From Corynespora cassiicola (taxonomy: Eukaryota; Ascomycota; Dothideomycetes; Pleosporales; Corynesporascaceae): 64,000 bases of DNA. The DNA lies in contig JAEUWY010000021.1 in assembly GCA_022059125.1 (NCBI GenBank), positions 124,001-188,000 of the forward strand, in the 5' to 3' direction. Below, piece by piece: positions 1 through 64,000 of the stretch (its first letter is position 1; each line of letters starts with the position of its first letter). A program made the translations under genes and the position numbers. Under the pieces are notes generated by a model that saw nothing but the letters and a program-made list of their open reading frames with translations, was not told the DNA's origin and did no database searches.

Positions 1-517
1 CGCCGACGCCGCCCAAGGGGACAACTACAACTTCAACAGCACCCTCTGGGCCCAGGCCAAATCCTTTTGGCACGGCGACGCGCTCATCGCCGTCCAATCC
101 GCCGCCGACGCGTCCTCTGCCCGCGTCAAGACGGCCAAGGAGACGAATCCCGACTTTGGAATCCCCGAGGAGCTGGTCTTCACCCGCACGGGGCCTTGGG
201 GGTTGTTGATCTCCATTTTTGGGAATCAGCAGGAGGCGGCCGTGCAAAGGGAGAGGATCGAGATGGTTTTTGGTGAGTGACCCTGTCCGGATTGGGGGAG
301 GAGTTGTGAGTGCGAGGCTAATGAGGATACTGTAGAGCAGGAGAAGCTGCCGTTGAATTTGGGGTGGAAGAGGAGTGGGGAGGTTTTGGATGCAGAGGGG
401 GTTGGGCTTGTTGCGGGAATGGTTTTTGATGCTTCGACTATTCCCGAAATTCTTGCTGGGGACCGCGGTGCTGTGAAGAGGGGGGCTGAACCGCATGGGT
501 TTACGCGTCACTTTTGA
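1..517 (+). CDS. Heme-thiolate chloroperoxidase-like protein, C-terminal part
   Basis: The 3' end of a gene whose start lies outside the window; the frame opens at base 2. One intron (273-335, donor GTGAGT, acceptor TGTAG) splits it, and the stop is TGA at 515-517. The protein runs from a Phe-Asn-Ser-Thr-Leu stretch through a segment with NPDFGIPEE and a run ending LPLNLGWKRS. This matches the C-terminal half of the fungal chloroperoxidase / aromatic peroxygenase family (heme-thiolate peroxidases), in which an R/KLP..xGWKRS segment near the end is characteristic. Such enzymes are usually secreted and oxidise or halogenate aromatic substrates with H2O2. The heme-ligand Pro-Cys-Pro motif and the acid-base Glu would be upstream and cannot be checked. 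The gene converges on the AA9 gene, with 148 bases between the two stops. Confidence 0.72.
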
Positions 518-665
518 GCAGGCCGTCGAGGGTGAAGTGGAAGTGTGGGATATTTACGGCGCAAAGTATGTACAAGAAAGAATGCTACCACACACTCGCT
601 TCGAATAGATTCTTCTCTTTTCCTCGTATGGCGAGCCTTGTTGTCCAAATTTCTCATCCAGTCGT

Positions 666-1752
666 TCACTGAGCCCATCCGTTGTCACCCCAAACCGGGC
701 CTCCGGGAGGAGTGTATGGGTTCGTTGCGGAAATGTCGCGGTATTCGAGGAAGATCTAGGTATGTCAGTGATGGTCCACACAGCAATGGAGATCGCATCG
801 CGCTTACGCTTTTCTTGTCATCGGGTTGATATGCTCCAGGAAGCGCAATGCCAGCAGGAAGCTTTGTGGTGCCGCTACCCGTGACAGTAATCTGGTGGCA
901 GTTGGGGTAGAACTGAGCTAGGGACCCGTTCTTGTTCGTGCGCTGCAGGCCGAGAATCTCATGTCTTGGAGTGTTGTCAGCTATGATCTATTCTGGGCTG
1001 GTGCGATGAGATGGAAACCATGCCAAAAAAGACTTACCGCAGGATGTATTCCCCTGGCGCAACGGTCTTGGGCAAGGTAATAGTCCAGGTAGAGTTTTGC
1101 GTGTAGAGGCGCTTGGAGGCCCAGGGAACGGACTCGCTGGCGTCATAGCCTGCTTGGTCGATCTTCACCCATACATCTCCTGAGCTGCCGGAGAACGCCG
1201 AGCAAGGTCCCTTGCAGTCTGCGAGGTAGGTGAGCACTACGTCAGGGTTAATGCAACGGTATTCCGGTAGTACAATACACGCGATCAGCTTACTAGGTCC
1301 TGGGTGGTCACTCGACCACTCGGTCCACATGAACTTGACCGTGCTGCCTGCGGCCACCTCTGCCGTGTTCGTCGCAGGGATGTTGTTCTTGCCATCGCGG
1401 CCGATATTGCACGTAATTGCATCCGTCTGCGATAATATCAGCTTCATGACTTCCAACACTAGTTTTAGACGATGGTAACAAAAAAACACATCGCGAAACT
1501 GACTTACAGTGAAAAGGTCGTCAGTCACTGGACCGTTGTCCTTGAAAATCCTGGTGATCCTGTTCACGGCAGGCTTTTTTTGCGGGTCCTTGTACGGATT
1601 CCAAGTGTCGACGATACTGTCTCCGAAAGCAATCTGCTGAACGTACCTGCGCATCGTCAGCCAGCCAGTGGGAAGATTGTCCATGTCCATTGTACTCACC
1701 CATGCGCGGCAACAAGGGAAACGAGAGGTAGGACAGAAATCATGCACTTCAT
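666..1752 (-). CDS. AA9 lytic polysaccharide monooxygenase (five exons)
   Basis: Exons read 1752-1700, 1646-1508, 1426-1038, 964-808 and 755-666, giving 275 residues; all four introns are GT-AG and about 50-80 bases. The start gives a 16-residue signal peptide followed directly by His-Gly, so cleavage leaves His1, the first ligand of the copper histidine brace. The first intron falls in the Gly codon after that His. The second copper His lies in the EWSSDHPGP segment, and the axial Tyr is probably in QFYPNC. The end, with ATNPYTPPGGPVWGDNGWAQ, is typical of AA9, and no cellulose-binding module follows. Such enzymes cleave cellulose or hemicellulose oxidatively outside the cell. The family call is secure; substrate and regioselectivity cannot be read from sequence. 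Confidence 0.9.
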
Positions 1753-2229
1753 ATTCCCTGATATTCACAACGGCGAGATTGAAGGCAAATATGAATGAAG
1801 ATGAAGTGATAAAACACAATGGAAAGCAGCATCCCCTCGCCATTTTATCTCGTTGCACATCGCCAACTTGGCGGTCTAGGAAGCATGATTCGAGGAAATC
1901 GCAGTCACGAAACACATCCACATCAATATTCAGATATATGACAATGGTATAATGGGGTTATATTAATCTGGTAGGGTCCGATATGCATTGGGGGCTAGCA
2001 TCGACCGCAACTCGATCTGATTCGTGGAAATGGAAAAGCACGGGCCACGCGTGTAAGATGGTGAGGCGTTGGCGTTCCTGAGCCATGGAGATCTGCAGCA
2101 GGCGCCCCGCAGACGCCGCCATTTCGGCGGTACTCAAGAGTTCGCCAATACATGGCTTGGTGCTTTTCCAAGACGAGGCAGACATATCCTTCCAAGGGAT
2201 GATGTTGCGGTCTATTAGTGGGCGCTGGC
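1753..2229. other. Intergenic, AA9 upstream region
   Basis: 477 bases between the AA9 start and the stop of the next minus-strand gene. Only short overlapping open frames are present, none with recognisable features. It presumably holds the AA9 promoter and the terminator of the F-box-like gene. Confidence 0.5.
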
Positions 2230-2901
2230 TCACGATGGCTCAAACTCGGGAGGCCAGTCCTTGCAAAGACAACAGTTCAACTTCTCGGGAGAGAAGCTGA
2301 CTTTGGACTTGACCAGTTCAGTCACTTGTTTGTTACGCCAAAGAACCATCTCCATGATTGCGTGTCCCGGGACATTGAACTCGAGCTTCGGGCTTGACGC
2401 TAATTTGTTCGTTATAGCAGTCCAGAACTCGGAATGGCCCTCAACAATCACACACAGCTGTTGAAGATTCGGGAAGCCATAATTACCAGTGGCGAACTTT
2501 ACGAGCCACTCCCAATCCAATGCGTTGATCGAAATACGAAGTAGGCGTATGTGCTGGTTGATCCGAGGGTTTGGGTATGCAAAGAAGACTGGCAGAGCAC
2601 GAGTCTCAAAAAGATTGACCGACTCTTTGCTGGGTCTAAGAACGAACATGTTCTTTTCATAGTAGACTTGCTTTGACAGTGAGGCGATATCAGGGGTAGT
2701 CGAAAGAAGGCGGAACAAAGGTCGCTGAACCTTGTCGTTAACGCCGTACCATTCTTCCTTTCCAATCAGCTTATCGACCTTGAGCACGTATTGCAGAATT
2801 TCTGATTTCATTTCGTTGGGAAGCTTGTTCCAGCCATCTTTGAAGTCGGCCCTGAATTTCAGGACACTCGAGGGGGTTTCTCCTGACATCGTTGAAGGCA
2901 T
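2230..2901 (-). CDS. F-box-like hypothetical protein (copy 1)
   Basis: A single-exon gene of 223 residues from the ATG at 2901; a second ATG at 2889 is equally possible. The open frame extends further upstream, but that part is basic, AT-rich and unlike the family. The N-terminal segment WNKLPNEMKSEILQYVL has the Leu-Pro-x-Glu-(I/L) signature of an F-box. It is followed by a segment built like those in the other family members here: a leucine-rich region, a YYEKNMFVL block and a GFPNLQQLCV strand. F-box proteins usually recruit targets to SCF ubiquitin ligases, but in this fungal family that role is unproven. The gene is divergent from copy 2 at 3180. Six loci of this family lie in the window. 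Confidence 0.7.
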   Translation of the reverse strand: MPSTMSGETPSSVLKFRADFKDGWNKLPNEMKSEILQYVLKVDKLIGKEEWYGVNDKVQRPLFRLLSTTPDIASLSKQVYYEKNMFVLRPSKESVNLFETRALPVFFAYPNPRINQHIRLLRISINALDWEWLVKFATGNYGFPNLQQLCVIVEGHSEFWTAITNKLASSPKLEFNVPGHAIMEMVLWRNKQVTELVKSKVSFSPEKLNCCLCKDWPPEFEPS

Positions 2902-3179
2902 CAAAAAAAAAAAGGTTGTACAGGCTTTGAGGGATTTTCTGGTTCGAGATTTATATAGTAGATTAATTATGTATCTTTTAACAATTCTCTGATAACGAAA
3001 ATTTATATTCAAGCACAACCTTGGAATGTACGTAGTCAATGAAAGTAGTGAGGCGGTCACGTGCGTCTGGCACAATCCCCTTGGAAACACCAAACGACAA
3101 ACGCCACTTCACTCGCCTTTTTCAATAACATTTGCGCGGGTATAAACCATTTGCTCCAATTCTCACCCACAACCTAGCA
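2902..3179. promoter_or_regulatory. Divergent promoter of F-box-like copies 1 and 2
   Basis: 278 bases between two ATGs on opposite strands. A TATAAA at 3141-3146 sits 34 bases upstream of the plus-strand ATG at 3180. The half nearer copy 1 is AT-rich. A shared control region is inferred from arrangement only. Confidence 0.45.
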
Positions 3180-4340
3180 ATGTGCTGGAGTATCCGACCA
3201 AAGCCGAAACCAAAGTTCCCAAAATCGAAACCCCCTCCCAGCATTGCCATGTCCGGTCCAATATCTGCCTTTGAGGAGCTCTACAATAGAGGCATAACTC
3301 CGTATCGTGATCCTAGAGCGGGTCAACAAGCGACAGGCGCCAATATCGACCCGAGGGCCGAGCTCGGCACGTCCAGAAACCCTGTGCGCGTGTACAACAT
3401 GCTCACCATTCCCAAAACCGACACGCCCTGCTACATCTACTCGTCAGAGCCACTCTGGGTGATTGTAGACAACGCCCGTCTCTTCTTATGGGCCGTCAAT
3501 CCCATCGCCCTGGGCTCCTGTTACTCTTCCGTCCGCATAAAGTCTACCGCGGGGCTGGACTGGCGCTTCAAGCGCGGCTTCGAGAAACTGCCCAACGAAC
3601 TGTTGCTCCTCATCTTTGGAAACATGCACTTTGACCACAAAGAACACGTGTATGCCAGCACGAGCGCAGCAGTCATGGAGACGTACTTGTTTCCGTTTAT
3701 GAGGTCGACGCCCAAGATGGGCGCGATTTCGAGGCAGCTCTTCTACGAGACGAACTCGTTCTTCATCCGCGCGCATTCGCGTAGGATCCTGGTGGACGAG
3801 AAGAAGTGCGGTGAAAAGATAAAAGGATGGGATAACCCCGCAATTTTGCCCTCGGTGCTCCTCCCAAAGCCGGATGCGCGCGCGATGATTCGGACGTTGC
3901 ATATCGAAGTTATGCTTGATGATGGGATATCCATCTTGCGAAACTTTGCCATGGGGAAGTTTGGATTCCCGAATCTCAAAAAACTCACTGTTCGTATAGA
4001 TTGCGAGCAGTTCGCATCCTTTGAGTACTTTATATGCGTCGGAATGCCTTCACATCTTGAGGACAGGGTTGCACTCGCCAAACGACTCTTGGGCAATGGG
4101 ATCAAATTTGGCATCAAGGGTGATCTGTACATGGTTGTGAGGACCATGAGAGGTTACTGGGAACGAGTCAGAATGTTAAAGAAAGACTGTGTAGAGATCT
4201 GGAATGTGTTGAATGACAAGATTGAATTCAAGGACCGGGATAAGAAGAGGTTTGAGATTCGTGGTTCTGAAGATTTTCAAAATCTTAAACCATGGATTAA
4301 GGAGAAAGATAAGACTCGTACGCTGAGATTTGGGGAGTAA
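3180..4340 (+). CDS. F-box-like hypothetical protein (copy 2)
   Basis: Single exon of 386 residues. I chose the ATG at 3180, which lies just after a TATAAA and gives a basic, Pro/Lys-rich N terminus (MCWSIRPKPKPKFPKSKPPP). The upstream in-frame extension has no ATG. An F-box-like helix (RGFEKLPNELLLLIFGNM) lies near residue 137. After it come an LFPFMRSTPKMGAISRQLFYETNSFFI block and a FGFPNLKKLTVRI strand, both shared with the other copies. It is longer than its relatives, with an N-terminal region of about 130 residues of no recognised fold. Function unknown; the family is inferred from the shared block order. Confidence 0.72.
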   Translation: MCWSIRPKPKPKFPKSKPPPSIAMSGPISAFEELYNRGITPYRDPRAGQQATGANIDPRAELGTSRNPVRVYNMLTIPKTDTPCYIYSSEPLWVIVDNARLFLWAVNPIALGSCYSSVRIKSTAGLDWRFKRGFEKLPNELLLLIFGNMHFDHKEHVYASTSAAVMETYLFPFMRSTPKMGAISRQLFYETNSFFIRAHSRRILVDEKKCGEKIKGWDNPAILPSVLLPKPDARAMIRTLHIEVMLDDGISILRNFAMGKFGFPNLKKLTVRIDCEQFASFEYFICVGMPSHLEDRVALAKRLLGNGIKFGIKGDLYMVVRTMRGYWERVRMLKKDCVEIWNVLNDKIEFKDRDKKRFEIRGSEDFQNLKPWIKEKDKTRTLRFGE

Positions 4341-4795
4341 TGAGTTAAGCCGACTGTGGAATGACCTGACGACAAACTCAAGCACGGGTAATTACTATCA
4401 GTCCTGTCGCAAGACTTTATGCTTCCTTTTAACGATTCACCATTGTTCATTTACTGCTCAACTAAGAATGGAGAACGATTTGTACGATACGAGTGCTATA
4501 TCTGGTCAAGAGTAATCATGGAGAGAAGTAGATTTCGAATAATACATTCAGTCAACAGACGGACCTCCATCCTTGGTGCCTGATACAGAAGTCACAATGG
4601 CCCATCTGCTACCTGGGATATTTTAGGCCCGTAGACGTAAACTGGTCGCAATTCTCACGTAGATGAAAACTGTGCAATGCAGGGCAAAAAATATAGTATA
4701 TTTGCATCAGACAGATGTCTAATTTGTATCAACTACAACGAAATGAATATACCTCCCACCATGATGCGTGAACCCCGATGTCTCAATAAGACATT
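4341..4795. other. Intergenic between convergent genes
   Basis: 455 bases between the stop of F-box-like copy 2 and the stop of the chitinase. I see only short frames and no recognisable element. Expected to hold two terminators. Confidence 0.5.
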
Positions 4796-6253
4796 CTAGT
4801 GGCGCCAGAGGAAAGTGGTAGCGTTAGTAGACTGAGCACGAATGTTGTCGTACTTGGAGAGAGGGAAGTTGAGCCAGTTCTGATCCCTGGCAAGAGCGGA
4901 GGTGCCACCAAGGTATTCGCCAACCTATTGACAAGACATTAGCACGCGCAACTTCATGGAGAGAGAGAGGATTTTCTTACCGTGGTGATCAAGCTCCGGT
5001 CATCGGTGCGGTCAGAGGATGAATCCCACCACCAGGCTCCACCAAGACCCTCCTTCATGAGGTACTTGGCCTTGAGAACCTGAACCTCGGGGGTATCAAA
5101 GGTGACAAACTGCCTAGTGGCGTTGTCGTAGCTCCACGAGGCGATGAGCTTCTTGTCGGTGTAGACGGTGCTGCCGTTCAAGGGAAGCGCCTTGTAGTCC
5201 AAGACACCAGCCTCCCAAGTGCCATCGCCAGATCCGTTGAAACGCTGTCCAAGACCGTGATCCTTGCCGGAAACGACGTTGGCGAAGGAACGACCGTACG
5301 CGGGCAGACCAAGGATGATGTTTCTAGGATCCTTCAGCTGCGACTTGTAGTGATCAATGGTCTGCTTGGTGTTGAAGTCGGTGGCCTGGGGGAGCTTCTT
5401 GGAGGGGTAGACGTTGGAGTTGTGGCCGGTGAAGTTGGAGAAGCCGGGCCCCTGGTAGTCGAAAGCCATCAGGTTCCACTCATCAACATACTGGTCCATT
5501 CCTGCAATGTCGAGAACATTGTAACGGAGAGGACCAGCGGGAGCAGCAACGGTGATTTCGAAGTGGTAGTTATTGGCGTACTTGGCAGAGTACTCATCGT
5601 ACAGCTATTCCTTGTTAGCTTCACGCCGCACAATGGACGTGAATCTGCTTACCGTTCGCATGCGCCTGAGAGTGTCGACAAGGTTGGCAGCATCAGTGGC
5701 GTCCTCGGGGTACTCCCAATCGACGTCGAATCCATCAAGTCCAAGATCCTTGATCAGCTGGAGCGATGACTCGGCAAACTTGACACGGCCGGCCTCAGTA
5801 GCAAGAGCGGGCTTGAAGTTGGCACGGTATGACCATCCACCGACAGAAAGAATGACCTTGAGCTTGCGGTTCTGCTGCTTGAGCTGGTAGAGCTGGTTGA
5901 AGTTTCCGTAGAGTGTGGTTCCGTTGGAATCCACATCAGTCGGATACCTAAACTGGACGTCGGCCCACTCATCAGAGAGAGAGATCTCTCCGGTCTGGTT
6001 GTTCACATTGGCGAACGCATAGGTGATTTTGGTGAGTCTCTCCGCCGGGAGATCAGTAACGAAATGCTGGCGTCCATAGATGGCCTTGCGCGATCGTCAG
6101 CTGCAGATCGTTTGAGTGGACGAATTGTGGGCCTACCCAGTTGACGTAGTAGACGCCCATTTGCCATCCCTTGGAGCCAAAGCTCCCCGTGAGTGGGATG
6201 GCCGAGGAAAAGAGTGGAAGGCTCAACAGAGCAGCAGCATTGTGAAAACGCAT
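4796..6253 (-). CDS. GH18 chitinase, secreted, four exons or more
   Basis: The ATG at 6253 starts a signal peptide (MRFHNAAALLSLPLFSSA) followed by WQMGVYYVNW, the first beta strand of the GH18 barrel. Intron 1 opens right after that Trp (GTAGGC...CAAG) and the next exon begins AIYGRQHFVTDLPAERLTKI. The catalytic DxxDxDxE motif is visible as DGFDVDWEYP, with Glu as the proton donor. The other core strands (LSVGGWSY, MAFDYQGPG, LGLPAYGRSF, GGAWWWDSSSD) are in order. A third intron (donor GTAAGA) precedes a last exon ending in TTFLWRH. Total about 430 residues. It hydrolyses chitin, either in the fungus's own wall remodelling or in feeding and mycoparasitism. No chitin-binding module is seen. 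Confidence 0.9.
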
Positions 6254-7704
6254 GTTGAAGGAAGGGACGGCTGCGATAGCCAAAAGGAGTGACAATTAAC
6301 AATAGAAAACAAGAGTATCCAGAGCGGGTGAACTTCAAAAGACAGAAGAGCACATCATCTATTTAATTCAATCGCATCCCGCACCTTGAACCGCCAAGTC
6401 GTCCGCTCGGCGACAAAGCCGGGGTAACAGATCTGTGATGGTTCCGAAATGAGGCCATGGTTCATGCGACACTGCAGTTTGCGCCGAAGAAGCTTTTCTC
6501 CCCTATTCGCACGCCGGCAGTTCCGTTTGAACCTTGCTCCTCCGCCAGGGGCACAACGAGAGCCCTTTTCCACGGCAGCGGCTCCAAATTCAAGCCTCTA
6601 CCGTGTGTCGATGAAGAACGCCCACCGCGTCAAACGTCTGGTAGCGGCCCGATCTCGCTTAGTCGGTTCCGGGCCGATAGGGCTCAAATCGAGCCTACGC
6701 GTTTCATTGATTTGCACCTCTGTACGCTTGATGCCAGTGCTTGGCTGATGTTTCACGAGCCTCTGATAGATTGGGTATATCGGTCCTGCTCCTGGGCCCA
6801 AAAGGCCGCTGTTACTTCGAACAACGACTTGGGCACGTTGGGCACTTGCGGCTTCCATAGGACCACTTTTTTGAGTGCGATGCGCGTACATGGGGTCCCG
6901 TTTCAAATGATCTCTCCCGAGAGTGTTTGGAGGAAAATCATCGGCTGTCAAAAATGATGGTCCGGAAGTTGGCGGAAGCGCAGGTTGTGGAGGTGGGCCG
7001 GCGATATGGAAACCCCTGCCATACCGATATTGCGGGTTACGATCAGCCCTGCCCAGCCCCTGACAAAGAACGAAACAATGCCTTATGTAAAGACTCACAA
7101 AGAAGTTTCCATGCAAGTTCCTGGAAACATATCCTTACTGTCTGTCGATCAGTTGTCGCATTGGAATCCGAGTGTTTTTCCGTAAGGCTGCGCCCCAAAA
7201 CACGGGCCACTGGTGTTAAGGATTGCACACAGATCGTGACGATGGGGGCGCGAAGAAAAAGCTTGATTATAGGGGATCGGCGCCGATATACACGGTACGT
7301 GTTGGTCTCGGGGGACAGCGGCAGCGGCGAGATACGAGGCGTGCCTAGTAAAATCACATTTTGCTTATGTTACAGTCATGCGCGAATCTCCGTTTGAAGA
7401 AAAGATCATCCAGTCGTTTTTTCCACAAAACACAGGGGATGCCGGCTAAATACAGTTATAAAATCCCCTTTCCCACTACTGTACGTTGAAGTGTACCTTG
7501 CTCTGTATAAGGGGTTCCACAATCGTCAAAATCAGGTGCTTGACGGCTTCTCATACACCAAACTCGTGGACACTGCGTGATATCCAGGCGCCCATCGCAC
7601 GTTAGGATGTATCCTACCGTCTAGTTCCCTTTGATCTTTAAAAAGAACATATCCCTCCCTTCTTGAGATGGAAAGCCAGTGGTGATGTCGAGAACGATTC
7701 CCAC
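6254..7704. other. Long intergenic region upstream of the chitinase
   Basis: About 1.45 kb. The part 6450-7120 is richer in G+C than the other spacers and stays open in several frames, the longest being 6457-6957 on plus (166 codons) and 6598-7116 on minus (172 codons). Neither shows a known domain, a clear splice pattern or convincing codon bias. I read it as promoter or upstream region, with a small chance of an unrecognised gene. Confidence 0.4.
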
Positions 7705-8194
7705 CTAGCGTAATTCCTTGAAATCATACGTTCCCCCCGCCAGCTCTAGAAGCATCCCCCCAATTATCATAGTGAAATACGAGAGCAAACTTGAGTTTCC
7801 GGATCCACTTGTGAAACGTGGCTGGATAGCGTACAAAAAGTGTGGACGGTGGAACGTGACGATAGTCCGGTGAAATCTTGAAGGTATTCGTGGTGTAACA
7901 CACTCCCAAAGGCAATCATGCAATGACTGGCATCATTCGCAAATATGGATAGAGATTGCTCATCGATACGTTAGCGCCATCAAGGCTGGTTTCTGAGATG
8001 CCAGTCTCATAAATCAAATTGTATGACATGATTTGCAGCTTTATTTCATCTAGTAAAGCGTTCCAACCCTTTCTAAAGCTGTCGCTCAGTCTTTCAGCAG
8101 GTATAGTATGCCAAGTACGAGTCTGATTGGGATGCACTTCTACTGGAGTTACACAGTTGACCAAAACTGGAAAAAGATCTTCATAGTAACACAA
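7705..8194 (-). pseudogene. Decayed F-box-like gene (copy 3)
   Basis: The minus-strand frame 8194-7919 contains DSFRKGWNALLDEIKLQIMSYNL, the F-box-like helix of this family, and an LYPYLRMMPVIA block. A TGA at 7918-7916 then interrupts it, and the same frame continues with LPLGVCYTTNTFKISP, which corresponds to the (F)YETNSFFI block of copy 2. The stop falls where copy 2 has Arg (ISRQLFYETN), so a CGA to TGA transition is likely. The upstream end has no convincing ATG. This is a broken copy of a gene like 3180-4340; its products, if any, would be truncated. Confidence 0.7.
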
Positions 8195-9268
8195 AGTCTT
8201 AATCCAGATTCCGGACGATACAATACCCCAGAGAGGTTTCTTTCATAAATATATTGATGTGGTGAGGTACAAACGATTCGATTTAAATGTACTGCGGTCA
8301 CTGATGGAGCCTTTCGAAACATACTGGGACATTGTTGTGTCGTCCATGTCTAGAAAGGTTTTTTGGTTGGCTCATGTGTTGGTACAACAAAATCACAGTG
8401 AGAAGGTTTATGGCGTTCGAGGTTTCATTTTGTGAAGACAAAATGATTACACGGCTTAGCAAAACTAAATCTTAGCTAACGTCGCCACAGTCGAAATAAT
8501 GGCAGATGGATAGATGTAGTTGACCAATGAAACCATAGAAACGAGGCTCAAAAATGCCGTTCAATCGCTTGCTTTCTAAGTCAAGTTGTTCCTCATTGAT
8601 GCTTGGTAGGCTAGTGAGTTTTGGTAATAAATTTCTATTTTGAATATGTAGTAATAAATCTCTATGGGTATATCTTTTTAAAATCGGCTGGTTGAGTCAC
8701 TTTCGCCGTTGTAGGATCAAGACTTTGCAGAAAAAACCATCGAAACAGCGGTTCTTGATTTATGATGTAATTACTCTGGCGATGCATCAAGGACTATGCT
8801 GTTGAGGTGCAACACATGACGACCATTTTGCTCGCAGGGCCCTTTTTGTGGCTTTTTGTTTTTTGCATGTCCTAACATTGGGATTATAAACCGTGGAACT
8901 CTCGATCCCGCCTTTAAGGCTGCTTATATAGCGCCCTTGGAATATTGTCAACTTTCGAAGTCGCTTAGGGTACCCTGGAGGGTACGGCCTGTAGAAAATA
9001 ACGTAGTCCACCATGATTCTCAGCATTCAAAAGTGCCGACGCTCGAGTCAAATTTCGAGAAAGTAGATTTATCAATAATCTTCATTAACCTTTGTTCTTC
9101 GTAAAAATACCTTACCCCTAGGCCAACATAAGAATAATTTTCCCCGAAGAAAGAAATTTGACGGGATCGAGGCTAGGCAATCTTACCATTTTCCAGCTCT
9201 TGTTGCGAATGCTAATAGAGACCCGCTCAATGCATCCTACCCAAACATACAACCCGATTTCTATGAAG
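8195..9268. other. Intergenic, no gene seen
   Basis: About 1.07 kb, moderately AT-rich, with only short frames (82 codons at most). No family fragment, RNA gene or repeat could be recognised. Confidence 0.5.
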
Positions 9269-11572
9269 CTAGCTTAAACCATTGAAGAAGAAATTCCCAA
9301 TATTAGAATCTAACGCCAATGAGAAGTGATTGGCGGTTGGGTTTCCCCAATCACCAGCCTGGAGTGCCGACGACAAAGACTGGAGGTCATTTTCTGGTAG
9401 CATCCATGCACCATCCATGGGCTGTTGAAGAGGTAACACTACAACATTGTCTTCGGGTGTAGTCTGGTCTTGATGTAACGTCCTCTGAGATGATATGTAT
9501 GCTTCAGCGATGTTGTAAAGGCACTTGCAGACTTCGTAGGTGCGCTTGCAGGCGTCCAATATCTTTGATATTGATTCGAGGATATCGAGGGACAATTTTA
9601 GTATCCGCAGGTCTTCTGCGTCACATTCTGCAACGCAATGCAGAAATGTGACGACATATGGTGTGAACGAGGAGTTGACGTGAACCCTGGATCATTCAGT
9701 CAGCCGCATGGCATGAATATGGATCGAGTCTAGCTTGCCAAACGCCGTAGAGCATCAAAGAGTCCTTCTCCAGATGTTGGTAGCGAGAATATACCTCTAT
9801 GCCTGTCTCGAGGCCTTTTTTTGCCGCCTCAAAACAGGCTGGAGAGACGTTTTTTGCCGTTCTGGAAGGGTTGGCGCCGCGATACAGAATGGTCAGTGTT
9901 GAGTAATAGCCGACATCGAGTGGACCAAAAATATGATCGAAGACGCTTTTGTAATATACTTGTAAACTATCGAGCTGATACCAAGCTTCGCGCCACTGAT
10001 GAAGGCGTAGAGATAGAGTATTCACGATAGCTTGGCGTTCTGTACTCCCTTGCTTTCGCGAACCGGGCGAGTACAGGCTTTCGTATATTTGAGTTTGTAT
10101 TCGAGCATATTCAAGGAAGAGATGAAGAGCCAAGCTCCAGGGCCGTTGTCTTGGGTCTTGAGATATTGGAGTCGGCTCGAGGTCGATATCGTAATCATGC
10201 AGAGCCGGTGCTCTTCCTAGAGTGAGCACCAAGCTTCTATCTAAAAAGTACACGAACCAAAATAACAACCGAACTTTAGTTGCTTCGTCTGGAGCCATTG
10301 CTGCTACCACCTCCTCACGGTGATAGCCTAGAGCCAAGCAATGTCTTGCAGCAGTGGACGCATATCGCCACTGCAGAGCCAGTTTACCCTCAGTCTGTGA
10401 AATTAGTGCCTGAAAATAATCAGTTTAGGGCGAAAGAACCCAATTTCAATAACCTTTGAGTTATTGAAGAAAGTATAGGTGTGACATACCGTTATGCTGA
10501 GAAGAAGTGCGTGTTCGTAGGTGGGAATGGCGTTGACTTCGTAACTTTCAACTCCTCTTTTCAAATTTTGGCCGCAAACCCCCTCCCATTTCTCGGCTTC
10601 TTCAATAGAGATGCCGGGGTGAGCAAAGCGTTTCAATTCGCTCAGTGCAGGGTGTAACAAGGCGTTCAAGAGAGCAATCTCTCCCAGCGAGACTGGCTCA
10701 ACTGGAAAGTACACCTTCCGGCACAAATCTTCGAGTATCTTATAGTCGGGAACGGGATGAAAAATGATCAAGAAGCCATATGGTTTCCCTGTTTGTCTTA
10801 GCCTCCTAGGAGCAACGGAGATAACCACTGAGTCATACCTGAGAGAGCGCGCAGCAAACGAAGGACAAATTCGGATGGTGGAATTTCAGCGTTCATGACA
10901 CTGAAGGAGTCATGCGGATCAGATGACATCGGCGTGTCTTGTTGGTCGTCTTCATTCTCTAGGACTTTGCGCAAATTCGAAATACCGTTCAGTACATGCG
11001 CCGAATGTGTTGCAACAGGCGATTTGAGCTCTGTCACCTCGCTCGCAAAGATGCTTTGCTTTCCAAAAGACGTCGCCCCCTCAAGGCTAACAAGCTGTAT
11101 GTTCTTATTGCTGGCAAGTGGAGTTGCGTTGATACTGGCAGTGGCATTTTGCTGCTCCGACAGCCTACTGACCATATATTCAAGTGCCGCTACTCTATCC
11201 TGGAGTCGATCGTGGGTTGGATCAGGGCTTGGCTGGTATTAGTTACAATCATTCAAGCTGGGGCAGCTTGATGGAAAGTCTTACCTGGTGGTATGAGCAG
11301 CTGGAGAATGTTGGGCCACTGACTTCGAGGTCCCCTCACATAATATGTTGGAAGTAATGCAATTAGAGCACGGTACCTCACGATTGCAGCGGATCTGGTC
11401 AGGGTCAGAAGATTAGATTCTGACACACCCCGGCTCGGTTGGAAAGAAGTACCTTGCGGATCCGACAGTTGCGACACTACCTCATGAAGTTAGCGTTGCT
11501 GGTGCAGGAAGCGGGAAGGATTTGAGTATGCAGGCTTACTGCTCTAGGAATGATATTGGCTGTGGGACCCAT
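9269..11572 (-). CDS. Zn2Cys6 fungal transcription factor (cluster regulator)
   Basis: A multi-exon gene of roughly 640 residues. The ATG at 11572 gives MGPTANIIPRA, then an intron. The zinc cluster follows: Cys12, 15, 22, 28, 31 and 38, spacing Cx2Cx6Cx5Cx2Cx6C, interrupted by a second intron after CRNCRIRK. Next come a linker and a short coiled coil (RLQDRVAALEYMVSRL), typical of dimeric binders of CGG-type repeats. The body carries the fungal-specific transcription factor domain, with the RHCLALGYHREE and FWFVYFLDRSL signatures. One intron (9738-9687, 52 bases) begins with GC instead of GT; only this choice keeps the frame (YGVW to VHVNSSF). The gene stands 0.5 kb from the hydrolase, followed by the monooxygenase and dehydrogenase, so it is the likely regulator of those genes. 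Confidence 0.85.
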
Positions 11573-12084
11573 CGCAGTGCCAATGGACAGATTTACAAAG
11601 CCGCCGGGAGTTGACGTATGGGGCGTTTGAGCCGCGGGCAGCCTATTTATGAACGCGCGGACGAACGCGGAATCCGCGCGACGCGAGGGTCCCACGGCTG
11701 GTCCGTTCCCGTAAATGGCTCGTCCCCATCCGACAGCGAAAAGGCCCGATGCTGGCTAAGTCATAATTGGCTTAGTCGCGCGGCATCTGCCGGAAGTGCC
11801 TTCGTTCACCCCAAATTTCTTGGACGAAAACACACACACCCCCCGACAATATGCTTTGAGCTTTGTTACTATGGGTAGACGGAATTCATATTCACAAGTA
11901 TACGATACGAACTTCGCGTCTTTACATTAGATATGCCGCTCTCTCCGTGCACGGATCTCTCCCATCCGAAAAAGTTTACGAGCAACAAAACCAGTAGGGA
12001 AATAAGTATCTGCCTACATTGGCGTCTCTTAGATATATGAATAAGTAAAGAAACAGAAGACTAAGCTATCATCATAGATTTTAC
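11573..12084. promoter_or_regulatory. Promoter region of the Zn2Cys6 regulator
   Basis: 512 bases upstream of the regulator ATG and downstream of the hydrolase stop. At 11673-11685 it holds TCCGCGCGACGCG, identical over 13 bases to a site at 15661-15673 upstream of the dehydrogenase. The surrounding 11630-11720 is rich in CCG/CGG triplets, the half-sites used by zinc-cluster proteins. Autoregulation is an inference. Confidence 0.45.
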
Positions 12085-13032
12085 TCAGAGGTTTTTCAAG
12101 ACTCTTTTCCTGTTTTCCACAAATTGGCGATTTACACTGTGTGCTGGTGCAAGGCCGTCCCATCCATGAGGAAGACCCGGATGCACATGGAATTCCGTGT
12201 CAATCCCGGCTTCAATGAATTTGCGCACATATTCGAGATTTTCTTTGATATATATATCCAGCTGACCGACATCCAGATAAAGTGGTGGGAGACTTGTGGC
12301 ATCTGTGATGCGGCCAGGGGCTGCGTAGATTGGGACATTGTCTCCGCCTGGGGCTTTTCCCAGATAAGCAGTCCATCCAGTCAAGTTATCATCTCCGTTC
12401 CACAGCGAAAAAACGTCAGGGTCGTCCGTATTTCGGTCGTCGAGCATCGGATACACCAGAATTTGCTGCGCGATAGGAGGTGACAGCCTCTGGTCCCGGG
12501 CTTTGAGAGTGAGAGCTGCTGCAAGGTTTCCACCGGCACTCTCCCCCATTACCCCAATACGCTTCGGGTCGATGCCTAAAGCTTCTGCGTTCGAGTGTAA
12601 GTGTGTCAAGCAAGTCCAACAGTCCTCTAAGGCAGCAGGGTAGGAATGCTCCGGAGCGAGTCGATAGTCCACTGAAAAGAACTGCACCCCTGTATCATGC
12701 ACAAGACGCGAGATACTGTCTATCATGGCCGCTGCGCTCAAGAGAATCATTCCGCCTCCGTGAGCATGAACAACTGCAGCAGTAGTTGAATGCGACTCAG
12801 CGGAGTTATTTTTGCGATAGTGGTAGACTGGCACCCGAGTGCCATCAGCGGAGATGACTTGCATGATGTTGAGAGATACGTCGTCTGGCAGAGTAGGTTC
12901 GGGCATCTTCATGGCCTCGAATCGGGCCCTACGCCCTTCAATGTCATGTACTGGCACTCGGGGAGCATTTTCCTGTGTGGCTAGTATTGCGGCTATTGCC
13001 TCTCGGAATTCGATGTCGAGTTTGGCGCCCAT
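12085..13032 (-). CDS. Alpha/beta-hydrolase, hormone-sensitive-lipase-like esterase
   Basis: A single exon of 315 residues with a full fold. The oxyanion-hole motif HGGG is at 91-94, and DYRLAPEHSYPAALED follows, as in the GDXG / HSL family. The nucleophile motif is GESAGG (Ser165). The acid is probably the Asp in LPPLYLDVGQLDIY, and the base the His in HPGLPHGWDG. No signal peptide is seen, so it should be cytosolic. The family hydrolyses short- and medium-chain esters and lactones. Its divergent neighbour is a Baeyer-Villiger monooxygenase, which makes esters or lactones, so this enzyme probably opens that product. Start ATG at 13032. Confidence 0.88.
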   Translation of the reverse strand: MGAKLDIEFREAIAAILATQENAPRVPVHDIEGRRARFEAMKMPEPTLPDDVSLNIMQVISADGTRVPVYHYRKNNSAESHSTTAAVVHAHGGGMILLSAAAMIDSISRLVHDTGVQFFSVDYRLAPEHSYPAALEDCWTCLTHLHSNAEALGIDPKRIGVMGESAGGNLAAALTLKARDQRLSPPIAQQILVYPMLDDRNTDDPDVFSLWNGDDNLTGWTAYLGKAPGGDNVPIYAAPGRITDATSLPPLYLDVGQLDIYIKENLEYVRKFIEAGIDTEFHVHPGLPHGWDGLAPAHSVNRQFVENRKRVLKNL

Positions 13033-13726
13033 GATCAGTTAAAATATTCGGCAGTGGCTGGATAGTAAATGGAGCAAAATTGCGTTTGATGAATACAAAC
13101 AGAACTCAGCAATATTTATATGGATTTTGATGTTCAGCCAAGAAACAAAAGACATCTAATCTATTAGTCTAGTATCTCTGCTGCCACTTTTAGCTCATTC
13201 AATACAAAAGGTCCGAATATTCAGGTAGGTATAGATCCATGACTTGGACGCACTAGTCACCGCGCGTTCCGCGGTGCAGGTACTGTCTGGGTTCGCTTAT
13301 CTTGCATGTGCCAAGATGATGCACTTCGCTGACACAATTTGGCTCCGGCTGGCCCAAAATTCAAAAAATATGATGAGAAATATGCTATACTTGGTGAGCA
13401 ATGTTCAGCGGGTTGTAGGGGTCTTCTCAAGGCTAATACACTTCATGATTAGTATTCAAGGATAATGCATGGATATGGCTCTGCTGGAATGAGGCGGGGC
13501 ATCATGTTGTCCAAGTTACCTTTACTCAATTCGTGATAGTGTGTAACATTTCATCGATGGGATACTTGGCGATTAATAATTCCGAAAGTTTGAGTAGTTC
13601 CGCGCCATCTATAAAATTATGATGTGAACCAGGCGCTATCAAACTGCAACGACACTTCGCAGCAATTCCGAATCAACTGCATTTATTACATGATTGCCAC
13701 TCTCACACGGTATCATTCAATCACTC
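13033..13726. promoter_or_regulatory. Divergent promoter, hydrolase and monooxygenase
   Basis: 694 bases between the two ATGs. A perfect inverted repeat, CACCGCG-5-CGCGGTG, lies at 13258-13276 and overlaps a TTCCGCG at 13267-13273. A further TTCCGCG is at 13598-13604, just before TATAAAA at 13610-13616, which serves the monooxygenase. CCG...CGG palindromes are typical zinc-cluster binding sites. Function inferred, not shown. Confidence 0.5.
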
Positions 13727-15355
13727 ATGGCTGTCTACACTCCTGATATCGTTGCCGACGTCGTCGTCGTTGGAGGAGGTTTTGGAGGGTGCTACGCCCT
13801 GCACACCCTTCGCAAATTAGGCTACACGGTCAAGCTCTTGGAGGCGGGTGGTGATTTTGGCGGTGTATGGCACTTCAACCGATACCCTGGAGCAAGAGTG
13901 GACTCTGAAACCCCACTATACCAATTCAATCTGCCAGAAGTTTGGACCTCATTTAATTTCACTGAGAGGTTTCCAGGCTATGTCGAACTGCAGAGATATT
14001 TTAAGCACATGACCGAGGTTCTGGACCTGCGAAAAGATGCCGTATTCAACGCCAGAGTTAATGAGGTCAAACATGATTCATCTTCAAACCTGTGGTCTTT
14101 TCATACAGAAGATGGCCTGGTTGCCCAATCCAAATACGCCATATTTGCTGCAGGAACAACGAATAAGGCCTATATTCCTAGTTTTCCTGGATTGGACGGC
14201 TTCCAGGGAACGGTAATTCACCCTGCAGCATGGCCTGCCAACCTTGATATCAAGGGCAAAAAAGTCGGATTGGTGGGGCAAGGAGCATCAGGTCTTCAAA
14301 TACTGCAGGAGATTGGAAAAGAAGACTGCGAAATCACAGTTTTTGTCCGAAACCCGCCAACTGCTCTTCCTATGGTTCAGCGTACTATATCCGAGCTGGA
14401 AGCCGAAGACGCCAAGAACTCCTACGATGCGCTGTTCACCTTTGCTAAAAACACAAGCAACACCGCATACTCGCATAATACAGCAAAGGACTCATTCTAC
14501 GACGCGACACCCGAGGAGAGACAAAAGCTGTACGAAACTCTTTGGAAAAGAGGAAGTTATGCGACACTCAGTTGTGGATACCCGGAGGTTCAGTTTGACA
14601 AGGCTGCTAATGCCGAATATTACCAGTTTTGGGCGGCGAAAAGCAGGGCCCGCATTACGGATCCGGTCAAACGGGACATCATGGTACCCCTGGAGCAGTT
14701 CCAGTGGATTGGTACGAAGCGACCGAACCTGGAGATGGACTATTATGAGGTGATCGACAGGCCAAACGTCAAACTGGTTAGCCTGAAGAGCAATGAGATC
14801 AAGGAATTTACCGAGCGAAGCATCATAACTGGAGGCGCGGATGGTGAACAGTCCCATGATCTCGACATTGTCATTTTCGCGACTGGCTACGACTCAGTGA
14901 CCGGCAGCCTCTATGACATGAACATCCACGACAAGAACGGACTTACGCTTCAGGAGAAGTGGAAGAATGGCTTGTCGACTTGGCTAGGGATGATGGTGCC
15001 TGACTTACCAAACGCTTTCATGCTCTATGGCCCGCAAGCGCCATCTGGCTTGGCCAACGGACCTCCATTTCTGGAGATGCAAGTCGAATGGGTCGCTAAT
15101 TTCCTGAAGAAGCTCAAAGATGAGGATGTGAAAACCGTCGAAGTCAGTAGCGATGCCGCAAAAGCCTACAGAGAGTTTAATCTGCATGTGTACAGCATGT
15201 TGCTGATGCGCGAGACTAAATCTTGGTGGAATGGCTCTAATATACCGGGAAAGGTCAATGAGCCATTGTTCTGGACCGCTGGGATACAAGCATGGAAACA
15301 GCAGGCCAATAAGGGATTAGAAGATTGGTCATCTCTTATTTTCGAGAAGAATTGA
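13727..15355 (+). CDS. Type I Baeyer-Villiger monooxygenase (FAD, NADPH)
   Basis: A single exon of 542 residues from the ATG at 13727; a TTG-initiated extension upstream is not needed. The FAD Rossmann motif GGGFGG is at 16-21. The family fingerprint FxGxxxHxxxWP reads FQGTVIHPAAWP at 159-170. The NADPH Rossmann motif GQGASG is at 184-189, and the ATGYD segment lies near the end. The enzyme inserts one oxygen of O2 next to a ketone carbonyl, giving an ester or lactone. Sequence cannot tell the ketone. Between an SDR and an esterase, it is the central step of a probable alcohol-ketone-ester-acid route. Secondary-metabolite tailoring is the alternative. Confidence 0.92.
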   Translation: MAVYTPDIVADVVVVGGGFGGCYALHTLRKLGYTVKLLEAGGDFGGVWHFNRYPGARVDSETPLYQFNLPEVWTSFNFTERFPGYVELQRYFKHMTEVLDLRKDAVFNARVNEVKHDSSSNLWSFHTEDGLVAQSKYAIFAAGTTNKAYIPSFPGLDGFQGTVIHPAAWPANLDIKGKKVGLVGQGASGLQILQEIGKEDCEITVFVRNPPTALPMVQRTISELEAEDAKNSYDALFTFAKNTSNTAYSHNTAKDSFYDATPEERQKLYETLWKRGSYATLSCGYPEVQFDKAANAEYYQFWAAKSRARITDPVKRDIMVPLEQFQWIGTKRPNLEMDYYEVIDRPNVKLVSLKSNEIKEFTERSIITGGADGEQSHDLDIVIFATGYDSVTGSLYDMNIHDKNGLTLQEKWKNGLSTWLGMMVPDLPNAFMLYGPQAPSGLANGPPFLEMQVEWVANFLKKLKDEDVKTVEVSSDAAKAYREFNLHVYSMLLMRETKSWWNGSNIPGKVNEPLFWTAGIQAWKQQANKGLEDWSSLIFEKN

Positions 15356-16127
15356 TCTGCCGACGCATAGAAGTTACTTTGGGGGGTACGGTGATAATTC
15401 ATGTGATTCCATGATATGTCAAAGTCTTCTTGTCGTTGAAGAAGAGTTCTTAAAAATTGAAATTTAACATTGTTATGCTTCCATTTTGGACAAAGCGAGC
15501 TTGAAGTGTTCTGGAAAAGAGTATCTACTATTGTGAAGACGTACAACATTGCTGCACTTGAGCAGGATACTAAGCCTTGTCATTCCGAGATGAGACCAGG
15601 GCCGCTTCGGTGTCAGGGGGCTTCGGGACGATTATTTGCTTTTCCCACTATCCCACGGATTCCGCGCGACGCGCGTATGAATGCTCTGCTACCATTTCTG
15701 CCCTCTTAGCTGTCGTTACATTGAAGTACTCACACATAAACTTAGTTAACCTTACGTGGCGCGCTAGAGATCAAAATATTGACTTGCACTAGTTGGATGT
15801 GTGCAGTGGCTGATCAGCTTGGCTCTCGCTTTCCGAGGATAATCCATGCATCCCACTAAACATCCATTCGCGCAGAGTGCACGAGGGAAGTTGATCAGCC
15901 AATCGCATCATTTGAGAGTACGTGACTTATAGTCTGATCGGTAACACCGCGTAGTCGGAAGTCGTGCCGTGTGCCCTACCCCAGCTTGCCGTATATAAAG
16001 CTACGAGGTACTGTGAGATTGTTTTGCATCAAAGTTTTGCCTCTCAGTCTTTATTCCTATCACAAAATCTTTTGCCAAAACATTGATTCTGCTATAAGAT
16101 CGTCATTCATCTCTTCAACAGGCCATA
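15356..16127. promoter_or_regulatory. Promoter region of the short-chain dehydrogenase
   Basis: 772 bases. TTCCGCG at 15660-15666 lies within the 13-base TCCGCGCGACGCG (15661-15673) that recurs before the regulator gene. A TATATAAA at 15992-15999 precedes the SDR ATG by about 130 bases. No other element is seen. Confidence 0.45.
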
Positions 16128-16877
16128 ATGGGTTTCTCCGGAAAGGCATACATTGTCACGGGCGCTGCGTCTGGCATGGGCAAAGCAACTGTAGAAAAAC
16201 TGCTGGGAGAGGGAGCAATCGTTCACGCCATAGACCTCTCCTCTGAGATCCCTGAGCATGGAGAAACAACCGGAATGCAATGGTCGTACCCCATTGTCGA
16301 TATCAGCTCGCGTGACGAGGTCAAAAAGGCGTATGACCTCATATTCGCGCGCAGCCCTCAGGTCAGCGGCTTGGTCAACTCCGCAGGCATCTTTTTTGGC
16401 ACACCCAATTCCCCCGAAGGCGACAAGCTGCTACGCAAGCTCTTTGATGTCAACGTTATGGGGACGTGGAACACGAATACCGAGTTCTATCAGCATGTCA
16501 AAGACTCTCGGTCTGCTGGTACGAATGAGCCTCCCGTAAGCATTGTTAATCTGGGTTCAATGGCCTCAGTCCGAGGCATTGTCGGCATGTCTGGATATGT
16601 GGCGAGCAAGCATGCCGTACTCGGCCTGTCGCGCACTTTCACCCAGGACTGGGGTAAGGAGGGATTTCGTGTCAACACTGTCGCGCCTGGAGCGGTGAGG
16701 ACGCCGATGGCCATTAATTTGACCAAGGAAGGGCCTCCGGGGAATTCGCCATATAGCGGAGCTCTCAAGTCAATATCGGAGCCAGAAGAGCTTGCGAGCG
16801 CCATCTGCTTCCTGTTGGGCGACGAATCCTCTGCGATTTCTGGCCTGGTGTGTGAAGTGAATGGAGCGTGGCCATGA
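16128..16877 (+). CDS. Short-chain dehydrogenase/reductase (classical SDR)
   Basis: A single exon of 249 residues, the usual length for a classical SDR. The cofactor motif TGAASGMG is at 11-18, with Asp36 in the AIDLS segment, which favours NAD(H) over NADP(H). NSAG is at 84-87. The catalytic set is Ser144, Tyr157 and Lys161 (YVASK), followed by the PGAVRTPM segment. It interconverts a secondary alcohol and a ketone. Beside a Baeyer-Villiger monooxygenase it could supply the ketone, as cyclohexanol dehydrogenase does in bacterial cyclohexanol pathways. Substrate not known. Confidence 0.9.
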   Translation: MGFSGKAYIVTGAASGMGKATVEKLLGEGAIVHAIDLSSEIPEHGETTGMQWSYPIVDISSRDEVKKAYDLIFARSPQVSGLVNSAGIFFGTPNSPEGDKLLRKLFDVNVMGTWNTNTEFYQHVKDSRSAGTNEPPVSIVNLGSMASVRGIVGMSGYVASKHAVLGLSRTFTQDWGKEGFRVNTVAPGAVRTPMAINLTKEGPPGNSPYSGALKSISEPEELASAICFLLGDESSAISGLVCEVNGAWP

Positions 16878-17426
16878 TGAAGCTCAGTCTTCGAGTTATA
16901 TGCCTAAAGCCCTATTGATCTATCTTCAATGGTATCTTTTGCCAGAGTAACATATCCAAATTTAATGTAATTGGAAACCCTATCGAGAATCACTAGATTT
17001 CATGATCAAAGACCCTCCAAAACGAATACATTCAATGAGGAAAACTATGATAGTCCCTATATCAGCAGAATACTGCTGCTGCATCATATTTATGAACTTT
17101 ATTTATTGTATTTTGATATAATAGCTGATCGACTCTTGATTCGCAGCATTCACCCGTTTAATACTCAGAGGCTTTTGTAGAATGGATATATGGAGAGCTT
17201 CGACATCACCACTTGCTAATCTGTCGTCTTTATAATTAACTGTCTTATTAAGAGAAAACTGTACCTCACTCTGGATCTTAGCCAGGCGGATAACGATATA
17301 GTTTGCTAAGAATATAGGCTTCTAAGCTCATTGCTCCGACAGCTCATCCCGGATCCCAAATGTTGAAGCTGTTCTGAAGACATTACAAAGGCGCCGATGA
17401 ATCCAAGCATCTCTCTCTCTGGATCC
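16878..17426. other. Intergenic, no gene seen
   Basis: About 550 AT-rich bases after the dehydrogenase stop. Only short frames; nothing recognised. Confidence 0.5.
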
Positions 17427-18040
17427 TTACATTGGTACAAACCCGTAAGTTGTGCGCTTGATCTGAAGCTCGCAACTCTTGGCTGATATGATGATTCGGA
17501 GACCCTCGCCTCTTTTGAAAAATCCAGCCACCGCCGATGGAAAGTGGGCAATGTTCCAAGTGTCTATTACCACTATAAGAATTGAGATTTCCAAGCTTGT
17601 AAATCCAAGATCCTTAAAAGTGGCCAGCGTACCGAGAGAAGAGTGCTCGCAGGTGAGCTTGTCTGGGCAGCTACATCTTCCTAGGCAACTCTTGGGGAGC
17701 TGGACTATATAATCGATTCGTCGTATCCATCTTTTGATTATTTCACGCGATATGAAGACCTCAGGAATTCTCAAGCGAAGGAAACATTGTTCATTAGGGA
17801 AGGAATTGATAATGCCAAATGTATGTGTTGACCTTGTGATAAGCTTCCTGCGCGGTGCCAAATAAAGAGGGGTCGCGCATCTTGAACGGCATAAACTTGG
17901 CCTCATTTCAAAATACATGTTGAAAGATAATACGTTGCTCGATTAAACTATGCTTCAAAACTTCAAGCTGAATCTCGCCAGGGAGCTGAGAGGCTACAGC
18001 TTGTATGTACCGGTCAGAGGTTGCCTTTTTCCTAACGGTG
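17427..18040 (-). pseudogene. Decayed F-box-like gene (copy 4)
   Basis: Read on the minus strand from about 18040, one frame gives YIQAVASQLPGEIQLEVLKH (the Leu-Pro-x-Glu-Ile F-box-like start). It then meets a TGA and continues with FMPFKMRDPSLFGTAQEAYH, closely like the LPMLRVNHSFGVAQEAYYKTN block of copy 6, up to a TAA. The protein resumes in another frame (NEQCFLRLRIPEVFISREII..., to a stop at 17427) with strands resembling the family's C-terminal half. At least one in-frame stop and one frameshift are therefore needed to read it through. The single open frame of 163 codons here is a mixture and not a real gene. Confidence 0.62.
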
Positions 18041-18513
18041 GGGTTTCTAGGAAACGATTTATGAACATTTTAATAGTTTTCAAAAAGAATATGCGATTAA
18101 TGCAGAAGTATACTGCTAAATGAAAGTGCGGGGGTTTTATAATGGCCATACATTGTTTGAACCAGCCTGTGAGTAGAGATGCGCATACTCGAGGTTTGTA
18201 TTAGAAATCTTGAAGTATTATTGGAGCTGTCCAGTTTACTGAGTGTAGTGAATTAGTTTTTATGATATCATCTGTAAAATGCGCTGGCATTTTAAATCTC
18301 GCCATACTGTTGATCATGTGAGCTCCAAGTTTCCAAGGTTGATTGTTGGCCGCTGCCGGTCACGTGATGATAACTTACCCACAGTGGAACATCACCAATT
18401 CAATGGTCTAGATACAGGAAAAAGTGAGAAAGAAGCGTTTCCATCGAATTCATAGTAGCCCGGAGATCCAATGGTATCATATATTCATTTATACAGATGT
18501 CCGGTCTCCAAAT
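18041..18513. other. Intergenic, no gene seen
   Basis: 473 bases between the broken F-box-like copy and the 3' end of the FG-repeat gene. AT-rich; nothing recognised. Confidence 0.5.
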
Positions 18514-20850
18514 CTATCTCCCACCACGTCTCTTCCCTCCAAACAAACCCATAAGATCAGAGTCTGCAAGTCCAGTATTATTCACAACCTGGTTACCGAG
18601 CCCACTAGAAGCTCGAGACCCAACACCACTCATGCCCAAAGGCTGCCCAAAAGCAGATTTAGAGCCCCCAAAGCCCGAAGCCCCACTTGTAGCCCCGAAC
18701 CCAGTCCCAGAACCACCAGTCCCAGACGAGGAACCCGTTGCGTCATTCATCAACCGCGAGAAACTCGATGTGCCACATGCCATTGACAAACAGCCCGAAA
18801 GGCCTCCAGATGCCGGGCCTGCCGCAGACGTACCGAAGCCAAAAGGGCGCTGGGACGTTACGGAGGGTTGCACGGGAACCACCGCAGGATTTGAGCTCGC
18901 GCCAAACGTCCCCGGTCTGCCACCTTGGAAACCCAAGCCTTGGAAGTTTGATGCGGGGGCAGCGGAGACAGGGTTCTGTAGACGTGCAGCATTCAGGAAT
19001 GGATTCGCGTCCTGCGAGGACTGGGCAGTGGAGGCAGGCGTCTGCAGACGTGCAGCATTCAAGAACGGGTTTGCAGCTTGCAAAGACTGGGCAGCGGTTG
19101 CGGTGGCGGAACTACCGAACGGTGACAGCGACGCCTTGCTAGTTGCTGGCGCGTTGCTGATTCCAAAAGTGGCAGGCTGGGCGCGCTGCTGGAAGGGCAT
19201 ATTGCCAAAGGTCGAGGGCGCGGGTGCGGTGCTGGATCCAAATCCTTGCTGCTGTAAGTTTCTGAAGGGTGAGAGTGAGGGTGTTGACGCAATGCTGGAC
19301 CCAAACGCTCCTTGCTGCTGTGCGGGTCTGAATGCCGAGGACTGGAAGGTGGAAGTGACTGCAGGAGCTGGAGCCTGGAGGTGCGCAGCATTCATGAAGG
19401 GATTAATCTCTTGTACGGACTGTGTGACGGTTGGAGCTGGTGTCTGGAGGCGCGCGGCATTCATAAACAGGTTTTCAGCTTGTGCGGACTGGAAGGAGGT
19501 GGGAGTGGAGGCAGGAGCATTCACTTCCATGGCTACAGGCTCATGGTCCTTTGGCTCTTGAGGAGGCGGATGTGGCAGCGAAGGGCCGACAGTCAGTGGC
19601 GGAGCCACGGCCAGCGGTGAGATCTTGCGCTCTTGGTTAGGTGCAAGTGTTGGCGGGAGAGAACGAACTAGCGGTGAGGGCGGAGGCGAAGTGGGCGGCG
19701 GGGGCGCAAAAGCAGCTAGAAGGGATTGGAGACCGCCGGCAGGAAGCTGGACAGGCGTGACAGACCTGGTGTCGAAAGAGGTGGTGCCTTGGACCTGGAT
19801 GCCGCCTAGTGGTAAGTATCTCCCTGTAAAGCGGAAACCGCCTTGGATTGATTAGCAGAGATATGGTGGAGGCTGGGGATTAATCTACTCACGCTCTGAG
19901 CTTTGCGGCTGGACGGCGAGATCTGACCGCTGACCTCCCAGAACATACTGCAGTAGCAACTCCAAGCGACGCTGATCGATCTTGAGGTCTACGAGGTTGA
20001 AGCCGTACTCTTGAATAAGCTTGGCCCACATGACAATGATGAGGAGAACATGGCCAGTGCCCTCTGCCAGGTTGTAGATAGCGTCGAGTAGTTTCTCGAA
20101 AACGGCAAGTTGCTGGTCCTTTATGCCTATTGCAGCTTGATGATCGGCATCTTTTTCCTCGAGCTGGCCCTCCATGGCGACCAGTCTGTCTTTGAGCTTC
20201 TGGTTTTCCACTCGTGATTCGACGAGGCGCCTGTAAACTTCGGTGGCTTCTTTAACGACATGGTTCTTTTCGCCCTGGGTGTGTTTGAGCTCGGCAGTGA
20301 GGCGGTAGTTATCATTGTTGCGATGCTCAAGGCCATCTTTCGCCCAGGCGAGCTCCTGTTGGGTATCGACAAGTTTTTTCTTGGTTTGGCGGTGGCTTCC
20401 GAGAGTGGCGTTTGCTTCCAGGGCAGCAATCTTCGTATTTGCGGCTTCGAGATCAGCCTGAAGCGTGGAGTTCTTTTCCAGCTCTTGCTCCTTGAGAAAA
20501 GCTTCGCGCTGTCGAGAGGCTTCGCTGAGCTCACGCTTATGAATAAGCGTGTTGACAAGTTCTTCGTGGGCGGCCTGGAGCACTTCAACCTCGTCAGTAG
20601 GTAGCCCATCCATCCGGCAAACAAAACGATACGCCGTCTTGAGGGACCATCGGAGATTGTCAAGTACGAGGATCAGGCTCTGGAGTGCGCTGAGAGCGAT
20701 GTTCTGGCCTTTGGGTGATATAAGGAGCATTGTGTACCCAAAGATAAGAACAATGCAGACGGGCGAGGTCACCAAGGACCAGGGGAAAGATCGTTGGTGG
20801 GGGCATGTTGAAGTCACATCAGCCACAACGATATCGGGCATGATGGACAT
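18514..20850 (-). CDS. Membrane-anchored coiled-coil protein with FG/NPF repeats
   Basis: Two exons (20850-19893, 19841-18514) joined in phase give 761 residues. Near residues 25-45 is one strongly hydrophobic segment (VCIVLIFGYTMLL). Residues of about 80-250 form a long charged heptad region, a likely coiled coil, and a weaker hydrophobic stretch follows (GHVLLIIVMWAKLI). The second exon is low-complexity: a Pro-rich linker, four copies of an (N)PFxNAARLQTPAP-like unit and about a dozen FG dipeptides, ending GLFGGKRRGGR. FG repeats are the hallmark of nucleoporins, and NPF motifs bind EH domains in endocytosis; either could apply. A long frame on the opposite strand is a shadow. I do not recognise a named family. 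Confidence 0.72.
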
Positions 20851-22060
20851 GAGCTGGAGGAAAATGATTAACTGCAGTATGGTTGGTCGTGACGTTGCGA
20901 GCGCTGTTGCTGCAGGTTGGGTGGGGAGAAAAGAGAGGAGGGGAGTCGGGTAATAAATAGTGACGGAACTGGAAGCGCATTATAGTGAATGGATCAGATG
21001 TAGGTGGAAAGCAAGTTATGCTGGAAAACCCAGCCATAGTGGTGGTATTGGAGGCGCGTGATAATATATCAACCTCAATCCGGTTCGTTGATTGGCCTAC
21101 TGACGCTGGAGCAGCGCGTTTGCTTGCAAAACTTTTGTGAAATTGCCATAATCCCATTCCTCTCGACGTTAGTGCTTTCGCGGTAGGTATAGAGGAATCC
21201 AAAGTCACCTAATTTCGCACATAGTGTGAAAGGTTGGTAAAGTCCTGGAGGCCGCGTCCGTGGTTTTGGTCTGCCTTACTAAGAATAGATGAACAGAAGA
21301 AAGATGTAACCCGAAAGAATCAGAATCTGTTCAATGAAACAATTCTGTTACAGGAGACGTAGTCATCTCGACAGAAATCCTCCATCGGAGAGCTAACTTG
21401 AGTCGTTTTTGTGTTTTTTTAGACTTCTTACTACGCCTCGCAAGTCGTTTTGGCCCACAATTTCACACTCGCCTACGTCATCCCCTTTTCCTTCACCCTC
21501 AACGCTTCCCGCACGCTTTAATTCCAGTTATATGCACTTTCTGCTTGTTTCCTAATCGAAAAGAGGAACGGATACGGGCCGATTTCATTGGAAGAAGGTG
21601 AAATAGATATATGTACGAGAGGTCAGATAGATGAAAAAGAATGAACCCCTTACACAAACCTAAAGGGACTCATGATTCAAACGCTTAACAGAACCAATCA
21701 ATACATGACATCTGGAAAACAGGTACTTTGCTATGCAGTATGAACAGATATGGGCCCCGGACCCAAGCTGGGATGCTGTTGCATGTGTTCCAAACAAGAG
21801 AGCAATTCTCATTGGCGGGACAATTGGAATTGCACAAGGTGCTCCCCCGCACTTTCAAGGCGTCAGTCAGTCAGCTTTCTCCTGCAATGGGGAAAAATCA
21901 AAAGATCATGGCGTGTTCGCCCATGACGCCGCCGGACTGAAGTGAGTCAAAAAGGGCCGGTCCGGATCAACGTTTGGCCGGCGGGACTGACTCAAACCTT
22001 TTGGAGAAGGATAAAAAAGTAGCCCCGCTACCACATTCCAAACACTCAATTGCTGCGATC
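20851..22060. other. Divergent spacer between the FG-repeat gene and lysyl-tRNA synthetase
   Basis: About 1.2 kb. It should hold both promoters. Short frames only, including two overlapping 70-codon frames near 21730-21945 that I do not believe. No RNA gene recognised. Confidence 0.5.
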
Positions 22061-24050
22061 ATGGCCGACCAACAGCCCCCCGCCGCCGACAACTTGCACA
22101 AGGATGAGGTGACCGGTGAGATGGTCTCCAAGACCGAACGTGAGTTCTTTTTTTACTTCTCTTTACTCCTTACTCGCGCCGCAATTCCGCTAATGCCCCG
22201 CAGTCAAGAGGAGACAGAAGCAGCGCGAGAAGGAGGCCAAGAAGAAGGAGAAGGAGGCGGCTCTGCCTGCGCGCCCCAAGAAGGAGAAGAAGGACGCTGT
22301 CGAGGAACTCAACCCCAACCAGTACTTCGAGATCCGCTCCAACAAGATCAACGCCCTTCGCTCGTCCAAGCAACCCAACCCGTACCCGCACAAATTCCAC
22401 GTCAACTACAAGCTGCCAGACTATATCAAGGACTTTTCGCACCTTACGAGGGGCGAGTCCCTCCCGGACAAGGAGATTCGCATCGGTGCGCGTATCATCA
22501 CGCAGCGATCATCGTCGAATGCTCTACACTTTTACGTGTGCAAGGCTGAGGGCGTTACTGTCCAGGTCATGTGCCAGCTCGACAACTCGACTGGATCGAT
22601 GCCTTTCGAGAAGCAGCACGAGAACCTCCAGCGTGGAGACGTGATCGGAGTGGTCGGGTTCCCCGGCCGGACATCCCCCAAGAAGGGTGGTGAGGGTGAG
22701 CTGAGCATCTTCGCCCGCGAGGTCGTTCTCCTCACGCCCTGCTTGCGCATGTTGCCCACTGAGCACTTCGGATTCAAGGATCAGGAGCAGCGTCACAGGC
22801 AACGCTTCCTGGACTTGATCATGAACGACAACACCCGCGACACGCTGGTCACGCGAACCCAGATCGTCAAGTACGTCCGCAAGTACCTTGACGAGCGCGA
22901 TTTCCTCGAGGTGCAGACGCCTATGATGAACAAGATTGCTGGAGGAGCCACGGCACGCCCGTTCAAGACGTACCACAACGAGCTGGGCATGGAGCTGTTT
23001 ATGCGTATCGCCCCCGAGCTGTACCTCAAGGAGCTCGTTGTCGGTGGCCTGGAGCGCGTGTACGAGATTGGTCGCCAGTTCCGTAACGAGGGCATTGACC
23101 TCACGCACAACCCCGAGTTCACCACGTGCGAGTTTTACATGGCCTTTGCCGACATGTACGACATCATGGACATGACCGAGGAGCTCGTGTCCGGACTCGT
23201 GTACTCGCTCAAGGGCACGTACATTACCAAGTACCACACTCAAGACGGACAGGAGTACGAGGTCAACTGGGAGAAGCCGTGGAGGCGCGTGGAGATGATT
23301 CCGGAGCTCGAGAAGGCCACCGGCGAGAAGTTCCCGCCTGCGGACCAGCTGCACACGGACGAGACCAACGCCTTCCTCCGCCGCGTGTGCGAAAAGGTCA
23401 ACGTCGACTGCTCGGAGCCGCGCACGAACTCGCGCATGATTGATAAGCTCGTGGGCGAGTTCATCGAGGAGACGTGCATCTCTCCCACCTTCATCATGGG
23501 CCACCCCGAAGTCATGTCGCCGCTGGCCAAGTACCACCGCGACATCCCCGGCCTGTGCGAGCGTTTCGAGGCCTTTGTGTGCAAGAAGGAGATTTGCAAC
23601 GCCTACACCGAGTTGAACGATCCGTTCGACCAGCGCATGCGCTTCGAAGAGCAGGCCAAGCAAAAGGCGGCCGGCGACGACGAGGCCCAGCTCATCGACG
23701 AGGTCTTCTGCCAGGCCCTCGAGTATGGCCTCCCGCCCACGGGCGGCTGGGGCATGGGCATCGACCGCCTCGTCATGTTCCTGACGGACCACTACAGCAT
23801 CAAGGAGGTCCTCGCCTTCCCCTTCATGAAGGACGTGGTCGAGGACAAGAAGACGGCCGCCGAGGTGGTGGGCATCGAGCCCAAGCCCGAGGAGGGAATC
23901 CGTAAGTCGTTTCCGTTTTCCTTGTCTGTGTCTTTGTCGGCGGCCGCGACCGCTTTGTTGCTGCTGCCCATCCCATTTTTGGTGCTGCGCGCTAGGGGTG
24001 CCATCTCGAGGTTCTGGGGCTGACTGGCGCGTTTTTTAGCACATAAATGA
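22061..24050 (+). CDS. KRS1: Lysyl-tRNA synthetase, cytoplasmic (class II)
   Basis: Exons 22061-22139, 22204-23901 and 24040-24050 give 595 residues. The last intron leaves only Pro-His-Lys-stop. The N terminus has the lysine-rich helix ([17 protein letters not shown]) that eukaryotic LysRS uses for general tRNA binding. The OB-fold anticodon domain follows ([21 protein letters not shown]), then the class II core: motif 2 as [20 protein letters not shown] and motif 3 as [16 protein letters not shown]. It charges tRNA-Lys with lysine using ATP in the cytosol. An antisense frame of more than 400 codons is a by-product of the biased codon use. A mitochondrial form cannot be excluded but no presequence is visible. 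Confidence 0.96.
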
Positions 24051-24595
24051 ACGACCGCGCACACGAGCGATGCCCGCGCGCCGGATACGAGTCACAGAGT
24101 CACGAAATGATTGATTGATGGATGGATGGATGGATGGGTTGGGCTGATTACATGTGGGGAAAGGGGGGAGGGGGTTCCCATTTTGAAGGCGCGGGTGCCA
24201 TGTAGACGTGCATGCGCGAAAGCCTCTTTTCAAAAAATTTCAACGACCATTATGCCAAGTCCTATTCTCGTTCTTCTTCTTCCTCTTCTTTGTCTCTTTG
24301 GTGGTGGTGCTTTTGCAAAAGTGAGGGGCGGTGGTTCCATGGTCAGGAGATGGTGAGTTGAGCTCGACGCCAGATGCGAACAGAACGGTACGGGACGGGG
24401 CGAGAGAAACATCTACCCGCTTCCCAGCACGTGGACCACGACTGGGCTCATGGACTGTAGCGGCATCCACTCATTTCTCCGAAAAAAATCGTATTGCTAC
24501 CATGGAAGAGATCTAGAGAACTCCCATTTGACTCCTCCCCTCCTACGCATATACAAGTTTTTCAAAACACATCATCTTGTCTCGTCCGCCCACGC
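24051..24595. other. Spacer between convergent genes
   Basis: 545 bases between the stops of lysyl-tRNA synthetase and hexokinase. It contains the GATG microsatellite described separately and no gene. Confidence 0.5.
24108..24137. repeat. GATG/GATT tetranucleotide microsatellite
   Basis: About seven tandem four-base units: two TGAT-type units, then GATG repeated, in the spacer just after lysyl-tRNA synthetase. Probably length-variable between strains; no function implied. Confidence 0.85.
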
Positions 24596-26252
24596 CTACG
24601 AACACGCCGACAAGATAGCCTGCGGATCCCTAATTCCGGCAATTTGCCCATCCTTAACCCTCTTGAGCGTGAGCGCCGCGATGAGCGCCGCACCGACACC
24701 ACTACCGTCCTCGGCGGGCAAAATCTCAATGGGGTCGCCTTTGCCCTTTCCGAACTTGGCCGGCCAGTCGAGGATCTCCTTGAGCGCCTGAGCGCCGCGC
24801 ACCTTGAAGTGGGGGTACTTGTTGAAGACGGAGCCGTCGGCGCCGACGTGGAGCTCGGACCAGCCCTTCTTCTTGCAGATGGCGGCGACGCCGCAGGCGG
24901 AGAGGCGGGCAGCGCGGGTGCCAATGAGCTCGGCGAGGCGGCGGATGAGCTCGAGCTCGGGCTTCTGGGGGGAGATGCCGAGCTTGTTCTGGAAGAGGTC
25001 GAGCGTCTCAGACAAGTTCTCGAAGGGGTCTTCCTCGATGGCGGACAGGAATCCCGCGTCGAGCGAGTAGGGCTTGCGCAGCTTGGACACGTCCTGGCCC
25101 TCGAAGATGTGGCAGTCTGGGTTCTGGTGCAGATCGAGCAGCACGAGGCGGAAGATCTCGCCCAGGTACAGGCCTGCAATCATCTTCTCAAAGGCCTGTT
25201 GGCCCGGGCGGGGGGACTCCTTGTCGATGATGATATCGTAGGGGGTGCGGGGCAGGACGACGTGCTCGTTGTCAAAGGCGCCCCATTCGCAGTTGATGGC
25301 CATGGGGAGGTCCGGGTCGAGGTTCAGATGCGCGAGCTTGGGGATCGAGCCGCAGTTCTCCATGTATGCGGCATTGCAGCCCGTGCCGAAGATGCAGCCA
25401 ATCTTCATGGACGTGTCGGTGTAGGCCGACGCAATCATGGTACCCGTCGTGTCGTTGACGAGGGCGACGAGCTTGATGGGCACGCCGCGCTCGGCCAAGG
25501 CCGCCTGGAAAGGAGGGACCACGTCCTTGCCCTCGACACCGTCAATGTCGAAGCCCTTGGTCCAGCGCTGTAGCACACCGTGGTCAATGTAGTCCTGCGT
25601 CGCGGGGTATGAAAAAGTGAAGCCCAGGGGCAGTTGGCCGACATCCTCGTCTCCGTGGTGGTACTCGATAAACTGCTGCAGGCAGTCGGCGACATAGTTC
25701 CACAGCTCCTCGGCGGTGCCCGTCTTGAGCTCCTCGGGCATGCGGTACTTGGACTGAATGATGTCGAACTCGCCCTTGGCCTCGGTGAGGGTGATTTCAC
25801 AGACACGCAGGTTGGTGCCGCCCATGTCGAGGGCGAGGAAAGTGCCTTGCTCGTCGCCCGTGGGGAAGCCCATGCACCACGTCGCGTTCATGGGCTACCA
25901 ATGCACAATCAGCACTCGGCGAATCAGGGGTGCAGAAAAAGCAGAAACGAACGTACAATGGAGCCGCCCTCTACCGAGAGACCCTTTTCGAGTTCATGCA
26001 CGAAATGCTCCGAGATCTGCTTCAGCTTCTCCGTGGGCACCAGAAACAGTTCCTCCAGGCGGTTGATCTGGGCCATGAGGTCCTTGGGCACGTCGGCGAA
26101 AGAGCCTGGCGGGGTCGTTATCTCTCCCATTCTCGCTGATTTTACGCAGACGGAAATGCAGGGATGCAATTGAGTCAAGTCCAAGGTGCAGATAGGAAAA
26201 GAGCCCTCGTACCCTTTCGCGACGGCGGCTTCTTGGGTCCGAGGCCAACCAT
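24596..26252 (-). CDS. Hexokinase
   Basis: Exons 26252-26213, 26105-25957 and 25894-24596 give 495 residues, the normal fungal hexokinase length. The first exon encodes only 13 residues (MVGLGPKKPPSRK), and the second begins SFADVPKDL, so the start is firmly fixed by the spliced N terminus. Visible motifs: GFPTGDE at the subdomain boundary, the ATP phosphate-1 loop LALDMGGTNLR, LVNDTTGTM with the catalytic Asp, IFGTGCNAAYME, and a C-terminal ADGSVFNKYP. It phosphorylates glucose and other hexoses in the cytosol at the entry to glycolysis. The choice between hexokinase and glucokinase isoform needs a tree. Frames on the opposite strand are shadows. Confidence 0.95.
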
Positions 26253-27466
26253 GATGACGGCTTATGAGCGTTTGTCTGTGCGGGGAGGAATCGAGGGGCG
26301 TGTACGCCGTGGGGCAGCGGGAGTAGCAAACGGCGGGCGGGGGCTGCGGTGGCTGCGGCGGACTTGGAGGGACGGTGAGAAGGGAGCTCTAGGGGCGGGG
26401 CGTTAGCCATGTTTTATACCAGCTAGTTGTGACGGCTGCACAGCGGGGACGGGGGCGTTAGACGGGCGCACAGGTCATGCGGGACCGCTCGGTTCTCGTC
26501 CAGACCCCCATTCTGTCTCATCGCCCAGGTTGCTTTTTAAGGGGGGCAGAAAAGGCGCGCTGTCCAGCTTACCAAGGCTGTATAAGATTGCTAAGTCAGT
26601 GCCCCGCCAACGATAGAGCGGGTCGTCGCTCTGAGGATGAGGATGAGTCTGGCTCGCCGGGCAGGTTGCGCGTGTTGCGGTGCAGGTGAGGAGTGTCACG
26701 GGGCGGCTGAGAAGTCAATTGAAGAGTTTTCAGCTGCGTCGACGGGGGGTTGAGAGGTTGAGGTGGGCTTTTGGCCTCTGTTGAGACGGCCCGCCGCCAT
26801 CCCACGTTGTGTGGAGAGTCGCCGAGGGGCAGCCGGCATCGCATGCACCATGACGCGCCTAGGGCGGATCGGCGGTGGGCTGGATTTCCTAGGCGGCTTA
26901 GCAACTCCTTCGACACATTTCATGCGTTTTGTCTTTACCGTCATTGCTGGTCCCTGGAGGCCAGTGGGGATTGGGGATGGCTGGACTCAGCATGGCGTCA
27001 GGACTGGTGATGCTTGCCACCCGGGGTGGGGGTTCGGACGTCACGTGATGGACCGGTGGCAGACGATTCGCCCATCATTCTGATCGGACCAGAGGCAGAT
27101 ATTTTCGAAAAATCGGGGCTCCTTGGCTTTCAATGCCCGTTTATCGTCGAGTCGGGACTTTATAGGTTGACAAGGTCAGTGTGGGACGCTTACAAGCTGT
27201 GCTACTCTTCCGAGACTCGGAGCTGAGGGTGGATATTATCACATTGGTTTGTTGCCATTCACGCCACAGAGATAATCTCATCCTCTATGAAAGCATTTGC
27301 TCCATTTAGAGAAAAGTGCTTATCCATGTCACATCAAACTATAGTCACTTCTCATGAATATGTGTCAGAATTTCAATAAAAAATAGTATCTAGGTAGATT
27401 TAAATGCTTTAATGGCATTACAACATTCGCCAGTGTAGGAATATCTTTTTATGGTGATATGTAATA
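26253..27466. other. Upstream region of hexokinase
   Basis: About 1.2 kb, G+C-rich up to 27090 and AT-rich after. Several frames of about 70-106 codons overlap without a domain. GTGGGG/CGGGG-type sequences (for example 27020-27035) resemble CreA sites, but the match is short and weak. No gene called. Confidence 0.4.
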
Positions 27467-28114
27467 TCAAGTGATGTGGAAAAAAGACATCATCCGCAAA
27501 TAATTTTGACAAGAATCAGTGTCGTGAGGATGAAGGCAGCCCTGCAGCTTACAAGAGTGCTGAGATATCAACGTGTCGAAATCGGGGGCCGGATTTTGCA
27601 GCTTTCCCCTGCTCTGAACATCAATTTCTAACATGTCCAGAAAATGCGTGAGTTGTCCTATCAAATCGACAGGCTTTTCTGATGGCCCGACTATCAACCG
27701 TACTGATTCCAGTCGGGAGAATCCCAAGCTCCCCTTCCCAAGTTTACGCAAAAATGATATCTGCAGGGTATGGTAGTAACGGGAATTGTAAAACCCACTC
27801 TGCATGGGTCGTAAGTTCACTTCAATTCTGCGGAGATGCTGGCCTACAATTGCAGGTGGATAACTGATTCTCATTTCGTTTGTACCACGTACCTCCTCGA
27901 ACCACAAATGCAGAGTATTATTGGTGTAAAGAACTTCTGGAACGAGATGTGCGATGCCGCGCTGCTGGAGGAAGATATCGAAACGCAAACGTCGAACAAT
28001 CGGCCAGCGCACGGCATCAATGCCTTGTTTCAAGCGGAATGCATAGCCGAATATTCGTAGCTTGATCTCGTCGGGAAAGAGAGCAAGCAGGCATGGTTTT
28101 TTATCGGAAGACAT
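27467..28114 (-). CDS. F-box-like hypothetical protein (copy 5)
   Basis: A single exon of 215 residues from the ATG at 28114; the upstream in-frame part lacks an ATG. It starts MSSDKKPCLLALFPDEIKLRIFGYAF, an F-box-like opening with Phe-Pro-Asp-Glu-Ile. LVPEVLYTNNTLHLWF follows, which matches the (Q)xxYxTNxF block of the other copies, and then a GFSRLESVRLIVG strand. It ends soon after. Divergent from copy 6 at 28993. Substrate or partner unknown. Confidence 0.68.
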   Translation of the reverse strand: MSSDKKPCLLALFPDEIKLRIFGYAFRLKQGIDAVRWPIVRRLRFDIFLQQRGIAHLVPEVLYTNNTLHLWFEEVRGTNEMRISYPPAIVGQHLRRIEVNLRPMQSGFYNSRYYHTLQISFLRKLGKGSLGFSRLESVRLIVGPSEKPVDLIGQLTHFLDMLEIDVQSRGKLQNPAPDFDTLISQHSCKLQGCLHPHDTDSCQNYLRMMSFFHIT

Positions 28115-28992
28115 ATTGAATGATCCAATTATACTCAGGAAGTGAGCTCCTTCGTCACCAAACAACACTGTAGTAGGAAATGTTTTCTTAGGCGACTTAT
28201 ATAGGTGGATGCTTTGTATCGTTGAAAATAAACAATATACGCCACCCTCCGCATCTTTATCCTGAAGTAGTACAAGATAACTGTACTCTAGGCCGTCCGG
28301 AGTATTCTACAGAGGGTAAGTGGCCCTATAAATTCTAAAGAAATGCTTAATAGTAAAATCGCAAATGACTAAAGCCTCGGAATGTGATTATCTAAAGTGA
28401 AAGCGTGACTTATAGGGCTTGTAGTAGGCTGAATATCTATACATAAACAAGGTAAGGTATGTTTGCCCCAGGTATTGTTTAGATGTAATAAAAAGCGCTA
28501 GTTATCAAACAGATCTAGATGTACAGATCTCAATTAGGTTCAGCAGCCATTACCTTGTCCTATAGGGTGAATGGACTTCATTTAGCTCATGTCCTGTCTC
28601 TTTTGATACCCCATCTTCATTTATAACCTGTCTTTTTTTTCTTCTAAAAATGGTTCAATACGATAGAAAATAAGGGCAGATAGCCGCCATAGAGCTTTTA
28701 GTAAATTAGTGAATTAAAGTCTTTGAACAATGTCACAAAGCTTGTGGCAACTCATTGCAAACAATTCCCTCGAATTGGACTCCTGACAGTTACAATGCAG
28801 ATGGAATAATTCTTTATGGTGAAAGTATAACTAAAAAAACTCCCATTGGCTCTTCAATAAGCTAATGGTGAAGAATTTCCACTCAACGCTTACAGCATAA
28901 TATAATAGTCTTCACAACCTCCACTTCGACACCACAGACCGCACCGTTTCCTACCCTAGCCGAAGAGCAAACCTACCCTACAAAACTACCCA
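28115..28992. promoter_or_regulatory. Divergent AT-rich spacer of F-box-like copies 5 and 6
   Basis: 878 bases, AT-rich, with no gene. TATAATA at 28901-28907 lies about 85 bases before the ATG of copy 6. Otherwise nothing recognised. Confidence 0.4.
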
Positions 28993-29742
28993 ATGAGTAG
29001 AAATGCACCGAGGAGGTTCCTAGATCGCCGAAAACCTCGCTCTCAACCGCCGCCCTACAACGGCCTAACCCCCCACAGCTTCGCCGTGCCCGGCCCTAGC
29101 CCCGCCGGGTGGAATGACTTACCAACAGAACTCCACCTCCAAATCCTGTCCTACGCGACCCTCTCCAAGGGCCCCGTCTTCGCCGTCCACCATGAGCGCT
29201 GCTTTAACAAGCACCTACTCCCCATGTTGCGCGTGAATCACAGCTTCGGCGTCGCACAAGAGGCCTACTACAAAACCAACGTCTTCGAGCTTGAAGCCCG
29301 CAACGGCATCGTCAAACTGCCCAATCCGGCCCTGCGCGGCTTCATCCGACACATTCAGATTGGCATACACATGGACGAGTGCGGCATCTTCGCCATTCCG
29401 CACGGCGAAGCGCCCAATTTTCGCGCGTGTACTCGGTGCGGTTGGGCTGTTCTTGGGCGCTTCATGGCCGGTGAGTTTGGCTTAAAACGCATCCGTAGTT
29501 TGACGCTGGAGGTGCATGTAGATCGGAGCCAGCGGCTCAATGAGCGGTTTGAGGCGTGGGTGGCGTTTAGGAATTTCTTTGCGACGCAGCCGGCGAATAT
29601 TGTTGTACCGGGAGTGGAGACGATCGAGGTGAAGGGAACGGCGTTGTGGCCTTCGGCGGAGTGGTCTGGGATAGATATTTTTAGGGACGAGGAGCTGGAG
29701 AAAATGGTTGGGGATTGGATCGTACCAGGTGGAAGAGCGTAG
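28993..29742 (+). CDS. F-box-like hypothetical protein (copy 6)
   Basis: A single exon of 249 residues starting MSRNAPRRFLDRRKPR, a basic and Pro-rich N terminus like that of copy 2. The F-box-like helix is WNDLPTELHLQILSYA near residue 40. The LLPMLRVNHSFGVAQEAYYKTNVFEL block is the best-preserved form of the family motif here. It is followed by RGFIRHIQIGIHMDE and a FGLKRIRSLTLEV strand. A CTRCGW pair of cysteines lies mid-protein. Function unknown. Its G+C-rich coding sequence contrasts with the AT-rich upstream spacer. Confidence 0.72.
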   Translation: MSRNAPRRFLDRRKPRSQPPPYNGLTPHSFAVPGPSPAGWNDLPTELHLQILSYATLSKGPVFAVHHERCFNKHLLPMLRVNHSFGVAQEAYYKTNVFELEARNGIVKLPNPALRGFIRHIQIGIHMDECGIFAIPHGEAPNFRACTRCGWAVLGRFMAGEFGLKRIRSLTLEVHVDRSQRLNERFEAWVAFRNFFATQPANIVVPGVETIEVKGTALWPSAEWSGIDIFRDEELEKMVGDWIVPGGRA

Positions 29743-30184
29743 TATGGCCAAGTGTAATACGGTCTTTTTTGGACCCATGCTCTGTTTTGCTATGCAAAGG
29801 GTAGACAATTACAACACTTCGTAGACTAGGATGAATAGCGAGGTAAAATCAATAGCAACTCAATTCAACGCTTTTTGACGAAATAATTACGTGCAAACTA
29901 ATCTTTTTAGAAACAAATATGCATTTCTCTTAGGTTTGAGTGAGCCTGTTCAATGCTAACTATATGCTAGGCGATATGAGTGAATGTCGCCCACATGTCT
30001 AGCAGTATGTGCCTCACTTTATGGGCCATCATGCGGCCTCGTACCGACCCCATCATCAACAAACCACCAATCGTCCCATCTCCCCACCACGCACCGCCAC
30101 GTCTATTAGAAGGAGCAAAAATTCATCATAAAGTACTAAATTCTTAACCAAAACAAGCCGTGATATCATGACCCCTTCTCATTT
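29743..30184. other. Spacer between convergent genes
   Basis: 442 bases between two stops; nothing recognised. Confidence 0.5.
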
Positions 30185-32542
30185 TTACTCACCCTCCCTC
30201 ACCCTCCCAACCCCCCTTCCAACATCAAACTCCACCCACCTCGCCCTCCCCTTCCTCCCCACCCCCCCTTTCTCCTCAATTGCCCCCGGATTCAGCACCG
30301 TGCACCCGCAATACTTGACCACAAACGGCGGAGCCTCCGAATCCGCGAGCACCAGCGCCGTCGGCAGGGGATACAGGTTGAGCGCGTGCGCGAAATCCCA
30401 ATGCAGGGGCCGCACGGCGAGCGGGAAGGGAGAGAGATGGGACTGCGAGAGGAGGGTGCGGGTCAGCGCGCGAGCGGTTAGAGTATCCGAGTCAATGTCC
30501 TCGGGTCGGGCGGTGGAAGTGGTGGGTTGGTTGGGAGCGGCGGAGGGGACGTCAATGTCCATTGCGTCGCCATTCTCCACCGCGGCGGCCGACGCATCGG
30601 GTAGCTCCTCGTCTTCATCTCCCTCCTCGGCGTCAGGCTTTGCGAACCGGATGCTAGTCCTGTGCAACCGACCCATCACGTCGTCGCGCAGGAACGCCAT
30701 CTCACCCTTGACGCCGAACCAAGTCAGGCGCGAGGGGTTGCTCGTCCAGACGACTTCTCCCTCCTTGCCCTTGGCTTTTCCCGGGCCCCAGACCTCGCGG
30801 TTCGCTTCGGCGACGACGCGCCGGATGCGGTTTGTGAAAATGGGGGGCACAGGCTTGCGCGGGAGGGGGGTGGCGGCGCCGGCGGAGAAGGCGCTGGGCC
30901 AGGCGTCGTTATCGCCGGGGACAAAGATGAGAGTGGTGTGCGCGAGGAGTTGGGGGAATTCGGAGAGAACGGAAGCTAGGGCGTCAAAGTGCTCCTTGTA
31001 CTCTATGCTACCAGCGCCGGGGACGCTGGCTAGAGAAGCTTTGGAGCTAAAGTTGCCCATCAAGACAACGGCGAGGGGGTATACAGGGTTGGTTTCGTTT
31101 GTGTCGGGGGAGTATGTTCGGAGGAGAATGCGGAGTGCTGATAGAGTAGAAGGTTGGTCGAGGTGCAAGTCGGAGGCTATAACGACGTTGTGTGCCTTTT
31201 CTGGGGCGAGAAGCTTGGAAGCGATTCGATTCATTCGTGCCCCCGTTCCGCGCTCTGACCCGACGCCCAGAAAGTCTGTCCACCCGAATGCCGGCCCCGT
31301 CAAGCCGTTCTTGTCCGTCTCTCCTCCTCCAAGCGTTGTGGTCCGCCGTTCGCAAGGTGGATGCCCGACCGAAAAGCCAAGGAATTTACCACCTATTGTT
31401 CCACCGATACCGCCTGAGCCTCCCAGTGTTGATGTCGAACCAGCACCCAAATTGCCATAGTTTTCTTCATAGCTTCCATCTACAAGTACTATCATTCCGG
31501 GGGCAAAGTATGCGCCGCTCTCAGGGATGGGTCTAGCATGCTGTAGATCCAAGGCGATAGTGCCTGTTAGATCGGATAGGGAAAGCTGGCCGGTTGGCGA
31601 AATGGTCAACATGCCGAGCAGTAAGTGGGTGGTACCGCTGCGGCCGAGGAGGTTGGCTATCGGAGTGATAGTGTTCATCTGAGGCAGAGAGCTGTTGCGG
31701 CTAAGATGCGCAGAGCGGGCTGCGGAGAAGGTGGGCGTCTGGAAGGTTTCGTTGCGGAGTATCCGCTGGTGGACCACATGGTATCGTTGGCGGAAGAGGT
31801 CTGTCTTGTGCGATGGGTCGGGAAATAAAGAAGGCTTGGTAGCCGACCTGTCAAAGTGTTTTTGAGCAGTATTGTAGGTCAGCTTCGGCTGGTCATAGGC
31901 ACCCACCACCTTGATCCACTCCCTTGGATCCTTGAGCAGCTCCTCCTCTTCATCCTTGTCCTCGACCTCGAGATTCGAAATGCCAAAGCTATTCTGATTG
32001 TCCAGACTCGGCCTTGTCACTCCCATGTCTTGTGCATTGGCATCCGGGCCAAAGTTGAAGCTGCTTTGCCTGCTCCCTAGATTTGAGCCTGTGACTATTC
32101 TCCCGCCGCTCATGGAGCCTTCCAGGGCCTTGAGAATGCTCTTGAGAGTCTCTCCATCGCCCTCCACAATTACCTGATTGCTGCATTTCTTCCAACTCTT
32201 GGCAACCTCCTCTAGCACCCTCTCTGCCAGACCCTCCTCTCTCCATCCCGACCCGCAATGCCTACCGATGAATGTTGCAAGCGCTTGGAGCGCGGAGGAC
32301 GTGAGTGTGAGATTATGCTTCTTGGTGAAGGTCCTGAATGCGAGAGGTCGCAAAGTCGCGGGTGGAAGCAAGATTGGGAGCACCGTGGACTTTGGCGCAG
32401 GTTGTAGTGCTGGAGGAGCGCGAATGGCGGCGGTGCGGCGGGGGAGGATGGGATGGACGGGCGTGCCGAATGCGGGCGAAGAGGAGGGAATCGGGTTGTC
32501 TGAGACAGGAGCAGGCTTTCCCGGGCGTCTTGCCGTCGCCAT
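30185..32542 (-). CDS. DPB2: DNA polymerase epsilon subunit B
   Basis: A single exon of 785 residues from the ATG at 32542. The open frame runs further upstream, but that part would overlap the promoter and has no family similarity. The N-terminal helical region (RTFTKKHNLTLTSSALQALATFIG) matches the Dpoe2-type N-terminal domain. The central LTGTIALDL part is an OB fold. The C-terminal calcineurin-like phosphoesterase fold shows VVIASDLHLD, LVVLMGNFSS-like and FVPGDNDAW segments. In B subunits this fold has lost catalytic metal residues and is structural. The protein is an essential part of leading-strand polymerase epsilon and links it to the CMG helicase. It is divergent from the NASP gene. 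Confidence 0.92.
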   Translation of the reverse strand: MATARRPGKPAPVSDNPIPSSSPAFGTPVHPILPRRTAAIRAPPALQPAPKSTVLPILLPPATLRPLAFRTFTKKHNLTLTSSALQALATFIGRHCGSGWREEGLAERVLEEVAKSWKKCSNQVIVEGDGETLKSILKALEGSMSGGRIVTGSNLGSRQSSFNFGPDANAQDMGVTRPSLDNQNSFGISNLEVEDKDEEEELLKDPREWIKVVGAYDQPKLTYNTAQKHFDRSATKPSLFPDPSHKTDLFRQRYHVVHQRILRNETFQTPTFSAARSAHLSRNSSLPQMNTITPIANLLGRSGTTHLLLGMLTISPTGQLSLSDLTGTIALDLQHARPIPESGAYFAPGMIVLVDGSYEENYGNLGAGSTSTLGGSGGIGGTIGGKFLGFSVGHPPCERRTTTLGGGETDKNGLTGPAFGWTDFLGVGSERGTGARMNRIASKLLAPEKAHNVVIASDLHLDQPSTLSALRILLRTYSPDTNETNPVYPLAVVLMGNFSSKASLASVPGAGSIEYKEHFDALASVLSEFPQLLAHTTLIFVPGDNDAWPSAFSAGAATPLPRKPVPPIFTNRIRRVVAEANREVWGPGKAKGKEGEVVWTSNPSRLTWFGVKGEMAFLRDDVMGRLHRTSIRFAKPDAEEGDEDEELPDASAAAVENGDAMDIDVPSAAPNQPTTSTARPEDIDSDTLTARALTRTLLSQSHLSPFPLAVRPLHWDFAHALNLYPLPTALVLADSEAPPFVVKYCGCTVLNPGAIEEKGGVGRKGRARWVEFDVGRGVGRVREGE

Positions 32543-32812
32543 TGTGACCGTGATAGCGAATTTCAAGCGCGGTGAGGTTGAGGGTGTTTGTCCATCCAGG
32601 CGTGCATGCGAGCCGCATGTTTTAATTGAATCGCGTCGCGTTGGCGCGGTTGCGCGTGCGCACGGACCTCTCTGTTTGCTCACCTTTTCCTCCGCAGCTC
32701 CACCACCAGCCCGCCATCTCTCCACCTGCCAACCCTCGATTCATCCTCCCACCCAATATTCGCTGTCGCGCACGAATAAGAAAGCCCTTCCCGACCTTTT
32801 ATATATCGCGAC
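32543..32812. promoter_or_regulatory. Shared promoter of DPB2 and the histone chaperone
   Basis: Only 270 bases separate the two ATGs. Near 32630-32660 there is a CGCG-rich run (TCGCGTCGCGTTGGCGCGG) that resembles overlapping MCB (ACGCGT) and E2F-like boxes used for S-phase expression. No exact ACGCGT is present. Co-regulation is inferred. Confidence 0.4.
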
Positions 32813-34210
32813 ATGGCCGACGCCGCTACCGAGCCCATCCCCGCGGCCGACGCCGTCGCGGAGCTCCCCAAGACCCAGGAGAAGCTCGACGAGCTCACCA
32901 AGGCTGCTGCGCTGCAGTACTCGCTCAAGAACTTTTCTGCCGCCGCCGACCACTATGCCGATGCTGTCGAAATCCAGGCCGAGCTCAATGGCGAGATGGC
33001 CCCCGAGAACGCCGAGCTGCTGTTCTACTATGGCCGCGCCTTGTACAAGGTGGCCATTGCGAAGAGCGATGTGCTAGGCAGCAAAGTCGCCACCGAGGAA
33101 AAGAAGAAGCCCAAGGCGGAGAAGGCTGCAAAGAAGGACCCAGGAGAGGGCTCGAGCGCAGCCAACGGCAAGGAGGAGAAGCAAGAGTCGGCCGCGTCAA
33201 AGCCCTACTTTCAGCTCACTGGCGACGAGAACTGGGATGACTCGGACGGTGAAGAAGAAGAGGAAGAGGGCGAGGGCCAGGAAGAGGAGAACGACGACTT
33301 TGGCAATGCATACGAGGTCTTTGAGATGGCGCGCGTCCTGTACACCAAGCAGCTGGAGGCGCTCGATGCAGGCGATGCCGAGGGCAAAGGCAAGGGCAAG
33401 GCCGATCTGACTCCAGAGGCGCGTGCTCTTAAGGAAAAGGTTGCAGACTGCCACGGCTTCCTCACCGAGATTTCTCTCGAGAATGAACGTTTCCACGACG
33501 CCGTGTCAGATGCGCGCGCGTCGCTTGCGCTGCAAGAAGAGCTGCGACCGTTTGAGCACGAAAATGTAACCGAAGGCCATTACTCTCTGTCACTTGCCCT
33601 CGAATTTGCCTCGGTGCGTAAGCAACAGACTGGAGAGGCGGAGCAGGACCAGGAGCAAGAGCAGACGGGAGAGGATACGATCGATTATGAGCTCCGCAAA
33701 GAGGCAGCGAAGCACACCGATCTCGCCATCCAGAGTCTTGAGGCGCGACTGAAGAAGGAGGAGGCTGCGTTGTCGTCGGATACTTTGACGACCGAGCAAA
33801 AGAAGGAAAAGGCCTCAATCATCAAGGACAAGAAGGACATGCTGGTGGATTTGAGGGCTAGGGTAAGCATCTTCGAATATGACCTTTGAGCAGCATCTGA
33901 CTTTTTTCAGTTGGCCGACTTACAAACCGACCCGGCAAAGGAATCTTTTGACAGCATTGATCCATCCGTCTTCCAGGGTGTCCTAGGCGGTTTACTCGGT
34001 ACGGATTCAGCCACGCAAAAGGCCAAGCTGGCCGAGGTCACTAGCTCGGCGCAAGACATCTCAGGCCTTGTCAAAGTGAAGAGGAAGGAGAAGAAACCCG
34101 CGCCTGCGCCTGCCGTCGCTGCATCATCCTCTGCCGACACTGGCAGCAAGCGGAAACTCGAAGTCGACGACACACAAGACGGAAAGCGGGCCAAGACTGA
34201 AGAGCCCTGA
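32813..34210 (+). CDS. NASP/Hif1/Sim3-type histone chaperone
   Basis: Two exons (32813-33862, 33911-34210) give 449 residues. TPR-like helices at the N terminus (AAALQYSLKNFSAAADHYADAVEI) include the family's YGRALYKVA. A long acidic insert (DDSDGEEEEEEGEGQEEENDD) then sits inside a TPR, as in all NASP-family proteins. The SHNi-TPR part follows (ERFHDAVSDARASLALQEEL, HYSLSLALEFA). The C terminus has a basic KRKEKK and KRKLEVDD...KRAKTEE, a likely nuclear signal. The family binds H3-H4 and hands them on for deposition, with the CENP-A form in Sim3. Which histone form is carried cannot be told here. Confidence 0.9.
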
Positions 34211-35209
34211 TTTCCTCCTGTGCTGTTTTCTTTGCCATATTTTCCTCGGAACTCCTTTCCGGCTCACGTTGCATTGTCAGGATACCCTTTTGGGTTTGGG
34301 TGGTGTTTTGGAACAGCTTAAAATTGGCATGGCGTTTCCGCCAGTTGCCATAGGCATTAGTAGTCAATCGACGATGTTATGATCACAGTCATGGAATAGT
34401 CCCCATCGAGCTTTTGATAAATCGGCATGTTTAAAATCCCACCGGGCTATTTATTTCCTTGGCACGCTGTTCAATCTGTAGATGATAGTGCTGAACAGCT
34501 GGGCAATATATTGTAGCATCTCGAATCCAACCGAGTTTGATTTCAGGTCAAGATCAACATATGTTAGCATACCGCATATAGCTCGAGTTGACTGGGCATC
34601 GAATCGCTACAGCCTGTACCGACCCACTACAATTACCTAGTCTCAATATCCCATCTTGGAAGGCCTCACAAAAACAAACTTGTCTTGGATTCTGACGTAT
34701 ATTGTTCTAGATAAATGAGTGTAGTCCCAGGTATCAGATCGGCAGTTGGGTAATTGGATATACCCGCACCGCCGCACGGCTCCGGCACAGTTCACATTAG
34801 TCGTCGGCTGTTGTACATGGGGTGATTAACCACCGCGCAGAATTCCCGGTACATGATCGCCGCACACAATCTTCCGCTGATTATTCCAAGCCTCTTCCAT
34901 GCGAAACTCGGCGCTTGGTCGCACTACCTGCGTTCCACGTGGTAGTTAGTACGGGTGGGGTGAGGCTTGGGAAGAGCTTGGAGGTTGTTTGTAGATTGGG
35001 CAGAGGGCAATACTCAAGAGGAATAGATGGCTGTGACTGTGGAGTCGCCCTTCTTGTCATGATACTGTGGTATTGGCAGTATGTACCGCTTTGCATGGCA
35101 TACGGGGATTCTCTCGGTAACATCAAGAACTCTTGAAGAGGTATTTAGGAGCGCACTTTCCGCCTGGAGTGTCTGCACACAAACAATTATATCCAATCCA
35201 ACAGCCAAA
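34211..35209. other. Intergenic, 1 kb
   Basis: No gene seen. A G+C-rich patch near 34765-34795 carries several CCG/CGG triplets, which could be zinc-cluster sites for the DUF1996 gene. That is only a suggestion. Confidence 0.4.
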
Positions 35210-36688
35210 ATGAGGTGGGTATCTCTCGCTGCGCTCGTTGCGCCTTCCCAGGCTGCTCTGCGCTTTGGATGTTCCACTGTCTCCGTTCAACGTTTGGATC
35301 CCCTCGTCGAGCCTGGAAAGATTCCGTCAGCTCATGTGCATCAAATTGTCGGTGGTGATGCATTCAATGCAACCATGGAAGGCGACATTGGTGAGCAGGC
35401 TAGTTGCACGACGTGTACCTTCTCCGAGGACTTTAGCAACTATTGGACCGGTAGATCTTCAGCTCTCGTATGGCATGAATCTTGTTAACAGTCTTAGCGG
35501 CTCTATATTTCCGACACCAGAATGGAAGCTACAAACGCGTACCCATTTACCCCAATGCGTTCCTTGACGATGGAAAGACGCAGGTCAAAGGGGGCATGAC
35601 GATAGTAACACCGCCCCGTATATCCCACGAACGCGGACACTGACCCACGATGACAGTACTACACACAACACGATTTCTTCAACAACAACCTACAACAAAA
35701 GATCACCGCATTCCCAGTGGTAAGACACCCTTCTCTGACCCCCACGTCCTCGCCCTTGCCACGCGACGCTTGACAAACCAAATGCCAGGGCTTCCGCATG
35801 ACCGTCGGCGACCCAACCACCACCGACGCCGCCACCGCGCAGAGCAACGTCGGCCTCCGCCACGTCTGCCTCCAAGACGTAATGACACGCTTCCCCGAGA
35901 CCGCAGAATTGCCTCCCCGCCCCTGCCCCGGCGGTATCATGGCTGTGCACCACTTCCCCGCGTACGTCTCCCCTTTCCCCTCCCCCACGTCCAACCCCAC
36001 CCTTCCCCGCTCCTGACCCCATACACATGCGTACGTTCTCCAAGTTGACCGATTCCAAGCTGCTGGGACGGCAAGAACCTCGACTCGCCCAACCACCAGG
36101 ACCACATGTTCAACACGGGCAAACCCGCGTTCCAGCCTGCGGACCCGTGTCCCGCAAGCCATCCCGTGCGTGTGCCGCAGGTCGCTTACGAGACCATGTA
36201 TGACACGAGTGAGTTTGATGGCATGTGGCCGGATGACGGGAGCCAGCCGTTTGTGTGGAGTTATGACGATGAAAAGGGGTTTGGGACGCATGCAGATTAT
36301 GTACGTGTCGCTTTCTTATTTCTGCTCATTCTGCGGGTTTCGGGCGGTTTGCGAGCTCTGCGGGTGGTGGAGGACGGTTTGTACAAGGATTTTGTAAAGC
36401 TAACCGGAGTTATATAGCTGTTTGGCTGGAAAGGAGATTCGCTCCAACGTGCTATGGATACGAATTGTTTCTTCCAGGGATGTGGGAGAGATCAGGGTGG
36501 GGTGCTTGAGGTACAGAGTGTGGAACAGCAGAACCAGTGTCAGGTAAGAAGCGCGGTTGATGAACCGGTCGATGGGTGTAAGTTTATTCCTTTCCTATCC
36601 AATAGTTCAGCTTTGGGCTTTTTCGTCGTGGTGCTGATAATGACTAGGGGTTGATGCGCTTCCAGGTAAGGAGGCAAGGCCATTGTAG
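35210..36688 (+). CDS. Secreted DUF1996 protein, about seven exons
   Basis: The ATG at 35210 starts a signal peptide (MRWVSLAALVAPSQA) and then LRFGCSTVSVQRLDPLVEPG, followed by HVHQIVGGDAFNATM, the classic opening of DUF1996. Splicing through short GT-AG introns gives further hallmarks in order: YFRHQNGSYKRVPIYPN, GFRMTVGDP, CWDGKNLDSPNHQDHM, WSYDDEKGFGTHADY, LFGWKGDSLQRAMD and VDGWVDALPG. The stop is TAG at 36686-36688. The domain is very common in secreted proteins of ascomycetes and basidiomycetes. It has conserved His and Asp residues that suggest metal or sugar binding, but no proven activity. There is no WSC domain after it. Exon borders are fixed by keeping the frame. Confidence 0.85.
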
Positions 36689-37281
36689 GTGCAATAATCG
36701 GCAGGAACAGTGACGATGGAATTTCTACCGTCATATGGTATCGAGTTTGGTAGTAGATGGCAACACATATTCTCTCATTTAAACGTCAGCAATACGATTG
36801 GGATTCGTAATTTGGAGTGTTAGTGTCATCTTGTGGCATTCAGTCCCATGTCATTGGGATTTATGGCTAATACTATGTCTATACGTGCTGAATATCATCG
36901 ATTCCCTCTACTTGATAGTATAGTTTTATCATTTTGCAAATGAATGAGAATGGTATAAATCGAACTGTGTCTTGCAGAATTGAAGATAACTTTTTGAGCC
37001 AGAGTGCTTCATCGTTCCATTTTGAAGGGATAAGAGCCACGTTACCTGAGGCTAGATATTCACCCATAAAAGTGCAAGCATTAAGAGAGCTATACTTCCA
37101 TCAGACTTTATTTTGGCTGCCGTGTGTCACGAGTGGCAAGTTCCACGCGATCTGCTTACTAAGCTGGTTGCTCACATACCTCGGATGAGCGAGACTGGCA
37201 CACACCACATTCGTGGCAGGATATCCACGCTGATCAGCATGTATCGACGGATTGGCAAACGCCGATCTAAAGTATAAAAAA
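36689..37281. other. Intergenic, upstream of the second zinc-cluster gene
   Basis: 593 bases, nothing recognised except TATAAAAA at 37273-37280. This lies directly before the first ATG of the next gene and therefore favours the second ATG. Confidence 0.45.
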
Positions 37282-39413
37282 TGAGCTTCGAATCGATGAA
37301 GCGCACCCTCCCGAGGACTAATTATCCACGACGCAGAGCTGTCACCGCATGCGAAGTCTGTCGCGAGAGAAAGAAACGATGGTCAGTCGAACAGATCGGG
37401 TTCTGTGCAAGAAACTCCGCTTAATGACTTTTCGCATGCAGTGACAACTCTCGTCCATCATGCTCTTTTTGCCAAAGCATTGGCGTCCGTTGCGAATATC
37501 GCGGCCGCGATGAAGCGTCCTTTGACCCATCCAGCTTGGCCATTCTAGATCGCCTATCAGTCTTGGAGTCGTTGATGCGCCAGCACAACTGCGCTTCAAT
37601 TCCGGCTGCTATACCCACTCAGTCTCAGCAGAGTTCATCAGGGGTGACACCATGCTCGGAAATCGAGCATGCTCGCCTACGAGATTCGCAGACGTCCCCA
37701 GCTGCAAATCTCTGGATGTTGCACACAGGCGCAGAATCTAGAGTACGAACCGACACAGTCCTACATTGGCCCATATTTGAGAAAACCTTGTCAAGTTTGC
37801 GTCGGTACTCCTTTCTTACTTTTAAGAAGGAGGAAGACTATACGTATCTGCCAGACATGTTCCAAACCACGCCTCAACTAAGCTCTGTTACCCCCATGAG
37901 CATATCTGCCGATCCAGTCGAGATAGAACGACTAATCAATCGGTTCTTCGCTTTGGTTCATGTCAAAAATCCAATCTTGGACCGACAGATTGTGAAGCAA
38001 TACTATCAGGAGTATTGCGAGAACGGACCAGCATTCAACTTGCGTTCGTGTCTGATTCTGCTCGTCTGCGCACTTGCTTGCGCATCGCCAGAATTCCACC
38101 CCAGCGCCCCATTGGGGCCAAAACATGGCCACTCACGATCACGACCGTTGGGAGGCGAAAATCTCGACATGGCGCAAAGCTACTTTGCGGAGGCTGAGAG
38201 GCGTCTCGGCGCAGCAATGACACAGCACAACTCACTGGCTGTACAGTGTATGTTTTTGGCCGGGTAAGATTATCAAGAATCATTCCATGAGTCTATACAG
38301 GGCGAAAAGCGCGACTAAAAAAATCCAGGATTTACCACATGGCCACAGTGAACCCCGTTGCTGGACATGCCATGTTCCATAATGCTGGATACATTATGCA
38401 GATGCTCGCTTCGACTGGGTAAGTCAGGGTTATCCTATATCCGGAGACTCTCCATTTACTCTGTGTAGTCAAAATACTCTAGAAGAGTCCTCGCAGGTTG
38501 GATCCAGCTTGTACTGGGCCTGCTTCAAGTCTGAGAGGTATGAATCACCCCAAAATAGAGAAGAGCTGTATTTGTTATCCCGATCTCACCGATTCCTCTT
38601 AGAGAACTGTTCGCCGAAATGCCTATCGCAATCCCCGCCCTCGGCCGTCCAAGCCAAGCTAGCAGCTATCCGCTTCCTCCCCAAGACCGCTTCATGACCT
38701 GGCCCAACAGCCCACAAATCTGGGCCCAGGCCGAAGAAGACAGCTGGTACTTTTTTCTCTCCGAGATCGCAATGCGCCGCATTGTCGACGAAGTCGCCGA
38801 GCTCGTTTCAAACTGTCTCACTAACCTCTTTACGAACCCTTCGCCAACCTCCGTGGTAACCATACTCGACGAATACGCCCCCATAGCCGCCGAATTTGAG
38901 CGCCAAGCTCTAGCCTGGCGCGATCATTTGCCGTCCTGTCTGCAGTTCCCCGATGTCCCCGCACCAGCGCCTTCAGAGTGGACGTTAGTCACACGCCAGC
39001 CGTACTATCGTACGATGGAGCTCATGCACCGCCCTTTCACCTATGCCTGTGTGCACAACCTCGCTTCAAGCCCGGTTGTCCTCAGTCTGGCAGAAAAGGG
39101 GCTTCTACATGCGCAGCAATATTTGAAGGCATGCCATCCAACGCATGCGCATCATGGGCGAGCTATCCAACTGCGCAACGAACTGCGGATGGTGGCAATG
39201 CTCTTTGCGGCCTCGGGCTGTGGTGTGAACATGCCTAGGGGATGGTATGAGGATGTCAAAGCTGTGGTGAGATCCCTTTTGTACTGGGAAGAGGCCGCAC
39301 CGTTTGTAAGGTCGTATCTCGATGTTGTGATGGCGTTGGATGAGTATTTCAAGGGGGCGGGTGGGGAGTGCACCGGGGATTTGCGGCGAGAGATGGAGAT
39401 GGGGACTTCGTGA
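37282..39413 (+). CDS. Zn2Cys6 fungal transcription factor (sugar cluster)
   Basis: Five exons give about 630 residues. The zinc cluster has Cys24, 27, 34, 41, 44 and 51 (Cx2Cx6Cx6Cx2Cx6C, CEVCRERKKRC...). An intron (donor GTCAGT) splits the third Cys codon. TATAAAAA immediately before the ATG at 37282 makes the second ATG at 37297 (MKRTLPRTNYP) a good alternative. After a short coiled coil (LDRLSVLESLMRQ) comes the fungal-specific transcription factor domain: FFALVHVKNPILDR, LILLVCALACASPEF, AEAERRLGAAM, QCMFLAG and SLYWACFKSER. The gene converges on the beta-glucosidase, 97 bases from stop to stop, and the sugar transporter follows. It is a plausible regulator of both. Confidence 0.85.
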
Positions 39414-39509
39414 GTATCTGGCGTTTTATCTTTCGCGGTGGTATATTTCATCTGTCTAAGGTTTCTATCTGTCGTTTATATCCAGTTTCCTGTCTTTATC
39501 CTGGCGCAA

Positions 39510-42029
39510 TTACAACCCCGTCCAGGAAATGTGCTCGGGCACGTCAAACTCGGCACTTGCCACTATGTTATCCGCAGCAAAACCAACAAGAACTTCATGC
39601 CTACCCCCCTCAGCAAACCACGAGTCGGCATTGTATATGCTGACAGCGTACTTGTCCAGCGACACTCTGACCTGCGTCTCAGCACCGGCCTCGAGATCAG
39701 GCTTCTCAAATGCCTTGAGCTCCTTGACTGGTCGGTCGTATTTGCTCTCATCCACCCTCGCCACATAGAATTGCACAACCACCTTGCCCTTGCAAGTTCC
39801 AGTGTTCTTGACCCCTACACACACCTCAAGGCTCTTTTTATTGGTCACAGACCCGGACACGGTGAGGTTCGACAGCGCAAACGTGGTGTACGAGAGCCCA
39901 AAACCGAAACTGTACAAAGGTTCAACCTTCTTCTTCTCGTAGTGGCGATATCCGACGTAAATGCTCTCCTCATACCGCACCACGTCATTTTCACCTGGCC
40001 AGTTTCCATGCGCTGGATTATCCTCTATGCGTCTAGGCCACGACACCGGCAGACGTCCAGAGGGATTGCGCTCCCCAGTGAGGATTCGCGCTATCGCCGT
40101 CCCACTCTCCTGACCCGGGAAGAAAACTTGCACCAAACCCGCGACCTTGTCTGCGAACGGGGTCAGCGTAACCGGAGACCCAGACGTGTTGACGACAATG
40201 GTATTGGGGTTCGCAGCCAGCACCGCATCCACCAACTCATACTCTTTAGGCTGCAGATCCATGGTCGTGCGATCGTACCCTTCGGACTCGAACTCTAGAG
40301 TCGTTCCCGTGAACACGATGGCGACGTCAGAGCGGCTGGCAGTAGTCGCCGCATCGCGGATCCGCTGCTGCACGTCGACGTACTCCATGAATCCGACAGC
40401 ATGCCCCTGGACCACTTCGCCGCCAACGCTTCCCTTGATGATGTGCTGTGGCGTGGCCCACGACTCTAGCGTCACCGTGTATGTCTTCCCCGCGAGCATG
40501 TCGTGCGAGACGAGCTTTTCGAGCTTAGTTCGGAAGAAGTAGAACGCTTCGCGCTGGAGGACGGGCTCCTGCTCACGGCGGTAGATCTTTTGTCCGTTGA
40601 CGTAGAGTGTCGAGGTTCCTGTTGTTACGACGGAAAAGATGTGCGGACCCGATGTTGTGGGCGTGATGTCGAAGGTCATACGCGTGCAGTAGTCCTGGCT
40701 CAGCCAGGTGGGCCATTTCTCCTTGATCATGCAGGTAGGAGATGCGACTTGCTCGTCCTTCGCGGGGTTTGTGCCCACCTCGGAGCCATGGAACCATTCG
40801 ATGCGAACAGGGAGGGGGTTCTTCTCATCCTCACTGCTACCGGTTTGCGATACGAGTTTGGAGGAGGGAAGAGGAACGGCTCCGTAGACTGGAACGCCGG
40901 GCTCGAATTTAAAGTCGACTCCAGCGGCTTGAAGGCCTTCGATAGGGGTCACGACATGGTCTACCGGCACCACGGCGCTGCCACCACCCATGATGGGAGG
41001 GATATCTGCGTGCTGGCCGATGACAGCGACTTTTGTACCGACTTTGAGAGGCAGAACATTTTCGTTCTTGAGCAGGACGATTCCTTCGGTAGCTGCTTCA
41101 GCAATGAAATCGTCACGCTCTTTGTTGTCTTCGTAGTATTCAGTCTTGTCGTCAGGATCGCTTAGACGACGCGTCTTGAGGACTAACTCGATGATTTTGT
41201 AGACACGCTTGTCGAGAGTCTCTTCGGTAACTTTACCATCCTTGATGGCCTTCGTGAGGAGTTCACCGCGGAAGTAGATGGGTGCTGGGATCTCGAGATC
41301 CAGGCCAGCGTTCATGGCCTCTACAGTCGAATAGGTGCCTACCCAGTCTGACATGACAAGGCCGTCGAAGCCCCATTCGTCGCGCAGGATGTTCTGGATC
41401 AGACGAGGCTCTTCGGAAGCATAGGTTCCGTTAACACGATTGTAACTCGTCATCCAGGCCCAGGGTTTTGAGTGCTTGAGGATCAGCTGGAAAGGCTTAA
41501 GGTAGATTTCGCGCAAAGCCCGCTCATCGACTTCGACCGACACAAATCGACGGCGGGTCTCGACCTCGTTGGCGACGTAGTGCTTGGGCGTGGCAGCGAT
41601 TCCCGTCGATTGGCATCCGTTCACATAGGCAGCGCCCATCATGCCCAGAACCAGAGGGTCCTCGCCGTACGTCTCGTGATTGCGTCCACCGAGAGGACTG
41701 CGAACAGGGCAAACAGTGGGTGCAAGGAGGACATCCGAGCTCTTCGTTTTGGCCTCATTTGCGACGCCTTTGCCGACATTGTACGCAATGTCGGTGTTGA
41801 AAGAGGCGGCTTGGTTTGAGGCGGAGGGAAAGCATGCGGCTTTTACACCAGAGACGAAGCTCTCTCCACGCGCACCATTGGGTCCATCGGTGGTCTTGAT
41901 GTGTGGGAGAATAAGGATATCATCGCGCTTGATCGCATGTGTGCGCCACCAGTCGGCTGCGCCGCAGAGAGAGACTTTCTCCTCGAGGGTCAGCTGGCTG
42001 AGGATTCGATTCACGTTGTCGGCCGTCAT
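39510..42029 (-). CDS. GH3 beta-glucosidase with PA14 domain, intracellular
   Basis: A single exon of 839 residues from the ATG at 42029 (MTADNVNRILSQLTLEEKV). Upstream codons give a Cys-rich, unrelated extension. There is no signal peptide. The GH3 N-domain shows TDGPNGARGE, PTVCPVRSPLGGRNHETYGEDP and the nucleophile Asp228 in GLVMSDW. A PA14 domain is inserted at about 400-550, as in the Kluyveromyces-type enzymes, and a fibronectin-III-like domain ends the protein (YSFGFGLSYTTF onward). It hydrolyses beta-glucosides such as cellobiose inside the cell, which requires uptake of the disaccharide. Its divergent neighbour is a sugar transporter. Confidence 0.93.
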   Translation of the reverse strand: MTADNVNRILSQLTLEEKVSLCGAADWWRTHAIKRDDILILPHIKTTDGPNGARGESFVSGVKAACFPSASNQAASFNTDIAYNVGKGVANEAKTKSSDVLLAPTVCPVRSPLGGRNHETYGEDPLVLGMMGAAYVNGCQSTGIAATPKHYVANEVETRRRFVSVEVDERALREIYLKPFQLILKHSKPWAWMTSYNRVNGTYASEEPRLIQNILRDEWGFDGLVMSDWVGTYSTVEAMNAGLDLEIPAPIYFRGELLTKAIKDGKVTEETLDKRVYKIIELVLKTRRLSDPDDKTEYYEDNKERDDFIAEAATEGIVLLKNENVLPLKVGTKVAVIGQHADIPPIMGGGSAVVPVDHVVTPIEGLQAAGVDFKFEPGVPVYGAVPLPSSKLVSQTGSSEDEKNPLPVRIEWFHGSEVGTNPAKDEQVASPTCMIKEKWPTWLSQDYCTRMTFDITPTTSGPHIFSVVTTGTSTLYVNGQKIYRREQEPVLQREAFYFFRTKLEKLVSHDMLAGKTYTVTLESWATPQHIIKGSVGGEVVQGHAVGFMEYVDVQQRIRDAATTASRSDVAIVFTGTTLEFESEGYDRTTMDLQPKEYELVDAVLAANPNTIVVNTSGSPVTLTPFADKVAGLVQVFFPGQESGTAIARILTGERNPSGRLPVSWPRRIEDNPAHGNWPGENDVVRYEESIYVGYRHYEKKKVEPLYSFGFGLSYTTFALSNLTVSGSVTNKKSLEVCVGVKNTGTCKGKVVVQFYVARVDESKYDRPVKELKAFEKPDLEAGAETQVRVSLDKYAVSIYNADSWFAEGGRHEVLVGFAADNIVASAEFDVPEHISWTGL

Positions 42030-42730
42030 GATGCTGTGGCTTGCTGGGCTACTGGTCCGATATGTACAGAATCGCCTGATATATACCCATCCTCGGCAAC
42101 AATACCGCGGCCATGGCGGTAAATGCTGTTCCCTCCGAGGCGGGGAGTAGCGGCAATGAGTGCAGGTGGAGCGGTGTTGTAGGAATGAAGCTATTCGGGG
42201 GGGTTTGTATCCCCTCCGACACACACTACACCATGTCCCCAGCACCATCGGACCAATGCGAGGCCATGATTCTGACAGGCAGCGGGGAGTGTCGGTGTCC
42301 ACATTTCTTCTTTGGGTCTAGACTCAATTCCTGTCGTCTGATCCAATCAAAGACGGTGCCAAGTCGACCGGCTTTTGTGTCGCGGTCGTAATACCGCCGC
42401 CCCCAGCTTTTCGTGGCGCCGCGTCCTGTTCCCGATTCTACTGTCCATGCGTCTTGAATCTAGCAGATTTGAAAACCGCTGGGGCCCCGCGGGGAAATCT
42501 TATCGGATGTCTTCTACCGGGCTCGGGAACCCCGTCAACCGTCTGCGTTACTTGCAGACTCAGAGCGTAGCTTAGCATGGTAGGCTAGGGTTCCTCGATG
42601 CGAGCCTACGGGGGAAGGGATTGGTATAATAACCCTGTCTATCTTTGGGTGGAGTGTGTTTTCTTCGTGCATCTCCTTTCATCGCTCATAATCTTTCTTT
42701 TTGAGCGTGGTATTCGAGCGACAAGCTGCC
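42030..42730. promoter_or_regulatory. Divergent promoter, beta-glucosidase and sugar transporter
   Basis: 701 bases between the two ATGs. An inverted repeat GTAGGCT (42580-42586) and AGCCTAC (42603-42609) lies about 120-150 bases before the transporter ATG, with TATAATAA at 42626-42633 between. CGG/CCG pairs occur around 42105 and 42480. The GGCTA-type core resembles XlnR/Xyr1 sites. Control by the neighbouring zinc-cluster protein is inferred. Confidence 0.45.
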
Positions 42731-44361
42731 ATGACCCCTGAGGACCGCAGACAAGAATATGTTCGCCTCGTTGGCCCTGAACTGGCAGAAGCCCTACCGA
42801 ACGATGGCAAACGTTGGTGGACAAAGTCCAACCTCCTCCATCTCAATGCCGTCCTGGGTATCTGCTGCGTCTCCGCCGCCACTTTGGGCTACGATGGTGT
42901 CCTCATGAACGCCCTCCAGATCAGTCCCACGTGGAAGAACTATTACGATCATCCTTCTCCCGCTCGCCTGGGAGCCATGAACGCTATGCTTCCAGTGGGA
43001 AAAGTGGTTGGCTCATGTGGTGTAGCACCGCTGTCTAACTGGCTCGGGCGTAAGAAGACACTCATCATTGGATTTGGCTTTGCCATCGTTGGAGCAGCCC
43101 TCCAGGCTGGTTCTATCAATTACCCGTTGCTGGTAGCTTCTCGTTTGATACTCGGTATTGGATCTGCCTTCATGTCGCAACCCAGTCCCATTCTTATAGG
43201 CGAGCTGGCCTACCCAACACATCGTGGCAAGATCACCGCACTGTATCAGACCTTCTTCTTTTTCGGGGCTATTGCCGCTGCGTGGATATCTTTTGGTACG
43301 CTCAAGATGAATGGAGATTGGGCATGGCGCATCCCTACGCTACTTCAGGGGGCCCTACCTACGCTGCAGTTGCTCTGCTCATACTTTCTGCCCGAGAGCC
43401 CGCGGTCAGTGTTTTCCAATGCATTCCACTCGACTTCACTACTGACAACATAAACAGTTTCCTTGTCGCAAAGGGTAAGCCTGAGGAGGCTCGCCGACTT
43501 CTAGTCAAATTCCATGCCGCCGGCGACACCAGCTCCCCCCTCGTCGCCCTCGAGATGCTTCAGATCGAGGAAGCCATCCGCCTAGAACGGGATGCTGAGA
43601 AGAAGAACCTCATCAAGGTCTTGTCCAATCCCGCGAATCGCCGCCGTCTCGTCGTCGTCCTCATCCTCGCCATCGCAGCGCAGTGGTCCGGAAATACAGT
43701 GCTGTCATACTATCTCGGACTGGTCCTGGAAGCGATCGGTATCACGGATCCAACACAACAATCCCTTATCAATGGAGGGCTACAAATCTTCAACATGTTA
43801 GCAGCCATGTTCTGCGGTGCGATGCTGGTTGATCGTCTCGGCAGAAAGACCTTATTCCTCTGGTCGGCGGCCGGTATGTGCATATCGTACGTTGTGTGGA
43901 CGGCGCTTAATGCGCGGTTCACTGCGACAAGCTCGAAGGCGGTCGGAATGGCTGTTTTGCCTTTCCTCTTCATCTTCAATTTTCACTACGCTATTGCTCT
44001 CACTCCTCTGCTCTACGCATACCCGACAGAAATCTTCCCTTATGAGCTACGCGGGTTTGGCGTGGCGCTTACACTTTTTGGCGCTAATATAACGCTCATC
44101 ATCGGTTCAGTCGCAAATCCCGTCGCTATGAAGGCGCTCGGGTGGCGGTACTACATTTTGTTTGTAGTCATCGACGCGCTATTCTTTATAGCCGTATGGT
44201 TCTTGTTTCCCGAAACGAAGGGTAAGAGTCTGGAAGAAGTGGCCAAGGTGTTTGACAAGGATGGTGATGGAAGGTTGATTGATGCTGCAAAGGTGGAAGC
44301 AGTACTGGACGAGAAGGTGGCGCATATTGAGATCGGCGAAACGAGAACAGAGAAGATATAA
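42731..44361 (+). CDS. MFS sugar transporter
   Basis: Exons 42731-43404 and 43458-44361 give 525 residues; a GTG-led extension upstream is not needed. Twelve hydrophobic segments are present, with the sugar-porter signatures LGRKKTL between TM2 and TM3, PESPR at the end of TM6, DRLGRKTLF between TM8 and TM9, and PETKGKSLEEV after TM12. Its N terminus and loops resemble fungal lactose/cellodextrin-type permeases. It would import a mono- or disaccharide across the plasma membrane for the intracellular beta-glucosidase next door. Its TAA stop is peculiar: the first two bases are the TA target of a transposon and the third is the transposon's first base, so the natural 3' UTR now lies 15.9 kb away. 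Confidence 0.92.
44359..44360. repeat. TA target-site duplication, left copy
   Basis: The TA directly before the left inverted repeat; the right copy is 60228-60229. Both are flanked outside by A on the right (TAA), so the pre-insertion sequence was also a TAA stop for the transporter. TA duplication is the rule for the Tc1/mariner/Pogo superfamily. Confidence 0.85.
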
Positions 44362-44419
44362 CGTAAAGGATAAGCGAGTCGGACAGACAAGCGAGTCGGA
44401 CAGCCCCCCTAACAGCCCC
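44361..44419 (+). repeat. Left terminal inverted repeat
   Basis: 59 bases matching the reverse complement of 60169-60227, with the first 50 identical and one difference at position 51. It holds two direct copies of AAGCGAGTCGGACAG (44372-44386 and 44389-44403), perhaps duplicate transposase-binding sites. Confidence 0.93.
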
Positions 44420-44442
44420 AACGCGAGCCACCTACACCTATT

Positions 44443-45217
44443 ATGCCACAACAAAAAAAAGTCCAATTAGCCTACAAAGAGGCCTTAGTAATTCTTGCCC
44501 TCTTAGCTATTTAAAATAATTTTATTTAAAATATTTAACGCGCTGCTTCTGCGTACAGTATTTTTTATACTATACTAAGTAATTAATGCGCTAGATGATC
44601 TGCGCGACGCAATTGCTAGCTTAACTTAAAATAGCTAACTAAAGTTAAAAAAAAAGTAGTTATTACTTATATTTTTAAACTAAATTTATAAAAATTTATA
44701 TTTACGCTAAATGCTGTACGCGATATAATTAATTAATTACTTATTACGCGAGACGCAGGCAATATTAGTATTAAGTAGCTTAATAACTTTATTAAGCGTT
44801 AGCTAGATTTTTAAGTTTAATTAACCTGCTAGTAAAATTACTAGCAGATTCTATATAAAAATTTTAAAGTTATACGTTTTTAGTTTAAGTTGCTATATTA
44901 TATAAAAAAAAATATAGTATTTTTAATAAAAACACGTACAACTTTAAGAAAATAAGCTTTATAATAAATATAATATTAGTTTAGTTAGTAATTACAGTAT
45001 TAGACAGACAGAAATAACTTAAAAATACTTAGCTAAGTAATTATAAGTAAATTATAGTAATTTAGAGAATTAACGCGTACAGCTAAATAATTTTTTTTTT
45101 TATTATTTTTACAGATAAGCACTACTTTTTTCTATAGTATAAAAGTAATAATATTTTATTTAATTAGTGTATATTACTTAGCAAAACAGGCTAAATAATA
45201 AATAAGCTAGACGTATG
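44443..45217 (+). pseudogene. Fot1-type transposase, N-terminal part (RIP-decayed)
   Basis: The ATG at 44443 opens MPQQKKVQLAYKEALVILAL, the helix-turn-helix start of Fot1/Pogo transposases, but a TAA follows at what should be a Gln. The same frame continues with recognisable blocks: an RAASAYS helix, the LTKVKKKVVITYIF segment of the CENP-B-type DNA-binding domain, then RINAYS*IIFFFIIFTDKHY of the DDE domain. Many stops interrupt them. The part ends at the 5-base duplication of the inserted retroelement. The sequence fits C-to-T and G-to-A change of a normal gene. Confidence 0.82.
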
Positions 45218-45584
45218 TGTAAGAACACAGAGCGATTTATTTCCGATACAGCTTAAATACTACTTAGAATAAGAGTTTACAGAACTAGAAAATAATTATA
45301 AGTTAGAATCTATAGGTTTTATACGAAAAAACATTTCTAAACTACAGAACTATCTAAAACTATTATAACTTTTTATAGTTTCTTTTTAGCACCTATTCTA
45401 AGTCTAGTCTAATTTAGTTCTATTTTTTAGTTATTATAGAAGAGTATAAAAGAATAAAAGATTAGAGCTAAGTTAGAGCTATATTAGAAGTTAGAAACTA
45501 GAAATTAGATATAAAGTTTTTAATCACGTGCGCGATACTTAGAAGTAAATATATTTAAACTTTATATAAATAAAGTTTATTATA
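45218..45584 (-). repeat. LTR of the outer gypsy element (its 3' LTR)
   Basis: 367 bases, the same length as the partner at 58863-59229. The differences I inspected by eye were nearly all C/T or G/A. Ends TGTAAG...TTATA here, TATAAG...TTACA in the partner, both explained by RIP of TG...CA ends. Confidence 0.88.
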
Positions 45585-48500
45585 TTACCTTTTCTCTAGT
45601 AGACAGATCGTTCTAATCTGATATAATTTATAGCCTATTTAAAAAAAAATATAAATAGTTTTTATTAGAAGCGGGATATTTTATTTTATTATTTACTTTT
45701 ACTTTTAGTGTTTTATAGAAAAAAGCGTTGCGCGTTTGTGTAACTAATAAAATACTTTTATAAAACTACTGTTTAGCAGTTATAAATTTAGTTTTTTAAA
45801 CTTTTTTTTTTTTTTTTTATTTTTTTAATTATTATATTTTGTAAATAGTTTGTTTTAGATTTAGTATCTCTGCTAACTTTTTCTAAAGCTTTTTACTATT
45901 AAATTAGCCCTCTAATTTACTTTATAATATTTATTTTAGTTCTATTTAGTACTTTATTAGTAGTTTACTATAAAATATGTTTACGCGCCTATCGCGCTTT
46001 AGCAAAAAAATATATAATTAATTTTAAATTTAAGTTAACTTTAAGTAAAAAGTGTAAATACTGTACTATTTAAAAAAATTTATATAAGCTAGTATATATC
46101 TAACTTAGTGCGCATTTAAAATAGTTAGCTAATATTTTATTTTAGATTTTAGAGTACTGCGCTGCCGAGTATAAAGTATTAATATAAGCTATAAATAACT
46201 AAAAAAAAACTTTAATAATTTTATTTTAATTATTATAGTAAAAATCGCAGCTAAAGCTGTTTTAGTTATAGTTTAAATAACTAAAGCAGAGTCAGAACGT
46301 ATACAAACTAAAAAAATATTACTAGCTATTTATATAACTCTAAAAGTAATCTACTAAAGTGTAGAAAAAATAAATTAAAAGCTAGTTAATTTAAAAACAG
46401 CTTTTTTACGCAGTCTAGTTTATATAAATAAAAAAAAAACTGCTAAATTTATTAAGTTTTTTTTAGTAAAGCAGTTTTAGTAAATAGACTAGTTAGATAG
46501 AAATCTGCTAGAGCTTAATAAGAAGTCTAAATTAAAAAATTCTAATAGTAATAAAAATCTAATTTTTAATAAAAATAAAAAAACTAGTAGTTAGTCTAAA
46601 GAGGTTTCAGAATTAAACTTAAAAAAAATTCTAAATAGAAAATTTAATAATTATTCTACTCTACTCTATTATCTTACAAGTAATCTATATTTTTTATTCT
46701 CTATTTTTATATTTAAAGCTATTAGTTTAAAAACTAGAGAGATTCTAGCTTGTCTAAATACTTATTATAAAAAATTTTTAACTTATATAAAGCTTTTATA
46801 AAGTTAAATATATTATACTACACAGAATCTAGGTCGTATCTAATTTAGTTTATTTTATACTTTAGTAATAAGCGTATAAGTTTACTAGTAAAAATATTTT
46901 TAACTTTTTATTTTTCTACTTTATTAATTAGTACTCTAATTAGTTTTAGAGCTTTTTATTCTAGAAATAGATTAGCAGAGTTTTTATATAAAATATTTAG
47001 TATAAATATATTATAAATTTTTAATTTTAAAAGTAGTTTAAAGCAGTACAAATAATCTACTTTCTCTAATACTTTAAAAAAATCTGTCTACTGTTCAGAC
47101 AGCTTTCAGCTTAGTTTTATAGATATTAAATTTTTTGTACTAAAATATATTTAATTTTTAATAGTTTAGTCTATTTAGTAATAGTAGAGGTTAACTTAGA
47201 CTTATATTTATTTCTAAACTTTTTTAAAATTCTCTTTCGTAAGCTTTTATACTTTATATATTTATAAAGTAAGTACTAAAACGTTTTAGTAATTTAGTTT
47301 TTTTTAAAGCTTAGAAGGTTTAGATTTTTTCTAATACTAACTCTAACAGAGTTTAGAACTAAATAAAATTTAATACAGAGTTATTTCTAAGCTTATATAT
47401 AGAAAAGTAAGTTAAGCGCGATCTATTAATAGCAGAAGTTTACTTTAGTTATTTTAATAGTAGCTTATAAATAGCTTTAGTTTCTAGTTAATATATCAGT
47501 TTATAATCTTAGTTTAGCTATTAGTTTTTTTATAGTAAGTAGTAAATAGCTTAATTTTAACGCTAATAATACAACAGAATTTAGACTAGAAACTAGAAAT
47601 AAACTATAGTTTTTAGTTTAATATAATCGTCTCTAAAGTGTGTTTAAATTAGTATATCTACTAAATAAACAGATAGGCTATACTATATACGTTAGTGTTT
47701 TTATAACATAGAATTAATACAGCTTACTTAGAGAGTTAATTAATAATTACTAAAATTTAGTTATAGCTAGTTTTATTACAGAGAAATTTTTTAAAGTTTA
47801 TGCAGAAGTGTTATATAAAACAGTTTAAAATAAAAAGAAAATAAATCTTTTTAGCGGGACAGATTTATTTTAGATATATTTATTAACAGATAAAGCAGTT
47901 CTATATATATTACTTATATAAATTTTCTATACTTTTTTAGTAGTACTTCCGAGCTAATAGCTAGTAGATTTTTATAGCGCTAAAGTATGCTAAAAAGACT
48001 TAGTTATAAGCTTTTTGTATTAAGCGTGTAATAAGCGTAAAGTTCTAAAAAATATATAGTTAATATTAGTATAATATAAATTTATTATATATTTAGTACT
48101 AGTTAAAAAAGTTTTCGCGTTTTTTTATAAAGCTTAATTAATTTTTTTTTAAAAAAGTATTAATAAGTTTAAAAGAGTTAAAACTTATAAAGTTTTTTAG
48201 AAATATTATATATACGCGAGCTACACACTTAGTCTAAACTCTAATATATTTTTAAACTAATTTAGCGTTAATTTAGAAATTAAAGTAATGCAGTTTAATT
48301 AGCACGCGAAAACAGTTATTTTACTATATAGCTAAAAAAAATTTTATATTTTATTCGCAACGGCTGAAGATATCAGCTCTAATATTATTTTTATTTAAAG
48401 TATATTTAATTTAAAAGTTAAAAAGCGCTAGTTTTTCTACCTATTTTACTTATCTAGTATTTAGAATTTTAGTTATTATAAAGTATTCTAGTAACCTATA

Positions 48501-49296
48501 ATTAGAATATATTTAGACCTAATACTTTATAGAAAAAAAATTAGTTTACTATTTTTAGAAAGCGGTAATAATAGTAAAAAAATTTTTATTATATATTTTT
48601 TAGTTAAGCTTAGAACCGGATAGAATTTTGCTGTAAAAAGTATATAAATACTAATTTCTATTAGTATATTGCTGAAACTGTACGTCTGTAATAGCGCTAT
48701 TAGATATATTAATTTTTAGTTTTATAAATAGTTTAGAGTTAAAATAATAAAAAGTTAAAATAGAAAAAAGAGAGTTTTTTAAAGCTTTAAATGTTTAGTT
48801 ATATTTTTAAATCTATTTAAAAAGTACAGCGAGGCTTTAAAGTATACTAATTAATAAAGTAATATAAAAATATTTTAGTATAAATTATTAGTAAAAGCTA
48901 GTAAATCTAAAAAAGAATTTTATTTTTATAATAGTAGTAAGTCAGGCTTAGTTCTGTAGAGCTTTAACTTTTTCTAAATCTACTTCTAGTTTTTAGTTAG
49001 TTAGAATATATTTTAAATATTAGGTACGTTTTATATAAAATTTAGATTTAGCTATATCTACTTATAGTCCAGCTTAATATAGTTATTTTAAAACAGTTTT
49101 AATATACTAGATATAAATTCGTTTATTTTTAGAGTAGATAAAAATATTATCTAGATATGTAATGCAGAAGTTATTAAAGTAGTTAATTAGAACGTTGTTT
49201 ATATATTACTGGAAAATAACTAGTCTGTTATATAACCTAAATAGAAAAATTTTATATTTATACGTTCTGTATTATATTTAGAAAGTAGTATATTTT
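45585..49296 (-). pseudogene. Outer gypsy pol, 3' part: end of RT, RNase H, integrase
   Basis: On minus, 49296-49000 gives the second half of reverse transcriptase (YINNVLINYF, then ITYLDNIFIYS, the YLDD box with Asp changed to Asn, then AGL*VDIAKSKFYIKRT). About 48700-48250 gives an RNase H domain with LLEYF and a C-terminal VEKLALFNFKLNI-type segment. The rest, toward the LTR, should be integrase by gene order; I did not identify its motifs. All parts are broken by stops. Confidence 0.65.
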
Positions 49297-49665
49297 TGTT
49301 ATAAGCCACAAACGTGGGCTAATGACGGGGCCGACAGAGTCGCACCGCTATAGCTGGTTACGTAATATACTTAGTTAATCAGTCTGCTTAGCAGTACTAA
49401 GCAACTAAGCAGTACTAAGTAGAAGCCTTAGGCATATATATATAGTTCGCATAATTATACTTTATAATTATATTTACCTTATTAGCAAATCTATTATTTA
49501 AAATTAACTATTAACCTATTATACTCTATCGCTAACACAGAGACCTGTATAATATATCACACATCGTTTCACTTACGTAACTCTACTAGTACTTATTTCT
49601 AAGAATTAATCTAAGCAGCTACTAGCTCTCTAGCTTTACTTATAGCCTATAGCACAGTTTTAATA
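49297..49665 (+). repeat. 5' LTR of the inner gypsy element
   Basis: 369 bases beginning TGTTATAAGC. It matches 55737-56105 (TATTATAAGC there) over its full length; in the parts I compared by eye, all differences were transitions. The partner ends TTAACA. Confidence 0.9.
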
Positions 49666-49914
49666 TTGTAAACACTTTTTAAGATAAGTACCACTTCAGG
49701 ATCACGCGCACTTTTAACTTTAACTAGTAGCACTATTAGTACTAAAGCTACTACTAGTATAATTATATAATCTAACACGGCAGATAATAATTCTATTAAA
49801 GTAGCAATATCTAACCTCTATTATAGAGAACGAAGTAAGCTTAAAGACTAGCTCTTACAGCTCAACTTATTCTTTAACTTCTAAAGTAGAAACGTTAAAA
49901 AAAAAAAACGCGTT

Positions 49915-50640
49915 ATGTTTGCAGCTACGTATATAAAAAGTAAAACACTTTAATAGATTAAACTAGCTTTTATTAAGTATAAGGACGGCGAAGCCAATAA
50001 CGATATTAATAAATAGATAGAAAACTTTAACAAATTTAAGAAAAAGATTAAACAAGTTTTCAGAGTCTTTAATAAGAATATAATTGCCGGACAAGCTATT
50101 TAATATTTTAAACAACGGGCTTTAGCTGCTAACTATGCTAATAAATTTTAGTAACTGTTAATCTTTACTAAATAAAATAATAAAATACTTATAATAATAT
50201 ACTGTTAAGGACTTAAATCTAACGTTAAAAAAGAACTTATGCGTTTTAGAGCTCAGCTTAACACGCTTAAACAACTTATAAACAAGTCTATTAATATTAA
50301 TTAGAAACTGTACGAACTACGAATAGAATTACGCTAGAACCGGAACTTAAAATACAAATAACGTACTAAACTAAGCTATAGTAAAAAGTACTATAATACT
50401 AACACCGGTAAACGAGTTGAACGCAAGGTAATGTATTTTATTTGTAATACTTATAGTAACAAACTAATAGTTCTTGGTAATATCTAGAAAACGGGACAAA
50501 AAAGTAATAAAAAGAGAAATAATAAGTTTAAAAGTAAAGCTATAACTTACTACGCGTGTGGAAAGACAGACTATATTATAAAAGACTGTTAATTAAAAAA
50601 TAAAGTTGTTTGACAGCTAAATATATTACAAACTACTCTA
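49915..50640 (+). pseudogene. Inner gypsy gag, decayed
   Basis: A frame from the ATG at 49915 (MFAATYIKSKTL) runs through a helical, Lys-rich capsid-like part interrupted by stops at Trp and Gln positions. It reaches a zinc knuckle at 50548-50589 (YYACGKTDYIIKDC), which is a CCHC box whose first Cys and His have both become Tyr. Both are single transitions (TGC to TAC, CAC to TAT). Confidence 0.7.
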
Positions 50641-52429
50641 AATAATAAATCCGACGCAGATAATAAATAAAAAGTTATTATAGATAAATTTTATAAAACA
50701 GAATTTATCTGCGACAGCGAACTACTGCGAAACAGAAAAACGGAAAAATTTTTTAATTATGTTTAGTATTAAGACGAAAGCACTTAGACAGAGCCTAAAA
50801 GTATTTTTAAAAAAGTTAAGTTTAAAGAACTTAGCTTTAAAAAAAAAAAAGCTTTTCGCGAAGTATATAATTATAAAAACTATTCGAGTAACGCTAATTA
50901 CGAGTTTAAAAAAAATAGTAATAGCAGCACGCCACCCGAACTCGCACAATTCAAAATAAATAAAAACTTTAAAAAGATATAAAAATTAGCTAAAGCTCTT
51001 AAGAAACATAAAAAAAATTTAATAAGAACGCCTGTATAGTAGAAAAAATCACCTGTAACGCGTAAACGGTTAAAAAAGTACTACAACTTAGATAAGAAAA
51101 ACTAAGACTTAGAGGAACGCCGATAACGCCGTAGTTCTAAAGTATAGAAATAAATTAATTAACCAGATTTAGAAATCAGACTAAAAGTTCTACTAGACTC
51201 TAATAATAAACTAAATACGGTTCTAAGTTTTCTACGAAGCTAAAACACGTAAAAACTATAATACTATCTAGATCTAAAAAATCTAAAGTATGTAAGCTAT
51301 TTATAGACATTCTGCAGAAAAAACTAATATCAGATCTATTACTTAAATAAGGCAGCAGTAGAATAGTTTCTGAAGAAACTACGTAAATATACGCAACAGT
51401 AGTTTAACTGCGAAATACACGTATATAATACTTATTTATAAAATAAATAATAAGCGCGACACTTCTCTAGAATAAATAAAAATAAAGAACTCGCAATAAA
51501 TATACTAGTTAATAGAAGATATACGTAAGATCTTTAGTAAACGTGCTTACACAAAAATTACAAATATTACTAAAATAAAAAATACGTGTATAGATTTAGT
51601 AACAAGTTTTTTTTAGAATAACATCTAGCGCCTAGAATAGACTTAAAGTATTATACGCTACTAACTCAGAGAATTTAGTTAAGCTACCTGTTAAGCTTAA
51701 TAGATACTAAATAAAAAGATTATTAGATATAGAGGTTTAGCGTAACTACTTTTTACAGCAGGCTATAAAGCGTAGTAAAGCAAAAACGCATACCTACAAG
51801 CGACTCTATTTTCTCTACACAGTAACTAGAAAGAAAATACTAGAAAAAGCATTAATAGATTAAAAAGCTACGACTATTATAGACATCTAGAGACACCAGA
51901 AAGAAATTTTCTTTAATATTATAGATACGGCCATCTACGACGTTATTTTAGAACTTCTATAGTTTAGAAAGTATAACTTATACATTAATTGGGTAAAAAA
52001 GAAGCTTTTATTTATAGAATGTGATTACGCTATTATATTAGTATCTACGCATTAGCAGCGTTTAATAGTAGATAAAATTACGCTAAATAATATAGGCAGC
52101 AAAAAATTAACTAAAACGCTTTTAAGAAGAAAGGTTGACTCTACTAAATCTAATAAGAAACTACTAAATAAAAAAATAAAAGTTTTAGAAATAACTCGCG
52201 CAACTCCTATAATCTCTAAAAAATATAATAAATAGAAACTATTTTTTTAAGAAGAGGTAGACGACAGAGCGTTATCTAAGCATCAGCTCTAAAACTGCGA
52301 AATAGCCTTTTAGAAAAAAAAGTATCCGACTTTCGAGCCTATTTACAGTTTATTAGAAAAAAAACTCGTAGCGTTATAAGCATATCTTAATAAAAACTTT
52401 AAAAAAGAATTTATACGCGAATTAACGTC

Positions 52430-53600
52430 AGAGGCGGGATATCTAATTATTTTTATTTCTAAGAAAGATAGATCTCTACAGTTATGTGTAGATTTTAGAA
52501 AACTTAATAACATTACAGTTAAAAATAGATATCTACTACTAAACATTTAAAAACTTAGAAATAAGCTATTTAGAGTATAAATATTTATAGTTTTAGATCT
52601 CTGAGGCGCGTACAACTTAATACGCATAAAAAAAGGTAAAAAATAGAAAACAGTATTCTGAACGCAGTATAAGCACTATAAATATTTTATAATACTATTT
52701 AGTCTTACTAACGCATCTGCGATATATTAGATACTTATTAATAATATATTAAGAGCACATCTGGACATATTTGTTATCGTATATCTAGATAATATTCTAG
52801 TCTTTTCTAAGAACTTTAAAGAACACGTCCAGCACGTATAAATAGTACTAGAATATTTAGAAAAAGTAAGGCTACGACTTAAACCAGAAAAATGTAAATT
52901 CTATAAAAAAAAAGTTAAATTTTTAGAATATATTATAGGAAGACACGGAGTTAAAATTAGTTTAAAAAAAATTAAAGTAGTTAAGAACTGGCTTACGCTA
53001 AAGAACGTTAAAAATATATAATTTTTTTTAGAATTCTGTAACTTTAACAGACAGTTCATTAATTATTACTTAGAAAAGATATTACTACTTATAAAATTAA
53101 TAAAAAAAGATATACTTTTTAAGTAGAATACAGACTAACAACAAGTTTTTAAAACACTTAAAAAAACAAGCATATTACTACCAGTTCTTATATTCTTTAC
53201 TAGTAGAAAGCCCTTACGCATGGAAACGGACGCATTAAACCTAGTAATAGAAGTATATATTAATTAGGAGAAAAAAAGCAAATAGCACCCGATTATCTAT
53301 TACTTAAAAAAATTTAGCGGAGCTAAAGAAAATTACAACGTTTACAACAAAAAATTACTTACTATTATAGACTTTTTTAAATATTAGCGGATTTACGCAG
53401 AAAGCTGTTTAGAACTTACAGTATATTCGGACTACAAAAATCTAATAACATTTATAATAACTAAACTATTAGACCGACGACATACCAGATAGAGTAAAAA
53501 ACTAAAATAATATAAATTTAAAATTATCTACACACTAGGTAAGAAAAATAGAAAAGCAGATACTTTAAGTCGAAGAACGGATATTGCAGAAACTAAGTTA
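52430..53600 (+). pseudogene. Inner gypsy reverse transcriptase and RNase H, decayed
   Basis: From about 52437 the frame reads LIIFISKKDRSLQLCVDFRKLN, NITVKNRY, VLDL*GAYNLIRIKKG and, at about 52774-52810, VIVYLDNILVFS, the catalytic YLDD box with the second Asp changed to Asn. RNase H follows near 53210-53590, ending in the GKKNRKADTLSRR hallmark. Stops fall mainly at Trp codons. Protease should lie before it, between the gag and here, but I could not place it. Confidence 0.75.
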
Positions 53601-53689
53601 ATAAACGAAGCTGCTATTTTTAAGCAAGCGCTAGACAGCACTCTAAAACCAGCACGCAGCATTAATTTTATTATAATAGTATATTAATA

Positions 53690-54965
53690 AGTACTAAAAA
53701 AACTTTACTAAACTATTATTTAGCAGTATTACGAAGATCTGTTACACAGACACCTAAGTGTTAAACAGATAATCAAATTAATACGACGAACGTACGACAT
53801 TTCTAGATTAAAAAACAAAGTAACGAAGTTTATTAAGAAATGTATAATATATTAAAAAAATAAGTATAGCATACACGCTTAGTACAGAGAACTATAAGCT
53901 GTAAAAATACTAGATAAACCCTAAACAGACATTGCTATAGACTTTATTACTAAACTACTAACGTCTTATAATCTAGTTTCTAAAGTACTTTATAATGCTA
54001 TTTTAGTAGTTATAGACAGATTTACGAAGTACGCAAAAATAATTCTATTTAGAGATAACTATACTGCGCCGGAACTAGTATAGGTTATTTTAAATCGCGT
54101 AGTTAGGTATTACAGACTATCTTAATTAATTATTAGCGACAGAGATAAACTCTTTATATTAAACTACTAGACGATACTAATATCAGCTATTAGAATTAAG
54201 AGAAAATTATTAACGGTATACTATCTACAGATAGACAGTTAAACAGAGAAAACAAACTAGACTATAAAAACATATCTACGGATGTATAGCAACTAAAAAC
54301 AGAATAATTAGATATTACTACTACTTATAGCACAACTTATATTTAACAACAGAGAATTAGTAATAATAAAACAATTTTCTTATTACGCATTACACGGGAC
54401 ACACCTAAATCTTCTATTACTAAAAATTAAAAAAGAATAAATTAAGCCAGTTGTAAGTTAAGTAATAGATAAATTAAAAAAATTATAAGAACTTTACAAA
54501 TAACTACAGAAGAATATTAAAACAGCACAACGTAAAACTATTTTTTATATTAACTAAAAACAAAAAATAGTATTTTAGCTAAAGAAAGAGGATAAAGTGT
54601 ATCTTTTTACAAAAAATCTTTAAACAATATAACTAAGTAAAAAATTAGATTACGTTAAAGTCGGACTATTTTTAATTTTAGAACAAAAGAGACTAGTTAA
54701 CTATAAACTTTAACTTCCTGCTAATACTAGAATACACCTAGTATTCTATGTGTTACTATTAGAATCTGCTGACGCCGAAACATTAGTCTAAAAATACTTC
54801 TATTACGAAACAGAAGAAAAAGTTAAATTTAAAGTAGAAGCGCTAGTAGACTACTACAAAATAGAACAAGATAAATTTTATAATATCTACTTCGCACAAG
54901 AATAGTTAGTTAAATAAAAAAGATACCTAGATTCGGAAAACACTTAGAAACTAGAACAAAACTTA
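53690..54965 (+). pseudogene. Inner gypsy integrase and chromodomain, decayed
   Basis: An HHCC-type segment (LLHRHLSVKQIIKLIRRTYD to FIKKCIIY, 53740-53855) leads into the catalytic core (IAIDFITKLLTS, ILVVIDRFTKYAKII, about 53930-54050). At 54838-54965 a chromodomain can be read: VDYYKIEQDKFYNIYF, LVK*KRYLDSENT*KLEQNL. Both stops stand where chromodomains have conserved Trp. A C-terminal chromodomain marks the chromovirus branch and directs integration to heterochromatin. Confidence 0.72.
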
Positions 54966-55199
54966 AAAAACTGTCAGTAACTACTTAAAAAAAGCTAAAG
55001 ATAAAATTACCTCTACTACTACACAGAAGTAATTAAAAAAAATATATCTAAAGAAAGGCGATATATTGTATACGACCAAATACTTAAAAACCAGCAGATA
55101 ATACAGATACTTTCTAGAAGTTGTTAGAAAAACTCTTAATAGCGCTCTAAGTGCTTAAAAAAAAGTTAAAAGCAAAATTTTTAGAAGAACTGTTAAAAG

Positions 55200-55653
55200 T
55201 AAAAACTTTAGATAACGCTTCGCGTTCCCGCTGCTCTTACTTCTTTAAGTTTTATTTTTTTACTAATATAGCTTTTTCCGCACGATAATTAAGTAAGTTT
55301 ATCTGTTAATAAAGCTGCTTTTTTTTAGCTCTCGCTATCTGCAAGTCCTTTAAAGTTTTTTTATACACTTTTACAGCCGCATCCTGCGCTTTATATAACT
55401 CTTTTATCTGTTATTATAATTTTTTTTTTTTTTTAGTAAAACGCTAGAACTTAGACTAAGTAATACGAATATTACACTGCTGCCCGTAATACAGACACTT
55501 ACTACACTTTCCGGAACAAATATATACTTTATACACTTGTTTATGTTTTACGTAAGTCAAATACTTTTAAACTATAACTTTTTCTACAGTTTTAATAAAA
55601 TTAGCTAGGCAATAACAGCAGACAGTACTAGAAACTGTTAGTATTTTAGGCAT
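55200..55653 (-). pseudogene. Antisense Cys-rich and coiled-coil frame in the inner gypsy element
   Basis: On minus, the ATG at 55653-55651 opens a 28-codon run (MPKILTVSSTVCCYCLANFI...) and one TAA. The same frame goes on with VYICSGKCSKCLYYGQQCNI before the next stop. Past a long T-run (55423-55438), a helical Lys/Glu/Ala-rich part reads on (KELYKAQDAAVKVYKKTLKD, then QIARAKKK...), down to about 55200. It looks like a former gene on the strand opposite to gag-pol: two Cys clusters, perhaps a zinc-binding domain, followed by a coiled coil. Function unknown. Similar antisense frames occur in some plant and fungal gypsy elements. Confidence 0.55.
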
Positions 55654-55723
55654 TGTTGCAAAAGTAGGCAGTAACAAAAAAAACCCGCGCGTTATATATT
55701 AGCTTAAAAAACTAAGCTAAGCT

Positions 55724-55736
55724 AGAGAGGGGATAG
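55724..55736 (+). other. Polypurine tract of the inner gypsy element
   Basis: AGAGAGGGGATAG immediately before the 3' LTR; the plus-strand primer site expected for an element in plus orientation. One T interrupts it. Confidence 0.75.
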
Positions 55737-56105
55737 TATTATAAGCTATAAACGTGGGCTAATAACGGGGCTAACAGGGTTGTACTGCTATAGCTAGTTA
55801 CGTAACGTGCTTAGTTAATTAGTCTGCTCAGCAGTACTAAGCAACTAAGCAGTACTAAGCAGAAGCCTCAGGCACATATATATAGTTCGCATAATTATAC
55901 TCTATAATTATATTTATCTTATTAGCAAATCTATTATTTAGAATTAACTATTAATTTATTATGCTCTATCGCCAACACGGAGACTTATATAGTATATCGC
56001 ACATCGTTTCACTTACGTAACTCTACTAGTACTTATTTCTAAGAATTAATCTAAGCAGCTACTGGCTTCTTAGCCTCGCTTATAGCCTGTAGCACAGCCT
56101 TAACA
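55737..56105 (+). repeat. 3' LTR of the inner gypsy element
   Basis: 369 bases paired with 49297-49665. The final TTAACA keeps the CA end, while the starting TG has become TA. Confidence 0.9.
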
Positions 56106-58862
56106 ATTTTTTACTATTAAAATTTATTTAAATTTTATTAAATACAGCGTAAATATTTAACTTTATAAAAATTTTAGCTTTACTAAACTTTGCTAAAAGT
56201 TTATTTATTCTAGATATTAGATAGATATTTTTTTTAGTTAAAGCGTTTAGTTTATAATAGTTAATATATACTCTAAGCTTTTTATTTATTTTATAAATAT
56301 ATAGAATAGATAATACGAAAAGACTCCGACTTTACTTAATAAAACTATATTATAGTTAGATTATTATAAACTTCTAAATAGCTTTAAGTTTTTTAAAACT
56401 CTATTTATACAGAAAACTGTAGCTGTTTAAAAAAAGTTTAGTAAAAATAATTTTATAGTTATAAAATTAGTAAAGCAGAAAATAGAGTGCGGCCTTAAAG
56501 TTAAATATATTTTAGTATATTTAATATATAAAAAGAAGTTAGAACGGTGCTAGAACTACAGTATTTTAAGTTTTAAAAAAAAAATTTTTAATTAGTTAGT
56601 TAATTTTAAAAATAGTTGTCGTAAAAAATTTATTTTTAAATTATTTTATTTAGAAATAAAAAGTATTAGCTAAAATAGCAGCTATTTAAAAACTTTAACT
56701 AAACTTAGAATCTAGTTAAAAGTTAGTTAGAAAAAAATATCTAAGCTAAAAAAGTTTTAGTTTTTAGAGTTAATACAGATAAGTTTCTAAGTTTTAATAG
56801 TATCTAGTTTAGTTAGCTTTTTAGAGAGCGTTTTTTTAGAAAATATCTTGCTCTGCACTCCAGCTAGTAAATAGTTAGTATAAGTATTAAAGTATAAGTA
56901 GAGTAAATATATATAAAAGTAGATACTAAAAGAGCTAAATAATCTAGTTATATTCTATATCTAGTTTAAGTTTAAATTTTTTTATTTATTTTAGACTGAT
57001 AATGCAGTTTTGGGATCTAAAGTTAAAAATAATAAAAAAGTAATTTAGTATTATACGTTTATTTAGACGAAAATAAAAGCGGATATAATAAGTAACTAAA
57101 AATTTAATTAAATTTTAGAAGCTGTGTACTTTAATCTAGTAGAGCAGTTTTTAAATAAGAACTTAAAAAGTATAAAATAATAAAGTTGTAATAGAAGTAT
57201 TAATAAACAAAAAGCTTTATACGCTAGTATTAATAAAAAAATATAAATAAATTCTAAATCTATTAAAATAGAGAACTAAAAGTACTTTAAAGTGCTTTTT
57301 TTCTAGTAAGTTTAAAATCTTTATCTATAATAAGTCGTACTTACCTAAACTTAAAATAGAAAATTTTTTTAAACGTTTTTATTTTTTAATTAGAATAAAT
57401 CTAAGTTACAGAAGTTAATTATGTTTTTAAATTAGTTATATAAATTATTTTCTATATTAATTTAGCTTACTTATAGAAGATTATAATTATATATAAAATA
57501 GTTTTACTTACTACAGTTGTAGCAGTTCTCTTCTACAGTCTAAACTAATTTAAATAGTTTACTATTTTTACGTTAGTACAGTAGTTATAACTCTATACAG
57601 ATAGTATATTAGTAAGTAGTTTTTTTTTTTTTATAGATACTGCGGATAAGCTAGGTGGCTTCTAGTTCTCTAAAACTTTAAATATAGTAAAACTAAAGTT
57701 ATTTTTTCTACTTCTACTAATAGTAAATACAGAGATATTTTAGCGCTCTATATTATAGACAGAGAAATATTTTACTATATTATTAAAAAAGTTATTTTAT
57801 AGAGATTTAAATTTAAAGTTTAGAACTCGCAGAGCTGAAGTAATCTTTTCTTATAAGTAAAAAAACTATTTTTTTTTATACTCTGCTCTTAATAGCAGTA
57901 GATAGAAATTAGACTTTAAAAGTAGAAAAAAGTTTTTTTTATTTTATCTGCAGCTAGTAAAAAGCTACTTAATTTTTTACTTTTTTATTTTTTAAAATAA
58001 AGTATAATTTTAGAAGATTAAGTATTTTCTCTGCGTTAAAAAACTGTTTTTAAAAGTTATTAGCTAAGTAACAGAGTTCTAAGTATTTTTAAACTAGTTC
58101 TAATATATATTTCTAAACTTCTGCTATATAGGCTCGCTTAGTAGAATAGTAGTTTTAATTAATATTAAAGTAATTTTAGATAGAGGCTAGCTATTATAAA
58201 AAAGTAACAGTTTTTTTATTACTAAAAAACTTAATCTTAAAAATCTGCTTAGATAATTTTATTTAAACTAAAATTAAAAGTAATTTAAATAGTTGTCAGA
58301 TACGAGTTAATAGTAATAGTTTTAGTTATTTTTTATTTTAAAAAAAAGAGTCTGCAGCGGCGGTTTTAAGTTTTAGTATTTTAGCTTATAACTGTAGAAT
58401 TTTTACTTTTATTAGTATAAAATAAAAATTATTATTATTAGGTTAGAGTTAGAATTTAGTAAATTTTAGATTATTATTAAAAGATTAAAGCTGTTTTTAC
58501 AGCTGGCTTAATTTTTAAATAGCTTTTTCTATAGAAGTATTTAAAAAGTATGTAGTACTAGACATTAATAGTTAAAATTAATTCTAGTAGATTTTTAGTA
58601 GTTATTTAGTTTTTATTTTAGTGTATAACGCGTTTTTTTTAAAAGTAATCTAACTTACGTAGAAATAGAAGTTCTAAATCTAAAAGCTTTAGTTATTAAA
58701 AAATTTAGAAAATTTTAATTTTACTAAAAATTAAAAATATATATAGTAATTTAAAACAGATCTAATCTAATACGTGTACTATCTAGTTATACTTCTCTTT
58801 ATAATAAATAAAGAAGTAATATTTTTAAGCTGTTACTAGCGAAAAGTAGTTTAGAAATATAA
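56106..58862 (-). pseudogene. Outer gypsy element, 5' part: gag region and start of RT
   Basis: On minus, 56450-56106 reads as the N-terminal half of reverse transcriptase, ending KAKIFIKLNIYAVFNKI, the (K)xFTKLDxxxAFxxI segment. It stops exactly at the inner element's insertion point and resumes at 49296. The region 56500-58862 must hold gag and protease by gene order, but decay is so heavy that I could not name any motif. Confidence 0.6.
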
Positions 58863-59229
58863 TATAAGAACACAGAGTGACTTGTTTTTAATATAGCTTA
58901 AATACTACTTAGAATAAAAGTTTACAGAACTAAAAAATAATTATAAATTAGAACTTATAGGTTTTATACGAAAAAATATTTCTAGACTACAGAACTATTT
59001 AAAACTATTATAATTTTTTATAGTTTCTCTCCAGCACCTATTCTAAGTCTAGTTTAGTCTAGTTTTATTTTTTAATTATTATAAAAGAGTACGAAAAGAT
59101 AAAAAATTAGAGCTAAGTTAGAGCTATGTTAGAAGTTAGAAGCTAGAAATTAGATATAAAGTTCTTAATCACGTGCGCGATACTTAGAAGTAAATATATT
59201 TAAATTTTATATAAATAAAGTTCGTTACA
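58863..59229 (-). repeat. LTR of the outer gypsy element (its 5' LTR)
   Basis: 367 bases paired with 45218-45584. Followed by the duplication copy GTACG (59230-59234), which is the unmutated form of the left GTATG. Confidence 0.88.
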
Positions 59230-59234
59230 GTACG

Positions 59235-60150
59235 TTAGCTAAAGTATTTTAATATTTATATTTAAAGCTGTATAGTAAAGACGTACTAACTACTTATTAT
59301 TAATAGTTATATAAGCTATAACTTTTTTGTCTTTTAAGATCTCTGCAAAAAAAATAAAATTATTACTTTTTATATACTTCTGTATTTATTATATTTTTTT
59401 TAGCTACTTAATATAGAGTGTTTTTCGCCTTTAAAGCGCGCGTATAGTAATAAAATTTTTAGCTTAGTACGTAATTATATTAACTATATTAATAAAATTA
59501 CTTTTCTGCCGGCTTTTAAAAAAGCTTTTAAATAATTTTTTATAAAAACTAATATATACGCAAGCTTCTAAAAAGCAGAAGTAGTTCTGTATAATTTAAA
59601 AGCTGTATTATTAAAGTTTAATATAAAAATACGCACGCCTACGCTAGTTTTTAAAACTATTTAGTAAAAAACTAAAACACTAAGTAACGCGTACGAGCTA
59701 GATACTTAGTTAATATTAATTTAAAATAGAATTAAAAAATATAAAAATTTATTACTAGCTTTAATTATTAAAGCGCTTACTTAGTTTAATAAAAGTGCTG
59801 TAATACTAATTTATAAAGTTATATTACTTTATACGTAAGTTAAAAATTTTTAAAAAGCTAATAAAGCTGCTACGCAGCGTATAAAGTAAAAAAAAAAAAC
59901 AAATTTAATATAAAAAAACTTTAATAAAAGCTAAAAAAGCTAAAATTATCGCTTAAAAAAATACTAAAAAGTAATTAAATAAAAAAACGCGTAAAAGCAA
60001 AACTTATTTTAGTAGTAGCTAGCAGGTAAAAACGTGCTGCACACGCTACAAAAAGTAAAAATATAACTTTTATACGTGTAAAACAGTAGTATAACTACTG
60101 TAGTTACTTTCTATATTAATTTATTATTGTGTTTTTCTAAAGTGGTTGAG
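59235..60150 (+). pseudogene. Fot1-type transposase, C-terminal part (RIP-decayed)
   Basis: Continues the transposase after the retroelement. It shows KKNKIITFYILLYLLYFFQLLNIECFSPLKRAYS, split by no stop near 59350-59450. This matches the (N)KIxxLCxPPHSSHxLQPLDVGCFxPLKxAY block of Pogo-type DDE transposases, with Pro, His and Asp residues lost by transitions. Then come ITFLPAFKKAF and KTLSNAYELDT, and near 60035-60085 a decayed zinc knuckle (CCTRYKK*KYNFYTCK). The exact end is uncertain. Confidence 0.8.
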
Positions 60151-60168
60151 TAGGTGGTAGTGCGCAGA

Positions 60169-60227
60169 GGGGCTGTCAGGGGGGCTGTCCGACTCGCTTG
60201 TCTGTCCGACTCGCTTATCCTTTACGT
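60169..60227 (-). repeat. Right terminal inverted repeat
   Basis: Reverse complement of 44361-44419 with 50 identical terminal bases, then one mismatch and eight more matches. Followed by TA (60228-60229). Lies only about 40 bases outside the heavily mutated interior yet shows no sign of RIP. Confidence 0.93.
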
Positions 60228-60648
60228 TAAGCAATGATATCGCAATTCATGAGACATGGGGAGAGGAGAGATATGTGTGACGGTAGCGTGCGTTGTAGAG
60301 CAGTTCTGGGGTTGTAATTCCTCCATGGTCAATAGTGATACATCTCGAATCTTGTATCCCGGTTGTGAACATGTGCTGTTTGCGACGAAATGGTGTCGAT
60401 TACGAGCAATCCATCCTTCAGACTCGCGGCGGTCAGGGACGCCACAATGTCACTGAGTGTTAAAGTTGACCACAGAATACTCTGAAAATTATTTTGTAAC
60501 GTTTTTCTGTAAAGCTTGTGTCAAAAGAATGCTTCCTCTGTTAGTAGACTTCAGGTTTAGTAGTTTCATAAGCACACTACCACGCAATATTCGGTAGTGG
60601 CGCATGCTGATGAAAAAATTCTTAAATTACTCAATTTCAACAAGAATG
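60228..60648. other. Spacer right of the transposon
   Basis: 421 bases of ordinary composition. It begins with the TA duplication and the former 3' flank of the transporter gene, so it probably contains the transporter's original terminator. No gene; one 66-codon frame is not believed. Confidence 0.55.
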
Positions 60649-63600
60649 CTACCGAATCCCACCAAGCCGAGCAATTTGATCGTGCGAAAGATTCTCCTTT
60701 GTTTCCTTGATATACTTTTCAAACTGACCAGCCACTTCTACCACATGTCCAAGATGTTTATGGTTCAGATCCTCTCCTCTAAATTTGGCAAGTTGTCTTC
60801 CAATGGTGATGGCGTTGCGTATCTGTCGTCCATTGAGTTCTTCCTTGGCCAGATTTTCCATATTATGATTGATATCGTCAAAGTCGACATTCTGCTCCTT
60901 GATGTCTCTTAGTCGATTGAGAAAATTCTTCCATATGCGACATCGTTGCTCTTCATTGAAGTTCGGATAATGTAGTGAGAGCGATATTCTGGACTTAAAG
61001 GCTTCGTCAAACGTTCCCACACGGTTAGATGTAAGTATAAGAATGCCGTCATAGTACTCCAGCACACGAAGAAATACCGATACCAGAGCGTTACGAGCCA
61101 GATCTGCTATCCCCCTCTCTTCAAGAAAAACATCAGCTTCATCAAGAAGCACCACACAGTCCCATCTGTTTCCAAGATACAACACTGATTCAAGGTACTT
61201 CTCGACTTCCTCTGGTTCAGTACCAATATCACCACAACTAACAGGGTAGAGAGGCTTCTCAGCCATTTCAGCAACACTCTCTGCAGTAAAGGTTTTACCT
61301 GTACCTGGGCTACCATGAAGAAGGATGATTAATCCATTACCCTTGCCGTGAATAAGATCTGTGTTCTGATGATTGGATATGCGATCCGCCATGAGAGCTT
61401 GAACAAGCTCTTTGGTCTTATCATCAGCCACAAGATGGTCGAAGGCTTTTTTGTTCCATAAGACCTCGGTGATATTGTCGACTTCCAGGTCGACTTTGAG
61501 GTGTTAGTTATAAGTGAAACAGAACATTTGGGGATACTAACCCCATCGCTTACGGCGTAATGAAAATCCAGCAATGATTGGAGGAAAGAGGTATATTTCA
61601 GGAGCTGTAGGAGGTTCACTGTTGCTCATCTCATCCATGTACATCATCATCTCATTTTCGGGTACATTGTACATGTGCGAGTAATCCTGCCTCCGCTTCG
61701 ATTTCTGAGCCTCAGCGTGGAGCTTTTTATACGATTCATTATCGATCATGTATCTTTCCCCATTCTAGCATAATGGTTAGCGATAGTTCGGTGAATAGAA
61801 TGAACAAGATCAAATCATACTGTATCTAACGTGCCCTCTTCATCACCTCTGTAGGATATGAGTTTCTTGACTCGACAAGACCAGAACGTAGTCCCCCTCC
61901 GAGAAAGCTGTTTTTCCAGACTTTTCTCAACATATTGAATTGGTACAAAATTAAGTTCAGTGAGAGGCACTTCATCTTCTTGGTTTTTGGCTCTCAGTTT
62001 GAGGTGTAGGTTGGTGTTTTGGCGGAAAAAATGGCCATCATATCTAATAGACCAACAGGGTACGTTCCACGCCCATAAACAATCGGACTCTACATTGTTG
62101 GATTCTTTTGAAATTTTGTGAGCAGGTTTCTCAAACGTTTGTGTATGATGGTTATGGTCTGGAATCTTCTCCAAAGCCGGCATACCATGTAGCCGATATG
62201 CCTTAGTCTTTCCCTGGCCTCCTGATACAACAACATCTCCAGTATTGAAAACGTAATCGACGAAGTTGTAAGATATGTTCCCTCGAGATATCATTTGGTC
62301 GAATTGATCGTATCTCTCCGCATAGTTGGCCTCGATCCAATCAAACAGTAACTTCAAATGTGTCTGATGCTTCACATTTAATGTAAATGGAGCCTGTCTG
62401 GTTGACCTATAACCATACCAAAACATATAAGGTGCTCTGATTTTGTCAAATGGAGCATATGCTTTGGCTTTTTCTACTTCAAAAATTGATCTTATGAAGT
62501 TTTCGAAGGCCAGGCGCAGATCTTCAGATACGATGTGAATATCTTCAGAAAATGGCTGTGGGCTAGGTAATACACCCGCTTCCAGATTTGCTGCCACATC
62601 TGACTTCTTCATGCGAGGCGCGCTATACGATCTGTTTATGACAAAAGAGATTTCTTCATTTTTTCTCAAATGATCATCAAGGTCAATTAGTGGTAGCTGA
62701 GGCCTTAATTCTAGATTTGAATTCGTGCTGAAGGTCCATGTGGGCTCTTGAAGACAGAAAATTGTAGGATTAGATTCGATACGATGAAGCACCTGAGATC
62801 TAGGCTGTCGAGGCATCCTTTCTCCTTGAACAGCTGGAGGATTCCGATTTTCAAGGCGCTGAATTCTTTCCAAGAGTTTACTTATAAGCTCTGATTCATT
62901 CGACACACCGTATTGTGATACTAATGCGTCTACCTCAGGTTGTGTAAGACGTGGGAGCATTCCATGTCGATTTGTTTCCGAGAATATTCCAAGGGCGGCG
63001 GATCCGGATGGGGGCAGGAAATCAGATGTAGCCATTGTATTAGGTTCAGTATCTGACACTGATTCCAACCAAGGGTTAGACATCGTATTTGAGCCACCGT
63101 AAGAACTCAACCCTGTATTTAGGAACCGATTAGTCCGAAGGTGTCGTTCTGGGTGATTCAACATGGCTAACGCTGATTGTTCAAGCAACAATCTTCTTCG
63201 TCTGTTTTTTTGCTCCAAAAGCGACGGTTGGATTCCAATGTCTTGTAACACGGAATGGGCCCACGGAACCCCTTCTTCAGTGATAGCCTCGAAGACTTTA
63301 TCGACTTCGTCGTCAATGGCTAGGAGCCTTTCGTTTTTGAAATTACTGGCTTCTGTTTGGTCCCGTGATATGGTCAAAGCTTTAGTGATATCGAGATATG
63401 GATCGACGGTTTCTTCGACTTCTCTTTGACGGGACTCTTGCTCAGCTGCGGGCTTAATTTGGATGGTTTGCCAGATATTCCCAGGCGATTGTTCTTGATC
63501 CTTTCTTTGGCTATGATCCTCTCCTTGGCTATGATCCTCTTTTTCACTCTGATCCTCGCTTCCCCTGTCTTCTTCGCTATTTTCTAGTTCATTATATTGT

Positions 63601-63755
63601 TGGTCTTCTTGGAAATCTTCATCATCTTCTTGAGACAAGGATAGTTCTGAATGCTCAGCCTCGTCACTATCTTGCGTCGAGCTTGATCGGACAGAAGATG
63701 ATCGCGTGGGTCCGATCCGAGAGGGAGGTTTCGAGAAGGGGTGTCCGGCCAGCAT
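60649..63755 (-). CDS. AAA-family ATPase with fungal DUF7025-type N-terminal region
   Basis: Exons 63755-61821, 61764-61542 and 61493-60649 give exactly 1000 residues. The first 130 residues are acidic and repetitive (EDHSQ units), probably disordered. A middle region (CLQEPTWTFSTNS to SYRGDEEGTLDT) resembles the DUF7025 domain found before AAA modules in many fungal proteins. The single AAA module has Walker A GSPGTGKT, Walker B VVLLDEAD, sensor-1 ILTSNRVG and a FNEEQRCRIWKNFL lid. Such proteins are related to BCS1/26S-type remodelling ATPases and are numerous in filamentous fungi; no substrate is known. The ATG at 63755 is the first in frame that I can support; another 5' exon is possible. 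Confidence 0.82.
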
Positions 63756-64000
63756 TTGAGATGCCAGGCTGGAGATTGATGGCGAACAGTCTCCGGCAAT
63801 CCAAAAGAATACCCAAGATATACCCCTCTATATGACTAAGGAATAAGGCAACTGCCAAGATAATCTGTACAAGCTCAGATGTGGTATAGACTGCTTAGTC
63901 ATCACTGAATACGGTGCTTGGCAATAACCCTGCACTTGACTTCAGGCTATATGCTGCATAACGTGCAGTCCTTTGCTCTTCGATTGCATACGGCTGTTTC
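63756..64000. other. Window end, upstream of the AAA ATPase gene
   Basis: 245 bases, either promoter or a further 5' exon. Nothing recognised. Confidence 0.4.

Follow-up and report, generated by a model that had tools for sequence, protein, structure and literature searches.

Three nested transposons damaged by RIP in Corynespora cassiicola, and undamaged copies of the innermost family

Between two convergent genes of Corynespora cassiicola lies a 15.9-kb block made of three transposons, one inside another. The question is in what order they arrived, what damaged them, and what such a nest may record about its host. Nested transposons are common in fungi. Within the window, by which we mean the whole stretch of DNA analyzed (64,000 nucleotides), a Fot1/pogo element (44361-60227) encloses a minus-strand Ty3/gypsy element (45218-59229), which in turn encloses a plus-strand chromodomain Ty3/gypsy element (49297-56105). 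All three have exact borders and target duplications, and this geometry is as good as certain. The block is AT-rich, as a first reading of the letters had stated, with a GC content of 0.20-0.27 inside against 0.54 (30000-44358) and 0.44 (60230-64000) outside. Its features are listed below.

44359..44361, plus strand: stop codon TAA ending the sugar-transporter frame; its first two bases (44359-44360) are the left target TA of Fot1 and its last A is the first base of Fot1
44361..45217, plus strand: left piece of Fot1, 857 bases, including the second element's GTATG (45213-45217)
44361..44410, plus strand: left terminal inverted repeat of Fot1, 50 exact bases
45218..59229, minus strand: second layer, Ty3/gypsy, with the third layer inserted within it
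45218..45584, minus strand: 3' LTR (in the element's own orientation) of the second element, 367 bases
49292..49296, unstranded: target duplication of the third element, left copy, ATTTT
49297..56105, plus strand: third layer, chromodomain Ty3/gypsy, with reverse transcriptase, integrase-zinc and chromodomain profiles
49297..49665, plus strand: 5' LTR of the third element, 369 bases
52461..52934, plus strand: RVT_1 match, 77.5 bits, 7 stops within (C21:176461-176934)
53697..53867, plus strand: Integrase_H2C2 match, 37.1 bits, 3 stops within (C21:177697-177867)
54828..54992, plus strand: chromodomain match, 20.9 bits, 4 stops within (C21:178828-178992)
55737..56105, plus strand: 3' LTR of the third element, 369 bases
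56106..56110, unstranded: target duplication of the third element, right copy, ATTTT
58863..59229, minus strand: 5' LTR (in the element's own orientation) of the second element, 367 bases
59230..59234, unstranded: target duplication of the second element, right copy, GTACG (left copy GTATG)
59235..60227, plus strand: right piece of Fot1, 993 bases, ending in the right terminal inverted repeat (60178-60227)
60228..60229, unstranded: right target TA of Fot1

The insertion site of Fot1 is the stop codon of the transporter, which the first base of the element restores; the empty site, without Fot1, gives identical last transporter residues and the same stop. The sequence-only reading had reported 50-base perfect inverted repeats with TA outside them, and these were recovered as a 52-base exact inverted repeat, compared with only 15-21 bases in 10 composition-keeping shuffles. 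The proposed empty length of 1,850 bases (857 + 993) is also that of the uninterrupted copy L025, in which window bases 45217 and 59235 map to neighboring positions. In a test set beforehand, whether both pieces align to a single Fot1 family, the left piece stopped where the right one began in all 20 fetched Fot1 regions, the alignment spanning nearly the full length in 10 of them; two regions, L030 and L040, have themselves received insertions. The window copy had no DDE_1 match among the matches listed in the genome profile search for this domain. The less damaged L044, of the window subfamily (4 transversions from the window pieces), has a pogo-type DDE_1 match of 78.3 bits that spans the insertion point, in agreement with the proposal that the second element entered the transposase. 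Assignment to Fot1/pogo thus uses the TA target and inverted repeats of the window and, by homology through L044, DDE_1.

The LTR lengths and duplications described for the two retroelements, 367 bases with GTATG/GTACG and 369 bases with an identical ATTTT pair, were found as claimed. The statement that each duplication is intact needs correction for the second layer, where the two copies show one C/T difference. The second element is assigned to Ty3/gypsy by its LTR pair and 5-base duplication in the window and, by homology, by the reverse transcriptase preceding the integrase on the same strand of the copy C5:44837-52046 (RVT_1 at 47861-48253, Integrase_H2C2 at 49251-49403); in the window its pieces yielded no more than a weak RNase H match (E 0.12). 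Counted from the edge of that copy which matches the window's left edge, RVT_1 occupies bases 3,793-4,185 and the window insertion falls at about 4,079, so that the third element did enter the reverse transcriptase region. When the sequences on either side of the third insertion are placed on L045 and L046, uninterrupted copies of the second element, they share exactly 5 bases. Orientation, minus for the second element and plus for the third as first described, was read from purine-rich stretches before one LTR and from pieces of reverse transcriptase-like motifs; the profiles confirm the third element on the plus strand.

In the third element RVT_1 and Integrase_H2C2 exceed their cut-offs, and the integrase-zinc domain was also matched by a stop-free piece. 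The chromodomain match of the window (20.9 bits) lies below the curated cut-off of 25.1; at the corresponding place in undamaged copies it reaches 59.2, and it is there only that this third mark of a chromovirus passes. Short stop-free pieces of the window compared with Pfam gave mostly no match or likely chance matches (Cyclin_N, RHH_3), a search superseded by family searches over the whole genome. In uninterrupted copies within the same 44.35-Mb genome, where a flanking protein is 99% identical to one of C. cassiicola, the element pieces adjoin to the base. The duplications and these copies bear out the order Fot1, minus-strand gypsy, plus-strand chromodomain gypsy, an order fixed for the window locus and not for the families.

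All three layers carry the mutations of repeat-induced point mutation (RIP), and there is very little doubt that RIP caused the damage. Between the third-layer window copy and an undamaged copy, 1,138 of 1,227 substitutions are C>T or G>A, with no gap over 5,157 bases; CpA is the favored context (0.69 on the plus and 0.76 on the minus strand, above CpC, CpG and CpT), and RIP indices are beyond published thresholds inside the nest and normal outside. The genes outside and the outermost 100-150 bases of the window Fot1 were spared. Flanking DNA was considered as what sets this sparing, as the ends of the GC-normal L031 are spared and those of L028, next to a damaged repeat, are not. Counterexamples exist, however; the outer 25 bases are also spared in several Fot1 copies with AT-rich flanks.

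LTR divergence is in general use for dating insertions. Here each LTR pair proved to be of one family in a test also set beforehand, with 38 and 42 differences and no gaps. Because all 80 of the 80 differences are transitions of the RIP type, without one transversion, the divergence gives no age, dating by this route was ruled out, and only the nesting gives order.

Successive invasions by the three families were considered as the source of the nest order in the window and in a second nest on contig C4. This was ruled out by the finding that all nine host/guest combinations occur, so that the order at a locus is not the order of invasion. They are given below, the Fot1 rows leaving out regions L029, L030 and L032.

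Fot1 in second element: L026, L037
Fot1 in third element: L038
Fot1 in Fot1: L027, L036
Second element in Fot1: window, L047/L048, solo LTR L117
Second element in itself: solo LTR L108
Second element in third: L046
Third element in Fot1: L050, solo LTR L040, L070/L071, L076/L077, L096/L097
Third element in second: window, L062/L063, L064/L065, L072/L073, L088/L089, L130/L128, L136/L131
Third element in itself: L080/L081, solo LTR L120

A two-sided host was found for 24 of the 49 placements tested and none for 25, a proportion that is not a rate because four solo LTRs and some relics were chosen on a prior hint of a host. The host overlaps (-16 for L046, 13 for L108, 4 for L036, and 7 each for L117, L120, L040 and L130/L128) do not match target lengths exactly, which is what trimming of the alignment ends should produce.

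The innermost family also has 19 undamaged copies, whose 38 LTR places at 100% identity form 19 pairs with the same spacing within each; they share identical reverse transcriptase, integrase-zinc and chromodomain scores and a 1,187-aa frame without stops. Assembly polishing could overstate this perfect identity. All 19 lie in AT-rich, RIP-like DNA, one of them in the contig C4 nest, which is built of the same three families. Their flanks show TA/AT of at least 1.21 in 38 of 38 cases, and for 35 of these the substrate index threshold of 0.75 is passed as well. The GC content is below 0.35 on both sides of 17 of the 19 copies (maximum 0.365), against none of 95 500-base steps outside the nest, the window being the only background for this comparison. 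In two of the copies the duplications do not match, and the sequence flanking these two is the same as that beside other copies at 140 of 140 bases. Because the window core is damaged and these copies are not, RIP marked the window nest after the third insertion and did not mark the 19 copies. The idea of a sharp break separating damaged from undamaged copies was ruled out: damage is graded, with some copies holding one or two stops only and two LTR places at 96%, and therefore RIP need not have ceased long ago. Three relics examined share non-RIP differences from the undamaged copy in 36 of 5,138 columns, which suggests that a sister lineage may have given rise to the burst.

The explanation that we judge best overall, and hold to be well on the probable side, begins with Fot1/pogo inserting at the TA in the transporter stop codon. 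A Ty3/gypsy element then entered its transposase, and the chromodomain element the reverse transcriptase of the second; RIP mutated all layers, the retroelements after their insertion, sparing the Fot1 ends and the genes outside. The RIP-marked Fot1 would turn into heterochromatin, into which the chromodomain integrase would direct new copies, and a DNA transposon could thereby seed an island that grows by nesting. The undamaged copies would have arisen after RIP last acted, as expected with rare or no sex. Targeting of RIP-made DNA by the chromodomain is likely, judging from the sites occupied. AT-rich DNA holds relics and older families too, which weighs against the siting argument, as does the plant chromovirus LORE1, described in part of PMC2832683 as having no strong preference for heterochromatin.

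The nests might further record, layer by layer, when sex ended, RIP having last acted between the third insertion of the window and the 19-copy burst; we put this forward tentatively, and a lasting stop of RIP is likewise somewhat doubtful. On such a reading the family would since have multiplied unchecked by RIP, and, if the chromodomain confines it to RIP-made islands, the old defense of the host would now build its landing sites. RIP is described as operating in the sexual cycle (PMC3441728, in part), and it is about equally conceivable, a little short of an even chance, that it still acts in cryptic sex and that the 19 copies are too new to have met meiosis. The graded damage, with copies of one or two stops, speaks for this, as do an open frame (C1:4273995-4274870) for a putative RID-type methylase, an open MAT1-1 match, and the existence of both mating types in the species (PMC10512278, in part). 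The methylase frame is 97% identical to a C. cassiicola entry and 41% over 326 aa to one of Neurospora intermedia, and its matches include "RIP defective" entries of Neurospora and Sordaria. Against cryptic sex, the species is described as lacking observed sexual structures and is considered clonal, according to the same portion of PMC10512278, and the 38 LTRs of the 19 copies hold no RIP-type change.

Accumulation without targeting, in which selection purges insertions from genes, AT-rich islands collect all families and the chromodomain is irrelevant, is unlikely. It would account for the nesting of all three families in one another, including those without a shown chromodomain, and for the AT-rich surroundings on both sides of all fetched LTR regions of the second element (20 of 20) and of third-element relics (20 of 20), where one side is usually the element itself. 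Yet Fot1 survives in GC-normal DNA, as the window copy does, and 3 of 19 other copies with both flanks measured (L031, L035 and L040) have a GC content of at least 0.36 on both sides, whereas none of the 19 undamaged third-element copies is GC-normal on both sides, the maximum flank of 0.365 being on one side only. These copies, having no LTR difference, would also be too young for much purging. Misjoined repeats of the three families, which would make the nesting only apparent, can practically be dismissed: the copies with unmatched duplications do indicate that repeat joins occur in genome or assembly, but the window nest is consistent in its TA pair, its two 5-base duplications, its piece lengths and its single-copy flanks, and damaged copies are hard to confuse because RIP makes each differ.

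Two nests of the same families, one damaged at its core and the other not, offer a strain-by-strain test, by stratigraphy, of when RIP ended or paused and, by inference, of the last meiosis, in a crop pathogen reported to be clonal (PMC10512278, in part). A genome paper on another C. cassiicola strain gives, in part of its text, low repeats, with 19,930 bp interspersed (PMC5840194); the present assembly has 150 scored matches to reverse transcriptase and 101 to integrase zinc, part of them in other elements or in genes, and transposons may thus be under-counted in the species. In the library searched, literature naming the species together with "repeat-induced point mutation" yielded no title on Corynespora repeats; neither PMC5840194 nor PMC8235470 uses "RIP" in its main text, and neither PMC12543289 nor PMC7882544 mentions Corynespora there.

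Several known systems resemble what is found here. The AT-rich, transposon-packed isochores of Leptosphaeria maculans show, as here, nested families, RIP, a sharp GC drop and genes at the edge; unlike them, the window has just one island, 15.9 kb long, for which both the founding insertion and its precise site are identified. The outer element is like ascomycete Fot1/pogo (Tc1/mariner) elements in its TA target, long inverted repeats, length of about 1.85 kb and DDE_1 in a less damaged copy of its subfamily, and unlike them in being RIP-damaged and split by 14 kb of insert. The innermost family recalls MAGGY-type fungal chromoviruses, with reverse transcriptase, integrase zinc and chromodomain in one frame, a 5-base duplication and heterochromatin-like sites, a likeness in structure and siting; it differs in having 19 identical undamaged copies alongside many RIP relics. 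In MAGGY, chromodomain targeting of insertions has been studied (PMC2832683, in part). Verticillium dahliae likewise combines damaged and complete elements in one genome, no observed sexual stage and a RID-like gene (PMC3441728, in part); C. cassiicola differs in that the sequence of events can be read from a pair of nests built of the same three families, of which one has a damaged core and the other an undamaged one.

The source assembly comprises 44.35 Mb in 23 contigs, of which the window occupies C21:124001-188000. The outer layer of the block (44361-60227) is a Fot1/pogo element with perfect 50-base terminal inverted repeats and TA on the outside. The sequence-only reading had placed within it a minus-strand Ty3/gypsy element, the second element, and within the latter a plus-strand chromodomain Ty3/gypsy element, the third, and this architecture was confirmed by comparison with other copies. 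When the window Fot1 pieces were aligned to 20 Fot1 regions fetched from the same genome, the end of the left piece adjoined the start of the right piece in all 20, showing that the pieces join end to end; the alignment was near full-length in 10 of the regions, and one of them, L025, has exactly the 1,850 bases claimed for the empty Fot1. In two uninterrupted second-element copies (L045 and L046), the sequences on either side of the inner insertion share exactly 5 bases, as a target duplication requires, and the five-base overlap was found again for both window insertions by a separate comparison of host and guest placements.

The block adjoins, on its left, a sugar-transporter frame that matches a Corynespora cassiicola protein at 297/300 residues, which assigns the source to this species or one closely related to it. 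The target TA of Fot1 is that of the transporter stop codon TAA and, because the first base of Fot1 is A, the stop codon was restored and the protein length is unchanged. The last transporter residues are the same in the empty site, and the transporter protein of a Philippines strain terminates at that residue too. The next frame to the right faces the nest, so that the island is placed between two gene ends. The neighboring frames are:

39510-42302, minus strand, glycoside hydrolase family 3 frame, an ordinary neighbor
60649-61431, minus strand, AAA-type ATPase frame, next to the right of the nest and directed toward it
61815-63755, minus strand, DUF7025 frame, an ordinary neighbor beside the AAA ATPase frame

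Inside the layers, GC is 0.20-0.27, TA/AT is 1.63-1.89 and (CA+TG)/(AC+GT) is 0.27-0.47, and the flanks of the block give 0.64 and 1.24-1.34 for the two indices. Both indices of all layers lie beyond the thresholds for repeat-induced point mutation (RIP) printed in PMC7882544, namely 1.15 and 0.75. Of the 1,227 substitutions that separate the window third element from an undamaged copy, 1,138 are C>T or G>A, with 0 gaps in 5,157 bases. The LTRs of one element are identical at the time of insertion, and the two window LTR pairs now show 38 and 42 differences, all of them transitions, with 0 transversions and 0 gaps; RIP therefore came after the insertion of both retroelements, and their age is not datable from LTR divergence, since these differences are RIP-type. 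In a 5.2-kb piece of the third element (within 49666-55736, versus regions L047/L048), the changed sites were 159/172 for TCA and 160/177 for CCA, 107/200 for ACA and 74/156 for GCA, and only 19/159 for ACT and 12/131 for GCT. RIP in this element depends on both neighbors, with a strong 5' pyrimidine preference on top of CpA.

For Fot1, damage was measured against L044, the least damaged copy. Counting both ends together, the window Fot1 has 1/107 reference C or G changed within the terminal 100 bases, 4/34 in the next 50 bases inward, and 308/637 deeper. Ten other copies had 188/906 changed within 75 bases of an end and 2,943/6,366 beyond depth 150; thus, the sparing of Fot1 ends is general and most marked in the window copy. 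Transversions from L044 (4 in the window copy) separate two subfamilies:

Fot1 subfamily 1: L025-L028, L044 and the window copy; 2-9 transversions
Fot1 subfamily 2: L031, L033, L034, L037, L042 and L043; 73-80 transversions

Fot1 positions about 355-361 (window 44715-44721) hold three separate insertions within a few bases, from two retroelement families and in three different Fot1 copies (L047/L048, L076/L077 and L040), so that this place may be a hot spot for integration.

Searching with a single LTR of the third-element family gave 217 candidates, of which the best 40 were scored, so that family counts from these DNA searches are lower bounds. Thirty-eight of the 40 places have 100% identity and form 19 pairs, 6,441 bases apart, and the remaining two have 96%. 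The same 19 places share identical reverse transcriptase, integrase-zinc and chromodomain profile scores and a stop-free frame of 1,187 aa, with equal five-base target duplications at 17/19. The flanks of all 19 undamaged copies are AT-rich and RIP-like by TA/AT, and 35/38 are so by the substrate index as well; four flank pairs are common to more than one copy, leaving 34 distinct flanks. A two-sided host was found for 8/19 copies: Fot1 for three, the second element for four and the third element for one.

One undamaged copy, C4:847474-854284, lies within a second-element copy that is itself within a Fot1 copy, at insertion sites different from those of the window. The C4 Fot1 aligned over positions 129-358 on the left and, on the right, as far as about position 918 in a query of 998, its ends falling outside the alignment. 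At this locus the three families thus form another three-layer nest, RIP-marked outside and with an undamaged core.

Unequal target duplications occur at the undamaged third elements C8:148-6958 (L078/L079) and C6:247039-253849 (L082/L083). Their flanks each match another copy's flank over 140/140 bases, from the C4 nest and the C11 copy, and from the C20 and C7 copies; either ectopic recombination or misassembly produced the unmatched duplications. Elsewhere, paired repeat matches with identical scores link C5:3884259-3902509 to C2:5463670-5481920 (constant offset 1,579,411) and the C8 end to C18 (constant offset about 2,327,902), suggesting large recent duplications or redundant contigs. At C1:922589-951558, Fot1, reverse transcriptase and integrase matches are mirrored on opposite strands with identical scores, the pattern that an inverted duplication some 29 kb long would leave.

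As to how such islands grow, Fot1, which requires TA, does insert into ordinary DNA, as at the window locus, and once marked by RIP would be expected to gain H3K9 methylation. The MAGGY chromodomain is described as binding methylated H3K9 and able to redirect integration there, and LORE1 as having no strong preference in the same study (PMC2832683). A chromodomain element would then probably be directed into methylated Fot1, enlarging the island. The flank composition of the 19 undamaged copies is consistent with chromodomain targeting; their AT-rich siting may also reflect accumulation by purging elsewhere.

The simplest account is that the window nest was complete before its last RIP and that the 19 undamaged copies were made afterwards. 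All nine host/guest combinations of the three families occur in the genome, so the order at one locus does not tell which family arrived first. Three relics (RIP-damaged copies), compared with an undamaged copy, share differences inexplicable by RIP in 36/5,138 gap-free columns, 30 of the 36 with the same base, and thus the undamaged burst may derive from a sister lineage. RIP is described as operating in the sexual cycle (PMC10234303, PMC3441728), and C. cassiicola as considered clonal, with sexual structures unobserved and both mating types existing (PMC10512278). In the present genome, the RID-type methylase frame and an alpha-box MAT1-1 match are both open; in this one strain, RIP may either have ended or only paused. 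Damaged and complete elements mixed in one genome are described for Verticillium (PMC3441728), and the damaged-plus-undamaged pattern is therefore of a known kind.
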